Virus record (IMG/VR): IMGVR_UViG_3300032224_000919
Span: 1 to 51,656 of that record
Reading direction: 5' to 3' (one strand)
From: a virus
DNA: 51,656 bases
A model generated the notes under the pieces. That model was not told where the DNA came from, made no database searches, and saw nothing but the letters and a program-made list of their open reading frames with translations. This document shows positions 1-51,656 of this stretch, piece after piece; the first letter of the stretch is position 1; each line of letters begins with the position of its first letter. Made by a program: the position numbers and the translations under genes.

Positions 1-19
1 CTTGAAAGAAAGGAAAGAG

Positions 20-529
20 ATGATTCCAATAATCGCAACCCTCCTCGGTAGCCTTGCCCAAAACGGACTAGGGTTACTATCTAGCGCCATCCAAGCCAAA
101 GGCAAAGAGGTGGTTGAGAACACACTTGGCGTGAAGATTCCTGATAATCCCAGCGCAGAAGATGTTGCCAAGTTGCGGGAGTTGCAGTTTGCCCATGAGG
201 AAAAGCTCCTAGAGTTGGGTATTGAGAAAGCCAAGATGGAATTGGCTGAAATGGAACTACTTGCAAAAGCCGCCCAAAACGATGCCGACAACATCACAGA
301 TCGCTGGCAGGCGGATATGGCATCTGACTCTTGGCTATCTAAAAACATACGCCCTCTGAGCCTCATAGCCATCTTTGCGGGATATTTTCTATTTGCCATG
401 ATGTCGGCATTTAATTACAACGCAAATGAGTCTTACGTCACCTTGCTTGGCAACTGGGGTATGTTAATTATGGGCGCATATTTTGGCGGACGCACAGTTG
501 AAAAATTGGCAGAAATGAGGAAAAAATGA
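20..529 (+). CDS. Holin, GTA 3-TM family type
   Basis: This 169-residue protein resembles the holins of the 'holin of 3TMs, for gene-transfer release' family (Pfam GTA_holin_3TM), which permeabilise the inner membrane so the endolysin can reach peptidoglycan. The N-terminus is a weakly hydrophobic segment (ATLLGSLAQNGLGLL). A charged helix of about 60 residues follows. The C-terminal third has the family signature: NIRPLSL, then a membrane segment around FAGYFLFAMM and a second around GMLIMGAYFGGRTVEKL. A frame-compatible TTG lies at base 2, but the ATG at 20 is preceded by AAGGAAAGAG and is the better start. The next gene, an M15 peptidase, overlaps it by ATGA, giving a standard holin-endolysin pair. 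The true 5' end of the operon lies outside the window. The family assignment is from memory of the signature, not a search. Confidence 0.85.
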   Translation: MIPIIATLLGSLAQNGLGLLSSAIQAKGKEVVENTLGVKIPDNPSAEDVAKLRELQFAHEEKLLELGIEKAKMELAEMELLAKAAQNDADNITDRWQADMASDSWLSKNIRPLSLIAIFAGYFLFAMMSAFNYNANESYVTLLGNWGMLIMGAYFGGRTVEKLAEMRKK

Positions 530-867
530 GTTTAAACACAGAACAAGCCGCATTCCTGCTGGATATGTGTAAACTGATCCAATACGCCACAGAGCAGGGT
601 TTTGTTGTTACCGGCGGGGAACTTGCCCGTACACCTGAACAGCAGGCCATTTATTTCAAAACAGGTCGCTCCAAGACCATGAACTCTATACACCTCAAGC
701 GTTGCGCTATAGACTTGAACTTCTTTAAGGATGGGAAGATAATCTGGGACAAGGCAACCATTGCGCCGCTGGGAGCATATTGGGAGTCGTTGAACGTCAA
801 AAATCGTTGGGGTGGAAACTTCTCCAATTTGGTGGACTGCCCTCATTTTGAGCGCAACGTGGGTTAA
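526..867 (+). CDS. Endolysin, M15 family L-Ala-D-Glu-type peptidase
   Basis: At 113 residues this is a compact single-domain zinc peptidase of the M15 group (VanY / T5 endolysin / L-alanyl-D-glutamate peptidase type), which cuts the peptide crosslinks of peptidoglycan during lysis. The zinc site is visible: SIHLKRCAIDLN carries the first His and the Asp of the SxHxxxxAxD motif, and CPHFE near the C-terminus carries the second His. Aromatic residues around WGGNFSN match the typical fold core. The ATGA overlap with the holin implies translational coupling. There is no signal peptide or cell-wall binding domain, so export would depend on the holin. No Rz/Rz1-like spanin is visible next to it, so spanins may lie outside the window or be absent. 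Confidence 0.88.
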   Translation: MSLNTEQAAFLLDMCKLIQYATEQGFVVTGGELARTPEQQAIYFKTGRSKTMNSIHLKRCAIDLNFFKDGKIIWDKATIAPLGAYWESLNVKNRWGGNFSNLVDCPHFERNVG

Positions 868-869
868 AA

Positions 870-3248
870 ATGCCATTACAAAAAGTACTGTTCAAGCCCG
901 GTGTAAACAAGGAAAACACTCGTTATACCAATGAGGGCGGGTGGTATGACTGTGACAAAATTCGTTTCCGCCAAGGTACGCCTGAGAAGATTGGTGGGTG
1001 GCAGCAGATTTCTGGTTATACCTATGAAGGCACTTGCCGTTCTTTGTGGTCATGGGCATCGCTGGGCGGTATTGTTTATATTGGCGTTGGCACATACAAA
1101 AAGTTTTATATTGAGCTGGGCGGTTCATACAACAACATCACCCCTATCCGGACTGCAAAAATAGGATTAAGTGGCCCGTTTGCCGCAACTTATAACTCGA
1201 CTACTGTAACCGTCACTTCAGCCGCACATGGATGTACCACTGGGGACTACGTTAACTTTCTTGGTGCAGTTGCTCTGAGCAATCAGACTTTTACACGGTC
1301 TACTGCGACAAACTTTGTTTTATCTACCGCCCTAGCTGCCAATACCCCTGTGCGTTTATACGCATCTACCGGTGGAGCTTTGCCAACAGGTTTGCTTGAA
1401 GGCGTCGAGTATTACATCAAGGTTGTGTCTGGCACAACTATTCAATTTGCTACAGTAGTTAGCGGCCCGGCAATAAGTACTTCTACCGCTGGTTCAGGTA
1501 CGTTTTATTTGTATGTAAACACCGGATTAACAGCAGATGTATTAAATCAAAGTTTTGCTGTTACGGTAACTGGGGTAAACACATTCACTATTACCACGCC
1601 AGTGGCGGCTGGAACATATGACACAGGTAGTGGCGGCACTGTAAACGCTTATTATGAAATACCAGTCGGTCTTGATACTACGCAAGCAATCAGTGGATGG
1701 GGCGCAGGATCATGGGGTTCTGGTTCTTGGGGAATAGGAACATCAAGTAATGCCATAGCAAGAATTTGGTATCAAAATAACTTTGGTCAAAACTTAGTGT
1801 ATGGCTACCGTGGTGGCGTTATGTATTATTGGAACCAACTCTTTGGTGCATCGCCAAGCTCTTTCACAATTACGATTGCTGCTCCCGGCGTAGTTACATA
1901 TACCGGATCAACTCTAATAAATGGAACGGCAGTTATTTTATCCACAACTGGAACTTTGCCAACTGGTTTGACTTCCGGCACGGTTTACTACGTAGGCGGC
2001 GTTTCAGGATCTACATTTAAACTTGCAACAACTTACGTAAATGCCATTGCAGGTACTTATATAACCACCACAGGAACTCAGACTGGTACACACTATGTGA
2101 TGTCGAACGGTATTCCTGTTACATCGTTGGGTGGGGCATCGGATGTGCCTGCCTATGTAAATTTTGCTATGGTGTCAGATGCCAGCAGATTCACCATTGC
2201 CTTTGGGTGTTCGGCTTACGGAGCAACAGATACAACGATAGATCCAATGTTGATCCGGTGGACAGATCAGGAATCTGTGGTTAATTGGACTCCTGCGGTA
2301 ACTAATCAAGCGGGTTATGTCAGGCTGTCTCACGGCTCTCAAATCTTGACGGCTGTGCAAACGCGCCAAGAGATTGTTGTTTTTACAGATACATCACTTT
2401 ATTCACTTCAGTACCTTGGCCCACCCTATGTCTGGGGTACTCAGCTTCTTGGAGATAACGTATCTATTGCGGGATATAACACTGCCATCATCGCATCTGG
2501 CATTGTTTACTGGATGGGCGTAGACAAGTTTTATAAATATGATGGTCGAGTTTCCACGCTACGTTGTGACTTGCGCCAGTTCATTTACAGCGATATCAAC
2601 CTTGACCAGCAAGCGCAGTTCTTTGCCGGAACAAACGAAGGTTTCAATGAGGTTTGGTGGTTCTATTGCACAGCAGGCTCTACAGTAATTGACCGCTATG
2701 TTGTGTACAACTATTTTGAAGATGTGTGGTACTACGGCTCAATGGCTAGGACTGCATGGTTGGATTCTGGCCTGACTAACTACCCGCTTGCCGCCACGTA
2801 CAGCTACAACTTGGTTTACCATGAATATGGTATTGACGACAATACCACCAGCACCACTTTGCCAATTGAAGCATATATCACTTCATCGCAGTACGACATT
2901 GGGGATGGACACAACTTTGGGTTTGTCTGGCGTATCGTGCCTGACCTTACCTTCCGTGGATCGTCTACTACAGGGACTACTCCGCAAGTCACAATGTACT
3001 TACTGCCGCTTCAGAACTCAGGTTCTGGGTACAACGATCCGGTCGAGTCTGGTAATCAATCTGTTGGCGGCGTTAGCTACGCTAACGTAGACCGTGTCGG
3101 TACATACACAGTGGATCAGTTTACAGGTCAGATCTACACAAGGGTTCGTGGTCGCCAGATGTCGCTGAAGATTTTATCTAACCAAATTGGTACGACATGG
3201 CAACTTGGCGCTCCCCGCATTGACATCAGACCGGACGGAAGACGCTGA
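870..3248 (+). CDS. Tail/stabilisation virion protein (P22 gp10-like) with beta-rich inserts
   Basis: This 792-residue protein opens with a segment (LFKPGVNKENTRYTNEGGW, then DKIRFRQGTPEKIGGW) typical of podoviral head-to-tail stabilisation proteins related to P22 gp10. These proteins plug the portal and connect it to the tail needle. Residues of roughly 100-270 and 325-410 are Thr/Ser/Gly-rich beta modules with two related stretches (GALPTGLLEGVEYYIKVVSG and GTLPTGLTSGTVYYVGGVSG). They resemble the FCCH-like beta modules often inserted in phage structural proteins. The remainder (for example YVWGTQLLGDNVSIAGYNTA and FNEVWWFY) looks like a beta-propeller-type tail component ending in an RGRQ/IDIRPDGRR tail. 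It directly follows the endolysin and overlaps the next gene by one base (TGATG). The gp10-like role is an inference from the ends of the protein. A generic tail tube or adaptor role is the alternative. Confidence 0.6.
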   Translation: MPLQKVLFKPGVNKENTRYTNEGGWYDCDKIRFRQGTPEKIGGWQQISGYTYEGTCRSLWSWASLGGIVYIGVGTYKKFYIELGGSYNNITPIRTAKIGLSGPFAATYNSTTVTVTSAAHGCTTGDYVNFLGAVALSNQTFTRSTATNFVLSTALAANTPVRLYASTGGALPTGLLEGVEYYIKVVSGTTIQFATVVSGPAISTSTAGSGTFYLYVNTGLTADVLNQSFAVTVTGVNTFTITTPVAAGTYDTGSGGTVNAYYEIPVGLDTTQAISGWGAGSWGSGSWGIGTSSNAIARIWYQNNFGQNLVYGYRGGVMYYWNQLFGASPSSFTITIAAPGVVTYTGSTLINGTAVILSTTGTLPTGLTSGTVYYVGGVSGSTFKLATTYVNAIAGTYITTTGTQTGTHYVMSNGIPVTSLGGASDVPAYVNFAMVSDASRFTIAFGCSAYGATDTTIDPMLIRWTDQESVVNWTPAVTNQAGYVRLSHGSQILTAVQTRQEIVVFTDTSLYSLQYLGPPYVWGTQLLGDNVSIAGYNTAIIASGIVYWMGVDKFYKYDGRVSTLRCDLRQFIYSDINLDQQAQFFAGTNEGFNEVWWFYCTAGSTVIDRYVVYNYFEDVWYYGSMARTAWLDSGLTNYPLAATYSYNLVYHEYGIDDNTTSTTLPIEAYITSSQYDIGDGHNFGFVWRIVPDLTFRGSSTTGTTPQVTMYLLPLQNSGSGYNDPVESGNQSVGGVSYANVDRVGTYTVDQFTGQIYTRVRGRQMSLKILSNQIGTTWQLGAPRIDIRPDGRR

Positions 3249-3904
3249 TGGCTACCTTTGATTCAAAAACGCTTGACTTCCGAAATCCGACGTCGCCTAA
3301 TTTGCCGCTTGCTCCGCAAGAGTATGAGCGTCAGTTCCAAGATCAGTTTGAAAACATTTTGCGCTTGTACTTCAATCAACTGGACAATGCGTTCGGTTCT
3401 TTGCTTGGGCCAACTGGCGGCAAGTATTTAAAGTTTCCATATGGGGCGTTCTCAAGCGGGGTAGATCAAACTACAACAGCCAACACAGCCACCTTGATGA
3501 CGTTGGATACCACAGATTTTTCTAATGGTGTATCTATATCCTCATCCAAGATTACTGTAGCCAATGCTGGTATATATAACCTACAGTTTAGCGTTCAATT
3601 AGAAAATGCAGATAACGCGTCCCAAGATGTTTTTATTTGGCTTAAACAAAACGGGGTAGACATTACTGGCTCTACTGGAATCGTTGGTATGCCTGCTAGA
3701 AAAGGTGTTGGCGACCCATTTCATTCTATCTACGGGTGGAACTACTTTGTAAGCATGACGGTTGGGCAATACATAGAAATCTACTGGTCAACAACCAACG
3801 CCGCTGTAACAATCCAATATTATCCCGCGTCTGCATCGCCAACCAAACCAGCCACCCAGTCTGTCGTAGCAACACTTTCATTTGTTTCAAGGCTCCCAAC
3901 ATGA
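3248..3904 (+). CDS. C1q/TNF-like jelly-roll virion protein
   Basis: This 218-residue protein has an N-terminal helical segment (EYERQFQDQFENILRLYFNQ) followed by a C-terminal beta sandwich of about 140 residues. The sandwich pattern is ISSSKITVANAGIYNLQFSVQ, then DVFIWLKQNGVDI, then YFVSMTVGQYIEIYW. That strand order (alternating hydrophobics, G-IY-LQFS, then V-G-YIEIYW) is the usual look of C1q/TNF jelly-roll domains on phage head fibres and tail spikes. By analogy it probably trimerises and sits on the virion surface, possibly as an adhesin. It starts on the TGATG overlap with the upstream tail protein. It could equally be a head decoration fibre. Confidence 0.55.
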   Translation: MATFDSKTLDFRNPTSPNLPLAPQEYERQFQDQFENILRLYFNQLDNAFGSLLGPTGGKYLKFPYGAFSSGVDQTTTANTATLMTLDTTDFSNGVSISSSKITVANAGIYNLQFSVQLENADNASQDVFIWLKQNGVDITGSTGIVGMPARKGVGDPFHSIYGWNYFVSMTVGQYIEIYWSTTNAAVTIQYYPASASPTKPATQSVVATLSFVSRLPT

Positions 3905-3938
3905 TACGATCAACCACCCCTGTTTACACGAGGTAAAT

Positions 3939-5723
3939 ATGAGTTTACAGCACGCCGCCCAACATTTGGCTGCATATGGCAGAGGTCCAGACACGACCCT
4001 CGTACACATGACTCCGGGCGAGGTTAAGAGTTTAAACGACTTAGCTATGGCTCATGGTGGTCAGTTAACCATCAATCCACATACGGGTTTACCCGAAGCG
4101 GGATTCTTATCTTCTATTCTTCCTATGCTTGCTGGTGCGGCACTTGGCCCAGCAGGTATGGGTTTATTTGAATCTGCGGGTATGGCTGGCCTTGGCGTAG
4201 GCGCTTTAACTGGGTTAGCTACGGGAAGTCTTTCCAAAGGATTGATGGCTGGTATGGGCGCTTATGGCGGCGCAGGCTTGGGTGAAGCATTAGCTCAAAC
4301 AGGTATGGAGCAAGCTACACAAGCCGAATTAGCTAAGAATCAAGCATTCCAAGCTCAACAACAAGCAGCCCAACAACAAGCTGCTGATCTTGGAAAACTT
4401 GCTCAAGAGCAAGTCAAAAGCGGAACATTTAACGAACAAATTTTTAGAGATCAAGCGCAAGGTATAACTTCCCCACTAAACCAAATGCGTGCTTCTACTG
4501 CTACAAATGTTGCAGCTAATTCTGGTTTTGGTGGCCCTGACCTTGTTACCAGCACTACCGGTAATCGTTTGGATACAACGCTCCAAGGATTAAAGAGTCT
4601 TGGTTCAGAAGCTGGCCGCTCATCTTTTATGGGTAATATTGGCGGCGGTATGGGTTTGGCTAAGTATGGATTGGCTGCGGCTGCTCCTGTTATTAGTGAT
4701 ATGAATAAGCCTAAACCCCAAGCCCCAATGCAGACCGATAGCAACCCGGGCCAGCAATATAACTACACACCGGGCACGTTACAAGGGCCATATACAGCCG
4801 ACCCAAGAGGTAGAGAACAGCAATATTTCAACCAGCAATATACCCCAAGGTATGCTGATGGCGGTACAGTTGAGCCGGGTACTCCTACGAAGTACTCCTA
4901 TGACCCGATGGGGCAGATGTTCAACAAAATTGAGTCAATGCCATCGGATGATCAGAATAAACAAAAAGCTGAAATGCAGGCTCAAAGACAAGGCAACGTT
5001 CATACACCAATGACTGACGCTCAATTTGCCGCTCAAAAAGCTCAAGGCGAAGCAAATATGAATGGCCTTAGTAATTTTGGAGAGAGTATCAGCAAAGGGA
5101 TTATGGGTCTGCTTTCACAGCCACCTATGCTTGTTCAGTTGGCTCAATCTATTGCAAGTGGTATATATGGCGGAATGCCAACATCATCTGGTGGCGTAAG
5201 CACATCCAGCGGAAGTCCTATGGGCGGCATTGCAAGTTCAGGAACGCATGGTCAAGCACAGGCGGCTGTAAACGCCGCAAATGCAGCAGCAGCCGCAGGC
5301 GGTAGTGGTGCGGGCAGTACCGGCGGTAATGCAGGTATTGGGAACGGTGCAACAGCATCTGGTGTAGGAACAGGAATTGGAAGCGGTGCTGCTTCTGGCG
5401 CTGGATTGGCTTCTGGTGGCATTTCCGATGCCCACTACAACCTTGGCGGCTATTCTGACGGCGGCAGATTGTTGCGTGGCCCCGGTGATGGCGTATCGGA
5501 CTCCATCCCTGCGACCATAGGTCACAAACAACCTGCTCGACTGGCTGATGGTGAATTTGTTGTACCTGCACGCATTGTTTCTGAGTTGGGCAACGGATCA
5601 ACTGAAGCTGGCGCACGCAAGCTGTATGCCATGATGGACAGAGTTCAGTCCGCACGCAGTAAGACCGTCGGCAAGGGAAGAATCGCAAAAAACAGCAGGG
5701 CTGATAAGTATTTGCCAGCATGA
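3939..5723 (+). CDS. Gly/Ala/Gln-rich internal virion protein
   Basis: The start is placed at the ATG at 3939, which follows CGAGGTAAAT. The frame is open from 3882, but that stretch lacks a ribosome site. The 594-residue protein is low in complexity. A Gly/Ala-rich hydrophobic stretch lies at about residues 45-130 (many GxxxG repeats, e.g. GAALGPAGMGLFESAGMAG). A Gln-rich coiled region (residues about 130-170) and a long Gly/Ser/Ala linker (about 410-520) follow. A compact C-terminal domain carries LADGEFVVPARIVSELG and KLYAMMDRVQ. The motif YADGGTVEPG resembles ADGG/AGGG motifs in the 722-residue protein downstream. Membrane-interacting, low-complexity proteins at this place in podoviral late operons are usually internal or ejected proteins. 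That role is inferred. The GNAT gene overlaps its stop by ATGA. Confidence 0.45.
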   Translation: MSLQHAAQHLAAYGRGPDTTLVHMTPGEVKSLNDLAMAHGGQLTINPHTGLPEAGFLSSILPMLAGAALGPAGMGLFESAGMAGLGVGALTGLATGSLSKGLMAGMGAYGGAGLGEALAQTGMEQATQAELAKNQAFQAQQQAAQQQAADLGKLAQEQVKSGTFNEQIFRDQAQGITSPLNQMRASTATNVAANSGFGGPDLVTSTTGNRLDTTLQGLKSLGSEAGRSSFMGNIGGGMGLAKYGLAAAAPVISDMNKPKPQAPMQTDSNPGQQYNYTPGTLQGPYTADPRGREQQYFNQQYTPRYADGGTVEPGTPTKYSYDPMGQMFNKIESMPSDDQNKQKAEMQAQRQGNVHTPMTDAQFAAQKAQGEANMNGLSNFGESISKGIMGLLSQPPMLVQLAQSIASGIYGGMPTSSGGVSTSSGSPMGGIASSGTHGQAQAAVNAANAAAAAGGSGAGSTGGNAGIGNGATASGVGTGIGSGAASGAGLASGGISDAHYNLGGYSDGGRLLRGPGDGVSDSIPATIGHKQPARLADGEFVVPARIVSELGNGSTEAGARKLYAMMDRVQSARSKTVGKGRIAKNSRADKYLPA

Positions 5724-6181
5724 GTTACGTAATCACTTTGGAAAAGTTTACCGATACATACTTGGAGCTTGAACCCTTGTACCGGCAGCACTACAAAGAG
5801 ATGACGGATCGTTTAAATGCTGAAGGCTTTGAGTATTCTCCATATAACCCAAGACTGGATGAATATGGGAATGCTTGTGAAAGAGGTGATTTGCTGACCT
5901 TTGTGCTTAGGCTAGAAGGTGTTGCCTGCGGTTATATCAACGTTTACATATCAAGAGATATGCACAACCAAGATTTGATCGCAATGGAAGATACTATCTT
6001 TGTAGTTAAAGAACACCGCAATGGGGTTGGCAAGAAACTTGTTCAGTTTGGGTTAGATGAATTGAAGAGCCGGGGAGTAAAGCGGTTGCTTGTGTCAGCA
6101 ATGACTGATTTGCGTGTGGCAAAACTTTGGGGCCGAATGGGCTTTAAAGAAGCAGCGACACAAATGATTTATAGATTTTGA
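5720..6181 (+). CDS. GNAT-family N-acetyltransferase
   Basis: This 153-residue protein has the GNAT fold pattern. A beta strand around GYINVYI is followed by DTIFVVKEHRNGVGKKLVQFG, which contains the acetyl-CoA pyrophosphate loop (R-N-G-V-G-K). The C-terminal strand and helix LLVSAMTDLRVAKLWGRMGFKEA carries the typical xLWxRMGF end. It would transfer acetyl from acetyl-CoA to an amine on an unknown protein or metabolite. It is coupled by ATGA to the upstream structural gene, 9 bases before the next one, so it is co-expressed with late virion proteins rather than early genes. A second GNAT domain occurs inside the giant protein encoded at 8363-15745. Its substrate cannot be told from sequence. 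Confidence 0.88.
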   Translation: MSYVITLEKFTDTYLELEPLYRQHYKEMTDRLNAEGFEYSPYNPRLDEYGNACERGDLLTFVLRLEGVACGYINVYISRDMHNQDLIAMEDTIFVVKEHRNGVGKKLVQFGLDELKSRGVKRLLVSAMTDLRVAKLWGRMGFKEAATQMIYRF

Positions 6182-6190
6182 GGTTTAAAC

Positions 6191-8359
6191 ATGTGCCAAT
6201 CGTCACCATCAGTTCCATCTAGCACCACATCAGTTGCAGAATTGCCAGATTGGGCAAAAGGCTACGCCAAAGATACTTTGGCAAAAGGCGCGGCTTTAAC
6301 CGACATAAATCAAAACCCATATCAAAAATACGGTGGTGAGCGTGTTGCGGGTTTTCAACCTCTACAGCAGCAAGCATTTAATACGGTAGGTGGTTTAGAT
6401 GCAGGCCCCCAAGGCTTCCAACAACAAATTGGAAGCTATATGTCACCGTACATGCAGAATGTGGTGGACATTGAAAAGCGTGAAGCTGCTCGTCAATCCG
6501 GTATAGCTGGCACCCAACAACAAGCTCAAGCAACTCAGGCTGGCGCTTTTGGCGGCGGGCGTGACGCAATTATGCGGGCAGAGCGGGAACGTAATCTTGC
6601 CCAACAAATGGGCGACATCCAAACCAAGGGTTCACAAGCAGCATACGAGCAAGCTGCCAATCAATTTCGTCAAGGCATTACTCAGCAATCTGGGCTTGCC
6701 GGTCAACAAGCCGCATTGGGTCAGGTGCAGCAACAGCAAGCTCAACGTCCTATGGATATTGCTTATCAGGACTTTTTGAACCAGCAAAACTATCCATACA
6801 AGCAAATTGGCTTTATGTCTGATTTGATTCGTGGTTTGCCACTGGGCCAAAAATCAACTGCACAAACTTACGATCCCGGCCCCGGCCTTGCTCAAACTAT
6901 TGGTAGTCTTGGCTTAGGCGCGGCTGGCTTGTCTAAAGCCGGGTTGTTTGCTGATGGTGGTCTGGCGTATGCTGGCGGCGGCGTAACAAGCCCACAAAAT
7001 ATCGAAGGCATTCTTTCTAAATTAAGCGATCAACAACTTGCACGCGCCAGACAAACAGCACTAGATCGTCGTGATCTGCAAGAAGTACAAATGATTGACG
7101 CAGAAATGGCTGAACGGGCTTCGATCCGTGGCGGGTTGGGCAGCGCGTTTAATCAGATTCCACAAAACCAACAAGAGCAAATGATGGCTGGCGGTGGCAT
7201 GGTCGCCTTTGCTAAAGGTGGAGATACGTACGGTAAAAAGTTTGAAGATAGTTTGGTGTCATTGCAAGACATGGCAAACCAAGTACCACCAGAGCAGACT
7301 CCAGAACAAAGAGATGAAGCTATCTCCGCACGTATTCCAATGCTGGAGAAACGCTACGGCCCTGACATTACTCAGCCATATTTGGAAGAACTCAAAACAA
7401 GACGTGCTGCACTTCCAGAACAAATGAATAAAGATACTGGCCTTGCAATGGCGATGGCTGGATTCAAAATGCTTGGTGCAAAAGGCACTAGCCAAAAAGG
7501 TAAATTGATACAGGGTATCAGTGACGCTGGCGAATCGTTTGTCAGTTCAGTTAATCAGCTCCAAAAAGAAAACAGGGAAGCCGACGACAAATTGCGCCAA
7601 AGCGAACTCCTTATCGCTACTGCACAACAATCTCGTAAAGAAGGTTTGGTTAACAAAGCAGATGCTGAAGAAACTCGCGCACAAGATTTGAAGAGAGATG
7701 TCTACAAAACTCAAGTTGGTATCCGAGAAAAAGTTGCGCAGCTTCAAAGCGGTATGGCTGGCCACGAAATGCAAAAAGAAGCTACCCTTGGCGCTGCAAA
7801 TATCAGCGCCGCCGCTCATCGTTACGCTGCTGACAAGCCGGGCGAGATGGAACGCATCATGAGCACCGTGAACGATATTCGTTCCGGCAAAAAAGTTTAT
7901 GCTGGCAAAACTGGTGAAGAAGGCGCAAAAGCTTACCAAGACGATCTCAGCCAAACAGGTGCAGCTCGTTACGGTGTCAAATATACCGGGCCAGATCCAA
8001 CGTTTGCAAACTCAGCCAAGTTCCAAGCTGAGTTGGATAAACGTACATCAATGCTTCAGTTGCGTAAATCAGCGCCGGGTGTAACTCCAGCGGAAATTCA
8101 AGATTTAGATAGGCAAATAGAAACTGAACGTCAAAAGCTAATCAATGAATATCGCGATACTATGGCTTCTGGCGTCACCTCTAAAAACCAGCCTGCGCCA
8201 ACCGCAGCGCCAGTAGTATCCGATGCTGAAAAACAAGCTGCGGCTGCTAAAAACAGAGATAAACTGGGCACAATAGTTCCTCGTATAGGCACTATAGAAG
8301 ATGGGCATCGCTTCAAAGGTGGAGACCCAGCAAATCCAGCAAACTGGGAAAAGGTATAA
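6191..8359 (+). CDS. Gln/Ala-rich internal virion protein (722 aa)
   Basis: The start is supported by GAGG upstream of ATG. The N-terminal third (PDWAKGYAKDTLAKGAAL, VAGFQPLQQQAFNTV, IGSYMSPYMQNVVD) is a family I recognise from many environmental phages, lying next to tail or internal proteins. It is followed by Gln-rich helices. A Gly-rich hydrophobic patch (GSLGLGAAGLSKAGLFADGGLAYAGGG in part) and a second one (MMAGGGMVAFAKGGD) come next, then about 400 residues of charged helical, coiled-coil-like sequence. It lies between the GNAT gene and the giant polyvalent protein, with only 3 bases before the latter. The likely role is an internal scaffold or DNA-ejection protein, which is an inference. 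The function is otherwise unknown. Confidence 0.45.
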   Translation: MCQSSPSVPSSTTSVAELPDWAKGYAKDTLAKGAALTDINQNPYQKYGGERVAGFQPLQQQAFNTVGGLDAGPQGFQQQIGSYMSPYMQNVVDIEKREAARQSGIAGTQQQAQATQAGAFGGGRDAIMRAERERNLAQQMGDIQTKGSQAAYEQAANQFRQGITQQSGLAGQQAALGQVQQQQAQRPMDIAYQDFLNQQNYPYKQIGFMSDLIRGLPLGQKSTAQTYDPGPGLAQTIGSLGLGAAGLSKAGLFADGGLAYAGGGVTSPQNIEGILSKLSDQQLARARQTALDRRDLQEVQMIDAEMAERASIRGGLGSAFNQIPQNQQEQMMAGGGMVAFAKGGDTYGKKFEDSLVSLQDMANQVPPEQTPEQRDEAISARIPMLEKRYGPDITQPYLEELKTRRAALPEQMNKDTGLAMAMAGFKMLGAKGTSQKGKLIQGISDAGESFVSSVNQLQKENREADDKLRQSELLIATAQQSRKEGLVNKADAEETRAQDLKRDVYKTQVGIREKVAQLQSGMAGHEMQKEATLGAANISAAAHRYAADKPGEMERIMSTVNDIRSGKKVYAGKTGEEGAKAYQDDLSQTGAARYGVKYTGPDPTFANSAKFQAELDKRTSMLQLRKSAPGVTPAEIQDLDRQIETERQKLINEYRDTMASGVTSKNQPAPTAAPVVSDAEKQAAAAKNRDKLGTIVPRIGTIEDGHRFKGGDPANPANWEKV

Positions 8360-8362
8360 AGC

Positions 8363-11300
8363 ATGGCTACTGGGCCTTGGGAGAAGTACGAAGCAGAACC
8401 AGCCCCAGCCCAAGGGCCTTGGGCTAAATATGCTACGGCTGAACTAGAAGAACAAAAACCAGAAATGGGTTTTATTCCGTCTGTAAAGCGCGGATATGCT
8501 GGTTTGGAATCTCTCACGACAGAAGTGCTACCAGCTATGGTGGGCAAAGCTTTTGGTGCTGATGAATACGCCGAAAGAAAAATGCAAGAGGCGGCGCGGA
8601 CTCAAGAAGAGATTGCCCGTAAATACCCTGCTGAAATTCAATCATTCACAGATATAAAGAATGTTGGTGACGCAGTTACTTACGCAAAGGAAGCTGTTGG
8701 TGAAGCATTACCTTCGCTGATTCCAAGTCTTTTCACCGGTGGTATTGCTGGTATTGCTGGTCGTGGCGCTATTGTGGCAGCGCAGTCAGCCGCAGAATCT
8801 GCTGTTATTTCTCAGGCCGTAAAAGGTGTTGCTGGCGCGGAATTATTAGCGGTTGCCAAACAAGCTGGATTAGAGGCTGCAAAACGCACGGCCTTGAAGT
8901 ACGAAGCTACCGGTGCGCTGGCCGGTTCTGCGGCACAAAATATTCCGGATGTATACCAAAACATATACGAAAAAACAGGCCAACAAGATCTTGGTGCTGC
9001 AATTGCTTTTGGCGGGTTCAATGCTGTGCTCGATGCAGTTACGCCATTAAACCTCCTACGTAAAGCAAAAACTGCTGGAATATCACCACAAGAACTTGGC
9101 GCTGCTTGGTACAAACGTGCTGGCAAAGGCGCTGTTGAGGGTCTAGTTACTGAAGGTGGTACAGAGGCCTTACAAGAAGTATCTAGTGCAGCGGCTGAAA
9201 AATTTGTAGATAACAACCAAGAGTTCTTTACCAAAGATAACTTTGTACGGTTTGTTGATGCGGGCTTGAAGGGCGGTTTGGGTGGCGCGGGCATCACCAG
9301 CGCAACGAATGTGGCTTTTGGTAAGGGCAAAGAAAAAGCCCCATCAACCAGTCAAGAGCAACGTCAAACTATTCTTGATAGCCTTACTCATGGGGTGCAA
9401 GAACCCGCTGGTTTGTTTGGTGATTTAGAAGGTGGCCAACCCGCTAGGCAACCCGGCCAAGAATCCCAAGTTGATCTCTATGCACAACGGGCAGCGGATG
9501 CGTTGGAATCCACAAACGCTATTGCGGGTAGAGGCGCTACTGTATCTGCAAAATACGGTGATGCAGACCAAACCCTGCCGCCATCAAACGAACCAGCCGG
9601 ATTGTTTGAAGACGTAGATACTGGCGCTGCTATCACAGCAGCTCCAAGCGCACCTGCTGCACCTGCCGCCGCTGCACCTGCGCAATCTCTTGAAGCCTAC
9701 GGCGATTTTGTACGGCAGTACACACAGTTGCGAGATGAGTACAACTCTCTACCTGCTGGCCGCGTTGATGAAGCGGGCATGAATCAACGTAAGTTGATCT
9801 TGAAAGACTTGTCCAAGGTTGTCGATTCCAACATGGGCTTTATACGCAACAAAGGGTTGGCCAATCAACTGAAGAACCCTGTGTTCGATGGTGAGAAAGC
9901 TTTGGCCAGACTTGAGCCAAATGTCGGTCAGCCACGTGCAATGCAGGGTAATCTATTTGGAGTCTTTAAAGGCGCTGCCCGTCGTATGAGTGCTGCTTTG
10001 GCGCTGGCCAATCAAAGCTCCGAAGGAGCAATAAAAGAGCTGGAGAATAGTCGTACTCGCCTTCAAGAAAAGGTTGATTCGGGTGGTTACGATGACGCAA
10101 CAATTATCAGTATGCGTCCTGCTGGAATGACCTCTGGCCAAGCTCTTAAAAATAGAGACTCGATAGTTCAAAACTATACGCAAAACGCAAATGCTGAAAT
10201 CGACCACGCAATTGATATGTTGCGTAGAGGTGTTGGCCAGCCACGTGCTATGCAAGGTGATTTGTTCAATAACGAAAAAATCCAGCAAGAAAATGCTGAC
10301 ACAATGCGTGAGCGTAGAGCGGCACCAATAGTATATGAGAGTGGTGCAATCGTAAGTTCGCCCATAAAAGGAGAACCCCCTATTGCGGCAGCCGGGTTTA
10401 AAACGCTTGATGAAGATAATGATTTTGACAAAAACCTTACCGGTGCTACTTTTATTACTGGCATGGACGTAAAAGGTAGAACAGAAAGAAGTAAAGGTGT
10501 TGGTACAAGACTTTTAAACGCAATTACAAACTGGGCTGATACAAATGGCAAGACATTGGTTCTTGTGGCTGCGGCAAGCCCTGATGCTGAGTTGGGCGGG
10601 TTGTCTCAAGAACAACTAAAAGAGTGGTATGCGCGTAATGGGTTTGAAGACCGTGTGGATTACATGGTTAGAGTTCCTACGAAAGAAAAAACCCAAGAAA
10701 CCGCGCCCGCTGAAACTGTTCGCCAAGGTGTTCCGGCCAGAGAAAGATTTGAAAAAGCCCCCGCTGTAGACACAGAACATGTCGTGCAGACAGAAGAAGG
10801 CGGCAAGATCAAAGGCTTCTTTGACGCCATCCAATCTATTTCTGACTCTCCTGCGGAACAGGAACGCCACGGTAATTCCAAAAACACCGCCGCTGAAACG
10901 ATGTTGGAGTTTGATATTGCCCAGCCGGGCGAGACTACCAGCGCCGGTTCACAGCAGATGCTTGATTATCTTGCCCGCCGTGTGGGTGGCCAAGAGCAAC
11001 TGAATAAATTGTTGGACGCACTTCAGAACGCAGACCCAGAAACGCAAGCTGACCTGTTGAAGAAGGCCGGGCTACCAGACCTGACTACACGTCGTGGTAT
11101 GGATGAGTTCAGTGCACAAGTTCAAGCCTACGTAGATCAGATGTTAGCTACCGGTGAGGGGCCTTTATCCGCTATACGAACCAGCAAGATGCGACCGTCC
11201 CAAGTTACTGGGACAAAAATACCGTATCAGGAAACAATAACTACTGGTGCTACGGTAACCAGCGCTTACGCAACACCAAAAGATGGCAAACCGCGCCGCC

Positions 11301-14300
11301 CAAGCCAAGCAATACGTGAGGTAGTGCGCGATATAAACGACAACAAACTACGACCAGCGGCGCTCATTCTCAAACAGATGATGGGCACTAAAGTTTCTGC
11401 GCCAGTCCAAGCTGCTATAACTTATCTGACCAACCGTAATAGAACAACGTTTGGTGATGCACTCAGAGACTTGGCGTTTGATCTAGCTTACTTTGAAATC
11501 GACCCAAAACATTACGGCGCTGGTTCTACTTTTTATAAAGAAGGCGGCAAGCACGCACAGGATTTTCGCGCATGGATTGCGGCTAACTTAGACCCATCCA
11601 CATTGCAATTACTTGATGAGTTGGTAGCTGAAAACAAACAAAACGCGGAAGAAAACGCTAAGTTTGAGAAAGCCATATCTACATACAACGATCAGTTGGA
11701 ATCTGCGGCGGAGAAAAAACGCCAAGAGGCAGAGAAGAACGGCGCTAAGTTACCCAAAGCCCCACGCAAAAAGAGAACCGCCAAAGAACGCCTTTCCAAA
11801 ATGCAGGAAGAGGCAGAGACTGAAGTGGGCGAAGGTGAAGAAACCCAAGAACCATTTACAGAAGTCGAAACCAAGAACCTGCCTACAGTTGAAATGCTTA
11901 CCGAGGTGCATCCGGCCATTCGTCGTTTGCTGACCGAAGGTAAGACCCGCGATGCCCTTGAGCTTCTTGCGCAGACAAAGAACAACAAGTATTACGCCGA
12001 ATTGGCCCAGCGCATATTGGACACCGACTTTACGGCCGAGACACGGCTGATTGATGCTGACACTATGGAGTCATTGTCTAATGACCCGCAAGTTAAAGAG
12101 TCACTGAATGAACGCCTAAATGCGTTGCGTGATTTGGTTGTGACGCTGTACCCGCAAGAACAGCAAGCGACCATTATTGACAACTTGCAATCCGGCAAGC
12201 TGCGTAATGTGATCTTTGCAATTGAAACCATGCAGGATACGCTGGATAAGCATGGCGGTACTGAATCTAACCAGACGTTGCTCGATAGCGTAGCGGACTT
12301 GGTTAATAAACAGTTTGCATGGAATGGTAAGTACGACCCAGCGACAGACAAAGTTGTCATGCGTCAAGGTGCTGGCTATCTTACAAACCATCTGTTGTTA
12401 CACGAAACTTTGCACGCAGCAGCGTCTCATTTACTTGACAACGCAGATAAGCTGGTTGGTATACAGCGCCAAGGTTACGAAAGACTCGACGAGTTGTATC
12501 AGTATTCTAAAAACATGTTTGCGCAAAAAGGCGTGGACTTGTCAACCGTGTACGGTTTGCAAGACATACATGAGTTCTTGTCTGAGGCACTTACAAACCC
12601 AGAGTTCCAAGCATTGTTGCGTTCTATTCGCTACAAAGCTTCGCCCTTCTCTTTGTACAACCGTTTCACTGACGCAGTAAGAAAACTGTTTAATGTAAAA
12701 CCCGGTGGTCCAAGCAACGTCATGGTCGAAGTAATGTTCGCTGCTGACGCAATGATGGCCGGTACGATGTCTTTGAAAGGTATGAACGAAGTGGGTGGGA
12801 CTATTGTTGGCCCTCCTGCTCCAAGAGCAATGGCAACCCGAGGCCCGCGCCGTCGCACAACTGTACCGCCCGGCATGCCTAATCAGCCGTCTACACTTAA
12901 ACGGTGGATGATGGCTGATACATGGACAAACGGCAAGATGCGTGAGATCCGCAGTCTTGACGCAAATGCACGCAGAGCGTACCTTGGCGGCTTAACCCTA
13001 CGCCAGATAAATGATCTGGTTGGCGGGCGTATCAGACAGATTGGCAACTTCATCAATGTGACCGAGAAGTTCCTTTCCCGCAAGTCACAGGTACTTAAAG
13101 AGTCAGGCGATATATCTCGTAGATGGGAACGATTGCAATCTGCTGACCCAGAAATGTCGCGCCAGATTGGTGTTGTCATGCACAGCGCAACCATTCTAGA
13201 GGTTGACCCAGATAAAGCCACGCCCGCTCAACGCAACAATAACCAGCAACTGATGATTGAGTGGAACAAACTCAACCCAGAAGCCCGGGCAATATATCGT
13301 TCTGTGCGTGATTTCTACGAACGCCGGTACAGCCACTACAAACGATTGATGAATCAACGCATCATTCAAATGCGTCAGCTTGGTGTTTCTGAAGCCACGA
13401 TAACTGAAATTCGAAATGAGTTTGAAAAAGGCAAGCGTGCTGGCCCGTACTTCCCACTCATGCGTTTTGGTCGCTTCTGGTATCAAGTTGGTAAGGGCAA
13501 CAGCCGTGAGTACTACATGTTTGAGTCTGCCGCTGCACGTGATGCGCACTTGGCAGAGCGCTTGCGACAAAGCCCGCAATTAGCCAGCACAGTTGGTACA
13601 AACATAGGTAATGATTACGAGAAGCAAATGGACTTACATGCTCGTCAGTCTGAGTTTTTAAAGACTACTTTTGCTGCTGTAGACAGTATGGACATGACAG
13701 GTCTTACGCAGGCTGAAGCGGATAAACGTAAGACGGAAATGAAGGACAACTTGTATCAAACGTATTTGGCCAACCAGCCAGATCGTAGTATGCGCAACGC
13801 TTTCATACACCGTAATAGTATTGCTGGATATTCTGAAGATGCACTGCGCAGTTTTGCGTCGTCATCTTTCAGTATGGCGTATCAAATGTCTCGTTTGGAA
13901 TATTCCTCCGAGATGTTCTCTCAATTGGATGCAGCACGCTCACAGATTAAGGGGAGATTTACACCCGGTGCAGCGTACGATGAAGTCCTTACTTCAGAAA
14001 ACGATGAGCTGCGTGATTACGTAAACGAGATTGACAAACGGTTGGTAGCGATGCTTAACCCAACCGATACAGGTAAATGGACATCGTATTTCTCTAACAT
14101 AGGGTTTATCTACTATCTGACCTCAATTGGATCTGCGGTGGTTAACGTAGCGGGCGGCGCACTCATTGGCGTTCCCACACTTATTGGCCAACAGGTTCGC
14201 CTTAATCCCAATATGGGATATACAAGAGCAACCGGCAAAGTGTTGTACGAGACCGCAAAAACGATGGCGCAGATCATGGCCACAGGTTTTGGTATTGAAT

Positions 14301-15745
14301 CAGGCGGGCGAGTTATAGACTCGAAACTCTTGTCCCCATCGCTGGATAGATCAACAACCTTATCAGCCATAGACAGAGCCGCATATAACCGTTTTGTTGC
14401 TGATGGGTTAATTGATATAACCGCAGCTTATGACCAATCAGGTTTGGCATCAAACCCAACTTCTGAGTACAACAGCATACCTAACCGAGCTATGCAAGTT
14501 GTTGCTTACGCTTTCCACCACGCTGAACGATTTAACCGTGAAATCATGGCAATGTCAGCTTTCAGAACAGCGATGGAAAAGCGTGCAAACTATACAAACA
14601 AACAGCAAGCATTTGCTGAGTCCATAGCCGAAGCAAAAGATTTGACACAGCGGTCTATGTTTGACTATTCAGCTACCAACAAACCACGTTGGTTGCAAAA
14701 TGCGCCAGCCAAAATTATTTTCCAATTCAAACAGTGGCCACAGCAAATGACTTGGTTCTTGGCCCGCAACGCTTGGAACTCATTTGGTAAATTACCAGAA
14801 GCAGAAAAACGCGAAGCTCGCGCTCGATTTGTTGGCACGATGGGTATGGCTGCAATCATGTCCGGAGTCACTGGTCTCTGGGGGTTTTCTACGGTGGCGG
14901 CGATCATAAACGCAGCAGCGCATATGGGCGGCGATGATTACCCTCCATTTGATTTTGAGTTGGAATTTGCAAACTGGGCGGTCAATACGTTTGGTAAAAA
15001 CATGGGCACTATGGTGTCACGTGGCATAGGCAATGCTGCTGGCATAGATGTGCACAGCCGTTTAAAACTTGATGGTATGTGGCTACGTGATGGGCGAGAT
15101 AACCAAGACGCTGAGAGTACAGTGCAAGCATTCTTGGTTGGGTTGCTTGGCCCGTTGGCTGGTCTTGGCGTAAGCGCTGGTCGTGCAGTTGATCTGTATA
15201 ACAAAGGCCACGCAGACCGCGCAATTGAATCTATGCTACCCGGGTTTGCAAAACAACCTGTAACTGCTGTGCGATATGCAAAAGAAGGCGCACGGACTTT
15301 GCAGGGCGACATCATGCAGAAGGACTTCACACCCTTTGAATTGATGATGCAGTCACTGGGTATCCGTCCTGCCGAGCTTGCGGAAATTCAATTTCGTAAT
15401 ATGAAAGATAAAGGTATGGCGGAAGCCATCATAAAGAAACGCGAAAACATAATGAACATTTTTGCTTTGACCTTTATGACCAACGATGCTGATGGAAATA
15501 GAAAAGCTTTCAATGAAATCATGAAATTCAATGCTCATTACCCAACCAAAGCTATTGACGGCGAAACTATTGTTCATTCAATAAAAGGTAAGTTGGAAAA
15601 GTCTGTGCAAACTGACCACGGTTTGTATATAGACCCCAAGCTGCGGTATTTGTTTACTGATACATATATCCAAAAGCTCACGGAGAAAAAGCAACCGGAG
15701 CCAGCACCAGCAGGGCCTTGGAATAAATACAAGGCTGCGCAATAA
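8363..15745 (+). CDS. Giant polyvalent virion protein with GNAT, zincin-like and LPD38-like regions
   Basis: This protein has 2460 residues. Visible parts in order are: a Gly-Pro-Trp-x-Lys-Tyr motif at residues 4-9 and again at 18-23; hydrophobic helices around 110-170; an embedded GNAT domain at about 640-775 (RSKGVGTRLLNAITNW at 709, WYARNGFE); and long charged helices around 1090-1180. A zincin-like HETLH lies at 1347-1351 (LLLHETLHAAASHLL). Hydrophobic segments follow near 1914-1945 and 2157-2190. A C-terminal region with FKQWPQQMTWFLARNAWN resembles large polyvalent protein-associated domain 38. The protein ends with another GPWNKY at 2451-2456. Such proteins are packed in the head and ejected with the DNA (compare T7 gp16, P1 DarB). 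It is the last gene of the late operon and ends just before a terminator that faces it. Domain calls rest on motifs, not searches. Confidence 0.7.
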   Translation: MATGPWEKYEAEPAPAQGPWAKYATAELEEQKPEMGFIPSVKRGYAGLESLTTEVLPAMVGKAFGADEYAERKMQEAARTQEEIARKYPAEIQSFTDIKNVGDAVTYAKEAVGEALPSLIPSLFTGGIAGIAGRGAIVAAQSAAESAVISQAVKGVAGAELLAVAKQAGLEAAKRTALKYEATGALAGSAAQNIPDVYQNIYEKTGQQDLGAAIAFGGFNAVLDAVTPLNLLRKAKTAGISPQELGAAWYKRAGKGAVEGLVTEGGTEALQEVSSAAAEKFVDNNQEFFTKDNFVRFVDAGLKGGLGGAGITSATNVAFGKGKEKAPSTSQEQRQTILDSLTHGVQEPAGLFGDLEGGQPARQPGQESQVDLYAQRAADALESTNAIAGRGATVSAKYGDADQTLPPSNEPAGLFEDVDTGAAITAAPSAPAAPAAAAPAQSLEAYGDFVRQYTQLRDEYNSLPAGRVDEAGMNQRKLILKDLSKVVDSNMGFIRNKGLANQLKNPVFDGEKALARLEPNVGQPRAMQGNLFGVFKGAARRMSAALALANQSSEGAIKELENSRTRLQEKVDSGGYDDATIISMRPAGMTSGQALKNRDSIVQNYTQNANAEIDHAIDMLRRGVGQPRAMQGDLFNNEKIQQENADTMRERRAAPIVYESGAIVSSPIKGEPPIAAAGFKTLDEDNDFDKNLTGATFITGMDVKGRTERSKGVGTRLLNAITNWADTNGKTLVLVAAASPDAELGGLSQEQLKEWYARNGFEDRVDYMVRVPTKEKTQETAPAETVRQGVPARERFEKAPAVDTEHVVQTEEGGKIKGFFDAIQSISDSPAEQERHGNSKNTAAETMLEFDIAQPGETTSAGSQQMLDYLARRVGGQEQLNKLLDALQNADPETQADLLKKAGLPDLTTRRGMDEFSAQVQAYVDQMLATGEGPLSAIRTSKMRPSQVTGTKIPYQETITTGATVTSAYATPKDGKPRRPSQAIREVVRDINDNKLRPAALILKQMMGTKVSAPVQAAITYLTNRNRTTFGDALRDLAFDLAYFEIDPKHYGAGSTFYKEGGKHAQDFRAWIAANLDPSTLQLLDELVAENKQNAEENAKFEKAISTYNDQLESAAEKKRQEAEKNGAKLPKAPRKKRTAKERLSKMQEEAETEVGEGEETQEPFTEVETKNLPTVEMLTEVHPAIRRLLTEGKTRDALELLAQTKNNKYYAELAQRILDTDFTAETRLIDADTMESLSNDPQVKESLNERLNALRDLVVTLYPQEQQATIIDNLQSGKLRNVIFAIETMQDTLDKHGGTESNQTLLDSVADLVNKQFAWNGKYDPATDKVVMRQGAGYLTNHLLLHETLHAAASHLLDNADKLVGIQRQGYERLDELYQYSKNMFAQKGVDLSTVYGLQDIHEFLSEALTNPEFQALLRSIRYKASPFSLYNRFTDAVRKLFNVKPGGPSNVMVEVMFAADAMMAGTMSLKGMNEVGGTIVGPPAPRAMATRGPRRRTTVPPGMPNQPSTLKRWMMADTWTNGKMREIRSLDANARRAYLGGLTLRQINDLVGGRIRQIGNFINVTEKFLSRKSQVLKESGDISRRWERLQSADPEMSRQIGVVMHSATILEVDPDKATPAQRNNNQQLMIEWNKLNPEARAIYRSVRDFYERRYSHYKRLMNQRIIQMRQLGVSEATITEIRNEFEKGKRAGPYFPLMRFGRFWYQVGKGNSREYYMFESAAARDAHLAERLRQSPQLASTVGTNIGNDYEKQMDLHARQSEFLKTTFAAVDSMDMTGLTQAEADKRKTEMKDNLYQTYLANQPDRSMRNAFIHRNSIAGYSEDALRSFASSSFSMAYQMSRLEYSSEMFSQLDAARSQIKGRFTPGAAYDEVLTSENDELRDYVNEIDKRLVAMLNPTDTGKWTSYFSNIGFIYYLTSIGSAVVNVAGGALIGVPTLIGQQVRLNPNMGYTRATGKVLYETAKTMAQIMATGFGIESGGRVIDSKLLSPSLDRSTTLSAIDRAAYNRFVADGLIDITAAYDQSGLASNPTSEYNSIPNRAMQVVAYAFHHAERFNREIMAMSAFRTAMEKRANYTNKQQAFAESIAEAKDLTQRSMFDYSATNKPRWLQNAPAKIIFQFKQWPQQMTWFLARNAWNSFGKLPEAEKREARARFVGTMGMAAIMSGVTGLWGFSTVAAIINAAAHMGGDDYPPFDFELEFANWAVNTFGKNMGTMVSRGIGNAAGIDVHSRLKLDGMWLRDGRDNQDAESTVQAFLVGLLGPLAGLGVSAGRAVDLYNKGHADRAIESMLPGFAKQPVTAVRYAKEGARTLQGDIMQKDFTPFELMMQSLGIRPAELAEIQFRNMKDKGMAEAIIKKRENIMNIFALTFMTNDADGNRKAFNEIMKFNAHYPTKAIDGETIVHSIKGKLEKSVQTDHGLYIDPKLRYLFTDTYIQKLTEKKQPEPAPAGPWNKYKAAQ

Positions 15746-15772
15746 AAAACGCCCCGCTTTTTACGGCGGGGC
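15742..15772 (-). terminator. Rho-independent terminator closing the leftward replication transcript
   Basis: GCCCCGC (15751-15757) and GCGGGGC (15766-15772) form a 7-bp GC stem with an 8-base loop. Read on the minus strand the stem is followed by GTTTTTTATT (15750 down to 15741). It lies between the convergent ends of the giant virion gene and the leftward replication operon. The plus-strand side has no T tract, so it mainly serves the minus strand. Confidence 0.85.
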
Positions 15773-15775
15773 AAA

Positions 15776-16012
15776 TTAAGGAGAGCGCAACTGCAAGTTG
15801 CCTTTATATTGTACGCGCTTAACCCGCCAAACACGCAAGCCCCTGATCCCATCTTCTATTACTAGCTTAATGATTGTCGCGTAGCCAAGACGCCGCAACT
15901 TACGTTCTATGTGATCGCGTGCTGCTACATCATTGAGACATGGCACAAAGAAAGAGCTACCAACTGTAAATTCTTCCCAGTTAAGTTGATACGTTATACC
16001 TTCAACTCGCAT
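15776..16012 (-). CDS. Small conserved phage protein, unknown function (78 aa)
   Basis: The ATG at 16012 overlaps the end of the primase-helicase gene by 11 bases and has AAGG just upstream, so it is probably coupled to that gene. The 78-residue product has the pattern VGSSFFVPCLNDVAARDHIERK, then LGYATIIKLVIEDGIRGLRVWRV. This resembles short phage proteins I have seen repeatedly, always without function. The R/K-rich strands suggest nucleic-acid contact, but that is a guess. It is the last gene before the leftward terminator. A longer frame reaches 16102 but starts inside the primase gene without a ribosome site. Confidence 0.7.
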   Translation of the reverse strand: MRVEGITYQLNWEEFTVGSSFFVPCLNDVAARDHIERKLRRLGYATIIKLVIEDGIRGLRVWRVKRVQYKGNLQLRSP

Positions 16013-18839
16013 CGCCTTGCAGGTCAATACTGGGTGCAACCCCCAACAAATCAGAGTCAAACTCCAAGGCCACCACCGGTGGGGCGCTGATGTCTGTGCC
16101 AATGTCCAGCCGGGTACGAACCTCGGCGATGAACGCGCCCGTCTTGTTCAAAGCGGTCAACAGGTCGGTGAACGTGATCTGCTTAAGTACGCAGAAGTCC
16201 TTAAGCGATTGACGGATGATGTATATACGGCGTGTATCTGGCTCGTACCGGACAACCAACGCCCCACGGGGTAAGAGCAGCGGGGCGGCGGCAATCCCTG
16301 ACTTGGAACTGCTGTACTTGTTGACTACCAGAATGTTCAGGTTGTGCTTCAACAAGAACTCACCAACGATGGTGGCGTAGTCGTTGAACGTCAGTCGAGT
16401 GGTTGACTGCATATCAGAAATCTCGGCTACTGCCCAGTCAAAAACCCGTTTATGGTTGATGCTGTGCAGTCCCAACTTGTGGGCAATCATCCCACCCGTC
16501 AAATTTGCTGCCGCCATCCCTGACCAAAATCGTTCTCGGGTGTCTATGTTTACGGCTTTGTCAAATCTGACCTGCACCTTCAGCGCAAGATCAACGATCT
16601 CTTCTAGATTCTGCACAAGGTACTGGGCGTATGGCAAACCAGCCAAACCGTAGTTGCTGTGCAAGCGACCAAATACTTGCTTGGCCGAAGCTTTGTCGAG
16701 GTTGTTGGTCGGGTCAATCTTGTACTGCATCAGGCGCATCAGCTCGCCTTCTGAGGTTGACTTCAAAGACTCTAGCTTGTCGGTCATGCTGGAGTTGGAC
16801 GTGGCCACCATCATGGTCGCCCAGAATCCCTGAGACTCTCGCTCCTCATTGGTAGATGCTTTCATGCGGCGGCGCGGTGCGCCTTGTGTCACGCTGTAGG
16901 CCAGATCAGAAAAGTCATCACCACTCATCTTCGTGATCTCATCCACACCCAAGGGTAGATTGCACATGACTGCCATACGGTGAAGCTTGACGTTCAGGGT
17001 ATCTTTCCATTGCAGCATCAGTTCGTCGGGGTGACCCCACACGCTGTTCATAACTTGAAGTATTGTTGACTTGCCTGTTCCAGATTTATTATTTATAAGG
17101 TTAATGATGCCGCCCTTGATACCCATAAATTTAATAAGTGGTGCGCCAAATGCGGAGAATACTGCGAAGGCGTGTGGCTCGAAACCCGGCATATCGTAGA
17201 CATTGATAATCTCTTTCCACTCGTCCAGCGATCCCGTAGGTCGTAGGGCGTGGGCAATATCCCGTGTCGCCTTGGAGGGTGGGCTGTACTTAACGTAGCT
17301 CGCCCCGATCTCTCGGTTTCCAAGAATAAATTTCTCGTCATCATCAGCCCAACCAAATTGCAACCTCATCATCTCCACCTCTTGTGTTATTTGTAGTTCT
17401 TTTGCACATTGCATCAGGTAATCCAGAATCAAGGCCATCTGGTTCATGCCAGCAATGACACCGTGAAAAGAAACGGTCTTCCTCAATTCATCCTTACTTA
17501 GTGCATCTACCAACGGCACAGAAAATTCTTTGGCTCCGTCCCTCGGGAGTACCCGCCGGATCAGGATCGTCTCGCCCAATGCTGGGTCGTACATCCGCTT
17601 GGTGACGAACAAGTCGTACTCATAAACAAGAGCAACTGAGGGGCCGTCACCTTCGTCGTTGTCTTCCTTCAAGTGTTTGTATATACCGCCGCTCTTGCCG
17701 CGAAAGTACCGGTTTGGGAGCTTAGGTACTACGAATTCAGCGGGCGCTACGTCATTGCTTGTGGACTGGTATTCAATTACTTCCCCAACTTCGGATTTGG
17801 CAATCTCATGACCAAGCACGATGGGGGACTTGATCTTGCCTCGATGAATACACTTGTCGCAGATGCCCGGCGCAAAAGAATCAAATGTGTCGCAAGTGTA
17901 GGGGCCTTTGATCTGGTGGGCCTTGCGTTCTGTAGCAGCCGCATCGTACTTCGGGTGATTCTTTGAAATGATATGAATCGCCTTGTCGCGATCCACGCAA
18001 TGCTGAGCAATTGACAACCCCGCCCGCCATAGAGGTTCCTCAATATTCTCCTGATCCTCGACCACCATACGCAACTGCTCGCAGCCAAACCCGTTTGCGG
18101 TCTTCTTCAAGATGGTGCGAAACCGTGATTGCTTATTACCAATAACGGCTTTTGTGAAGTCGTCTAATTCCTTGGGGGCATAAGGCTTCTTCACATCTAC
18201 CAGCGGCCCCATACGCTCAGCAAAGTCTTCAAACGTCATGGGCTGGGACAGATGCATCAGGACAACATCGTGTGGTGGAGTGTCCTTGAAGTTCTTTGTT
18301 CCCGGAATCCGCAACACCCGCGCCGCATCTGCTGGTACAGCGGGGTCAACAATAAACTTGTGTTGAAGGCACAGGGCTTTGAAAGTCTCGGCTACGGGTA
18401 ACCACTTATCCTTGGCCACAGATTCAATCAGCGGCCAATAGACATGCCAGCCACGGCCAGAATTCACAACGGTTGGTCGGGGTAGGTTCAAGGTCTTGCA
18501 CAGGTATTTGAGTGCTTCCAACCCAGTGGCTTGATCTACATACCCTCTGATACGGCCACGCTTGTCTGGCTTGGCCTTATCTTCGCCGCAGTCAATATCC
18601 AAGAAGAATGACTTTAACGAACCACAGTTAGCTGCGTCACGGTTGTCGTCGGTTATGAATTTCCCGCAGCCAAAGAATACATCTACGCCTAGTGCGACCA
18701 AACGGTCAGCCTCGGCTTCTACTTCTTCTATCGTTTTATGGTGAGTCTGAGAATAGTGTGTGCCATTCTTCAACCCAAGTATGCAATAGAACCCTTCCTC
18801 CGAAGGGACTACTGCTTCAAGCAAACGAACATCCGCCAT
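16002..18839 (-). CDS. Primase-helicase: AEP/PrimPol-like domain fused to DUF927-type helicase
   Basis: This 945-residue replication protein joins two enzymes. Residues about 1-230 look like an archaeo-eukaryotic primase. The metal-binding DxD (FFLDIDCG, D81/D83), the SxH-type motif NSGRGWHVYW (H132), and RVLRIPGTKNFK are visible. A Cys cluster (CDTFDSFAPGICDKCIH) near residue 325 probably binds zinc. The C-terminal half has a Walker A loop (NNKSGTGKST, G587-T592) followed by LPLGVDEITKM and MMVATSNSS. This matches the DUF927/SF3-like helicases fused to phage and plasmid primases. It should unwind and prime the phage DNA. The ATG at 18839 has GGA at a usable distance. A GTG at 18854 is the alternative start. 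It follows the HTH gene, with a strong nested inverted repeat between them. Confidence 0.85.
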   Translation of the reverse strand: MADVRLLEAVVPSEEGFYCILGLKNGTHYSQTHHKTIEEVEAEADRLVALGVDVFFGCGKFITDDNRDAANCGSLKSFFLDIDCGEDKAKPDKRGRIRGYVDQATGLEALKYLCKTLNLPRPTVVNSGRGWHVYWPLIESVAKDKWLPVAETFKALCLQHKFIVDPAVPADAARVLRIPGTKNFKDTPPHDVVLMHLSQPMTFEDFAERMGPLVDVKKPYAPKELDDFTKAVIGNKQSRFRTILKKTANGFGCEQLRMVVEDQENIEEPLWRAGLSIAQHCVDRDKAIHIISKNHPKYDAAATERKAHQIKGPYTCDTFDSFAPGICDKCIHRGKIKSPIVLGHEIAKSEVGEVIEYQSTSNDVAPAEFVVPKLPNRYFRGKSGGIYKHLKEDNDEGDGPSVALVYEYDLFVTKRMYDPALGETILIRRVLPRDGAKEFSVPLVDALSKDELRKTVSFHGVIAGMNQMALILDYLMQCAKELQITQEVEMMRLQFGWADDDEKFILGNREIGASYVKYSPPSKATRDIAHALRPTGSLDEWKEIINVYDMPGFEPHAFAVFSAFGAPLIKFMGIKGGIINLINNKSGTGKSTILQVMNSVWGHPDELMLQWKDTLNVKLHRMAVMCNLPLGVDEITKMSGDDFSDLAYSVTQGAPRRRMKASTNEERESQGFWATMMVATSNSSMTDKLESLKSTSEGELMRLMQYKIDPTNNLDKASAKQVFGRLHSNYGLAGLPYAQYLVQNLEEIVDLALKVQVRFDKAVNIDTRERFWSGMAAANLTGGMIAHKLGLHSINHKRVFDWAVAEISDMQSTTRLTFNDYATIVGEFLLKHNLNILVVNKYSSSKSGIAAAPLLLPRGALVVRYEPDTRRIYIIRQSLKDFCVLKQITFTDLLTALNKTGAFIAEVRTRLDIGTDISAPPVVALEFDSDLLGVAPSIDLQGDAS

Positions 18840-18865
18840 ATTGTGTCCAAGCACGTCAAGAGAAA

Positions 18866-18922
18866 GGGGGGCAACGGGGGCTGACGGTTACCCCGTTCGC
18901 TCCGTCGAGCTAGTCGCCCCCC
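18866..18922. promoter_or_regulatory. Nested inverted repeat (attenuator-like) upstream of the primase gene
   Basis: Outer arms GGGGGGC (18866-18872) and GCCCCCC (18916-18922) enclose inner arms AACGGGG (18873-18879) and CCCCGTT (18891-18897). On the minus strand the outer stem is followed by TTTCTCTT. Its place, between the stop of the HTH gene and the start of the primase gene, suggests an attenuator, partial terminator or operator. The fold is predicted by eye only. Confidence 0.5.
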
Positions 18923-18930
18923 GAAACGGT

Positions 18931-19155
18931 TTACTTCAAGTTCAAAAAAGTGGAAATGTGTTTCTGATGGTCTTTGCTGGGTATATGGATTCCGGAGAAC
19001 CAGTTGTACACCGTCTGCCTAGTCACATTGAAAAGCACCATGACATCAGTAACAGGGACGTCGTGAGAAATGCAGTACCTTCCCAAACGAACGCCCAAGT
19101 TCTTTATGCTTGCCTCTTTGTTGAGTTGAGCAACTTTTTGGCTGTATCCAATCAT
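18931..19155 (-). CDS. HTH DNA-binding protein (Cro/XRE-like), 74 aa
   Basis: The ATG at 19155 overlaps the stop of the upstream gene as ATGA. The 74-residue product ends in a helix-turn-helix: GVRLGRYCISHDVPVTDVMVLF, then NVTRQTVYNWFSGIHIP. The second helix TRQTVYNWFSG is the typical recognition helix of XRE/Cro-like proteins. The N-terminal part is basic. It sits between the ssDNA-binding-like gene and the primase and could autoregulate the replication operon through the inverted repeat just downstream, which is an inference. A longer start at 19173 is possible but lies inside the upstream gene. Confidence 0.75.
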   Translation of the reverse strand: MIGYSQKVAQLNKEASIKNLGVRLGRYCISHDVPVTDVMVLFNVTRQTVYNWFSGIHIPSKDHQKHISTFLNLK

Positions 19156-20042
19156 TTGTCGTCGTCGCCCCACTCATCGACTAACGCGGACAAGTTCTGC
19201 TTGGGCTTGACTTCTGGCGCGGCTTTCTTTTTCTCTGGCCGGACTGTAGGTTCCGGCACTTCCGCCTCTGCTTTAACTTCAGCAGCGGCAGACCCAGCCG
19301 GTGCAACCAGCTTGGGGATCACAGGAGTTTCCTGCTTCTTGGTAAAGTTCATCTTGCCCGCATTGACAGCGACCTGCGTCTGCCCTTGGGCTACAGCGAC
19401 TTGGTAGGTCTCTTTATCGAGGAACTCCGCGTTGCTAAACACCAGCTTGGGGAAATCACTGTCGGTGTCAAATGTCAGGCGGGTGGCCAACATGTTCAGG
19501 TTGTAGCCTGAACTGGCAACGTACTTGGCGTATTGCAGGAACGGCATGTGGTCAACGTCCGCAGTACCGAAGATACTCTTCTGCGGCAGAATCAGTTGGA
19601 AGATGTCGCCGCCCACGTTGTTGCGCAGGGTAACACCCAAACGCCATGAGTAACGGCAAGCCGCACGACCGGGGCCGCCCGCACCTTTGATAGCTTGGGG
19701 GCAGTCTTTGCAGGTAGATGCTTGCGGGCCTTCAACATCCGCATCAGGGCGCTCACCATCGCTCGACCAGCAATCAGGGATTGAGGTCTCTTCGGCGTTG
19801 TACTCGGATGCGTAGTACGACTTCTGCACAGTCTTGCTACCGCTGACAATAACAACGTCCATGTGTGGCTCAACGTTCTTGGCAATCTCCTTGCCGCCAT
19901 CGACCAGACGAAAAACACGCCCGCGCAGTGTGATGCGCTTGACGCTACCGCCAGACGCAGTGAAGGCTTTTGTAAAGTCATCCAACTGCACGTTTTGCAA
20001 GTGGGCAGGAAGGTTGTCACGGAATGTAGTTACGTTACTCAA
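19152..20042 (-). CDS. Putative single-stranded DNA-binding protein, TTG start
   Basis: The best start is TTG at 20042, because AAGGAGAGAAAA lies just before it. The frame continues upstream to 20126, but only by overlapping the previous gene. The product has 296 residues. A beta-rich body (ITLRGRVFRLVDGGKE, HMDVVIVSGSKTVQKSYY) holds a Cys cluster (STCKDCPQAI, then RAACRYSWRL) that could bind zinc. A Pro/Lys/Glu/Ala linker of about 60 residues and an acidic tail (VDEWGDDDK) follow. The zinc cluster plus the acidic C-terminus recall phage ssDNA-binding proteins such as T4 gp32, and the place between helicase and primase fits. The assignment is inferred, since no OB-fold signature can be proved here. 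Confidence 0.55.
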   Translation of the reverse strand: MSNVTTFRDNLPAHLQNVQLDDFTKAFTASGGSVKRITLRGRVFRLVDGGKEIAKNVEPHMDVVIVSGSKTVQKSYYASEYNAEETSIPDCWSSDGERPDADVEGPQASTCKDCPQAIKGAGGPGRAACRYSWRLGVTLRNNVGGDIFQLILPQKSIFGTADVDHMPFLQYAKYVASSGYNLNMLATRLTFDTDSDFPKLVFSNAEFLDKETYQVAVAQGQTQVAVNAGKMNFTKKQETPVIPKLVAPAGSAAAEVKAEAEVPEPTVRPEKKKAAPEVKPKQNLSALVDEWGDDDK

Positions 20043-20052
20043 TTTTCTCTCC

Positions 20053-20472
20053 TTAGATTGCTGATGGTTTGCGTTTGACAGTGACAGCGTAACGGCTGTC
20101 GACGTTGAGACCCTCGGGGTACTCATCTGGATGTTCCTCCAGAAAATCTTTCATGTTGGTATCGTGGATGCGTTTGTGCAATAAACCAAACGCTTTGTGC
20201 TTGTCTACCAAACGGTACACTGCTTCCCAGTTAGTTGGGTTGTAGCGTTTCATCACTCGTTTAATGATGATGGTTCTTGCGGTTGACATGCTTGTGGTGT
20301 TATCAGCAAGCATGATCTGAACAAGTTTGTGCTCAATTTCAGCAAGCTGTTCAGCAAAAACTTTGTCTTCACCTTCAAACTTTTCTTTAAGTACTTCTCG
20401 CTCCGTTCGGATCCTGATGTACTCTGTAGACAGGTCGTCTACTGTTTCAGTGGTAGCTACGCTCTCTTCCAT
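20053..20472 (-). CDS. Hypothetical replication-operon protein with coiled coil (139 aa)
   Basis: The ATG at 20472 follows AAAGGAACTTCAA. An open frame back to 20529 would start on a TTG that is really the -35 box of the promoter. The product has an acidic N-terminus, a coiled-coil stretch (EYIRIRTEREVLKEKFEGEDKV, AEQLAEIEHKLVQIML) and a C-terminal domain. That domain contains NWEAVYRLVDKHKAFGLLHKRI, EHPDEYPEGLNVDSRYAVTVKRK. The last segment resembles small phage proteins found beside recombination or ssDNA-binding genes, for which I know no function. It is the first gene of the leftward transcript that contains the ssDNA-binding-like and primase genes. Confidence 0.7.
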   Translation of the reverse strand: MEESVATTETVDDLSTEYIRIRTEREVLKEKFEGEDKVFAEQLAEIEHKLVQIMLADNTTSMSTARTIIIKRVMKRYNPTNWEAVYRLVDKHKAFGLLHKRIHDTNMKDFLEEHPDEYPEGLNVDSRYAVTVKRKPSAI

Positions 20473-20500
20473 TTGAAGTTCCTTTGTTGTTGTGGGAGTT

Positions 20501-20529
20501 ATTATATGGCTTGTACTAGACTTTGTCAA
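20501..20529 (-). promoter_or_regulatory. Consensus sigma70 promoter for the primase operon
   Basis: On the minus strand TTGACA (20529-20524) is separated by 17 bases from TATAAT (20506-20501). This is a full consensus promoter. The -35 box overlaps the stop of the SNF2 helicase gene, and the first gene it serves starts at 20472. The bases after the -35 (AAGTCTA) are the same as in the promoter at 28496-28524. Confidence 0.88.
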
Positions 20530-21905
20530 GTATCTGCCAATTCTTTTTTGTAGAGATCAACCACTTTTTCATGGTTTGTTATGTTGCTCTGCAACATGGC
20601 GTACAGCTTACGCTCAATGGGGCTTCCTTCGATGTGCACTATGGTCATGTTATTGCGCTGGCCCGGCCTGTTGATGCGGGCGTTGGCTTGCAGATACGTC
20701 TCTGTGGACGTAACCGGAGCGTACCAGATAACAACATTGGCAGCGGTCAGGGTTACCCCGTGTGCTGCTGCTTGCGGTTGTATCACCAGTACTCTTGGGT
20801 CTTTTGTTTCTTGAAAATTCTTGAAGATTCGTGTACGTGCGTGAACAGGTACATCCCCATTGATGACTTCGCAAGTAATACCTTCTTTGACAAGGTACTC
20901 ACTGAGCATTGATATTGTGTGCTTGAATGGCACAAAAATCAGTACCTTGTGGCTGGCCTCATCAATCACTTCTTTAATGGCGTTCAATCGGTTGGATACA
21001 TCAAATTCAATGACCGCCCCGTTATCAGCATACACCGAACCGCATGAAATTTGCAGCAGCTTGTTCATCTTTGCCGCAGCATTGACCGAACTAATCTCCT
21101 CGCCCGCCGCCTCAATAAGCAGTTGATCTTTGAGTATCTTGTAGTACTTGGACTGCGATGGAGTAAGCGGCGCATACCTACTGATGTGCATCACTTCTGG
21201 TAGATCAAGGCATTCCTCCTTGGTAAACCGGATCGCTGGCTGAAGCATGTCAAACACAATCTGCTCTGCGTTGGGGCGTGGTATCCAGCGGTACATACTG
21301 AACTGCTGCATGACAGCCTCGCGGTAGTCGCCAAAGAAACGCGGCGCTTTATTAGGCATACACAAACGACCTAGTCCATACGCATCAAGCGGAGACTGCG
21401 AAGCAGGTGTTCCGGTCAGCAGCCACAATCGCGTGCTTGGTGTGAGCATCCTATTCATCAGCTTCCAGCGTTTGGTCTGGACGTTCTTGTAGGCGTTGGC
21501 CTCATCAATGACAATCAAATCAAATTTGCCGTAGTTCAGCAACTCGTCCGCAATTGTGGCCAGACCGTCGTAGTTAATGATTACAAACTGGGCAGAGCCT
21601 GTGACGATCTTCGCCCGCTTCTTGGGGTCTCCATACGCTACGTCTACAGACCTGTGCACCGCAAACTTAAACAAGTCAGCTTGCCATGCGGACTGCATGA
21701 TAGACAACGGGCACACAACCAAGACACGCTTGACTATGCCCGCATTCATGAGCTGGTCAGCAGCCCATATTACTGATGCAGTTTTTCCAGTACCTTGCTC
21801 GTTGAAGCAGAACGCTCGAGGGTTGGCTACAAGAAATGATGACGTTACTTTTTGATGGTCAAAAGGCTCAAACCCCATAGGGCGTGGCCACGTGTAAGTC
21901 TGCAT
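20526..21905 (-). CDS. SNF2/DEAD-like SF2 helicase (459 aa)
   Basis: A complete superfamily 2 helicase motif set is visible. It includes the Q-like HQKV, Walker A FNEQGTGKTA (residues 34-43), motif Ia VVCPLSI, DEAN in place of DEAH (IVIDEANAYKN), motif III LLTGTPA, and motif V QPQAAAHGVTLTAA. Motif VI is QANARINRPGQ. The spacing and motif VI match the SNF2-type helicases found in many phage replication modules (compare T4 UvsW-like roles in fork remodelling and recombination). It starts 3 bases after the stop of the HNH-like gene, so it is co-transcribed with the upstream small genes. Its last codons overlap the promoter of the next operon. Confidence 0.9.
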   Translation of the reverse strand: MQTYTWPRPMGFEPFDHQKVTSSFLVANPRAFCFNEQGTGKTASVIWAADQLMNAGIVKRVLVVCPLSIMQSAWQADLFKFAVHRSVDVAYGDPKKRAKIVTGSAQFVIINYDGLATIADELLNYGKFDLIVIDEANAYKNVQTKRWKLMNRMLTPSTRLWLLTGTPASQSPLDAYGLGRLCMPNKAPRFFGDYREAVMQQFSMYRWIPRPNAEQIVFDMLQPAIRFTKEECLDLPEVMHISRYAPLTPSQSKYYKILKDQLLIEAAGEEISSVNAAAKMNKLLQISCGSVYADNGAVIEFDVSNRLNAIKEVIDEASHKVLIFVPFKHTISMLSEYLVKEGITCEVINGDVPVHARTRIFKNFQETKDPRVLVIQPQAAAHGVTLTAANVVIWYAPVTSTETYLQANARINRPGQRNNMTIVHIEGSPIERKLYAMLQSNITNHEKVVDLYKKELADT

Positions 21906-21908
21906 GGG

Positions 21909-22163
21909 TTACTTCATCGATGAATCAGGGTTGCGTTTAAAGGATCGGTTTTTGCTGGGCGATTCAAGTCTGACCCCATCTTTGTTTGATCCACCTTTAG
22001 ATAAAGCCTTGACGTGTGCAACATCTTTTCCACTGCGGTTGACGCCTTTGGCATCAAGTTTTCTTCTGGCTCGCTGGCGCTCCATCCGGTCAGGCAGCTC
22101 ACCTCTTTGCTTTTGTTGTTCATACTCTTTCTTGTACGGTCTGGGTTTGTTTACGTAGGGCAT
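21909..22163 (-). CDS. Small HNH-like basic protein (84 aa)
   Basis: A strong AGGAGG lies before ATG at 22163. The product is very basic. It carries KDVAHVKALSKGGSNKDGVRL followed by NRSFKRN, which has the layout of an HNH nuclease core (DxxHxxPLSxGGxNxxxNL...N). However, the second metal-binding His and the Cys knuckles are not obvious. It may be a reduced HNH nuclease or a DNA-binding relative. It overlaps the end of the preceding gene by 44 bases and precedes the SNF2 helicase. Confidence 0.55.
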   Translation of the reverse strand: MPYVNKPRPYKKEYEQQKQRGELPDRMERQRARRKLDAKGVNRSGKDVAHVKALSKGGSNKDGVRLESPSKNRSFKRNPDSSMK

Positions 22164-22329
22164 CTTGATCCTCCTTATAAATGTTTATCATAGCCATTCT
22201 GCTACTTTTTAACACCCCCCTCAGCCATTTTGCTCCACCAAGTTTTTTCCATTCTTGATACTCCCATTCAGTTAGTCGAACACCAACAGCTCTACCTGAT
22301 TTGGTCAATTCAGATTTTGGTCTAGGCAT
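22120..22329 (-). CDS. Ribbon-helix-helix-like protein (69 aa)
   Basis: ATG at 22329 has AGGGGA upstream. The core RAVGVRLTEWEYQEWKKLGG, KWLRGVL fits a ribbon-helix-helix DNA-binding fold: a short strand, then two helices. The basic N-terminus (MPRPKSELTKSGR) supports DNA contact. The C-terminal 25 residues overlap the next gene's ribosome site and start. A 20-residue longer frame exists, but its start lies inside another small gene. It could be a local regulator. Confidence 0.55.
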   Translation of the reverse strand: MPRPKSELTKSGRAVGVRLTEWEYQEWKKLGGAKWLRGVLKSSRMAMINIYKEDQDALRKQTQTVQERV

Positions 22330-22463
22330 TTGTGTTGTTCCCCTGCTGATTTCGTTGTGAATATTAAATGGCATTTGGTGCATCGCCAAAGCGTTCCTTG
22401 CTCGACAACCACATTACCCCGCTTGCGTAACTTGCCAAAGAATGTTCTAATTACTTCAAGCAT
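22305..22463 (-). CDS. Small zinc-finger-like protein (52 aa)
   Basis: ATG at 22463 overlaps the stop of the upstream gene (ATGCTTGA), and the frame runs 52 codons to TGA at 22305. The product begins MLEVIRTFFGKLRKRGNVVV. It contains CTKCHLIFTTKSAG followed by HKC, giving a plausible C-x2-C...H-x-C zinc site. It overlaps the RHH-like gene downstream by 25 bases in another frame. Start/stop coupling and the zinc motif argue that it is real despite its size. The function is unknown. Confidence 0.6.
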   Translation of the reverse strand: MLEVIRTFFGKLRKRGNVVVEQGTLWRCTKCHLIFTTKSAGEQHKCLDQNLN

Positions 22464-22725
22464 TGTTCTTCTCGTTGAGTTTGGCTTTTAACTCTGTGTT
22501 CTGGCGCAACAACTCCTCAATCACACGTAAATTGTCTTTGCGCCTGTCCTCTAGCGCTGTTATTACTTGTTGCACCGCAAAATTTAACGAGCTTATTTTG
22601 TCAGCTAAAACATGGGATTGATACCATGCGTAGTCGCTTCCAGTTCCTTCTGTTAACACGCCATCTTCTTCCATGCTCATATCTGTGATGGGTGGTTTAA
22701 CAGGGTTGTAAGGTTCTCTTTTCAT
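22456..22725 (-). CDS. Hypothetical coiled-coil protein (89 aa)
   Basis: ATG at 22725 overlaps the preceding stop. The N-terminal half is acidic and flexible (KPPITDMSMEEDGVLTEG). The C-terminal half is a continuous helix (DKISSLNFAVQQVITALEDR, then RVIEELLRQNTELKAKLNEK) with heptad-like spacing, so it probably dimerises. I do not recognise a family. It belongs to a string of overlapping small genes between the DUF6065-like gene and the SNF2 helicase. Confidence 0.6.
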   Translation of the reverse strand: MKREPYNPVKPPITDMSMEEDGVLTEGTGSDYAWYQSHVLADKISSLNFAVQQVITALEDRRKDNLRVIEELLRQNTELKAKLNEKNNA

Positions 22726-22904
22726 GTCCTACTCCAATCTGTATATCCAAGAATCTTCATCCTCGATGTTTCGTGTATTGCGTCACACCAAAAGCGGACA
22801 CCGCCTTCTGTTACAACGAACCGCCATAACGTGCCGTAGTCATCGGTCGTGTACCAAACATCGCGTTTCGTAAGTCTGCCATTGATGTTGTGGGTTTCAA
22901 TCAT
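22722..22904 (-). CDS. Hypothetical protein (60 aa)
   Basis: It is coupled by ATGA-type overlaps on both sides. The 60-residue product (RDVWYTTDDYGTLWRFVVTE, VRFWCDAIHETSRMKILG) is rich in aromatic residues and looks like a compact beta-rich domain. No family is recognised. Confidence 0.55.
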   Translation of the reverse strand: MIETHNINGRLTKRDVWYTTDDYGTLWRFVVTEGGVRFWCDAIHETSRMKILGYTDWSRT

Positions 22905-23107
22905 TCTTGTCTCGCTTTCATCATTGCCTTTGCCTGTTTGTACGATGTCTTTGCAATATCGTCATAGTCCAACTCATACCCCTCTGGCGCAGCATCAACA
23001 AGTGACTGCATGGCTTTAGCTGCAAAATAATCCAGCGTTGATATGCCAGCCCTGCCCGAATCTTTTGCTTCATGCGTAGGGAATGCTGGATGATTTTTTA
23101 TTTTCAC
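22901..23107 (-). CDS. Small phage protein, paralog of its neighbour (68 aa)
   Basis: The start is the GTG at 23107 that overlaps the upstream stop as GTGA. An earlier frame start at 23140 lies inside the preceding gene. The core GISTLDYFAAKAMQSLVDAA and YKQAKAMMKARQE matches the upstream neighbour (GITMRDYFAARAMQG, YKWADEMLKARE), so the two are tandem paralogs. The Phe-Pro-x-His start (HPAFPTHE) and the DYFAAKAMQ helix are familiar from many small phage proteins of unknown function. Confidence 0.7.
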   Translation of the reverse strand: MKIKNHPAFPTHEAKDSGRAGISTLDYFAAKAMQSLVDAAPEGYELDYDDIAKTSYKQAKAMMKARQE

Positions 23108-23337
23108 GTTTCTCTCGCTTTCAGCATTTCGTCTGCCCATTTGTATGCCGATACAGAGACTGCATCTGCGGCACGTTTGCCCTCATCAAAATTAAAATCT
23201 TCCGGGAAAACAAAGTCCGGATGCCATCCCCTTGCTGAGATATATCCTTGCATAGCCCTTGCCGCAAAGTAGTCACGCATTGTGATGCCTGAGTCGTCCC
23301 GCAAATGCGGGTTTGGAAATGCTTGTGGGTTGTTCAT
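23104..23337 (-). CDS. Small phage protein, tandem paralog (77 aa)
   Basis: It starts on an ATGA-type overlap with the upstream gene. It shares with the next gene the order: AFPNP or AFPTH start, then GIT/GIS plus a DYFAAxAMQ helix, a variable middle, then a YKxA-(D/A)xMxKARE helix at the C-terminus. It is therefore one half of a local duplication. The middle segment HPDFVFPEDFNFDEGKRA differs. The function is unknown. The family often occurs in several copies in phage early regions. Confidence 0.7.
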   Translation of the reverse strand: MNNPQAFPNPHLRDDSGITMRDYFAARAMQGYISARGWHPDFVFPEDFNFDEGKRAADAVSVSAYKWADEMLKARET

Positions 23338-23585
23338 CGCTTCATTCCCCTTACAAGCTCTGCCGCACTATCCATCCATCGTCTGCCCATGATGTCATCA
23401 GGTGAACATCCATCACGCGCCCGTTCAAAACGTAACGCCACTTCTTCGATGACTTTGTTTCTCTCCATGCTCAGAAGTTTTTCTCTCTCCTGCGTCATCT
23501 TGATAACCTCTTGCTTCACCCTGCTCATCATCTCTACATGATTGAACGCATCTTCCTCTGGGTCTACGTGCCTTGATTCAGTCAT
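23334..23585 (-). CDS. Hypothetical helical protein (83 aa)
   Basis: It is start-stop coupled on both sides. It is almost entirely helical and charged (NHVEMMSRVKQEVIKMTQER, EEVALRFERARDG) with a short C-terminal MGRRWMDSAAELVRGMKR. No family is recognised. It belongs to the small-gene string between 22.1 and 24.4 kb. Confidence 0.6.
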   Translation of the reverse strand: MTESRHVDPEEDAFNHVEMMSRVKQEVIKMTQEREKLLSMERNKVIEEVALRFERARDGCSPDDIMGRRWMDSAAELVRGMKR

Positions 23586-24336
23586 GGTTGTGTCTCCCTA
23601 AAAACTCTTTGACCGCCCTTGCCGTATGTACATATCGACTTCCGGTAAACATCATTTGCAATTTGTTGATCTTGGAAAGCTTTTCGCTGTAATACACCTT
23701 TGTCTCAACCTCTTCAATCTTGATGAGGACAAACTGCGCTATCGGCGTACCGGCTTTTATCAGAGACTTACCGGCAGGCGCTTTCCATTTGATCTGTGGG
23801 TTTATCATTGCCCAGCCATATTCATGCCTATGTATGCCAGACAACGTCTCAAATCTATCTTCATCTGCGTACATCACCGGCAATGTCATCAGCGCATACC
23901 CTTTGGGTATTTTGCATTGCCACGCAACATTCAACTTAAAAATAAACTTTGTCGAGCTATCCCAATACTGAAAAAAGTTAACCAACTCATCTGGCTGATG
24001 CAAACTAACTGAATCCCAGTTGGTTTCTTTTGTTTCGTTGTACGGAGTTTGCCATGTATATGACGCACCATCTTCTGCTGTATCAATCAGTATGTCTTGC
24101 CATGCTCTGAGTATCCAACCCTGATGCACCATATCAATGATGCCCGGACACTTTGCTATGTGAATGCTTTTCTGCATCTCATACTCAGGTTGCTTCTTGC
24201 GTAAAGCATAGTCTTGGAACGCACGTATAAGCCAAGGGTGTCTGTACTGCTTTGCGGGGATTATTGGCATTATCTTCTCCACCCCCTCAAGATGACAGGC
24301 AAACTCAACTACAGGTTTTCTTGAAAACCAACTCAT
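23578..24336 (-). CDS. DUF6065-like protein (252 aa)
   Basis: The sequence has FACHLEGVEKIMPIIPA near the N-terminus, a central IPKGYALMTLPVMYADEDRF, and late KAGTPIAQFVLIKIEEV. The pattern of a C-terminal jelly-roll-like half with IP-x-GY-LM and KAGTPIAQF looks like the DUF6065 family, which I recall from phages and cyanobacteria with no proven function. An enzyme of cupin type is a guess. It starts on ATGA overlap with a tiny membrane-protein gene. Family name from memory only. Confidence 0.5.
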   Translation of the reverse strand: MSWFSRKPVVEFACHLEGVEKIMPIIPAKQYRHPWLIRAFQDYALRKKQPEYEMQKSIHIAKCPGIIDMVHQGWILRAWQDILIDTAEDGASYTWQTPYNETKETNWDSVSLHQPDELVNFFQYWDSSTKFIFKLNVAWQCKIPKGYALMTLPVMYADEDRFETLSGIHRHEYGWAMINPQIKWKAPAGKSLIKAGTPIAQFVLIKIEEVETKVYYSEKLSKINKLQMMFTGSRYVHTARAVKEFLGRHNHD

Positions 24337-24449
24337 TCTTTACCTCCGTTCTGCATATAGAAGATTGCCGCTATGAAGACAGCACCCACAACGATAACCA
24401 TGAATGCGCCAAAGCCCATCAGCATTAGCGTTACAAGTACGTCCCACAT
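24333..24449 (-). CDS. Single-pass membrane peptide (38 aa)
   Basis: ATG at 24449 follows GGAAAGCTCTGAT, and the stop overlaps the next start as ATGA, so the frame is coupled on its distal side. The 38-residue product is almost all membrane helix (VLVTLMLMGFGAFMVIVVGA, then AIFYMQ) with a short NGGKE tail. It could be a small inner-membrane protein, but this is unproven. It is too short for most gene finders. Confidence 0.6.
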   Translation of the reverse strand: MWDVLVTLMLMGFGAFMVIVVGAVFIAAIFYMQNGGKE

Positions 24450-24450
24450 A

Positions 24451-24999
24451 TCAGAGCTTTCCTATTTCGCGGTTGAGATACCACACAGCTTTCTCTAGGT
24501 CTTGCTTCTTGTCGCCCTTGTGTTCCGCACGGCTGATGTACTTCACAGCGTTACCCATGTTGTAGTTAAGTTCCTTGGCTTCGATGAAGTCAATCGTCTC
24601 AATACCGCCCGTCTTGTAATGTGACGGATGGTTCACAAGATCAGGCGCTGGCCCAGTAGCTAACTTAGAAGCCAACGCATCTTTAGAAGCTTCGTTCAGT
24701 TGAGCAGTATCTATCCACGCATACGAATACCCAGTTGTTGGTTCTAACTTGGGTATTTTTTTCTGTTTCAACAGTATGGCTTTTTGTTTAGCGTACTCTT
24801 CTGCATTGACACCCAATCTCTTGGCCACCTCTACTTCGCTTGCTTGAAGCACAATCTTCTTGGGCATTTTTGTTTTTATCATGTACACGATCTGATACGT
24901 CGTATCAAACTTTTTCGCAACCTCTGTCACTGATACGCTTGGGTGCGCTGTGATGTAACGACGAATCTTCTCTGCTCTGCTTAATTTTTTTGCCATCAT
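24451..24999 (-). CDS. HTH plus DUF3310 fusion protein (182 aa)
   Basis: The N-terminal 80 residues include a helix-turn-helix (RRYITAHPSVSVTEVAKKFD, TTYQIVYMIKTKM). The C-terminal 60 residues are a clear DUF3310 domain: NHPSHYKTGGIETIDFIEA, then YNMGNAVKYISRAEHKG, DLEKAVWYLNREI. DUF3310 proteins are common in phages (T7 gp1.1-1.2 region relatives are annotated as nucleotide-kinase-like), with no firm biochemical role. The HTH addition suggests a regulator or DNA-linked function. It starts on ATGA overlap with the Cas4/AddB-like nuclease gene. Confidence 0.85.
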   Translation of the reverse strand: MMAKKLSRAEKIRRYITAHPSVSVTEVAKKFDTTYQIVYMIKTKMPKKIVLQASEVEVAKRLGVNAEEYAKQKAILLKQKKIPKLEPTTGYSYAWIDTAQLNEASKDALASKLATGPAPDLVNHPSHYKTGGIETIDFIEAKELNYNMGNAVKYISRAEHKGDKKQDLEKAVWYLNREIGKL

Positions 25000-25667
25000 T
25001 TCTCTCCTTGGTTGTGATCACAAGACGTGACTGGACACCAGCCACGACACGTAAAGTTGGGTTTTGGATTCCACATGTCGCTCTCTACGGAAGCCTGAAG
25101 TTGCCCAACATCTGATACCCAGCTACCCCACAGTTCATCTTGTGAGTCAGCCAAGTAAGCAGTCTTTATAAAGTCATCAGCAAACAAAAACATCAAGCCC
25201 GCTTTAACCTTCTTTACTTCTGGGAAGTGTTTAAATATTGCAAGGGACACAATCTCAAGTTGTTTGAGTTCGGCAAACTTGCTCGACTTGCCCGTCTTAT
25301 AGTCCACAGTCAGGGCAGTATCCCCTTGCAGGATGATGATGTCGGCCACGCCACGCCACCATACGTTCTTGTCAAAGAACCCGCATGGCTTTAACTCAGC
25401 GGTCAAGCCAAGTTTGTTCTCGCAAAGTTTCTCCCCGGGCATATCTTTCAACACCTTCAAAGCTGGCTCTATGTGGTTGTATTTCTCAGGAATAGGGCGA
25501 CCTTTACCAACGTATTCTTCAGCTATCTTATGAATCTCGTTACCAAAAATAATAGCTTCGCCCAACGGCTCTTTGATATCCTTCGCGACTTTGAGGTGGT
25601 AGTACTTCTTGGGGCACTGCTGGTACAACGCTAAACTGCTGTACGACCAAGTGATAGGTTTTGTCAT
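24996..25667 (-). CDS. PD-(D/E)XK nuclease, Cas4/AddB-like with probable Fe-S cluster
   Basis: This 223-residue protein starts with TWSYSSLALYQQCPKKYYH, the typical AddB/Cas4/RecB-nuclease opening. It carries the catalytic core ADIIILQGDTALTVDYKTGK (D, then DYKTGK) and QLEIVSLAIF. Four cysteines, C18, C207, C211 and C216 (TCRGWCPVTSC), have the one-plus-three layout that binds a 4Fe-4S cluster in Cas4 and AddB. It is probably a 5'-3' exonuclease for recombination or DNA end processing. It lies in the replication operon next to DNA polymerase and overlaps both neighbours by 4 bases. No CRISPR array or cas1/cas2 is present, so this is not adaptation machinery. Confidence 0.85.
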   Translation of the reverse strand: MTKPITWSYSSLALYQQCPKKYYHLKVAKDIKEPLGEAIIFGNEIHKIAEEYVGKGRPIPEKYNHIEPALKVLKDMPGEKLCENKLGLTAELKPCGFFDKNVWWRGVADIIILQGDTALTVDYKTGKSSKFAELKQLEIVSLAIFKHFPEVKKVKAGLMFLFADDFIKTAYLADSQDELWGSWVSDVGQLQASVESDMWNPKPNFTCRGWCPVTSCDHNQGEK

Positions 25668-25942
25668 TTAGGTTCCTCTGTTAAAAATTCAAGCCAATCT
25701 TTGATGTGCATAAGTTCTTTCGATTCTTCTTTCTTCATGTAGTTGGAAAATTGAAACTTGCGGTACTTAAACTGCTCCACGGAGGTGATGAAATCAAACT
25801 GTTTAAGTAAGCCATACGCCCATGCAGTTGATACGCCGTATTGTTTGGCGATCTCCACAACTGGAACGCCATCGTTGTACAGCTTGCCAACTTCCATGAT
25901 GCGTTTGATGCTCTTCATGTGTGACTCTCTAGCAGTCGCCAT
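25664..25942 (-). CDS. Small HTH protein (92 or 84 aa)
   Basis: Two starts are possible: ATG at 25942, inside the polymerase stop region with GAGGAAC before it, or ATG at 25918. The core KLYNDGVPVVEIAKQYGVST, then WAYGLLKQFDF is a helix-turn-helix of the transposase or Hin-like type (VxxIAxxxGVSxxxxYxxLK). The C-terminal part is helical and charged. It lies between polymerase and nuclease in the operon. It may be a transcriptional regulator or a polymerase accessory protein. Confidence 0.65.
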   Translation of the reverse strand: MATARESHMKSIKRIMEVGKLYNDGVPVVEIAKQYGVSTAWAYGLLKQFDFITSVEQFKYRKFQFSNYMKKEESKELMHIKDWLEFLTEEPK

Positions 25943-27755
25943 AGTTCCTCGCCATTCCAGATTCGCAATTAAGCGGCAGATCTAAGGCCCAAGGGGGTGA
26001 TGTACGCATACATTCTTCAATGTAGGCCCGAGCTTCGTCTGCCTCGTCCTCTGGTACTACGCAAGCCACAGCGTCATGCACGGTTAGCACAACCCTGTAG
26101 CGTTTTTCAATTTGGATGATCTGCTCACCAATGACACAACGAGCAACGGCTTGGCATAGGTTCTCAGCAACCTTGCCACCATAGATTTTGTTTGGGCCTT
26201 TGCGTGTCTCGTAAACAAACTGACCGGCAGAGTCCTTGCGTAACTCAGGGTAGTTAAGAAACAAACCGTTGGGCAACGGGATTCCTGTGAATGGGGAAGT
26301 CTCCATCAGGCCAACCGCATCCACCTGTGCCGCTTTGTTGGCGACCATAAACTGAAGAATCATGGTCAGGTGATTCCACCAATTCGCTATCCGTCGGTTC
26401 ACAGCACGATACTGCTTAATGATGTGCTGGCAGTCATCGAAGTTGAGGTTTTTGCCCATGTTGGCCAACTGAACTTGGAACTTGATCGCCCCCATCCCAT
26501 AGCCCGCACCGAGCACCGTAGTCTTACCGATGAACCGTTGCTCTGCGTCAACCGCCTCTTCTACCACACCATAGATTGCGGACGCCATGTGTTTGTACAC
26601 GTCGGCCTTCTGACGGAACAAGTCCAACAGATACGTCTCGCCCGCCAACCACGCAAGCACCCGAGCTTCAATCTGCGATGAGTCACAGTCGATGATGACA
26701 TGCCCACGGGGTGCAACAATGCACCGCTTGAGCTTGCCGCCCTCCGCGCCACGACTGGGCAGGTTCTGTAGATTGATCTTGTCCGACCCGCCCCACCGCC
26801 CTGTGTGGGCAGCGTAATATTTCAACGGAATAGGTAGACGATTAAGGGACCCGCCTATGAATCCCCTGCGTGAGATGTCGATGAACCGCTCCGTCCTTGT
26901 CTCCTCCAGCGTGGACTTTGCGCCCAACCGAGCCGCAACAAGAGCTTGCACGGCCTCGTTGGAGTGATCAAGTAGAGCCACGAAATGCTCATCGCTCTTG
27001 GCAAACGCATAGATAAACTTCTCTGGATTGGCGGGGCTTGGCTTCATGGGTGGCCGTACATACTGCCCCAGCAACTCAGCAAACTTGGCCGAGCTGTTCA
27101 AGATTTCTTTCGTTATCCCAGAATCAGTAAACAATTTCTCCTTGCGCTCACGCACCGCTCTCAAATGATCTTCCAATTTTTGCGTATCAAGCTCCAGCAT
27201 CGGGTCGCTGAACATCCTGATCGTGATGTCTATGAGGCGCTTCTCTCTCACTGGGAATGTCGGGTTGAGTTCGTTGTAAAGCTTGTAAGTCAGCTCCACA
27301 TCGTTCTTGCAGTACTCGCCGTATTTTGCCAACTGCTCTACACCAAAGTCCTCGCGCCTTAGACCCTTGGCATCTACCACTTCAGTGCCTTTGACACCCA
27401 ATCCAAAATATTCAACCAGCTTGGATAAACTACCGCCAACCTGTGTACCCAGTATGGCCCGTGCCATAGACAACGTATCCAGCCATGCCTTGGGCTTCTG
27501 ACCAAACACCCAAGTCAGGATGGCCGCATCAAACATGGCGTTATGGGCTAACACGAAGTGGTTGTTCCAATCGAAGCCCGCCAACCATTCGGCGGTCTCC
27601 TCCATGTCGCCCGTAAACCATTCTGTTGACTCGTTGTTCACCTTGACCGCCACCCCAATAACTTGGAAGCGTGAGTCACGCACATACTCCTCAGTCGTCA
27701 CTTTGGTGAGGCTGTAGTCTGAAGCGTAGTAAGTCTCGAAGTCAATCGTAATCAA
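25929..27755 (-). CDS. DNA polymerase, family A, with 3'-5' exonuclease
   Basis: The 608-residue enzyme starts on a TTG that overlaps the upstream stop (TTGA); there is no in-frame Met nearby. The exonuclease domain is intact: Exo I DFETYY (D5, E7), Exo II HNAMFDAAIL, Exo III YGEYCKNDVEL. There is no 5'-3' exonuclease domain. Polymerase motif A is VIIDCDSSQIEARVLAWLAG, motif B is RFIGKTTVLGAGYGMGAIKF, and motif C is VLTVHDAVACVV. In motif C the usual HDE is HDA (A562). The catalytic Asp (D561) is kept. Length and architecture fit compact phage replicases. It should replicate the genome together with the primase-helicase. Confidence 0.93.
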   Translation of the reverse strand: MITIDFETYYASDYSLTKVTTEEYVRDSRFQVIGVAVKVNNESTEWFTGDMEETAEWLAGFDWNNHFVLAHNAMFDAAILTWVFGQKPKAWLDTLSMARAILGTQVGGSLSKLVEYFGLGVKGTEVVDAKGLRREDFGVEQLAKYGEYCKNDVELTYKLYNELNPTFPVREKRLIDITIRMFSDPMLELDTQKLEDHLRAVRERKEKLFTDSGITKEILNSSAKFAELLGQYVRPPMKPSPANPEKFIYAFAKSDEHFVALLDHSNEAVQALVAARLGAKSTLEETRTERFIDISRRGFIGGSLNRLPIPLKYYAAHTGRWGGSDKINLQNLPSRGAEGGKLKRCIVAPRGHVIIDCDSSQIEARVLAWLAGETYLLDLFRQKADVYKHMASAIYGVVEEAVDAEQRFIGKTTVLGAGYGMGAIKFQVQLANMGKNLNFDDCQHIIKQYRAVNRRIANWWNHLTMILQFMVANKAAQVDAVGLMETSPFTGIPLPNGLFLNYPELRKDSAGQFVYETRKGPNKIYGGKVAENLCQAVARCVIGEQIIQIEKRYRVVLTVHDAVACVVPEDEADEARAYIEECMRTSPPWALDLPLNCESGMARNYGDC

Positions 27756-28135
27756 CGGGGCGTCCCCATCAGTGCTCGTTGCAAATCTGATTTAACAATC
27801 TGAGCTTGTTGTTCTAACTGCCGTTTATACAAATCCGTGCCCGCTATGCTTATTGACGATCCGTATTCCGCCGGAACATACTGAGTTTTTTCTTCTTCTC
27901 TATTCAACACAATCGACATAGCCAAATCTAAAGTATCAGCGCGGTTAAGTTCCATTTGCGCTTTGCGGTGAGCACGGGTGAGCATACGGCGTTCGTACCA
28001 TGTAAGGCTTTGTTCGTCGGCCAACGCCGCCAACTTTCTTAGGTGACTGGCATCAAACTCTGTATCAAACTTTTCAAGCAAAGCTTTTAGTTGGTCGGGC
28101 AGTGGGGCGCGAAGTATCTTCTCGGTAAGTTTCAT
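27752..28135 (-). CDS. Hypothetical helical protein (127 aa)
   Basis: It overlaps the VRR-NUC gene before it and the polymerase start after it. It is a mostly helical, charged product (EKILRAPLPDQLKALLEKFD, WYERRMLTRAHRKAQMELN, DLYKRQLEQQAQIVKSDLQR). No family is recognised. Because it lies between a junction-type nuclease and DNA polymerase, a replication accessory role is plausible, but nothing in the sequence proves it. Confidence 0.65.
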   Translation of the reverse strand: MKLTEKILRAPLPDQLKALLEKFDTEFDASHLRKLAALADEQSLTWYERRMLTRAHRKAQMELNRADTLDLAMSIVLNREEEKTQYVPAEYGSSISIAGTDLYKRQLEQQAQIVKSDLQRALMGTPR

Positions 28136-28473
28136 TTCTTCTCTCCTATTAAGTTCCTCAACAAATCGCTGGTGTCATAACTATCAACACCAATTAACAC
28201 ATCTTTCAAGTCCTGCATGTTGTTTTCGTTTATCACAAGGGCTACGCCTCCAGCGTTGCGGATGCGTTGCAGTTCTCGTTCTTGTAAAGCAGTGGTTGTC
28301 CCCTTGCCCGCTTTGCATTCGATGGCTAAGAAGTAACCATGCAAGCAGACTATGATGTCAGGGATACCCGCACGGCCTAGTCCGTTGGCTGCGGGGAAAA
28401 AGTAGTATGCTCCATGCTCTTTGAGCATCTCGACACACTGGTTCTTTACTTTTCTTTCGGGGGTTACGGCCAC
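28132..28473 (-). CDS. VRR-NUC domain nuclease (113 aa)
   Basis: The start is GTG at 28473, with AGGAG just upstream and downstream of a consensus promoter. The longer frame to 28524 would start on the promoter's own TTGACA. The VRR-NUC fold is complete: QCVEMLKEHGAYYFFPAANG, then GLGRAGIPDIIVCLHG (catalytic D), AIECKAGKG (E-x-K), TTALQERELQRIRNAGG. Stand-alone VRR-NUC proteins of this size in phages act as structure-specific nucleases, probably on Holliday or flap junctions. It is the first gene of the transcript reading into polymerase and the nuclease/helicase genes. Confidence 0.9.
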   Translation of the reverse strand: MAVTPERKVKNQCVEMLKEHGAYYFFPAANGLGRAGIPDIIVCLHGYFLAIECKAGKGTTTALQERELQRIRNAGGVALVINENNMQDLKDVLIGVDSYDTSDLLRNLIGEKK

Positions 28474-28495
28474 ACTTATCTCCTGTGAGGCCTCT

Positions 28496-28524
28496 AATAT
28501 AGGGGGTACTTTAGACTTTGTCAA
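28496..28524 (-). promoter_or_regulatory. Sigma70 promoter for the polymerase operon
   Basis: On the minus strand TTGACA (28524-28519), a 17-base spacer and TATATT (28501-28496). The bases after the -35 (AAGTCTA) match the primase-operon promoter at 20501-20529. It lies just downstream of palindrome copy 1 and a terminator and drives the VRR-NUC/polymerase genes. Confidence 0.87.
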
Positions 28525-28555
28525 GTCTTTTTAATAGGGGTATCTACTATACATC

Positions 28556-28584
28556 GAACATACCAACACCGTGTTGGTTTGTTC
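28556..28584. repeat. Palindrome copy 1 (29 bp)
   Basis: Arms GAACATACCAAC and GTTGGTTTGTTC flank ACCGT. It lies between a leftward terminator and the leftward polymerase-operon promoter, about 32 bases upstream of the -35 box. One T-T mismatch interrupts the arms at the sixth position. Confidence 0.9.
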
Positions 28585-28588
28585 AGGC

Positions 28589-28615
28589 AAAAAAAGACCC
28601 GCACATAGGCGGGTC
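28589..28615 (-). terminator. Rho-independent terminator of the accessory-region transcript
   Basis: GACCCGC (28596-28602) and GCGGGTC (28609-28615) form a 7-bp stem with a 6-base loop. On the minus strand it is followed by seven T (28595-28589). It lies 20 bases after the stop of the gene at 28636-29502 and separates the accessory transcript from the polymerase operon. Confidence 0.9.
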
Positions 28616-28635
28616 AAGGGGAAGGTAACTAAAGA

Positions 28636-29502
28636 TTACGTTACTATCATGAAGTTCCTATCATTATACCTGTAACCTACGTCACGCACAAGTTCGTCGT
28701 CTTGCATTAGCTGTAGCACAGCGATACGCTCTTGCCATGCTTGAGGTAGATTTGCGTATTCAACTGTCATGATTACATCATGCTCGTCTCTGAATACATA
28801 ATGCCCATCTTTCTCAGCAACGACCATCGTCTTCTTGTTGTCGACCAACATGCCAAAGTCGGTAGCTAGTTCGTACTCGCCAATCGCTTTCTCAAACTGG
28901 GTAGAGTCAAAGGTTTCTTTGATCTGCTTGTTGATCTGATCGGGCACGGGTAGGTTACGCACTACACAGTACGCCCACTTCTGTAGGTATACGTTGTCTT
29001 TGATAAGCATCCGATTCACGATCGGCTTGCGTAGCGTTTGCAAAGCATTGCGTAGATGGGATTCCACCGCATCAATGGCCTTGGTCAAGAACTCGGTGTT
29101 GTCCATACGGACGAACGACTTCTTAACTTTCCGCATAGCAATGTCCAGCTTCTCTGTTCTGGTTATGTTCTGCCCGCCACGGGAGGTCTCGATGCGCCAC
29201 GACTTGATCTCATACAACGGCTTGTACGAATTGCGTCTGTAGCCTGAGTCGACGGAGATCTGCCCAAGCATCTCACCTTCCTCTCGTACGATGATAGTGC
29301 GCGTGAAGGAAAACCCATACGGTGCTTTACCTGCGGGGTCGTCATACTTGAAGCCTATCGCTCTGCTCTGCTGGGAGTCCTTGTTGGTGTTGGTTGTGAA
29401 AGTCCACTTCGGATTGTTGAGCGCGAGCTTGTCCACCAGTACCTTGAGGTGCGGGTCGATCAGCCTGTCTGCCGGTAGTCTTATGTTTGCAAAGTTACTC
29501 AT
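28636..29502 (-). CDS. Large unknown protein of the AAA/VWA cassette (288 aa)
   Basis: ATG at 29502 lies 4 bases after the preceding stop and has GGTGA upstream. A longer frame to 29541 overlaps the DUF3150-like gene. The product has the pattern PKWTFTTNTNKDSQQSRAIG, GQISVDSGYRRNSYKPLYEI, WRIETSRGG in the first half, then charged helices and a C-terminal beta part. I do not recognise a family. It is the last gene of the accessory transcript, directly before the terminator. Being placed immediately after the DUF3150-like gene suggests a partner or substrate of the AAA/VWA proteins, which is inference only. Confidence 0.75.
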   Translation of the reverse strand: MSNFANIRLPADRLIDPHLKVLVDKLALNNPKWTFTTNTNKDSQQSRAIGFKYDDPAGKAPYGFSFTRTIIVREEGEMLGQISVDSGYRRNSYKPLYEIKSWRIETSRGGQNITRTEKLDIAMRKVKKSFVRMDNTEFLTKAIDAVESHLRNALQTLRKPIVNRMLIKDNVYLQKWAYCVVRNLPVPDQINKQIKETFDSTQFEKAIGEYELATDFGMLVDNKKTMVVAEKDGHYVFRDEHDVIMTVEYANLPQAWQERIAVLQLMQDDELVRDVGYRYNDRNFMIVT

Positions 29503-29506
29503 GTGT

Positions 29507-30379
29507 TCACCATTGAAATTTGTTGAGGATATCGTCGACACTGTGCTTCAACTCAGCGCGTGCGCTAGGTATCTTGCGTAAGTCTTCAGCGTCGATGCCG
29601 TTGATTGCTTTCTCTAGCATACGTCGAGCTTCTTCAAGCGCTGGGTCTTTCATCACGTTAAGTACGGACAACAGACCACATAGTTCTAAGGCGTTGTTGA
29701 CCAGACTATCGCGGAAGATATTACGCTTGCCATCTTCCTTGTCAGTCAGGGTCTCACTCATCCGTGCCAACATCTTGTGCAGTCTGTCCCACGGATCACG
29801 CATAGCCTCGGTCATCTTGTTGTTGAACATCTTGTCGTATTGCTCGGCCAAGTCTTGGCGTACACGTTCCTCGCATTGGATACGGAAGTCACCCTTCTCT
29901 GGAACTGGAAGGAAGTTGAACTCAAACTTAAAGCGACGAGGTAGAGAAGCCGCATCGGGGAACTCTGACGCATCAAAGTACTTGCCGAGCTTGAAGGCTT
30001 GAGCGCTAACCAACGTCGGGTAAGCTAGTATGAAGTCATTGACTAGCGAGTTGAAGTTGGATTCCATAGTACCGAGCTGTTCACGATAGCTGAAGAAGTT
30101 ATCCATCGGGAGTAAGCCGATACCCTTCATCCACGGCAGGGTCTGCGTACCATTCCACGCACGACACTTAGCCGCGTACTTCTCTATCTTGTTAAGATGA
30201 TCACTGCCCGCCATGAGGTACTTGTACACAGAGCTTGCGTCTTGGTCAGCTTCTTTGGCTGTGTTCAGGTCAGCAGTGGTTTCTTTGTCACGCTTGCGTG
30301 CTGTCCATGTACTGATGCGTAGTTCGACAAGCATAGCCATTGAGGCCAGCGAAATTGAGGGAGATTCAAAAGTTTGCAT
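29507..30379 (-). CDS. DUF3150-like protein (290 aa)
   Basis: The true start is ATG at 30379, after TTGGAAACCAA. The open frame extends to 30502 but crosses palindrome copy 2 and the end of the previous gene. The sequence pattern (MLVELRISTWTARKRDKET, then KCRAWNGTQTLPWMKGIGLL, FFSYREQLGTMESNFNSLV, DFILAYPTL, FKFEFNFLPVP, long helical end) matches what I remember of DUF3150. That is a helical family of unknown function found in phages and conjugative elements, often near CobS-like AAA and CobT/VWA-like genes. Here it lies in the same transcript as both. The C-terminal half is coiled-coil-like. Confidence 0.7.
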   Translation of the reverse strand: MQTFESPSISLASMAMLVELRISTWTARKRDKETTADLNTAKEADQDASSVYKYLMAGSDHLNKIEKYAAKCRAWNGTQTLPWMKGIGLLPMDNFFSYREQLGTMESNFNSLVNDFILAYPTLVSAQAFKLGKYFDASEFPDAASLPRRFKFEFNFLPVPEKGDFRIQCEERVRQDLAEQYDKMFNNKMTEAMRDPWDRLHKMLARMSETLTDKEDGKRNIFRDSLVNNALELCGLLSVLNVMKDPALEEARRMLEKAINGIDAEDLRKIPSARAELKHSVDDILNKFQW

Positions 30380-30407
30380 TTGGTTTCCAATATAGGTTGA
30401 TTGACAC

Positions 30408-30436
30408 GAACATACCAACGAGATGTTGGTTTGTTC
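30408..30436. repeat. Palindrome copy 2 (29 bp), upstream of the DUF3150-like gene
   Basis: GAACATACCAAC (30408-30419), GAGAT, GTTGGTTTGTTC (30425-30436). It ends 28 bases before the DUF3150-like start codon and overlaps the stop codon of the preceding gene (TGA, 30437-30435). Confidence 0.9.
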
Positions 30437-31478
30437 AAAGTAACTCCGTGAATACATGGATGTACTCGGAGTTCTGCTTGGTTGGGATTTCGCCCGCCCC
30501 AAGTGGCTCTTTCACAAAGCACTCGTCAAAGTGCAAGTGCAAAATGATTTGTTTAAGATACTCAGTGGCAGATTTGCGATCAAGCCAAACAGACCACTCG
30601 CGAACACCATTGGTGTTTTTATACCCACGCTCGCCCTGCTGTCGCATGAGTACGTAGTACGCAGTCACCCAGTTCTCACTAAGTGGGCCTGTGACCCAGT
30701 CCATAAGCAACTCGCAGCCTTTCGTATGGAAGCCATATTTCGAACCTCTCCATTGGCCTTGCCCGCCATGCGGTAAGTGATCACGGTTACGGCTGATCTG
30801 CCATCGGTTGGGTGCATTTAGGTTATCGATATTATTTGTCCAAGTCTCAAACCCTTTGATGGACATGAGACCAAGCTCTTTGTACAAAGCATCCATCGCG
30901 GCATCCATCTCGTCAATAGGATCTTTCGGGGTGTTGTCGATCGACTGCACCAACTCCATCCATTCGAGGAACGGCTCGCAATCTTTGAGATACTTCTTCT
31001 CCATGCCACGCTTCTTTCTGATCGCGTACTCGACTGGAACATCAATCAATTCGTAAGTCTCAGGAGATACTCGTTTGAATTTCAAACTTTTATCTTTCCC
31101 ATCTTCCAATAGATATGAGTTGTCCCTATGCAGTACGACCACACGGCCTCTGTTCCATGTGAAATGGATACCCACGGGCGCAAACTGTTGGATGTTGTCA
31201 ATGACATAAGCTGAGTAGTACCGAGGAGGGCGTATCTCTAGCGTATCGTCCGGTCTCCAGATCACCAATGGATCACCATAGAAATTCAAGTGAACAGTGT
31301 TTTCATCCGGCATGGATATGCTCGCCCTGTTGTGCTTCTTGCGATCGCCAAGCGGTACTGCGCCCTTGCTCTGCTTGCTGTTGATTGGCTTAGTGTTCTT
31401 AAACTTCTCAACATACGCTGCGAATGAATCACGCATGATGACCCCGCCTGTGTTGTAGTATCTTCCGTATCCCATCAC
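30435..31478 (-). CDS. Large unknown protein of the AAA/VWA cassette (347 aa)
   Basis: The start is GTG at 31478, or the ATG next to it at 31475. GAAAGGAAG lies upstream, and the GTG overlaps the stop of the 53-residue RHH gene. The N-terminal part has a beta-rich stretch (TVHLNFYGDPLVIWRPDDTL, RPPRYYSAYVIDNIQQFAP, RVVVLHRDNSYLL). The middle is helical. The C-terminal 100 residues carry PHGGQGQWRGSKYGFHTKG and SVWLDRKSATEYLKQIILH. I do not recognise a family. Its stop codon lies inside palindrome copy 2. Confidence 0.75.
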   Translation of the reverse strand: MMGYGRYYNTGGVIMRDSFAAYVEKFKNTKPINSKQSKGAVPLGDRKKHNRASISMPDENTVHLNFYGDPLVIWRPDDTLEIRPPRYYSAYVIDNIQQFAPVGIHFTWNRGRVVVLHRDNSYLLEDGKDKSLKFKRVSPETYELIDVPVEYAIRKKRGMEKKYLKDCEPFLEWMELVQSIDNTPKDPIDEMDAAMDALYKELGLMSIKGFETWTNNIDNLNAPNRWQISRNRDHLPHGGQGQWRGSKYGFHTKGCELLMDWVTGPLSENWVTAYYVLMRQQGERGYKNTNGVREWSVWLDRKSATEYLKQIILHLHFDECFVKEPLGAGEIPTKQNSEYIHVFTELL

Positions 31479-31636
31479 ATCTTCCTTTCAATAAAGAGGG
31501 AAATTAGGTGGCGAACCACCTGTCCGTTTGTAGGCTCAAAGCCCATCACTACCTCGAGTTGTTCTCTCACTGTCTGCAAGAGATCGAAGGTTTCTTTGTT
31601 AAGGGTAATTGAGTACCCAGTTTTTGAATTGCTCAT
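31475..31636 (-). CDS. Ribbon-helix-helix protein (53 aa), candidate regulator
   Basis: ATG at 31636 overlaps the stop of the upstream gene as ATGA, and its own TGA overlaps the next gene's GTG. The frame is coupled on both sides. The 53-residue sequence has the RHH layout: strand GYSITLN, helix A KETFDLLQTVREQLEVVMG, then PTNGQVVRHLISLFIERK as helix B. RHH dimers bind short palindromic operators. It is therefore a good candidate to bind the repeated palindromes in this region, although that is a hypothesis. It is too short to be called by length alone. Confidence 0.72.
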   Translation of the reverse strand: MSNSKTGYSITLNKETFDLLQTVREQLEVVMGFEPTNGQVVRHLISLFIERKM

Positions 31637-31890
31637 CGCTTGTTTTTCTCCGCAAGAACTTTCATGTTGGCATCAATCTCCAACTGCAATACGCCTGTCA
31701 TCGGGGCAATGGTTGCCGCCTTTGGGTCAGGCTCGCCTATGACAGAGTTGTTTTTGTTATCGTGCCCTTGACCTAGCCATGTCGTAGTAATGCGTGACGC
31801 ACCACACAACGTCTTAGAAATATTCAAGGCCTCGTTGATGTCCAACAAAAATCTCTGATCCCCAATAAAAAGAATCACTTGATCATCCAT
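31633..31890 (-). CDS. Hypothetical protein (85 aa)
   Basis: ATG at 31890 is preceded by TTGGAGGTAAAGAAT and overlaps the upstream stop. A TTG five codons earlier is less likely. The product (DDQVILFIGDQRFLLDINEA, then CGASRITTTWLGQGHDN) has two beta strands and a helix at the N-terminus. No family is recognised. It lies between the VWA gene and the 347-residue unknown gene. Confidence 0.65.
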   Translation of the reverse strand: MDDQVILFIGDQRFLLDINEALNISKTLCGASRITTTWLGQGHDNKNNSVIGEPDPKAATIAPMTGVLQLEIDANMKVLAEKNKR

Positions 31891-32320
31891 ATTCTTTACC
31901 TCCAAGAACTACAAACCAACCCAATAAGGGGCTATCGTGTTTACATTTCACTGCATACGGGAAACCTTCTTCCAGTAAGTGCAGTAACAGATCGGGGAAC
32001 AGAAACCTAGTGGTCGGGTCTCCGTCCAACTCCCCCGCTTCATTGATCATCCAACGATGAAGTTTCTCCAGACCATCAGGGTTCTTCAAGTCAAGCGGAG
32101 TAACTCCAGCGTTGTGCATCGCACCCATCACCTCAACTTGATGACCGAAACCCTCCATGAATTCGACATCTGCGTCGATACCTTGGATGAGTCTCATGCC
32201 CGCTGGGTTCAAGCGTGCGTCCAACCATATGCAGTCAGTGTTCACTCCGATAGAGCGATGCCACCCCTCGCATACGATCAGCGGGTCAGCATCAGTCAGC
32301 AATGATGAGTCTTTGTCCAT
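31883..32320 (-). CDS. Hypothetical protein (145 aa)
   Basis: ATG at 32320 lies inside the last codons of the VWA gene (28-base overlap), with GAGG five bases upstream. The open frame extends to 32416 but has no better ribosome site. The sequence (PLIVCEGWHRSIGVNTDCIW, PAGMRLIQGIDADVEFMEGF, FLFPDLLLHLLEEGFPYAVK) is a mixed alpha/beta domain. No family is recognised. Tight overlap with the VWA gene suggests it is made with that protein. Confidence 0.65.
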   Translation of the reverse strand: MDKDSSLLTDADPLIVCEGWHRSIGVNTDCIWLDARLNPAGMRLIQGIDADVEFMEGFGHQVEVMGAMHNAGVTPLDLKNPDGLEKLHRWMINEAGELDGDPTTRFLFPDLLLHLLEEGFPYAVKCKHDSPLLGWFVVLGGKEYG

Positions 32321-33587
32321 TGGGGACCTCGTACTTATCGTTACCGATGATGCACCACAGAGTAGGTTGTGTGATCGCAGACCACTTACCCTTGTTAGTG
32401 TGCATGTAACCATCACTCAGCATGATGATCGCGTCGGGCTTCAACTGCTTCTCAAGAATCAGATCAACCACAACGTCAGGGTTCGTACCACCACCGCCTT
32501 TGGGATTGGTGCGGTGCACAATGTCCTTGGTAGAACCTGTGAAGATTTCATGCGCTTGAACCTCTGCGTCCCAGTACACGATGTCGATGCGGTCGATGCC
32601 AACTGACTTGACCAAGCCATTCATCTCGGAGAGAAAGTCGGTAAGTAACTGCCCTTCCACAGAACCAGATGTGTCCATACCCAGCAGTAGATACTTCATC
32701 CGCTTGCCGAGAATGCTTGGCAGGATGATGTCTTGCCACAAGAAATTCTTGTGAGCCTTACGCCATGAGATAGAGTCTCGATCTTTGATGTTGTTGCGGG
32801 TAAAGCGTTTCAACACATCGCGCCAGTTGACCTTGGGGTTGAGAAGCTCGCCGATCTCGCGTGGTGTCTTACCGCCAAACTTACCGGCATAGATGCCACC
32901 TTGGCGTATCGCTTGCTCGATCTCTTGGGTGAGTTGCTTCTTCTCTTCCTCGGGCATCTCTTGCGCACCGTCCCAGTCATGAGCATCGAAACCTTCCTTG
33001 TCACCGAACTTACCAACACTTGGTTGGTTTGTTCCGTCCTCACCACCGCTACTTTTGCCTGACCCGTCAACGGGATTCCCGTTGCCTTCCTCGCCACCTT
33101 TGCCACCCTTGCGCTTCTTCATGAGGATGTCGAAGACTTGCTTGGTGTCCATACCACGATAAGCAGGGTCGAGCAAACCATCAAGCTCACCTGTTTCTTT
33201 AGAACGGGGAAACGCGATGAATTCTTCCTCGGGGTCCATGTCAACCAACTGGATGTTGATCACATAGTCACAAGCCGCGCCCGCTATGGCATGGTTGATC
33301 TCGTCCAACGCTTTCCACGTTGTCAGGTGTCGATAGCACTTGTGCATGTTCTCGTGCATGACAAGAAACGCCAACTCTTTGTCGGTCAATGAGTCAACGA
33401 ATGCTCTGCCATACCCCGCGTCACGACCGTTCGTATACGCTGTTACAGGTCGTTCGTCTATCGTTGTAGACCCGACCATGAACAAGCCCGCGAAGAACGC
33501 AAACTTCTGGTTCCTCATCAAGCTCACATGGACTAGCTCAATCCGCTTTTCAGCGGGTAGCTTACTTTTCACGACTACTAAGCTCAT
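32292..33587 (-). CDS. Zincin-like metallopeptidase plus VWA (MIDAS) protein, DUF2201/CobT-like
   Basis: This 431-residue protein has two recognisable parts. The N-terminal half carries a zincin motif, FLVMHENMHKCYRHL (H78, E79, H82), as in the putative metallopeptidase domain DUF2201_N. A charged Gly/Lys/Glu-rich linker spans about residues 155-215. The C-terminal half is a VWA domain with an intact metal-ion site: LLGMDTSGSVEG (D305-S309), then GGGGTNPDVVVDLI and IIMLSDGY. VWA proteins of this kind act as adaptors for MoxR/CobS-type AAA+ ATPases, and such an ATPase is encoded at 35284-36363. One palindrome copy (33006-33034) lies inside the linker coding sequence. The start overlaps the upstream stop as ATGA. 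Confidence 0.88.
   Translation of the reverse strand: MSLVVVKSKLPAEKRIELVHVSLMRNQKFAFFAGLFMVGSTTIDERPVTAYTNGRDAGYGRAFVDSLTDKELAFLVMHENMHKCYRHLTTWKALDEINHAIAGAACDYVINIQLVDMDPEEEFIAFPRSKETGELDGLLDPAYRGMDTKQVFDILMKKRKGGKGGEEGNGNPVDGSGKSSGGEDGTNQPSVGKFGDKEGFDAHDWDGAQEMPEEEKKQLTQEIEQAIRQGGIYAGKFGGKTPREIGELLNPKVNWRDVLKRFTRNNIKDRDSISWRKAHKNFLWQDIILPSILGKRMKYLLLGMDTSGSVEGQLLTDFLSEMNGLVKSVGIDRIDIVYWDAEVQAHEIFTGSTKDIVHRTNPKGGGGTNPDVVVDLILEKQLKPDAIIMLSDGYMHTNKGKWSAITQPTLWCIIGNDKYEVPNGQRLIIAD
33006..33034. repeat. Palindrome copy 3 (29 bp), inside the VWA gene linker
   Basis: GAACTTACCAAC (33006-33017), ACTTG, GTTGGTTTGTTC (33023-33034). It encodes the linker segment GTNQPSVGKFG between the zincin and VWA parts. 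One arm has an extra change (T at position 5). Confidence 0.8.
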
Positions 33588-33772
33588 GATTGCTGTTCCT
33601 TTCTAAATTGTGCGAAGTCTTCTACGATGTGGTCACGCAATTCTTTGTTTTCGAGAAGCTCTCGAATAAACATGTCAGCGTGTTGTCTGCCCTGCTTGTA
33701 CTTGAACGCATAGCCCGTAGCTAATATTGCCCAGCAAAACAAAGCGATCTCCGTTATTGATACTTCAATCAT
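33584..33772 (-). CDS. Small membrane protein (62 aa)
   Basis: ATG at 33772 overlaps the upstream stop region and has GGGGCAGAG before it. One membrane helix (ITEIALFCWAILATGYAF) is followed by a charged helix (HADMFIRELLENKELRDHIV). It is directly coupled (ATGA) to the zincin-VWA gene and may tether or modulate that protein at the inner membrane, which is inference from order only. Confidence 0.65.
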   Translation of the reverse strand: MIEVSITEIALFCWAILATGYAFKYKQGRQHADMFIRELLENKELRDHIVEDFAQFRKEQQS

Positions 33773-34022
33773 TCTCTGCCCCCATATATGCTCCGTTGAA
33801 AAATGTGGGCGAACCAAAAGCTCGCACCATGCCTACCGCTCTGCGGTGTTTGTCTTTGTTGTTACTGAACGAAGCAAGCTCACGTTCATACTTCCATATC
33901 TCCAGACTGCTTGCTTTCTCACGCTTGTAAGATTGCACCCAATTACTGAAAGCTTTCTGTATGGTCATTCGCCCGCCATGCGGCATCCACGGATTTCTCC
34001 GCGCATAAAACTTATGTCTCAT
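33765..34022 (-). CDS. Hypothetical basic protein (85 aa)
   Basis: ATG at 34022 has a strong GGAGG upstream and overlaps the stop of the 55-residue gene. The product (YARRNPWMPHGGRMTIQKAF, WVQSYKREKASSLEIWKYER, then RRAVGMVRAFGSPTFFNGAY) is rich in Arg, Lys and Trp. No family is recognised. A nucleic-acid-binding role is possible. Confidence 0.65.
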   Translation of the reverse strand: MRHKFYARRNPWMPHGGRMTIQKAFSNWVQSYKREKASSLEIWKYERELASFSNNKDKHRRAVGMVRAFGSPTFFNGAYMGAEND

Positions 34023-34179
34023 TTGGGTATCCTCCTGTTGCTTTGATTTCAAGAATCCATATCTCTAAGAGATTGGCTTCCTCGTTTAGGTCAAGCATGC
34101 GCAAGTGATGAGCAAGCTGCATGCCGGTTTGATAAACCGATTCAACGGTTTGTTCTCGGGGGGTCTCTGGTATCGTCAC
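34012..34179 (-). CDS. Hypothetical small protein (55 aa), GTG start
   Basis: The frame starts on GTG at 34179, after TAGGGAGAGACC, and ends at TAA 34012, overlapping the next start. The product has two helices (EQTVESVYQTGMQLAHHLRM, NEEANLLEIWILEIKATGG). Bases 34131-34156 inside it look like a degenerate copy of the regional palindrome (GAACAAACC on the minus strand, with a poor second arm). The start context and overlap support a real gene. Confidence 0.6.
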   Translation of the reverse strand: MTIPETPREQTVESVYQTGMQLAHHLRMLDLNEEANLLEIWILEIKATGGYPNET

Positions 34180-34188
34180 GGTCTCTCC

Positions 34189-34443
34189 CTAGTTGGGTTT
34201 ATCGGTGTCAAGCTCGACCATGTGCAACGCCTGCATGTCGTACACGTTAGAAACGGTATTCATCAAATCATCCTTGTCTATATCAAACTCAATGGTCATG
34301 CTGCAGAGCATATTGACAAGTACGTTCCAGACCATAGCTTTAGTCAACTCCGAAGCATTGAATAGTGCCCCAATGGCTTTCTGCACCGCACGTATACGCG
34401 CTTCTTCAATGTCATCAGCTCGTCTAACATTTTCAATACTCAT
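34189..34443 (-). CDS. Hypothetical protein (84 aa)
   Basis: ATGA overlap with the upstream gene. A helical product (EEARIRAVQKAIGALF, SELTKAMVWNVLVNMLCSMT) with an acidic C-terminal part (EFDIDKDDLMNTV). No family is recognised. It is one of the small genes between the AAA and VWA genes. Confidence 0.6.
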   Translation of the reverse strand: MSIENVRRADDIEEARIRAVQKAIGALFNASELTKAMVWNVLVNMLCSMTIEFDIDKDDLMNTVSNVYDMQALHMVELDTDKPN

Positions 34444-34682
34444 TTTGTTCTCCTGATAAATTTACCTTCCAAATCAAACTCGTAGGCAGGAAACTGCTTT
34501 TCCAACTGCTTGGCCATGCGAGTCATGATTGAAGTGGCTTGCAACACCAGACCGCGAGCCTCAAGTTTTTGGCCCTCTGTTGAATTTTTGCGGTAGCACA
34601 AAGTGTGGACATGATCCTGCATACGTTTGTACGTTGCAACCATGCCGCGCCACGCCAATTTTGATTCTTCCAATGTCGTCAT
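34440..34682 (-). CDS. Hypothetical helical protein (80 aa)
   Basis: ATG at 34682 follows AGGAGAAAAAGC. A longer frame to 34709 crosses palindrome copy 4 and is unlikely. The product is two helices (LAWRGMVATYKRMQDHVHTL, LVLQATSIMTRMAKQLEKQF) and a short strand (YEFDLEGKFIRR). No family is recognised. Its start overlaps the stop of the 52-residue gene. Confidence 0.65.
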   Translation of the reverse strand: MTTLEESKLAWRGMVATYKRMQDHVHTLCYRKNSTEGQKLEARGLVLQATSIMTRMAKQLEKQFPAYEFDLEGKFIRRTK

Positions 34683-34837
34683 GCTTTTTCTCCTGTTGTT
34701 GGTGAACATTCCAACACCGTGTTGGTTTGTTCCTCGTCTACTACCACACTAATGATGCGCACGCCATCGAAGATCTCGACGATCTCGTAGATTGCGCCCG
34801 CTCTGTCTAACGCATCGTAAAGTTCTGATGGTGTCAT
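34679..34837 (-). CDS. Small protein whose C-terminus is encoded by a palindrome copy (52 aa)
   Basis: ATG at 34837 has AAGGTGG upstream. The frame runs to TGA at 34679, overlapping the next ATG as ATGA. The N-terminal 35 residues (TPSELYDALDRAGAIYEIVE, GVRIISVVVDEE) look like an ordinary folded domain. The last 17 residues, EQTNTVLECSPTTGEKA, include those encoded by palindrome copy 4 (34704-34732). This is consistent with a palindrome inserted near the end of an older gene. Confidence 0.6.
   Translation of the reverse strand: MTPSELYDALDRAGAIYEIVEIFDGVRIISVVVDEEQTNTVLECSPTTGEKA
34704..34732. repeat. Palindrome copy 4 (29 bp), inside a small gene
   Basis: GAACATTCCAAC (34704-34715), ACCGT, GTTGGTTTGTTC (34721-34732). 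It lies 22 bases upstream of the start codon at 34682 and inside the 52-residue reading frame. Its central five bases equal those of copy 1. Confidence 0.88.
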
Positions 34838-34838
34838 G

Positions 34839-35057
34839 TCATACCACCTTGTTCAGTTTGTCTAACACATACTCACGCATCAATGCGTAAGCCTCGTCCT
34901 TGCGACCCTCGCGGTCGTGTTGCCATATCTTGGTCAGTGTTTCGCGGTCGTCAAAGGTAACCCCGTCTGTACCTCGTCGTTCCAACTCATCCACCAAGTC
35001 CTCGGTGTCAAAGTCGTCTAAGTCAATTTCTATCTCTGTTGTTATGTACGGCATCAC
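34839..35057 (-). CDS. Acidic hypothetical protein (72 aa)
   Basis: It starts at GTG 35057 or ATG 35054, overlapping the upstream stop. The sequence TTEIEIDLDDFDTEDLVDEL followed by ERRG and a helical end is strongly acidic and resembles small phage proteins I have met without function. The acidic ladder could mimic DNA, but there is no direct evidence. Confidence 0.6.
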   Translation of the reverse strand: MMPYITTEIEIDLDDFDTEDLVDELERRGTDGVTFDDRETLTKIWQHDREGRKDEAYALMREYVLDKLNKVV

Positions 35058-35281
35058 TCATACTCCCGTTCTATATGTTCAATTGTTGCAAGCAGATACC
35101 CCTGCCAAAAGGCATCGGAAAAGAAGTTAATCAGAAAGAGAGCCGCCTCTCCGTCCTCTGACCCTTCCTTGATCTTGCCCTTGTGTGCCGCAAGAAATGC
35201 TTGCTTGCCCTCGGCCATTACCCGCTCGCGCTCGCTGTTAATAACGGCCCAAGCTTCGTCTGTGATTTCGATGTCGCTCAT
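35054..35281 (-). CDS. Hypothetical protein (75 aa)
   Basis: It begins 2 bases after the stop of the AAA+ gene and overlaps the next start. The product is helical (EAWAVINSERERVMAEGKQA) with a hydrophobic patch (AALFLINFFSDAFWQGYLLA). No family is recognised. It is co-transcribed with the ATPase. Confidence 0.6.
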   Translation of the reverse strand: MSDIEITDEAWAVINSERERVMAEGKQAFLAAHKGKIKEGSEDGEAALFLINFFSDAFWQGYLLATIEHIEREYE

Positions 35282-35283
35282 GA

Positions 35284-36363
35284 TTAACCTTTCAATCCGG
35301 CAAACATGTACTGGTTCTCACGCGCCCATGTAACGAACGAGGGGTGAGACATGACCCATGCTTTCTTAACAGGAATCTCAAGGATCTGGTTGATAAACAC
35401 AGCCTGAGTTTCTTTGGGCATACGCTTGAGATAGCGCATCCATGTGGCAAATGTCTCACGGGTAGAGACAGCCATAGCCTTGAACGCCAAGATACATTGA
35501 GCCGCTGGGCTTGTCGGTATAGGAGTCGTATCAGGACTGGAGAGGATAGTTTCAGTCATGGGTAACTGATCGGACAACGAGATGTATGCTTGCAAATCCC
35601 GCGATGCTGATCTACCGATCGTGCCGTCGAGTGCCGCGATCAACGCATTCTCTGATATGTTGTGACGGACATTGATCCAATGCGATGCCTTGTGCGCAGT
35701 ACGGGGACAGAAGAACGCTTCCTGCGATGAGTCAGTCGGCTGATAGATGTACGTATTCTCTTTCTGCCCGCCATCCAAGTACGAAGCCATGCAATGCGGG
35801 TATTCCTTAACCCACGCTTGCATCTCGGGCGCAACATTGTTGTTCGCAGCCCAGACCAACCACTCGGTCGCTGTTGGTTTCATGTAGTTAATCCATGTCT
35901 CACGGCTACGGGTATGAGCCTTGACATGGTCACCCACATTGTCCGAACCTAAGTTGCCCGTCGTAAAGACAAGGGTCTCAGGGTGCAACTCATACTCGCC
36001 TTGTCTGCGCTCATGCAGTAGCGGGTGTAGGGTGTTGCGCACATAGTCATCAGTCTTTGTCCACTCGTCGATCATGATGACGAGGGGTTCGCCTGTGTGC
36101 AAACCATAACGCTCTGCGGGATAAAAGTCCAAGGTGCGAGTCGTATGGTTAGGGATTGGCATACCGGACTGGCCGACATCGGTGTTGGGGCCATCGATGT
36201 AGATGCCTTTGAACCCTGTGCGTTTGATGATCTCTTTGTGCATGGCAGTCTTACCAACACCGGGTTCGCCAGTAAGGTGCACTGCGTTCTCGCCAGCATT
36301 GAGGATGAGGTCGACGGTCTCTGCAAAGTTGAGACGACGGACAAATGAAATTTCTCGAGACAT
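35284..36363 (-). CDS. MoxR/CobS-like AAA+ ATPase (359 aa)
   Basis: This is a complete AAA+ module of the MoxR/CobS type. Walker A is LTGEPGVGKTAMHKEI (G32-T39). Walker B is VIMIDEWTK (D99, E100), and sensor-1 follows in TLVFTTGNLGSDN. HPLLHERRQGEYELHPETL precedes sensor 1, as in MoxR proteins that load VWA partners. C-terminal helices follow (QCILAFKAMAVSTRETFATW). Such ATPases use ATP hydrolysis to remodel or activate a target together with a VWA protein (RavA-ViaA, CobS-CobT, NorQ-NorD). A VWA partner is encoded at 32292-33587. RBS is AAGGAAATCAAA. Palindrome copy 5 ends 31 bases upstream of the start. Confidence 0.9.
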   Translation of the reverse strand: MSREISFVRRLNFAETVDLILNAGENAVHLTGEPGVGKTAMHKEIIKRTGFKGIYIDGPNTDVGQSGMPIPNHTTRTLDFYPAERYGLHTGEPLVIMIDEWTKTDDYVRNTLHPLLHERRQGEYELHPETLVFTTGNLGSDNVGDHVKAHTRSRETWINYMKPTATEWLVWAANNNVAPEMQAWVKEYPHCMASYLDGGQKENTYIYQPTDSSQEAFFCPRTAHKASHWINVRHNISENALIAALDGTIGRSASRDLQAYISLSDQLPMTETILSSPDTTPIPTSPAAQCILAFKAMAVSTRETFATWMRYLKRMPKETQAVFINQILEIPVKKAWVMSHPSFVTWARENQYMFAGLKG

Positions 36364-36393
36364 TTTGATTTCCTTGATAAGAAAGATTTATAA

Positions 36394-36423
36394 GAACAAA
36401 CCAACATCGGTGTTGGTTAGTTC
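36394..36423. repeat. Palindrome copy 5 (30 bp), upstream of the AAA+ gene
   Basis: GAACAAACCAAC (36394-36405), ATCGGT, GTTGGTTAGTTC (36412-36423). On the minus strand the second arm is GAACTAACC, whose TAA is the stop codon of the zinc-finger gene upstream. It lies 31 bases before the ATPase start. Confidence 0.88.
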
Positions 36424-36722
36424 GACGAACGAGGGTTTTTCTGATTCGTATCCATCAGAACCTGCGGGGCAGCTTCGGGAGTTACGAGCATGTACGGCCC
36501 CTTGCCGTACGTTTGCACCACGCACCAAGATGCGCGATCAGCGACTGCGGCTTCTTGCCCGCAGTGTAGACAAAGTCTGTAGCCAATGGCCCAGCGCTCT
36601 GCATGGACGTCATCCCCGCATAGGGTGCATGACTTCCAGTCGAAACGATCAGGGTTGCAACCCTGTTGTCGATCAACGACAGGGTTATGATCGTCATCCA
36701 ATTCTTTAGAATATGTAGTCAC
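36417..36722 (-). CDS. Zinc-ribbon protein, DksA/TraR-like finger (101 aa)
   Basis: GTG at 36722 overlaps the upstream stop. The zinc site CTLCGDDVHAERWAIGYRLC, then LHCG, has the C-x2-C...C-x2-C spacing with ER...G between the pairs, as in DksA/TraR zinc fingers. The following VVQTYGKGPYMLVTPEAA segment is common in short phage zinc-finger proteins. It may modulate host RNA polymerase, which is unproven. The first 25 codons contain three CAGGGTT/AACCCTG units forming small inverted repeats (36649-36690). Confidence 0.7.
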   Translation of the reverse strand: MTTYSKELDDDHNPVVDRQQGCNPDRFDWKSCTLCGDDVHAERWAIGYRLCLHCGQEAAVADRASWCVVQTYGKGPYMLVTPEAAPQVLMDTNQKNPRSSN

Positions 36723-36916
36723 AGTATGTTGTAGCCTTTGAGGTAGCGCATCTGCTCGAGGTCGTGTTCAAACTCGACGATGGTCAAACCGTAGTGTTCG
36801 TTGTCACAGTCAAAGAATTCATGAGCACCGTCAATATCCATGTCTGGGTCAACGGTGTTGGTTGAAAGATAGTGTGAGTACCGTAAGGCATCCCACTTTG
36901 TGTCTGTTGTACGCAT
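36719..36916 (-). CDS. Hypothetical protein (65 aa), first gene of the cassette transcript
   Basis: ATG at 36916 follows TTATTGGAGATGCTTC. The acidic, aromatic sequence (DALRYSHYLSTNTVDPDMDI, FFDCDNEHYGLTIVEFEHDL) matches no family I know. It is the first gene after the leftward promoter at 37037-37065 and lies 32 bases after palindrome copy 6. Confidence 0.6.
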   Translation of the reverse strand: MRTTDTKWDALRYSHYLSTNTVDPDMDIDGAHEFFDCDNEHYGLTIVEFEHDLEQMRYLKGYNIL

Positions 36917-36948
36917 GAAGCATCTCCAATAAAGGACTTTGATTTACT

Positions 36949-36978
36949 GAACAAACCAACGGGGATGTTGGTATGTTC
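36949..36978. repeat. Palindrome copy 6 (30 bp), 5' leader of the cassette transcript
   Basis: GAACAAACCAAC (36949-36960), GGGGAT, GTTGGTATGTTC (36967-36978). It lies in the leader of the leftward transcript that starts near 37030, 32 bases upstream of the first start codon. Confidence 0.9.
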
Positions 36979-37018
36979 AGCGCGGGCTTTTAGATGCGGT
37001 GTCGTCGTCATCACTCAC

Positions 37019-37040
37019 CAATGTATCTAAAGATACATTG
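37019..37040. promoter_or_regulatory. Perfect 22-bp palindromic operator
   Basis: CAATGTATCT (37019-37028), AA, AGATACATTG (37031-37040) are exact reverse complements. It overlaps the -10 box (37037-37042) and the expected start point of the leftward promoter, the typical place for a repressor operator. Confidence 0.82.
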
Positions 37041-37065
37041 TACCACAAATTAATTCATTTGTCAA
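37037..37065 (-). promoter_or_regulatory. Sigma70 promoter of the accessory cassette
   Basis: Minus strand: TTGACA (37065-37060), 17 bases, TACAAT (37042-37037). It points at the genes from 36916 downward, including the AAA+ and VWA genes, and is overlapped by the 22-bp palindrome. Confidence 0.87.
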
Positions 37066-37099
37066 TACCTAGTTCGTGTTTTTAGACCCATAGTTCCCA

Positions 37100-37765
37100 C
37101 TATTCAGAATTTCGTTCCTGCTTTGCTTTGCGTTGCTCAGATATGTGAGCAATCATCTTGTCGATACCGAACTCAATATCCTCCCACGATTCGAGCGGGG
37201 TTTCATCCTTGGGTTCTGGCTTTGGTTCCTCACGTAGCTTGATTGTCAGGACGGGCGGGCTGTCTTCGCTCGCCATGCGAATCTCTTTCCTCTTTGGAAT
37301 GGCAAAGCCCTTGGTCTTGAGAATCCCATCGGTGTCGTACCCTGCCAGCGATGCACTGTCCATGAGCATCTTTATATGTAGGGGGTTCTTTGGGCGCATC
37401 TCAATCAACTCTTCGTCGGGCGGTGCGATCAGGTGGCGAGAGGATTCTTGCTCAGGGAGTAGTGCGTTGGGTTGACCGGACGCGAATCGTTTAACCCGAT
37501 ACATCTTGGCTTCTGTGTAATGATATGGGTTGACGCACCACTTAACGCCACAGGTGTTGAGCAAGCGCGGGCCAGCGGGCGGGAATCGACACATGGTAAA
37601 CAAGATGCGCACGATCACATTGGTGTTGAACTTGCCCGCTAAGGGGGAATTGGGCGATAAGATGGGAACAGCGCATGAAGACTTCGGCCAGATGTAGCAG
37701 AGGTTCTTGATCTCGCAGTTGTCCAAGAGGTCGTCTGCGTTGTGGTACTTTGCGGTTCGGGTCAT
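37100..37765 (-). CDS. HNH-like zinc-binding protein (221 aa)
   Basis: ATG at 37765 follows AAAGGAAAAATC. The N-terminal half has LLNTCGVKWCVNPYHYTEAK, which has the C-x4-C-VNP-x-H layout of the zinc knuckle in phage HNH-type homing nucleases. The catalytic His of a full HNH is not obvious, so it may be a degenerate nuclease or a DNA-binding relative. The C-terminal half is charged and Pro-rich (PPVLTIKLREEPKPEPKDET), ending in a helix. It has its own promoter and lies beside the noncoding region. Confidence 0.6.
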   Translation of the reverse strand: MTRTAKYHNADDLLDNCEIKNLCYIWPKSSCAVPILSPNSPLAGKFNTNVIVRILFTMCRFPPAGPRLLNTCGVKWCVNPYHYTEAKMYRVKRFASGQPNALLPEQESSRHLIAPPDEELIEMRPKNPLHIKMLMDSASLAGYDTDGILKTKGFAIPKRKEIRMASEDSPPVLTIKLREEPKPEPKDETPLESWEDIEFGIDKMIAHISEQRKAKQERNSE

Positions 37766-37814
37766 GATTTTTCCTTTCGTTGACTTCCATACCATATATT
37801 ATATATGCGTCGCG

Positions 37815-37842
37815 ACTATACCATATGATTTTAGAAAGTCAA
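37815..37842 (-). promoter_or_regulatory. Sigma70-like promoter for the HNH-like gene
   Basis: Minus strand: TTGACT (37842-37837), 16 bases, TATAGT (37820-37815). It is located 50 bases upstream of the ATG at 37765. Confidence 0.72.
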
Positions 37843-37875
37843 CAGGTACGCGGGTTTTTCTGGATAAGATATAAG

Positions 37876-38026
37876 ATATAGTGTGTTGTTCCTGAAATGG
37901 GGATAGAGCAAAGCAGAAAAAGGGCGAGCGTGGTCAATCACACCATTCTCAACTTTTTCTATGTTTGGGGAGGGAATTCCTAGACCCGCTTTATACTATG
38001 TCATTTTCTGGAACAACACATTATAT
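37876..38026. other. Long nested inverted repeat in noncoding DNA (possible origin or structured RNA)
   Basis: Arms 37876-37897 and 38005-38026 pair over 22 bases with two or so mismatches; the core is GTGTTGTTCC and GGAACAACAC. Inside lie AGAAAAAG (37915-37922) and CTTTTTCT (37953-37960), then TGGT and ACCA. The DNA next to it (38020-38050) is almost pure A/T. There is no convincing reading frame. Confidence 0.65.
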
Positions 38027-38325
38027 TATATATTATATTATTATTATTATAGAGAGAGAAGCTAGGAAATTCGGGCGTTTGCTCTCTTTCGCGGGGTTGC
38101 CATAAGATATAGTTAGGACAGATATATGATATAATGTATTCTTATGACGGGGTAGCGGGCTAGGGCGATCGTAGCTTTTTAGAACTATCTGGTGCGTTTC
38201 GTGGTGTCTGGCGATGCTTCGTTCGCTGTATGGATATAGTTGTGTGTGCAATGCAACATGAGCAACGCCCGCCTTACACTAGGCGAGCGGGTCAAGCGGG
38301 CGGCGTTAGACATAAAAGTAATAAT
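38027..38325. other. Noncoding stretch, AT-rich then GC-rich
   Basis: This stretch is A/T only up to about 38050. It then has ATAAGATATAG-like units (also near 37870) and, at 38266-38302, a GC hairpin (CGCCCGC and GCGGGCG arms). Frames of 60-97 codons here lack ribosome sites and have unusual composition, so I call no gene. Confidence 0.5.
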
Positions 38326-38354
38326 GAACAAACCAACAATGCGTTGGTATGTTC
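38326..38354. repeat. Palindrome copy 7 (29 bp), in noncoding DNA
   Basis: GAACAAACCAAC (38326-38337), AATGC, GTTGGTATGTTC (38343-38354). It is the only copy with no convincing minus-strand gene just downstream. The nearest gene in that direction starts at 37765. Confidence 0.9.
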
Positions 38355-38384
38355 GCAATGCCCGCAATGCAATGCGCGACGGGG

Positions 38385-38535
38385 CTACCGCGTTCCTACC
38401 GGTGACTGGTATCTAGCGATACGGGCGAGACGGGCGCGAACACCCCGCCAGCGTGGGGAACTCCGCCCGCTCGGGACTACCGCGTTACTACAACATCGTG
38501 GCCTACCGCGTTACTACAACTAGGTGACTGGCATC
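38385..38535. repeat. Direct repeats in GC-rich noncoding DNA
   Basis: CTACCGCGTT occurs at 38385, 38477 and 38503. The last two continue as CTACCGCGTTACTACAAC (18 of 18). GGTGACTGGTATC (38401-38413) and GGTGACTGGCATC (38523-38535) follow the first and third copies. They look like iteron-type or duplicated noncoding units. Confidence 0.75.
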
Positions 38536-38573
38536 AGCCGCGCCCGCCCGACCGCGACGGGCCGAACGGGCAC

Positions 38574-38598
38574 AAAAAAAATGGGGGCCGAAGCCCCC
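38574..38598 (-). terminator. Rho-independent terminator with UUCG loop
   Basis: GGGGGC (38583-38588), CGAA, GCCCCC (38593-38598). On the minus strand the loop reads TTCG, and the stem is followed by A plus eight T (to 38574). It ends the transcript of the 55-residue gene. Confidence 0.92.
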
Positions 38599-38604
38599 AA
38601 AGAT

Positions 38605-38772
38605 TTACTCAACTCGAATCACGGTTTTAATTTCCCATGACTCATCCCGCCATGTAGTCCATTCGGAATTATCGGATTCAGCCGCTTTTTCAAAGGCTTT
38701 TTCTTCCGACTCCGCTTCAATTTCCAAAAGCTCGAGCACCACGCGCTCAGCTACAACTTGATACTTTTTCAT
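38605..38772 (-). CDS. Acidic small protein (55 aa)
   Basis: ATG at 38772 follows TTGGAGTGTTTT. The sequence is KKYQVVAERVVLELLEIEAE, then EKAFEKAAESDNSEW and WEIKTVIRVE, a beta-alpha-beta pattern rich in Glu. It resembles the small phage and bacterial 'DpnD/PcfM-like' strand-helix proteins, but I cannot confirm that. It is bracketed by terminators on both sides. Confidence 0.65.
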   Translation of the reverse strand: MKKYQVVAERVVLELLEIEAESEEKAFEKAAESDNSEWTTWRDESWEIKTVIRVE

Positions 38773-38786
38773 AAAACACTCCAAAA

Positions 38787-38820
38787 GAAAAAATAGAAAA
38801 ACGGGCGCTGTCACCGCCCG
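38787..38820 (-). terminator. Rho-independent terminator after the 256-aa gene
   Basis: CGGGCG (38802-38807) and CGCCCG (38815-38820) with a 7-base loop. On the minus strand it is followed by a long T-rich run down to 38787. It begins about 9 bases past the stop at 38829. It may be leaky, because the 55-residue gene follows without a clear promoter. Confidence 0.8.
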
Positions 38821-38828
38821 CTCATGGA

Positions 38829-39599
38829 TTAGCCCAAGACCTGCAAAGCAGAGATCAAGCGCTCAAGGGATTCAGCCGAACCGGCCTTCGCCCACTCCGA
38901 AGCCTTCTTACGAAGGGATTCATGAATGACTTTGATGTCAGCTTGCAACTTATCCAGCTCAGGCTTTTCTCTGCGCTCGATTTCCTTGGCAATGGCAGTA
39001 GCTTCGCGCATCGCCTTGACATCGCCCTTGGCAATCAGCTCGGCTTTTTGCTCAAGCAATTCACCGTCAGACTTGCCCGCAAACTTTGCAGCTTCCTCGG
39101 CACGCTTTTTGGCCATGCGCTCAGCGTCGGCGGTTTTGGCCTTCGGGCTTTGCCAGCCGAGAGCACGCAACCGATTGATCTGTCTTTCCCACTGGCGCTC
39201 AGCCGCGTCAGTAGTGGGCGCACCGCAGTCAAAGTATTTGGCAATCGCCCATGACCGGACTTGCAAATACTCAGGGTATGCGATCGGCACAAACACCATG
39301 ACGGGCTTGTTGTCCTTCAGCACCGGTTCACCGGCCATGTCCAACTTGGCAGTGCGAGACTTGACCGACTTGCCGTCGACCGTCTCCCACGCTGTCAGCC
39401 AGTCCAACAGCAAGGCATCGGCTTGTTGCACGATTTCCTCACCGCGTGCGAGCATTTTCTCGCCATTGGAAGTGGACTCGAAGATCTCTTCGAGTGAAGA
39501 CTGAGCTTCGACCAGTGAACGACCCGCGACCATTTCGACCGCAGAACCAATCGCGCTTTGAACGGGCGCGACAACCGTTTGATTGGCTTTGTTTGCCAT
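38829..39599 (-). CDS. Abundant-type early protein of unknown function (256 aa)
   Basis: ATG at 39599 follows TTATTGGAGAAATACATC. The frame open to 39647 crosses palindrome copy 8. The product starts NKANQTVVAPVQSAIGSAVE, has helices with Glu/Gln (LVEAQSSLEEIFESTSNGEK), a central beta part (KDNKPVMVFVPIAYPEYLQV) and a long Ala/Lys/Glu coiled-coil end (DAERMAKKRAEEAAKFAGKS, REKPELDKLQADIKVIHESL). No family is recognised. It is the first gene to the left of the divergent control region and has its own terminator, so it is probably an early, well-expressed protein. Confidence 0.75.
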   Translation of the reverse strand: MANKANQTVVAPVQSAIGSAVEMVAGRSLVEAQSSLEEIFESTSNGEKMLARGEEIVQQADALLLDWLTAWETVDGKSVKSRTAKLDMAGEPVLKDNKPVMVFVPIAYPEYLQVRSWAIAKYFDCGAPTTDAAERQWERQINRLRALGWQSPKAKTADAERMAKKRAEEAAKFAGKSDGELLEQKAELIAKGDVKAMREATAIAKEIERREKPELDKLQADIKVIHESLRKKASEWAKAGSAESLERLISALQVLG

Positions 39600-39636
39600 G
39601 ATGTATTTCTCCAATAAAGAATCGAGCAAAACGCTC

Positions 39637-39666
39637 GAACAAACCAACGAATTTATTGGTTTGTTC
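39637..39666. repeat. Palindrome copy 8 (30 bp), leader of the 256-aa gene
   Basis: GAACAAACCAAC (39637-39648), GAATTT, ATTGGTTTGTTC (39655-39666). It is the only copy whose two outer arms pair fully at the sixth position. It lies 37 bases before the start codon. A small hairpin, CGAGC..GCTCG, follows it at 39623-39637. Confidence 0.88.
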
Positions 39667-40006
39667 AGGTCGCAGGCATCACCCGTGCTTCCATGATTTA
39701 ATTATGACAGAATTACTAATTTAAGGGGAAAACCGCACACCAATCTACAACCAATGTATCCGGTCGACTCAGCCCGCAATGCTAAAGAACAGGCAGAAAA
39801 AAATCGCGAAACTTCCTCCGGCTATACCCCTTCGCAAGAACCAGAAGGAGAACTCGAAGACCCCCACACCCCAAAATTTCGATAAGGGACTCCCCGCATA
39901 CCATCACTGTGTTTTGCCCACCCGATGAGCAAAATTTAAAAGTGGGGGAGGGGGGTATAAAAATTTTGGAGTTCTGCCGGTAGCACTCCACCAGAAACAC
40001 CCCCCG

Positions 40007-40021
40007 GGTAGGATTCCTACC
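40007..40021. promoter_or_regulatory. 15-bp palindrome next to the late promoter
   Basis: GGTAGGA, T, TCCTACC are exact reverse complements. It ends 5 bases upstream of the candidate -35 box of the rightward late promoter, suggesting an activator or repressor site. Confidence 0.5.
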
Positions 40022-40026
40022 TCCTC

Positions 40027-40056
40027 TTGCGCACATAGATATGTTTCTGTTACAGT
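40027..40056 (+). promoter_or_regulatory. Candidate rightward late promoter
   Basis: TTGCGC (40027-40032), 18 bases, extended -10 TGTTACAGT with -10 TACAGT (40051-40056). It lies 34 bases upstream of the small terminase start. It is weaker than the leftward promoters, as expected of an activator-dependent promoter. Confidence 0.5.
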
Positions 40057-40089
40057 CGCGCATCCTCTTCACGGAGTGCCCTTGATCAC

Positions 40090-40794
40090 ATGACCCTGCA
40101 TATCACGCCCGACAAAACAGTTCCGTTTCCGGACAGCTTAGAACCGGAAGCGGGCGCGACGCTCTTCGAAAACATGCAGATCGCGTCAAACACGGCGGAA
40201 GTTCTCAAAGGGCTAGGCGCTCATGTCGATGACGACCCAGAGGCGCAACTCAAAGCGGACAACGTATTCAACGACTTCTCTGAATTGGTGAAGCATCAGT
40301 ATGAAGAAGCGATGCTCCCCAAACGTGGCCCCGGTCGCCCACGCAAAGATCCTAATGCCCCACCACCTCCGAGTAAGACACCATCGTTGATGTACAGCTT
40401 GCCTGTAGCAGAACGAATTGGCACGATGCTCAGGGAGTACAACAACCCAATCGTTGCAGATGCCGCCGAACTTAGGTTGGTGGTCACCAACAAACTGCTT
40501 GACTTAGCTTCATGCGGAGACCCCAAGATTGAGATCAAGGCGACCGAGATGCTGGGCAAGATAAGCGACGTGGGCCTCTTCTCTGAAAAGACTGAGATCA
40601 CGGTTACGTATAAGTCGGTGTCTGATATAGACAACGCAATCAAAGACAAAATTAGAAAGATGCTTCTGGCCCACGGTGGAGAAATTACCACGGTAGACTT
40701 TGATCTGGATAAGGAGTTTGGAACTCCCCCAGAGCTAGAAATGGTTGAGGAAGTAGTGACAGAAGAGCCGAAAGAAGAACCCAATGCGCTCTAA
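40090..40794 (+). CDS. Probable terminase small subunit
   Basis: This 234-residue protein lies directly before the large terminase (11-base overlap), the normal place of the small subunit that recognises the packaging site. It has an AT-hook-like motif (KRGPGRPRKDP, about residues 78-88), then a helical domain (RLVVTNKLLDLASC, IKATEMLGKISDVGLFSEK) typical of small terminases, and an acidic tail. The ribosome site is weak (GGAG 13 bases upstream). It should bind phage DNA and feed it to the large subunit. Identification rests on place plus the DNA-binding motif. Confidence 0.72.
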   Translation: MTLHITPDKTVPFPDSLEPEAGATLFENMQIASNTAEVLKGLGAHVDDDPEAQLKADNVFNDFSELVKHQYEEAMLPKRGPGRPRKDPNAPPPPSKTPSLMYSLPVAERIGTMLREYNNPIVADAAELRLVVTNKLLDLASCGDPKIEIKATEMLGKISDVGLFSEKTEITVTYKSVSDIDNAIKDKIRKMLLAHGGEITTVDFDLDKEFGTPPELEMVEEVVTEEPKEEPNAL

Positions 40795-42325
40795 CGTGCA
40801 GTCAAGTACGCTTGACATGGAGCTGAATGCGCTGCTGGCGCAACTGGATAAGCTACCTGAGCATCAAAAAGCACAGATTCTGGAAGACCTGACCCGCCGC
40901 GAGGAGTTTCTAGAGAAAGATAAGGCCCGTAATACCTTCATGGGGTTCGTTCATAAGGTCTGGCCAGACTTTATAGGCGGGCGGCACCACAAAATAATGG
41001 CCAAAGCCTTTGAGCGGGTGGTGAGTGGCGAGTGCAAACGCCTTATTATCAACATGCCACCCCGTCATACTAAGTCGGAGTTTGCTTCTTACCTCCTTCC
41101 AGCGTGGTTCTTGGGCAAATATCCACACAAAAAGGTCATTCAAAGTTCGAATACGTCCGAATTAGCGGTCGGCTTTGGCCGAAAAGTACGAAATCTTGTG
41201 GATTTGGACACTTACAGGGAGCTTTTCCCCGGTTTAGAGCTTCGAGCGGACTCAAAAGCTGCTGGCCGGTGGAATACTAGCAAAAACGGCGATTATTTTG
41301 CGATTGGTGTGGGTGGTACGGTCACCGGAAAGGGTGCTGACCTCTTAATCATCGATGATCCGCACTCTGAACAGGAGGCAGCGCTCGCTGCAAGCAACCC
41401 GGACGTGTTTGATAAGGTAACTGAGTGGTATACGTCTGGCCCACGGCAACGTTTGCAGCCGGGCGGGGCAATCGTTATCGTGATGACACGCTGGGCGATG
41501 CGGGATTTGACCGGTCAGGTGCTTAAAGCGGCAGCGCAGCGGGGTGGGGAGCAGTGGGAAGTCATTGAGTTCCCTGCCATCATGCCCTCGGGTAAACCCC
41601 TATGGCCAGAGTTCTGGTCAATGGAGGAGTTGGAAGCGCTTCGCGAAGAGTTACCCAACAGCAAGTGGCAAGCGCAATACCAGCAGAACCCAGTAGGTAA
41701 TGAGTCGGCCATCGTCAAACGAGATTGGTGGAAATGGTGGGAGGAAGAACGGCCACCGGTGTGTGAGTACATCTTGCAGACGTGGGACACGGCGTTTGAG
41801 AAGAACAACCGGGCTGACTTTTCTGCGGGCACGACGTGGGGGATATTTAAGAACGACGAGGATAATGGGCAAGCAAACATCATCCTGCTCAATACGTACA
41901 AGAAGCGGGTTGAGTACCCAGACCTGAAGAAGGATGTACTCGAGGAGTACAAAGAGTACGAACCAGATGGTATTTTGATTGAAAAGAAAGCATCTGGTGC
42001 GCCACTTATCTACGACCTGCGGGCGATGGGGATTCCGGTGCAAGAGTACACGCCTAGTAAGGGTCAGGATAAAGTCGCCCGTTTAAACTCTGTCTCGGAC
42101 ATAATTGCGTCGGGCAAAGTATGGGTGCCCCGCACGCGCTGGGCAGAAGAGTTAGTAGATGAAATTGCAGAGTTTCCGTCAGGCGAGCATGATGACTTGG
42201 TTGACGCGACGACTCTGGCGCTCATGAGATTTAGACAGGGTGGGTTCTTGCGCTTACCAAGCGATGAGCCAGAAGAATTAACGTATTTCCGCAGCCGCAG
42301 AAAAGAGCGGTTCTACACAGTGTAA
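40784..42325 (+). CDS. terL: Terminase large subunit (ATPase-nuclease)
   Basis: A 513-residue packaging motor. The ATPase has the Walker A form NMPPRHTKSE (residues 90-99), as in many TerL proteins without a classical GKT. Walker B is LLIIDDPHS (D191, D192), and the coupling motif is MTRW. The RNase H-like nuclease has WDTAF (D335), EKKASG and GEHDDLVDA (H469-D471) with conserved acidic residues. It cuts the concatemer and drives DNA into the procapsid through the portal encoded next. Overlap with the small subunit suggests balanced expression. Confidence 0.95.
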   Translation: MRSNVQSSTLDMELNALLAQLDKLPEHQKAQILEDLTRREEFLEKDKARNTFMGFVHKVWPDFIGGRHHKIMAKAFERVVSGECKRLIINMPPRHTKSEFASYLLPAWFLGKYPHKKVIQSSNTSELAVGFGRKVRNLVDLDTYRELFPGLELRADSKAAGRWNTSKNGDYFAIGVGGTVTGKGADLLIIDDPHSEQEAALAASNPDVFDKVTEWYTSGPRQRLQPGGAIVIVMTRWAMRDLTGQVLKAAAQRGGEQWEVIEFPAIMPSGKPLWPEFWSMEELEALREELPNSKWQAQYQQNPVGNESAIVKRDWWKWWEEERPPVCEYILQTWDTAFEKNNRADFSAGTTWGIFKNDEDNGQANIILLNTYKKRVEYPDLKKDVLEEYKEYEPDGILIEKKASGAPLIYDLRAMGIPVQEYTPSKGQDKVARLNSVSDIIASGKVWVPRTRWAEELVDEIAEFPSGEHDDLVDATTLALMRFRQGGFLRLPSDEPEELTYFRSRRKERFYTV

Positions 42326-42334
42326 GGACACATC

Positions 42335-44845
42335 ATGGCAACAAGTTCAATGGACAGAAGTTTGTATCAAGCACCTATGGGTATGGACGAGGAAGTCGGA
42401 GGTATGTCCAGTGCTCCACTGGAGATTGAGATTGAAGATCCCGAATCAGTACATATCGGGCTTGGGGATTTGGAGATTGATCTTCAGCCCCAGAAAGAAT
42501 CAGCCAAGGACTTTGATGCCAACCTAGCTAACTATATGGAAGATAAGGATCTGGCGACGCTGAGTTTAGAGTTGATTGATGACTTTGATAAAGATACTCA
42601 GGATCGTAGGGATTGGATCAAAACCTATGTTGATGGTTTGAAATTACTGGGTTTGAAGTACGAAGAGCGTACAGAACCGTGGCAGGGAGCTTGTGGCGTG
42701 TTTCACCCTATGCTGACTGAATCAGTAGTTAGATTCCAGTCTGAAGGTATTACTGAGACATTCCCAGCTATGGGGCCTGTAAAGACCAAGATTATTGGTA
42801 AAGACACCCCAGAAGCTGAAGATGCCGCTGCCCGCGTGCAGGAAGATATGAACTATCAGTTGACGGAAGTGATGACTGAATACCGTCCTGAGCATGAAAA
42901 AATGTTGTGGAATCTGCCACTGGCGGGTTCGGCGTTCAAGAAAATCTACTATGACCCAAGTAAGGGTCGTCAAGCAGCGGTTTTTATCCCGGCTGAAGAC
43001 ATAGTAGTACCTTATGGCGCGACCAGTTTGGAGACGGCAGAGCGCGTCACACACGTCATGCGTAAGACGAAAAACGACGTACTTCGCTTGCAAGCTGCTG
43101 GCTTTTACAGTGATGTGGAGCTAGGTGATCCCGGCTATGAGCTAGACGACATTGAGAAGCAGAAAGCCGAAGAGAACGGTATGTCCGCGACTCAAGACGA
43201 TAGATACCGTATCCTCGAGATGCACGTTGATTTGGACTTGCCCGGGTATGAGCACAAGGATAAGAAGGGTGAGAAGACAGGTATTGCGCTGCCTTACGTA
43301 GTTAGTGTTGAGAAAGCTACTGGCACTATCTTAGCTATCAGGAGAAATTGGTATGAAGACGACAAGCTCCACCTCAAGCGTCAGCACTTTGTCCACTACC
43401 AGTACATCCCCGGATTTGGGTTCTACGGTTACGGACTCATCCACCTCATCGGTGGCTACGCCAAGTCAGCTACTATGCTCATCCGACAGTTGGTCGATGC
43501 TGGGACGTTATCTAACTTACCCGGAGGTCTTAAATCTCGCGGCTTACGCATTAAGGGAGACGACACCCCCATCCAGCCCGGAGAATTTAGAGACGTAGAT
43601 GTCCCCTCAGGAAGTATCCGTGACAACATCTTACCTCTTCCGTACAAGGAACCAAGTCAGGTTTTGTTTGGGTTGTTCCAAAATATTGTGGAAGAGGGGC
43701 GGGCGTTTGCCTCCAGTGGTGACATGAACGTGTCTGATATGAGCACGAATGCACCGGTCGGTACAACGCTGGCGCTATTGGAGAGAACGCTCAAAGTGAT
43801 GGGAGCTGTCCAAGCCCGCATGCACTACACAATGAAGCAAGAGTTCAAGTTACTCAAGGTGATCATTGCTGACTACGCCCCAGAAGATTACGACTATCAG
43901 CCAGAGGAAGGTAGCCGCGCTGCCCGCAGATCTGACTACGAGATGGTAGACGTAATTCCTGTGAGTGACCCCAACGCGGCAACAATGGCGCAGAAGATTG
44001 TGCAGTACCAAGCTGTTATGCAGTTGGCGCAGCAGGCTCCGCAGTTGTACGACATGGCGTTTTTACACCGTCAGATGATTGAAGTTCTGGGTGTTAAGAA
44101 TGCCAGCAAGTTGGTCAAGACAGAGGATGACGCAGTGCCTGTTGATCCTGTCGCGGAAAACCAAGCGCTCCTGACTATGAAGCCCGTCAAAGCGTTCATT
44201 GAGCAGAACCATGCAGCGCACATTCAGGTTCACATGGCTGCGATTCAAGATCCGAAGATCCAGCAGTTGATGCAGATGAACCCGATGGCGCAACAGATCA
44301 TGGCTGCGGCTATGGCGCACATCAACGAGCACATTGCGTTTGAGTATCGCAAGCAGGTGGAGATGGCAATTGGTACACCACTTCCTACCGAGGAGCAGAA
44401 CAAGCAGGTTTCTCCAGAGTTGGCCGATCGTATTGCGATGATGACTGCGCAAGCCGCGCAACAACTGTTGCAGCAGAACCAGCAAGAAGCTCAACAACAG
44501 CAAGCTCAGCAGCAGATGCAGGATCCGATTGTTCAGATGCAGATGCAAGAACTTCAGATCAAGCAGGGCGAGTTGCAGCTAAAGCAGCAGAAACAAACTA
44601 TGGACGCTGCGGCCAAGGCCGATCAGTTGCGTATCGAAGAAGCACGTATTGCAGCTCAGAAAGAGATCGCTGCTATGCAGGTCGCGGCAAACGCCGCTGC
44701 GAAACGGGATCAACTCAATAAACAAATGGAAGCTGACGGTGTTCGTATGGGCATTGACGCTGCCAAGCACCGTGCTCAGATGGCGGTGCAGATGGCGCAA
44801 CGTACGGCACAGAACAAACAACAGCCAAAGAAGGAAAGTAAATGA
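42335..44845 (+). CDS. Portal protein (836 aa)
   Basis: It immediately follows terL, with GTAAGGAC upstream of the start. The sequence has the long-portal pattern of podovirus and P22-like phages: KDTQDRRDWIKTYVDGLKLL, EPWQGACGVFHPMLTESVVR, WNLPLAGSAFKKIYYDPSKG, a central FVHYQYIPGFGFYGYGLIHL and GTTLALLERTLKVMGAVQAR. The last 200 residues are Gln/Met-rich helices (the barrel or tail region that enters the head). Twelve copies form the DNA entry ring. The length suggests a P22-type rather than HK97-type portal. Confidence 0.9.
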   Translation: MATSSMDRSLYQAPMGMDEEVGGMSSAPLEIEIEDPESVHIGLGDLEIDLQPQKESAKDFDANLANYMEDKDLATLSLELIDDFDKDTQDRRDWIKTYVDGLKLLGLKYEERTEPWQGACGVFHPMLTESVVRFQSEGITETFPAMGPVKTKIIGKDTPEAEDAAARVQEDMNYQLTEVMTEYRPEHEKMLWNLPLAGSAFKKIYYDPSKGRQAAVFIPAEDIVVPYGATSLETAERVTHVMRKTKNDVLRLQAAGFYSDVELGDPGYELDDIEKQKAEENGMSATQDDRYRILEMHVDLDLPGYEHKDKKGEKTGIALPYVVSVEKATGTILAIRRNWYEDDKLHLKRQHFVHYQYIPGFGFYGYGLIHLIGGYAKSATMLIRQLVDAGTLSNLPGGLKSRGLRIKGDDTPIQPGEFRDVDVPSGSIRDNILPLPYKEPSQVLFGLFQNIVEEGRAFASSGDMNVSDMSTNAPVGTTLALLERTLKVMGAVQARMHYTMKQEFKLLKVIIADYAPEDYDYQPEEGSRAARRSDYEMVDVIPVSDPNAATMAQKIVQYQAVMQLAQQAPQLYDMAFLHRQMIEVLGVKNASKLVKTEDDAVPVDPVAENQALLTMKPVKAFIEQNHAAHIQVHMAAIQDPKIQQLMQMNPMAQQIMAAAMAHINEHIAFEYRKQVEMAIGTPLPTEEQNKQVSPELADRIAMMTAQAAQQLLQQNQQEAQQQQAQQQMQDPIVQMQMQELQIKQGELQLKQQKQTMDAAAKADQLRIEEARIAAQKEIAAMQVAANAAAKRDQLNKQMEADGVRMGIDAAKHRAQMAVQMAQRTAQNKQQPKKESK

Positions 44846-45036
44846 ATTCACAAGCACTTGCATACCTCCTCAAGGAAATCGACAAGTTACGCGAGGATCA
44901 AGCCGTCTTTTTGAACGGCGGTGGCGCTAAGGATTTTGCCGAGTATCGGCATGTTTGCGGAGTTATTCGGGGTCTAACTCATGCAGATCAACTTGTCAGA
45001 GACCTTGCGCAAAAACTGGAGTATTCCGATGACTGA
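44842..45036 (+). CDS. Small head-operon protein (64 aa)
   Basis: It starts as ATGA on the portal stop. It is helical (ALAYLLKEIDKLREDQAVFL, ADQLVRDLAQKLEY) with a GGGAK loop. Similar small proteins between portal and scaffold are common and uncharacterised. It overlaps the next start. Confidence 0.65.
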   Translation: MNSQALAYLLKEIDKLREDQAVFLNGGGAKDFAEYRHVCGVIRGLTHADQLVRDLAQKLEYSDD

Positions 45037-45439
45037 ATTTGATCTCGCTGCGGTAGATTTGTCCGGCATTCTGAACACGAATGTAGAGGAGAAAGCGAAA
45101 CAGTTGCCTGATCCGAAGACCTTTTACCTTCTGTGCGTCGTACCAGAAGCGATGGAAGAGTATGCGGATAGTGAAATTGGTATTGTGAAATCAAATCAAG
45201 CTATGCACTTTGAAGAAGTACTGACCCCAGTCTTGTTCGTAGTTAAAGTTGGCCCCGATGCTTATAAAGATACAACCCGGTTCCCTAGCGGGCCGAGCTG
45301 CAAGGAAGGTGACTTCGTCATCGTCCGACCCAATTCAGGCACCCGTCTGAAGATTCATGGCCGAGAGTTCCGCATCATCAACGATGACAACGTGGAAGCG
45401 GTTGTGGAAGATCCGCGCGGAATTACCCGTGCTGCATAA
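45029..45439 (+). CDS. GroES-like co-chaperonin or head assembly protein (136 aa)
   Basis: The start used is ATG at 45029, inside the previous gene's end. The frame is open from 44981. The sequence has the Cpn10 layout: PKTFYLLCVVPEAMEEYADS, TPVLFVVKVGPDAYKDTTRF, GPSCKEGDFVIVRPNSGTRL, REFRIINDDNVEAVVEDP. Phage GroES-like proteins (compare T4 gp31) help the host GroEL fold the capsid protein. Being in the head operon fits. The mobile loop is not obvious, so it may instead be a head protein with a Cpn10-like fold. Confidence 0.6.
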   Translation: MTEFDLAAVDLSGILNTNVEEKAKQLPDPKTFYLLCVVPEAMEEYADSEIGIVKSNQAMHFEEVLTPVLFVVKVGPDAYKDTTRFPSGPSCKEGDFVIVRPNSGTRLKIHGREFRIINDDNVEAVVEDPRGITRAA

Positions 45440-45449
45440 GGAGTAACAC

Positions 45450-46433
45450 ATGGCAACAGAATTTGAGTTTCCCGATCCAGACAAAGATGATTTCAAAGCA
45501 AGCGCGGAGGACAAGTTTGAAATTGAAATAGAAGACGATACTCCGCCGGAAGATCGTGGGCGCAAGCCTATGAAAGAACCCGTCGAAGATTTATCCGACG
45601 AAGAACTATTAAGTTACGACGAGAAAGTTCAAGCGCGGATGAAGAAATTTACCCGTGGCTATCACGATGAGCGACGCGCAAAAGAGTCCGCAGTGCGGGA
45701 GCGTGAAGCCGCTGAAACATACGCACGGCAGATTATTGAAGAGAATAAACGGCTCCAACAGCAGCTTTCTAGCGGAAGTAAAGTTCTAATCGAGCAGTCG
45801 CAATCCAGTGCGCAGCTTGAGCTTGAATCCGCTAAGAAGAAGTACAAGGAAGCATACGAATTGGCGGATGTTGATGCGCTTGCGGAAGCTCAGGCAGAAA
45901 TTGCCAAGGCTACCTTGCGTATGGACAAAGCTTCAGGTATGAAGCCAATCGAAGTGGACGAACGAGAGTTCTCCCCCGCGCAACCAGAAAAACCCAACCT
46001 CACCCCCCGCACGCAGAAGTGGATAGATACCAACAGTGATTGGTGGGGGAAAGACGACGAAATGACAATGACCGCAATGGGTATTGACAGGAAGTTACAG
46101 AAAGAGTATGGTGCGGGCTATGTAGGTACTGAAGAGTACTTCCAAACCATCGACAAAACGATGCGCAAAAGATTTCCTGAACACTTTGAAAGTGAACAGA
46201 GCTACGAGGAAGACGATCCGCCTCCTAAGAAAAGAACGTCAGAACCGGTTGATGAGGATGATGAACCCCCACGCCGTGCAACAAGAATTACTTCGCCTGT
46301 AGCTCCTGCTACACGAAGTACACCACCTAACCGTATTCGTTTAAAAGCATCAGAAGCCGCCACTGCGCGTCGCCTTGGGGTGCCAATTGAAGAATATGCG
46401 AAACAGGTTGCTTTACTTAGAAGAGGTGCTTAA
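45450..46433 (+). CDS. Scaffolding protein (327 aa)
   Basis: Start after AAGGAGTAACAC. The protein is highly acidic and coiled (EDKFEIEIEDDTPPEDRGRK, LSYDEKVQARMKKFTRG, EAAETYARQIIEENKRLQQQ) and ends with the basic C-terminal helix RIRLKASEAATARRLGVPIE, EYAKQVALLRRG, typical of scaffold proteins that bind the capsid protein inside the procapsid. It lies upstream of the capsid genes. No protease domain is visible. Confidence 0.75.
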   Translation: MATEFEFPDPDKDDFKASAEDKFEIEIEDDTPPEDRGRKPMKEPVEDLSDEELLSYDEKVQARMKKFTRGYHDERRAKESAVREREAAETYARQIIEENKRLQQQLSSGSKVLIEQSQSSAQLELESAKKKYKEAYELADVDALAEAQAEIAKATLRMDKASGMKPIEVDEREFSPAQPEKPNLTPRTQKWIDTNSDWWGKDDEMTMTAMGIDRKLQKEYGAGYVGTEEYFQTIDKTMRKRFPEHFESEQSYEEDDPPPKKRTSEPVDEDDEPPRRATRITSPVAPATRSTPPNRIRLKASEAATARRLGVPIEEYAKQVALLRRGA

Positions 46434-46435
46434 TC

Positions 46436-46894
46436 ATGACTGAACAGAAACAAAACCGCGCAAGTCGCGAGGCAGATTCCCGTGCAGAATCTAATCGTAC
46501 CATTATGTGGCGTCCTCCAGAGACTTTACCGTCCGTAAAGCCCCACGATGGATGGACACCTAGATGGGTAAGGACTATGACGGGTGGTCAGTACGATGGG
46601 CAAAATATTTCTTCTAAGATGCGGGAAGGGTATGAACCATGCAAAGCAGTGGATTATCCCGACCTAATGATGCACGAATCCACCGAAGGCCGCTTTAAAG
46701 GCGGTATCGAAGTGGGTGGTTTGTTGCTTTGCCGTATCCCTACTGAGATTCTGAAACAACGTGAAGCGTATTACGCTAACCAGAATAGAGCACAGATGGA
46801 TTCTGTAGACAACAATTTCATGAGAGATAGCGATCCACGGATGTCGAAATTCTCAGAGAAATCGACAAAAGTATCGTTTGGAACAGGTTCTTAA
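46436..46894 (+). CDS. Head-operon protein of unknown function (152 aa)
   Basis: It starts 2 bases after the scaffold stop. It has RPPETLPSVKPHDGWTPRWV, TGGQYDGQNISSKMREGYEP and LLLCRIPTEILKQREAYYAN. This pattern is seen in environmental phages between scaffold and capsid. It might be a minor head or completion protein. No function is known. Confidence 0.65.
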   Translation: MTEQKQNRASREADSRAESNRTIMWRPPETLPSVKPHDGWTPRWVRTMTGGQYDGQNISSKMREGYEPCKAVDYPDLMMHESTEGRFKGGIEVGGLLLCRIPTEILKQREAYYANQNRAQMDSVDNNFMRDSDPRMSKFSEKSTKVSFGTGS

Positions 46895-46913
46895 ACTTTT
46901 CAAGGAGTCATAA

Positions 46914-47810
46914 ATGGCTTATCCCACGGTTTCGGCCCCCTACGGTCTAAAACCGATCAATTTGATCGGAGGTCAGGTCTTTGCTGGTTCTACCCGCAAT
47001 ATTCCTATTCAGTATGGTTACTCAACCAACATCTTCTACGGTGACTTTGTCAACATTACCCGTGGTTTGATTACCCGTTTGGCAGTTACTGATGGTGGCT
47101 CTGCTACTACCGGTGCTACTGGCTACGGTCAAGTTGGTATCTTCTTGGGTTGTTCTTATACAAACCCGTTGACCAAACAAAAGACTTTCAGCCAATATTG
47201 GCCCGCAAGTACTTTAGCTGGTGACGCAGTTGCTATCGTGACTGATGATCCTGATACCATTTTCAAAGCTGCCGTCGTTACTACTCAAGGTGGTACAACA
47301 ATCGGTTCTGCTGCCCGCTCTATGGTTGGCTTGAACATGACTGTGTCTAACTTGGCTGGTTCATCCAATACCGGTAACTCATCTAACGGTATTTTGGCAA
47401 GCTCCGCTGCCACCACTTCAACTTTGCCCGTGCGTATTATCGATGTCGTTCCTGACACCGCTGTTGCTCTGGGTTCTGCTGTGTGGTCAAGCGGTACAAC
47501 TACGTTGACTGTTACAAGCTCTAGCTTCTCAGCTTTACCTGTTGGTACAGACGTTGCGATCATCGCAGCCAATGGACAGCAGATTTTGACTGGCAACTGG
47601 GTTTCTACAGCAGCCGCTGCTAACGCAACCTCCGTCGTGGTTAATCAGCAATATGCAGTCGCCGCCGCTGGTGGTGCTGCTATGGCCTTGACCGCTATTC
47701 CAACAGGCTCAACCTTGGTGTTTACGCAGTTCACAGAAGTTCTTTGCAAGATTAACTTCGGTGTGCATTCGTATTACAACGCCACAGGCGCTCAGTCTTC
47801 TGCCTCATAA
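46914..47810 (+). CDS. Head decoration-type structural protein with beta insert (298 aa)
   Basis: Start after CAAGGAGTCATAA. The N-terminal part (SAPYGLKPINLIGGQVFAGS, TRNIPIQYGYSTNIFYGDFV) and C-terminal part (FTQFTEVLCKINFGVHSYYN) form a family I recall next to capsid genes of environmental phages. A Thr/Ser-rich beta module (about residues 175-255) is inserted. Probably a capsid decoration or minor capsid protein, which is inference from place. Confidence 0.65.
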   Translation: MAYPTVSAPYGLKPINLIGGQVFAGSTRNIPIQYGYSTNIFYGDFVNITRGLITRLAVTDGGSATTGATGYGQVGIFLGCSYTNPLTKQKTFSQYWPASTLAGDAVAIVTDDPDTIFKAAVVTTQGGTTIGSAARSMVGLNMTVSNLAGSSNTGNSSNGILASSAATTSTLPVRIIDVVPDTAVALGSAVWSSGTTTLTVTSSSFSALPVGTDVAIIAANGQQILTGNWVSTAAAANATSVVVNQQYAVAAAGGAAMALTAIPTGSTLVFTQFTEVLCKINFGVHSYYNATGAQSSAS

Positions 47811-47822
47811 GGAGTAATTTAA

Positions 47823-48734
47823 ATGGCTATTTCACGCGCACAACTACTTAAAGAACTCCTGCCCGGCCTGAACGCTTTGTTTGGTATGGAATACTCTCGC
47901 TACGGTGAGGAACATAAAGAGATTTATGAAACCGAAACCTCAGAGCGTTCTTTTGAAGAAGAAACCAAGCTGTCTGGCTTCTCTGCCGCACCAGTCAAAA
48001 ACGAGGGTTCTGCCATCGCTTATGACAATGCTCAAGAGGCATGGACAACTCGCTACAACCACGAAACCATTGCCTTGGGTTTCTCAATCACTGAAGAAGC
48101 GATTGAAGATAACTTGTACGACAGCCTGTCTGCTCGTTACACCAAGGGTCTGGCTCGTGCTATGGCCTACACCAAGCAGATTAAAGCTGCTGCTACTCTG
48201 AACAATGGCTTCTCATCAGCTTACGCTGGTGGTGATGGCGTTGCTTTGTTTAGCACTTCACATCCCTTGGTCAATGGTGGTACCAACGCCAACACTCCAT
48301 CTACTCAAGCCGACTTGAACGAGACTTCTTTGGAAGCCGCCGTTATCGCAATCGCTGCTTGGACAGATGAGCGTGGCTTGTTGATCGCGGCTAAGCCCAA
48401 GAAGCTGATTATTCCTCCTGCATTGCAGTTCGTTGCTACTCGCCTGCTCGAAACCGAGTTGCGCGTTGGTACAAACAACAACGATATCAATGCGATCAAG
48501 AATAACGGCGCAATCCCTGATGGCTACACCATCAACCACTATCTGACGGACACCAACGCTTGGTTCCTGACGACAGACGTGCCTAACGGTCTGAAGCATT
48601 TCGTTCGTACTCCGCTGCAAAACAGCATGGACGGCGACTTCGATACCGGCAACGTACGTTACAAGGCTCGCGAGCGTTACAGCTTTGGCTGGTCTGATCC
48701 ATTGGGAATCTACGGTTCCTCTGGTTCATTCTGA
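47823..48734 (+). CDS. Major capsid protein, Mu gpT-like (303 aa)
   Basis: Strong ribosome site TAAGGAGTAATTTAA. The sequence MAISRAQLLKELLPGLNALF, EETKLSGFSAAPVKNEGSAI, RYNHETIALGFSITEEAIED, LFSTSHPLVNGGTNANTPST, TRLLETELRVGTNNNDINAI matches the Mu-like gpT major head subunit type of the HK97 fold. It is followed by a strong rightward terminator, as expected for the most highly expressed gene. About 300 residues is the usual size. Confidence 0.9.
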   Translation: MAISRAQLLKELLPGLNALFGMEYSRYGEEHKEIYETETSERSFEEETKLSGFSAAPVKNEGSAIAYDNAQEAWTTRYNHETIALGFSITEEAIEDNLYDSLSARYTKGLARAMAYTKQIKAAATLNNGFSSAYAGGDGVALFSTSHPLVNGGTNANTPSTQADLNETSLEAAVIAIAAWTDERGLLIAAKPKKLIIPPALQFVATRLLETELRVGTNNNDINAIKNNGAIPDGYTINHYLTDTNAWFLTTDVPNGLKHFVRTPLQNSMDGDFDTGNVRYKARERYSFGWSDPLGIYGSSGSF

Positions 48735-48739
48735 TGAGA

Positions 48740-48765
48740 GGGGGCCTTGTGCCCCCTTTTCTTTT
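48740..48765 (+). terminator. Rho-independent terminator after the major capsid gene
   Basis: GGGGGC (48740-48745), CTTGT, GCCCCC (48751-48756), then TTTTCTTTT. It lies 5 bases after the capsid stop. The next 100 bases contain GCTTTTACC and GGTAAAAGC arms before the next gene. Confidence 0.92.
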
Positions 48766-48865
48766 GGTGTATATTGCACACATCTGGGTGATCTGCTTTT
48801 ACCGCCACTGCCCCAGCAGACGATGCAACGATTGGTAAAAGCGCTTTTGCATAAGGATTTTTATC

Positions 48866-49873
48866 ATGGGACGTAGTACATTTGAAGGCCCTATTCTGGC
48901 GGGCGACAATCGTTTTGGGCCTCTTCGTAACGTAGGTTACACAGAAGCAGTTCAAACAGCATACCTAGACATTCTCAACACAACCGCTAACACTTCTGGT
49001 TATTCTGGTGGTTCTGGTCAGTTTGTTGGCTCTAACGGAATCCCCAACTCTAACGCAACGGTGTATACACCTTCTGCTACCGCATACCCACCTACAGCAC
49101 AAACAATTCCTGCGGACTCTGCAACCAACATATATCGCGGTGCTGTTATGTATCTGCCTTATGGTTCAAGCATCAAGGATGTTTTCGTTGATTGCGGCAA
49201 CCCCGTAGCTGTTTCTGGTGGTTCAGCCTCACTTACTTCCGCTACTGTATATGTTTCAAATAACTATACGGCTGCCGCAGGTACAGCAAAATATTTTCAA
49301 ACTGGTTCTATTACTGCCGCTGGTCGTCAAGCGTTATCAACATTTACTACAGCACAACTTTATAACCAACAACTTGGAACAACTGGAGACATCACCAACC
49401 CTCCAGCATCAGGTCAAGGCACAAGTCCATACAGCTCTTTGGTTTCCCAGCTTGTATTTACTGTTGCTATTGTTGGCACTTCTTTAGATACACGCGTTGC
49501 TACGGCGACTGTTGCTGGTGCTGTAATTGCAGACACTATTGGTACTTTCACTTGTACTTCTAACGCGTTCTTGGCTGTTGGTCAAACAATAACACTTTCC
49601 GGAACATACGGTGGTACAGGCTCAATTAGCGGTTACTCTAACCCAACAAGCTATTTAGTGGCAACCGCTACCGGCGGCGCTGGTACTGTTACTGGATTTA
49701 AGATTATTAACTTGGATGGTTCTGCTGTTACAACAACTGCAGGTACACCTACAGGTATTACTTACACAATCAGTTCAGCACTTTCTGGCCGGTTTAACTT
49801 CACAGCACGTTATACGCAGCTTGATGGCAACATTGGCAGTACCACTGCTTACCCATACGGTAACTTTGACTAA
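48866..49873 (+). CDS. Virion protein with FCCH-like beta insert (335 aa)
   Basis: Start after CATAAGGATTTTTATC. The N-terminus GRSTFEGPILAGDNRFGPLR is a familiar opening of a structural protein encoded next to capsid genes in environmental phages. The middle is Thr/Ser/Ala-rich. The last part has a FCCH-like module (FLAVGQTITLSGTYGGTGSI, TSYLVATATGGAGTVTGFKI). It is bracketed by terminators on both sides, so it is probably made as a separate abundant structural protein. Role inferred. Confidence 0.6.
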   Translation: MGRSTFEGPILAGDNRFGPLRNVGYTEAVQTAYLDILNTTANTSGYSGGSGQFVGSNGIPNSNATVYTPSATAYPPTAQTIPADSATNIYRGAVMYLPYGSSIKDVFVDCGNPVAVSGGSASLTSATVYVSNNYTAAAGTAKYFQTGSITAAGRQALSTFTTAQLYNQQLGTTGDITNPPASGQGTSPYSSLVSQLVFTVAIVGTSLDTRVATATVAGAVIADTIGTFTCTSNAFLAVGQTITLSGTYGGTGSISGYSNPTSYLVATATGGAGTVTGFKIINLDGSAVTTTAGTPTGITYTISSALSGRFNFTARYTQLDGNIGSTTAYPYGNFD

Positions 49874-49882
49874 TTGAGTAAC

Positions 49883-49904
49883 GGGGGCTTCGGCCCCCTT
49901 CTTT
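49883..49904 (+). terminator. Rho-independent terminator with UUCG loop
   Basis: GGGGGC (49883-49888), TTCG, GCCCCC (49893-49898), then TTCTTT. It lies 10 bases past the stop of the 335-residue gene. Confidence 0.9.
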
Positions 49905-49923
49905 GGATTTAAAGGAGTATCGT

Positions 49924-51656
49924 ATGTCAGGTGGATGGACAGTAGTTGACTCAGCGTCAAACAAATCAATTCCTATTCAAGGATCAAACGTTTCAGGCGC
50001 TGCTGCGCCTTTTGTAACACCTGCTCCGGGCACTCAAGACCCAGTAGGAAAATTCCGCGTATCTCAACCTCAAGCGTTGATTGATACTGACTTTGAATAC
50101 GGTACGCAGCCTACAAAGTGGGAGTCTATTGCTCTGCAAAATAACAGACAGAGCGTATATATTATTCCGCAACAGCCTTTGGTTATTACATCAATCACAG
50201 GCACAACAACATTAACAATTAGCGGTACATTTAATGTCCCCGCTAATTCGCCAATCTTTATCCAAAACGCAACTGATTCATATGCAAATGGATGGTGGTG
50301 GACAATTGCTGGTGGTACAACTTCAATGACCTGTATCCCTACAACTGCGCCAGCAGCAGGGGAAAAGTTTAGTGCAACAGGCACTTATGTGTATCAAGGT
50401 TATTTCTATTCAAATTGCGGCATTGCTTTAGCTTCAACAACAGCGTTTGTAACAGATGGTACATCTACTGTAACTTGTACAACGACTGGCGCTCATGGTA
50501 TGCAAGCTAACAGCTTGATTTATATCAAGGGTACGACTAGCTCAGGAACAACTATCAATGGCGCTTTTGTTGTTGCGACGGTTCCAACAGCTAACACATT
50601 CACTTTTGTAAACACCAATGGTACAGTGGCGGCAGCAGCCATTACCAACGTTGCCAACACTACTACGCTTTATGCTCGTCCATCAGGCTATGTAGAGCCT
50701 CGCACTTTTGACGGTGGCGTTGCGTTTACTGCTGGTGGCGGTTCGCCCAACCAACAGTTAATTCGTCAAACTCGCCGTTATTTCCGTTACCAGTCTGGTA
50801 AAGGCATTCAGTTTTCTACCGGCTCATCTTTGAAGCCTGCACTGTTTGTTACTTCTATTACGGGTACTGGAACAACTGCAACAGCCACCACTCGTTATGT
50901 TCATAACATGACGGTAGGTTCTAGGATACAAGTATCCGGATGTAACCAAGGTGTGTACAACGGAACATTTACGATTGCCACAATAACTTCACCAACTGTA
51001 TTTACGTACACAACCACAAACAGCATAAGTGTGACCCCAGCAACAGGACTTATTCGTATCAGCCCTTTGAGTTGGTATGGTTCTTCTAATCGTGTTGGAA
51101 TGTTTGACCAGCAAAACGGATTCTTTTTTGAGTTCGATGGTCAGACTTTGTACGCCGTATTGCGAAACTCCATTAACCAAATCAATGGAACAGTTGCCGT
51201 AACCAACGGCTCAAACATTGTTACGGGTACAGGGTCAGCATTCGCCTCTCAATTATTGATTGGCGACTATATTGTTATCCGTGGGCAGTCTTATAAAGTG
51301 CTTACGATTACCAGCGATACTGTTATGCAGGTTTCTCCTGAGTATCGTGGTACTACGATTAGCAACGCTTTGGTATCGCGCACAATTGATTTCAGAATAC
51401 CGCAGTCATCTTGGTACGACAGATGTGATGGCACAGGCCCATCAGGATATAACATTGACCTAACCCGAATGCAGATGTGGTACATCGACTATTCATGGTA
51501 CGGTGCTGGTGTTGTTCGTTTTGGTTTCCGTGCAACAAATGGGCAGATAACTTACGTTACACAGATTCAAAACAATAACGTACAGTTTGAAGCCTATATG
51601 CGTTCTGGCAATATGGCTGCCCATTATGAGTCAAATGGACAGTCTTCAATAACGCA
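49924..51656 (+). CDS. Large virion protein with repeated beta modules, runs off the window
   Basis: ATG at 49924 follows AAAGGAGTATCGT. The frame is open to the last base (577 codons seen, no stop). The start is MSGGWTVVDSASNKSIPIQG. Residues about 75-140, 180-235 and 318-365 are beta modules (TSTVTCTTTGAHGMQANSLI, TFTFVNTNGT, VGSRIQVSGCNQGVYNGTFT). A more compact part follows (SWYDRCDGTGPSGYNIDLTR, MWYIDYSWYGAGVVRFGFRA). The YIDYSWYGAG segment is common in tail or fibre-like phage proteins. It is probably a tail or capsid fibre protein. Confidence 0.65.
   Translation, partial: MSGGWTVVDSASNKSIPIQGSNVSGAAAPFVTPAPGTQDPVGKFRVSQPQALIDTDFEYGTQPTKWESIALQNNRQSVYIIPQQPLVITSITGTTTLTISGTFNVPANSPIFIQNATDSYANGWWWTIAGGTTSMTCIPTTAPAAGEKFSATGTYVYQGYFYSNCGIALASTTAFVTDGTSTVTCTTTGAHGMQANSLIYIKGTTSSGTTINGAFVVATVPTANTFTFVNTNGTVAAAAITNVANTTTLYARPSGYVEPRTFDGGVAFTAGGGSPNQQLIRQTRRYFRYQSGKGIQFSTGSSLKPALFVTSITGTGTTATATTRYVHNMTVGSRIQVSGCNQGVYNGTFTIATITSPTVFTYTTTNSISVTPATGLIRISPLSWYGSSNRVGMFDQQNGFFFEFDGQTLYAVLRNSINQINGTVAVTNGSNIVTGTGSAFASQLLIGDYIVIRGQSYKVLTITSDTVMQVSPEYRGTTISNALVSRTIDFRIPQSSWYDRCDGTGPSGYNIDLTRMQMWYIDYSWYGAGVVRFGFRATNGQITYVTQIQNNNVQFEAYMRSGNMAAHYESNGQSSIT

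Follow-up and report, generated by a model that had tools for sequence, protein, structure and literature searches.

An early block of about 11 kb in an uncultured phage carries eight near-identical palindromes, and in dozens of related phages most of these positions are likewise occupied by a palindrome. The copies of a genome change together in a lineage-specific, concerted fashion. We consider it probable that the palindromes are DNA operators for a phage-encoded, sequence-specific DNA-binding protein, presumably a dimer, which would use them as dispersed roadblocks of the stoperator or ESAS type.

Eight palindromes in one early block

Throughout, the window denotes the whole stretch of viral DNA that was analysed (51,656 bases). 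All eight copies of the 29–30 bp imperfect palindrome described in a sequence-only reading were present at their coordinates, each deviating by 0–1 mismatch over 22 scored positions from the consensus GAACANACCAAC-N5/6-GTTGGTNTGTTC. The same reading had found no further full copy in the window and had placed the repeat in the early region only; both statements hold, as the next best non-overlapping match has 5/22 mismatches and the copies are confined to 28.5–39.7 kb. Dyad discovery in the early region gave a score of 256, compared with 46–51 for two Markov shuffles. The copies are consistently imperfect, chiefly at arm positions 5–7, and this imperfection is not noise. The palindromes and their surroundings are as follows.

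39637..39666, no strand: palindrome 1, spacer 6, flanked by a promoter-like sequence and the first early gene, whose ATG at 39599 is 37 nt away
38326..38354, no strand: palindrome 2, spacer 5, in non-coding DNA separating genes 38605-38772 and 37100-37765
36949..36978, no strand: palindrome 3, spacer 6, ~67 bp downstream of a predicted sigma70 start, 32 nt before the ATG at 36916
36394..36423, no strand: palindrome 4, spacer 6, overlapping the stop codon of 36417-36722, with the MoxR-like gene 30 nt further on
34704..34732, no strand: palindrome 5, spacer 5, 21 nt before gene 34440-34682
33006..33034, no strand: palindrome 6, spacer 5, within the VWA gene, in a Gly-rich linker
30408..30436, no strand: palindrome 7, spacer 5, overlapping the stop of 30435-31475, with the DUF3150 gene 28 nt further on
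28556..28584, no strand: palindrome 8, spacer 5, between a terminator and the promoter of the nuclease/polymerase operon
35284..36363, minus strand: MoxR-like AAA ATPase (anchor gene)
32292..33587, minus strand: DUF2201 metallopeptidase-like/VWA protein, carrying palindrome 6
28589..28615, minus strand: intrinsic terminator GACCCGC...GCGGGTC-T7, directly upstream of palindrome 8
28496..28524, minus strand: predicted sigma70-like promoter TTGACA-17-TATATT, downstream of palindrome 8

Five copies (39637, 36949, 36394, 34704, and 30408) end 21–37 nt before a minus-strand start codon, those at 30408 and 36394 overlap the stop codon of the preceding gene, and the copy at 28556 lies beside a sigma70-like promoter, which bears out the earlier description of copies near starts or promoters or over stops. 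The stretch around palindrome 2 is long, non-coding, A/T-rich, and contains repeats; it could be an origin.

Conserved positions and lineage-specific letters

Related phage contigs were collected via neighbouring genes (48) and via one early gene, g257 (16 more). Their palindromes have the same build, a 12-bp arm, a spacer of ~5 bp, and a 12-bp arm, with spacers of 4, 5, and 6 bp in 5, 298, and 27 copies, respectively. Each contig carries 5–11 copies with a genome-specific half-site, and nearly all copies of one genome have a common lineage-specific sequence (GAACAAACCAAC, GAACAAANCGAC, GAACAAATCGAA, GGAATAATCGAC, GGAAATACCCT). EM totals on these contigs were mostly 120–300, versus 0–68 for Markov shuffles. 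Positions relative to MoxR are conserved among relatives that span 67–98% MoxR identity; distances between copies differ. At the spot orthologous to palindrome 1 relatives have their lineage-specific form, and nearly all relatives covering the spot of palindrome 4 have its counterpart 50–74 bp ahead of the MoxR start. When 16 relatives beyond the window were each scanned with the motif belonging to their own lineage, the copies formed a single cluster in 15; the remaining record was not matched by the pattern used, and reversed-pattern controls gave 0.

The sequence-only reading had named two observations that would speak against its proposal, relatives having the genes but lacking the palindromes, and a common host repeat. 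No such relative was found in the core clade, and the motif occurs just once in 84,980 bacterial and archaeal genomes, which argues against a host repeat. The region had no nucleotide match among 50,697 phages that would reveal a cultured close relative, one GTDB scan returned no prophage relative, and the open-licence papers searched contained no earlier description of these palindromes.

These observations bear on two rival explanations. A small mobile palindrome of the REP/MITE kind, also proposed in the earlier reading, would be repeated, palindromic, and mostly intergenic, as found here, but it is extremely improbable given that positions are conserved, that arms and not loops are homogenised, that lineages differ by a joint replacement of the arm sequence in almost every copy, and that the element is essentially absent from bacterial genomes. 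Target sites of a recombinase or nuclease, serving for example module exchange or a homing-type enzyme, are very unlikely as well. Recombinase sites are of similar size, with inverted 12-bp half-sites and a short spacer, and the variable distances between copies would fit; the copies, however, stay at fixed positions, and a search for tyrosine or serine recombinases (PF00589, PF00239) gave no match in 13 possibly incomplete records. Spacers moreover differ within one genome, so that the copies could not recombine by spacer homology.

Placement with respect to genes and signals is non-random. Intergenic copies make up 64%, compared with 12% of random positions, and 125/328 copies end 20–40 nt before a start codon. 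Predicted promoters are enriched 40–80 bp upstream and 80–100 bp downstream of the palindrome centre and are absent or rare over the palindromes themselves. The order terminator, palindrome 8, promoter is the same in the window and in the 18 relatives displayed; among these the terminator is near-invariant, and TTGACw-17-TAyAtT follows the palindrome in every genome displayed. About 38 genomes retain palindrome 6 within the VWA gene and translate it in one of two frames (GTNQPSVGKF or EQTDSGSDSS), showing that this copy is under constraint at the DNA level.

Several of these features would also suit architectural sites, where binding of a phage protein would serve DNA looping, condensation, segregation, replication, or packaging instead of transcriptional control. 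Spacing between copies is more regular than random (CV 0.40 vs 0.83), the copy within the VWA gene is kept in all relatives examined, and palindrome 2 lies in the possible origin. Nevertheless, the restriction of the copies to one early block and their non-random placement versus predicted promoters, starts, and the terminator make this explanation unlikely.

Arm variation and the recognised unit

Variation between the arms was analysed in 330 copies from 43 genomes. Inner-arm changes are nearly all confined to a single arm (14 at position 9 and 26 at position 11) and yield no G-U pairs, and double-arm changes occur at the frequency expected from independence. Complementarity at arm positions 5, 6, and 7 is below that of within-genome shuffles (149 vs 185, 104 vs 152, and 168 vs 200), and perfectly paired arms were observed three times versus 28.2 ± 4.1 expected. 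Spacer letters are neither conserved nor homogenised, unlike the arms. The recognised unit thus looks like a DNA half-site, with the constraint not on pairing.

Alternatively, the arms in mRNA could pair into an outer and an inner stem separated by an internal loop, a structure through which an RNA-binding protein or nuclease would control translation or decay. The palindrome strands do fold as hairpins, many copies end at a suitable distance from start codons, single-arm changes at arm position 2 favour G-U over A-C (22 vs 0, from few clades), and position 4 has a slight excess of compensation. Inner-stem changes, however, are uncompensated and without G-U, perfect pairing is avoided, loops are free, and palindrome 8 lies behind a strong terminator. 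An obligate internal loop would account for the middle arm positions but not for the inner-stem pattern. Taken together, the uncompensated arms, the avoided perfect pairing, the VWA copy kept in two frames, and the copy behind the terminator disfavour both the RNA hairpin and the mobile palindrome, and we regard the hairpin, one of the functions first considered for this repeat, as rather improbable. The suggested likeness to T4-type promoter stem-loops is likewise not borne out, as neither compensatory nor G-U changes maintain the stem. Hairpin promoters of the N4 type, read by a virion RNA polymerase, were also dismissed, because the 2460-aa protein matches large polyvalent/DarB-like families and not RNA polymerase; the non-conserved loops disfavour them further.

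Of the functions first considered, an operator for a phage regulator is strengthened by half-site recognition and by the lineage-specific co-variation of copies; binding and regulation we infer from these sequence patterns. The operator would consist of two inverted 12-bp half-sites ~5 bp apart, each with an outer GAAC-type block, 3–4 loosely specified A/T-rich bases, and an inner CCAAC-type block. About eight operators, mostly at gene junctions and every ~1–2 kb, would span the early accessory operon. Bound protein may work as a roadblock or a repressor, its sites lying downstream of predicted promoters, within the operon, and just behind the terminator between this block and the replication operon, and could thereby silence the whole block together once the early phase of infection is over. 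Some observations fit the operator reading less well: spacers of 4, 5, and 6 bp would be hard for a rigid dimer to tolerate, the location of many copies 20–40 nt ahead of start codons would also suit an RNA element, and the favoured ligand, g257, has no recognisable DNA-binding domain.

Candidate ligands and known systems

Three proteins of the block were considered as specificity factor.

38829..39599, minus strand: g257, the block's first gene; putative trans-acting protein without known family or fold
37100..37765, minus strand: fast-evolving protein, less favoured as a candidate, that has conserved Cys/His residues and a C-x4-CVNPxH motif
31475..31636, minus strand: 53-aa protein, ribbon-helix-helix by eye, rejected as specificity factor

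We tentatively put forward g257 as the ligand of the palindromes. It follows palindrome 1, an arrangement that would allow autoregulation, and was found in 38/38 contigs covering its slot, all 38 with palindromes; its absences are all explained by contig ends. In 16/16 further contigs found by g257, which include near-duplicates, a palindrome of the expected class precedes it. Among 29 families g257 tracks motif divergence best (partial r 0.59; 0.80 among close genomes; partial Mantel r 0.58, p 0.0002), but motif and g257 both follow phylogeny, so their correlation is not independent. In this mosaic protein, the N-terminal part is at odds with the motif in L037/L027. Its fold model is confident (pLDDT 85) and has no match in the PDB.

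The protein at 37100-37765 correlates weakly overall and has no Pfam or fold match. The small ribbon-helix-helix protein, suggested earlier as a binder, is a poor candidate because it is 96% identical between L023 and L025 despite their differing palindromes, and it tracks the motif weakly. Two HTH proteins were also rejected as regulators: that at 25664-25942 is present in 8 relatives' contigs, and that at 24451-24999 is a poor tracker of motif divergence. HTH_3 matches occur in only 4/13 genomes. No lysogeny genes were found in the 13 genomes, and without an integrase in these a role in lysogeny lacks support.

The pattern may be the mark of a switchboard that a putative, fast-evolving phage protein reads. 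It is somewhat doubtful that the full scenario applies, namely that a large uncultured, apparently non-integrating phage clade controls its early accessory block by dispersed dimer operators read by g257, a DNA-binding family of unknown fold with repeated specificity switches that nearly all of the at least 16 half-sites of a genome follow each time. A repeat from a single metagenomic contig nevertheless becomes a natural co-evolution experiment with dozens of genomes, hundreds of putative operators, and at least five specificities, which makes the joint change of a regulator and all its sites directly testable; covariation may reveal the regulator. The data suggest that dispersed operators, known mainly from temperate phages, also serve phages without sign of lysogeny.

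The closest known analogue is the ESAS of cluster K mycobacteriophages, an imperfect inverted repeat with a variable spacer in several copies per genome (PMC3203893, PMC11373665), and the early comparison with it was apt. Both elements lie in the non-structural half upstream of particular genes, are conserved with the gene family, and have a genome-specific half-site consensus. ESAS arms, however, measure 17 bp and not 12 bp, and ESAS contains promoter hexamers (-35/-10), whereas predicted promoters seldom or never overlap the present palindromes. A 13-bp SAS (GGGATAGGAGCCC) at the start codon usually accompanies ESAS; between the present palindromes and starts none was noticed, without a dedicated scan. 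Two further differences are that one present copy lies within a gene and that the lineages here have diverged much more in sequence.

Cluster A stoperators (L5/Bxb1) are dispersed repressor sites, mostly off promoters, whose motif differs between phages and diverges along with the repressor (PMC6550527, PMC9283540). The present palindromes are similarly dispersed, mostly not promoter-overlapping, and phage-specific, but stoperators are asymmetric 13-bp sites, ~30 per genome and most of them oriented the same way, compared with 29–30 bp dyads, 5–11 per genome, in one block. Stoperators are bound by a monomeric phage repressor with two DNA-binding domains, which halts elongation, whereas we propose a dimer, and stoperators belong to temperate phages, whereas no integrase was found here in 13 possibly incomplete records. 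Some cluster A phages persist without an integrase. In this analysis we also found a MoxR-like ATPase/VWA cluster together with ~40 dyads GGTTCANNNTGAACC in Planktothrix phage Pag-Yong1 (OL906435); these dyads, however, have a 3-bp spacer and are spread genome-wide, and the phage has no g257 homologue.

SPBRE of the Bacillus phage SPbeta differs in being a 15-bp motif of a temperate phage read by a repressor with the tyrosine-recombinase fold, a protein not found here. Like the present palindromes, it is a repeated element in the intergenic regions of one phage; its role was long unknown until an unexpected master repressor, MrpR, was found to use it as operator (PMC10516654).

Distribution of the palindromes in the window and its relatives

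The sequence-only reading had placed eight palindromes in the window, and all of them were found exactly at their coordinates. Its claim that the window holds no further full copy was borne out as well: the eight copies carry 0-1 mismatch over 22 scored arm positions, whereas the next-best place carries 5. The relevant features are:

28556-39666: palindromes 1-8, imperfect dyads of 29-30 bp with two inverted 12-bp arms (half-sites) around a spacer of about 5 bp
28556-28584: palindrome 8, the last copy
31475-31636, minus strand: gene for the 53-aa RHH-like protein
38829-39599, minus strand: g257, first gene of the early block, which also includes the MoxR, VWA, and DUF3150 genes

In seven close IMG/VR relatives these palindromes recur at the same sites; their arms are fixed and their loops free. 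In the window, the four distal copies (28556-34732) have the strict GAACAAACCAAC arm on their 5' side, as read on the sense strand, and the promoter-proximal copies have it on their 3' side; close relatives show the same switch. The exact motif matched only once among 84,980 bacterial and archaeal genomes, so the palindrome is not a host repeat. The sole match, one exact palindrome in Acinetobacter rudis (L123, 4246-4274), represents either chance or a host-related trace. A long non-coding stretch of the window (37800-38580), which contains repeated GTAGTAACGCGGTAG and a segment very rich in A/T, is a possible replication origin.

A de novo search for dyads with 12-bp half-sites, run on 78 related contigs gathered via the VWA protein and the MoxR-like ATPase, revealed 5-11 copies each in 48 contigs and in the window, with search totals of mostly 120-300 compared to 0-68 on Markov shuffles. 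The half-site is the same throughout a genome and differs from lineage to lineage, being GAACAAACCAAC in the clade of the window and GAACAAANCGAC, GAACAAATCGAA, GGAATAATCGAC, GGACTCATCGAC, or GGAAATACCCTT in others. Measured from the MoxR start, copy positions are conserved among relatives, and nearly all genomes covering the spot have a copy 50-74 bp upstream of MoxR. When further records, single ones being fragments, were searched with their own lineage motif, the copies formed one cluster in 15 of 16; the remaining record, L092, had no match to the pattern used.

Other repeated dyads occur in the more distant MoxR/VWA phages L055, L057, L058, L059, and L061, and other such phages show none. 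Dyads seen in L058, L059, L061, L064, L055, L057, and L046 include TTTAGGG-4-CCCTAAA, the ACAAATTC type, and TGTTATAA-4-TTATAACA. Planktothrix phage Pag-Yong1 (L121, L179; OL906435.1) has about 40 GGTTCANNNTGAACC dyads (42 places at ≤2 mismatches vs 1.2 expected), many of them where neighbouring genes are separated by only a very short gap, and offers a named isolate with a comparable, unexplained repeat. A search for a g257 homologue in this genome returned none.

DNA half-sites or RNA hairpins

If arm pairing were important, a change on one side would be expected either to be matched on the other or to proceed via a G-U pair. Among 330 copies, inner positions 9 and 11 show 40 single-arm changes without a single G-U, and double changes are as numerous as expected for independent arms. 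Arm positions 5-7 are less complementary, by 5-6 standard deviations, than after shuffling of arms among the copies within each genome, and perfect arms number 3 vs 28.2 +/- 4.1 expected; the standard-deviation figures overstate independence because the genomes are related, although the letters involved differ by lineage. Arm position 2 instead points towards pairing, as its single changes, from few clades, comprise 22 G-U and 0 A-C. The VWA-gene palindrome sits in a Gly-rich linker and is kept in two different reading frames, showing that the DNA and not the peptide is conserved. In every genome displayed, palindrome 8 lies just past a near-invariant terminator and ahead of a TTGACw-17-TAyAtT promoter, where little transcript is expected. 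The uncompensated changes, the avoidance of perfect arms, the two-frame VWA copy, and this post-terminator copy together favour DNA recognition through two inverted half-sites. Spacers measure 5 bp in 298 copies, 6 in 27, and 4 in 5, which means that the ligand needs some flexibility.

Genomic context and lifestyle

By gene calls from a simple script, 64% of copies fall between genes compared to 12% of random positions, and their distances to the following start codon have a peak at 20-40 nt. As the genes are tightly packed, this peak may merely reflect the room left before the ribosome-binding site. Copies are spaced more evenly than expected at random (CV 0.40 vs 0.83). An excess of predicted sigma70 starts lies 40-80 bp upstream and 80-100 bp downstream of the dyad centre, and two or three classes of orthologous sites account for much of it. 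Such starts are rare over the centre itself. The palindrome is therefore no operator of the kind that overlaps a promoter, and the simplest transcriptional interpretation is a roadblock. Upstream of g257 (39667-39760), relatives share a TGTGCGG/TGTGGAA-TTTTCCCC block followed by a TATA-like -10, possibly an unusual early promoter.

The 13 long records, which are possibly incomplete, contain no integrase or resolvase, only 4 of them encode HTH_3 proteins, and one pattern-based scan of GTDB genomes detected no MoxR-related prophage. On this basis, we would prefer early shut-off in the lytic cycle over lysogenic repression.

A candidate trans factor and known systems

Since nearly all half-sites of a genome change uniformly, a factor is needed whose specificity shifts with lineage. 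g257, located after the first palindrome, follows motif divergence best among 29 protein families when MoxR divergence is allowed for (partial r 0.59 overall, 0.80 among close genomes; partial Mantel p 0.0002). The contrast between L023 and L025 is telling: g257 is 61% different and CCGAC is replaced by TCGAA in the motif, whereas MoxR, DUF3150, and the RHH-like protein differ by just 8, 3, and 4%. All 38 contigs with g257 have palindromes, and every palindrome contig lacking it ends before the g257 slot. Searching by g257 alone yielded 16 further contigs, several of them near-duplicates, and each carries a palindrome that belongs to the expected class. Against its candidacy count that g257 matches no known fold or domain and that it is a mosaic, as L037 and L027 share the motif and C-terminal parts (75% identical) but not the N-terminal half. 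We tentatively put g257 forward as the trans factor reading the palindromes, a role we consider possible rather than probable.

The palindromes are nearest in form to the cluster K ESAS elements (PMC3203893, PMC11373665) and in proposed working to stoperators (PMC6550527); as they share some defining features of each and lack others, we assign them to neither class. In history they are nearest to SPBRE/MrpR, SPBRE being a repeat whose reader proved to be an unexpected protein, MrpR (PMC10516654).
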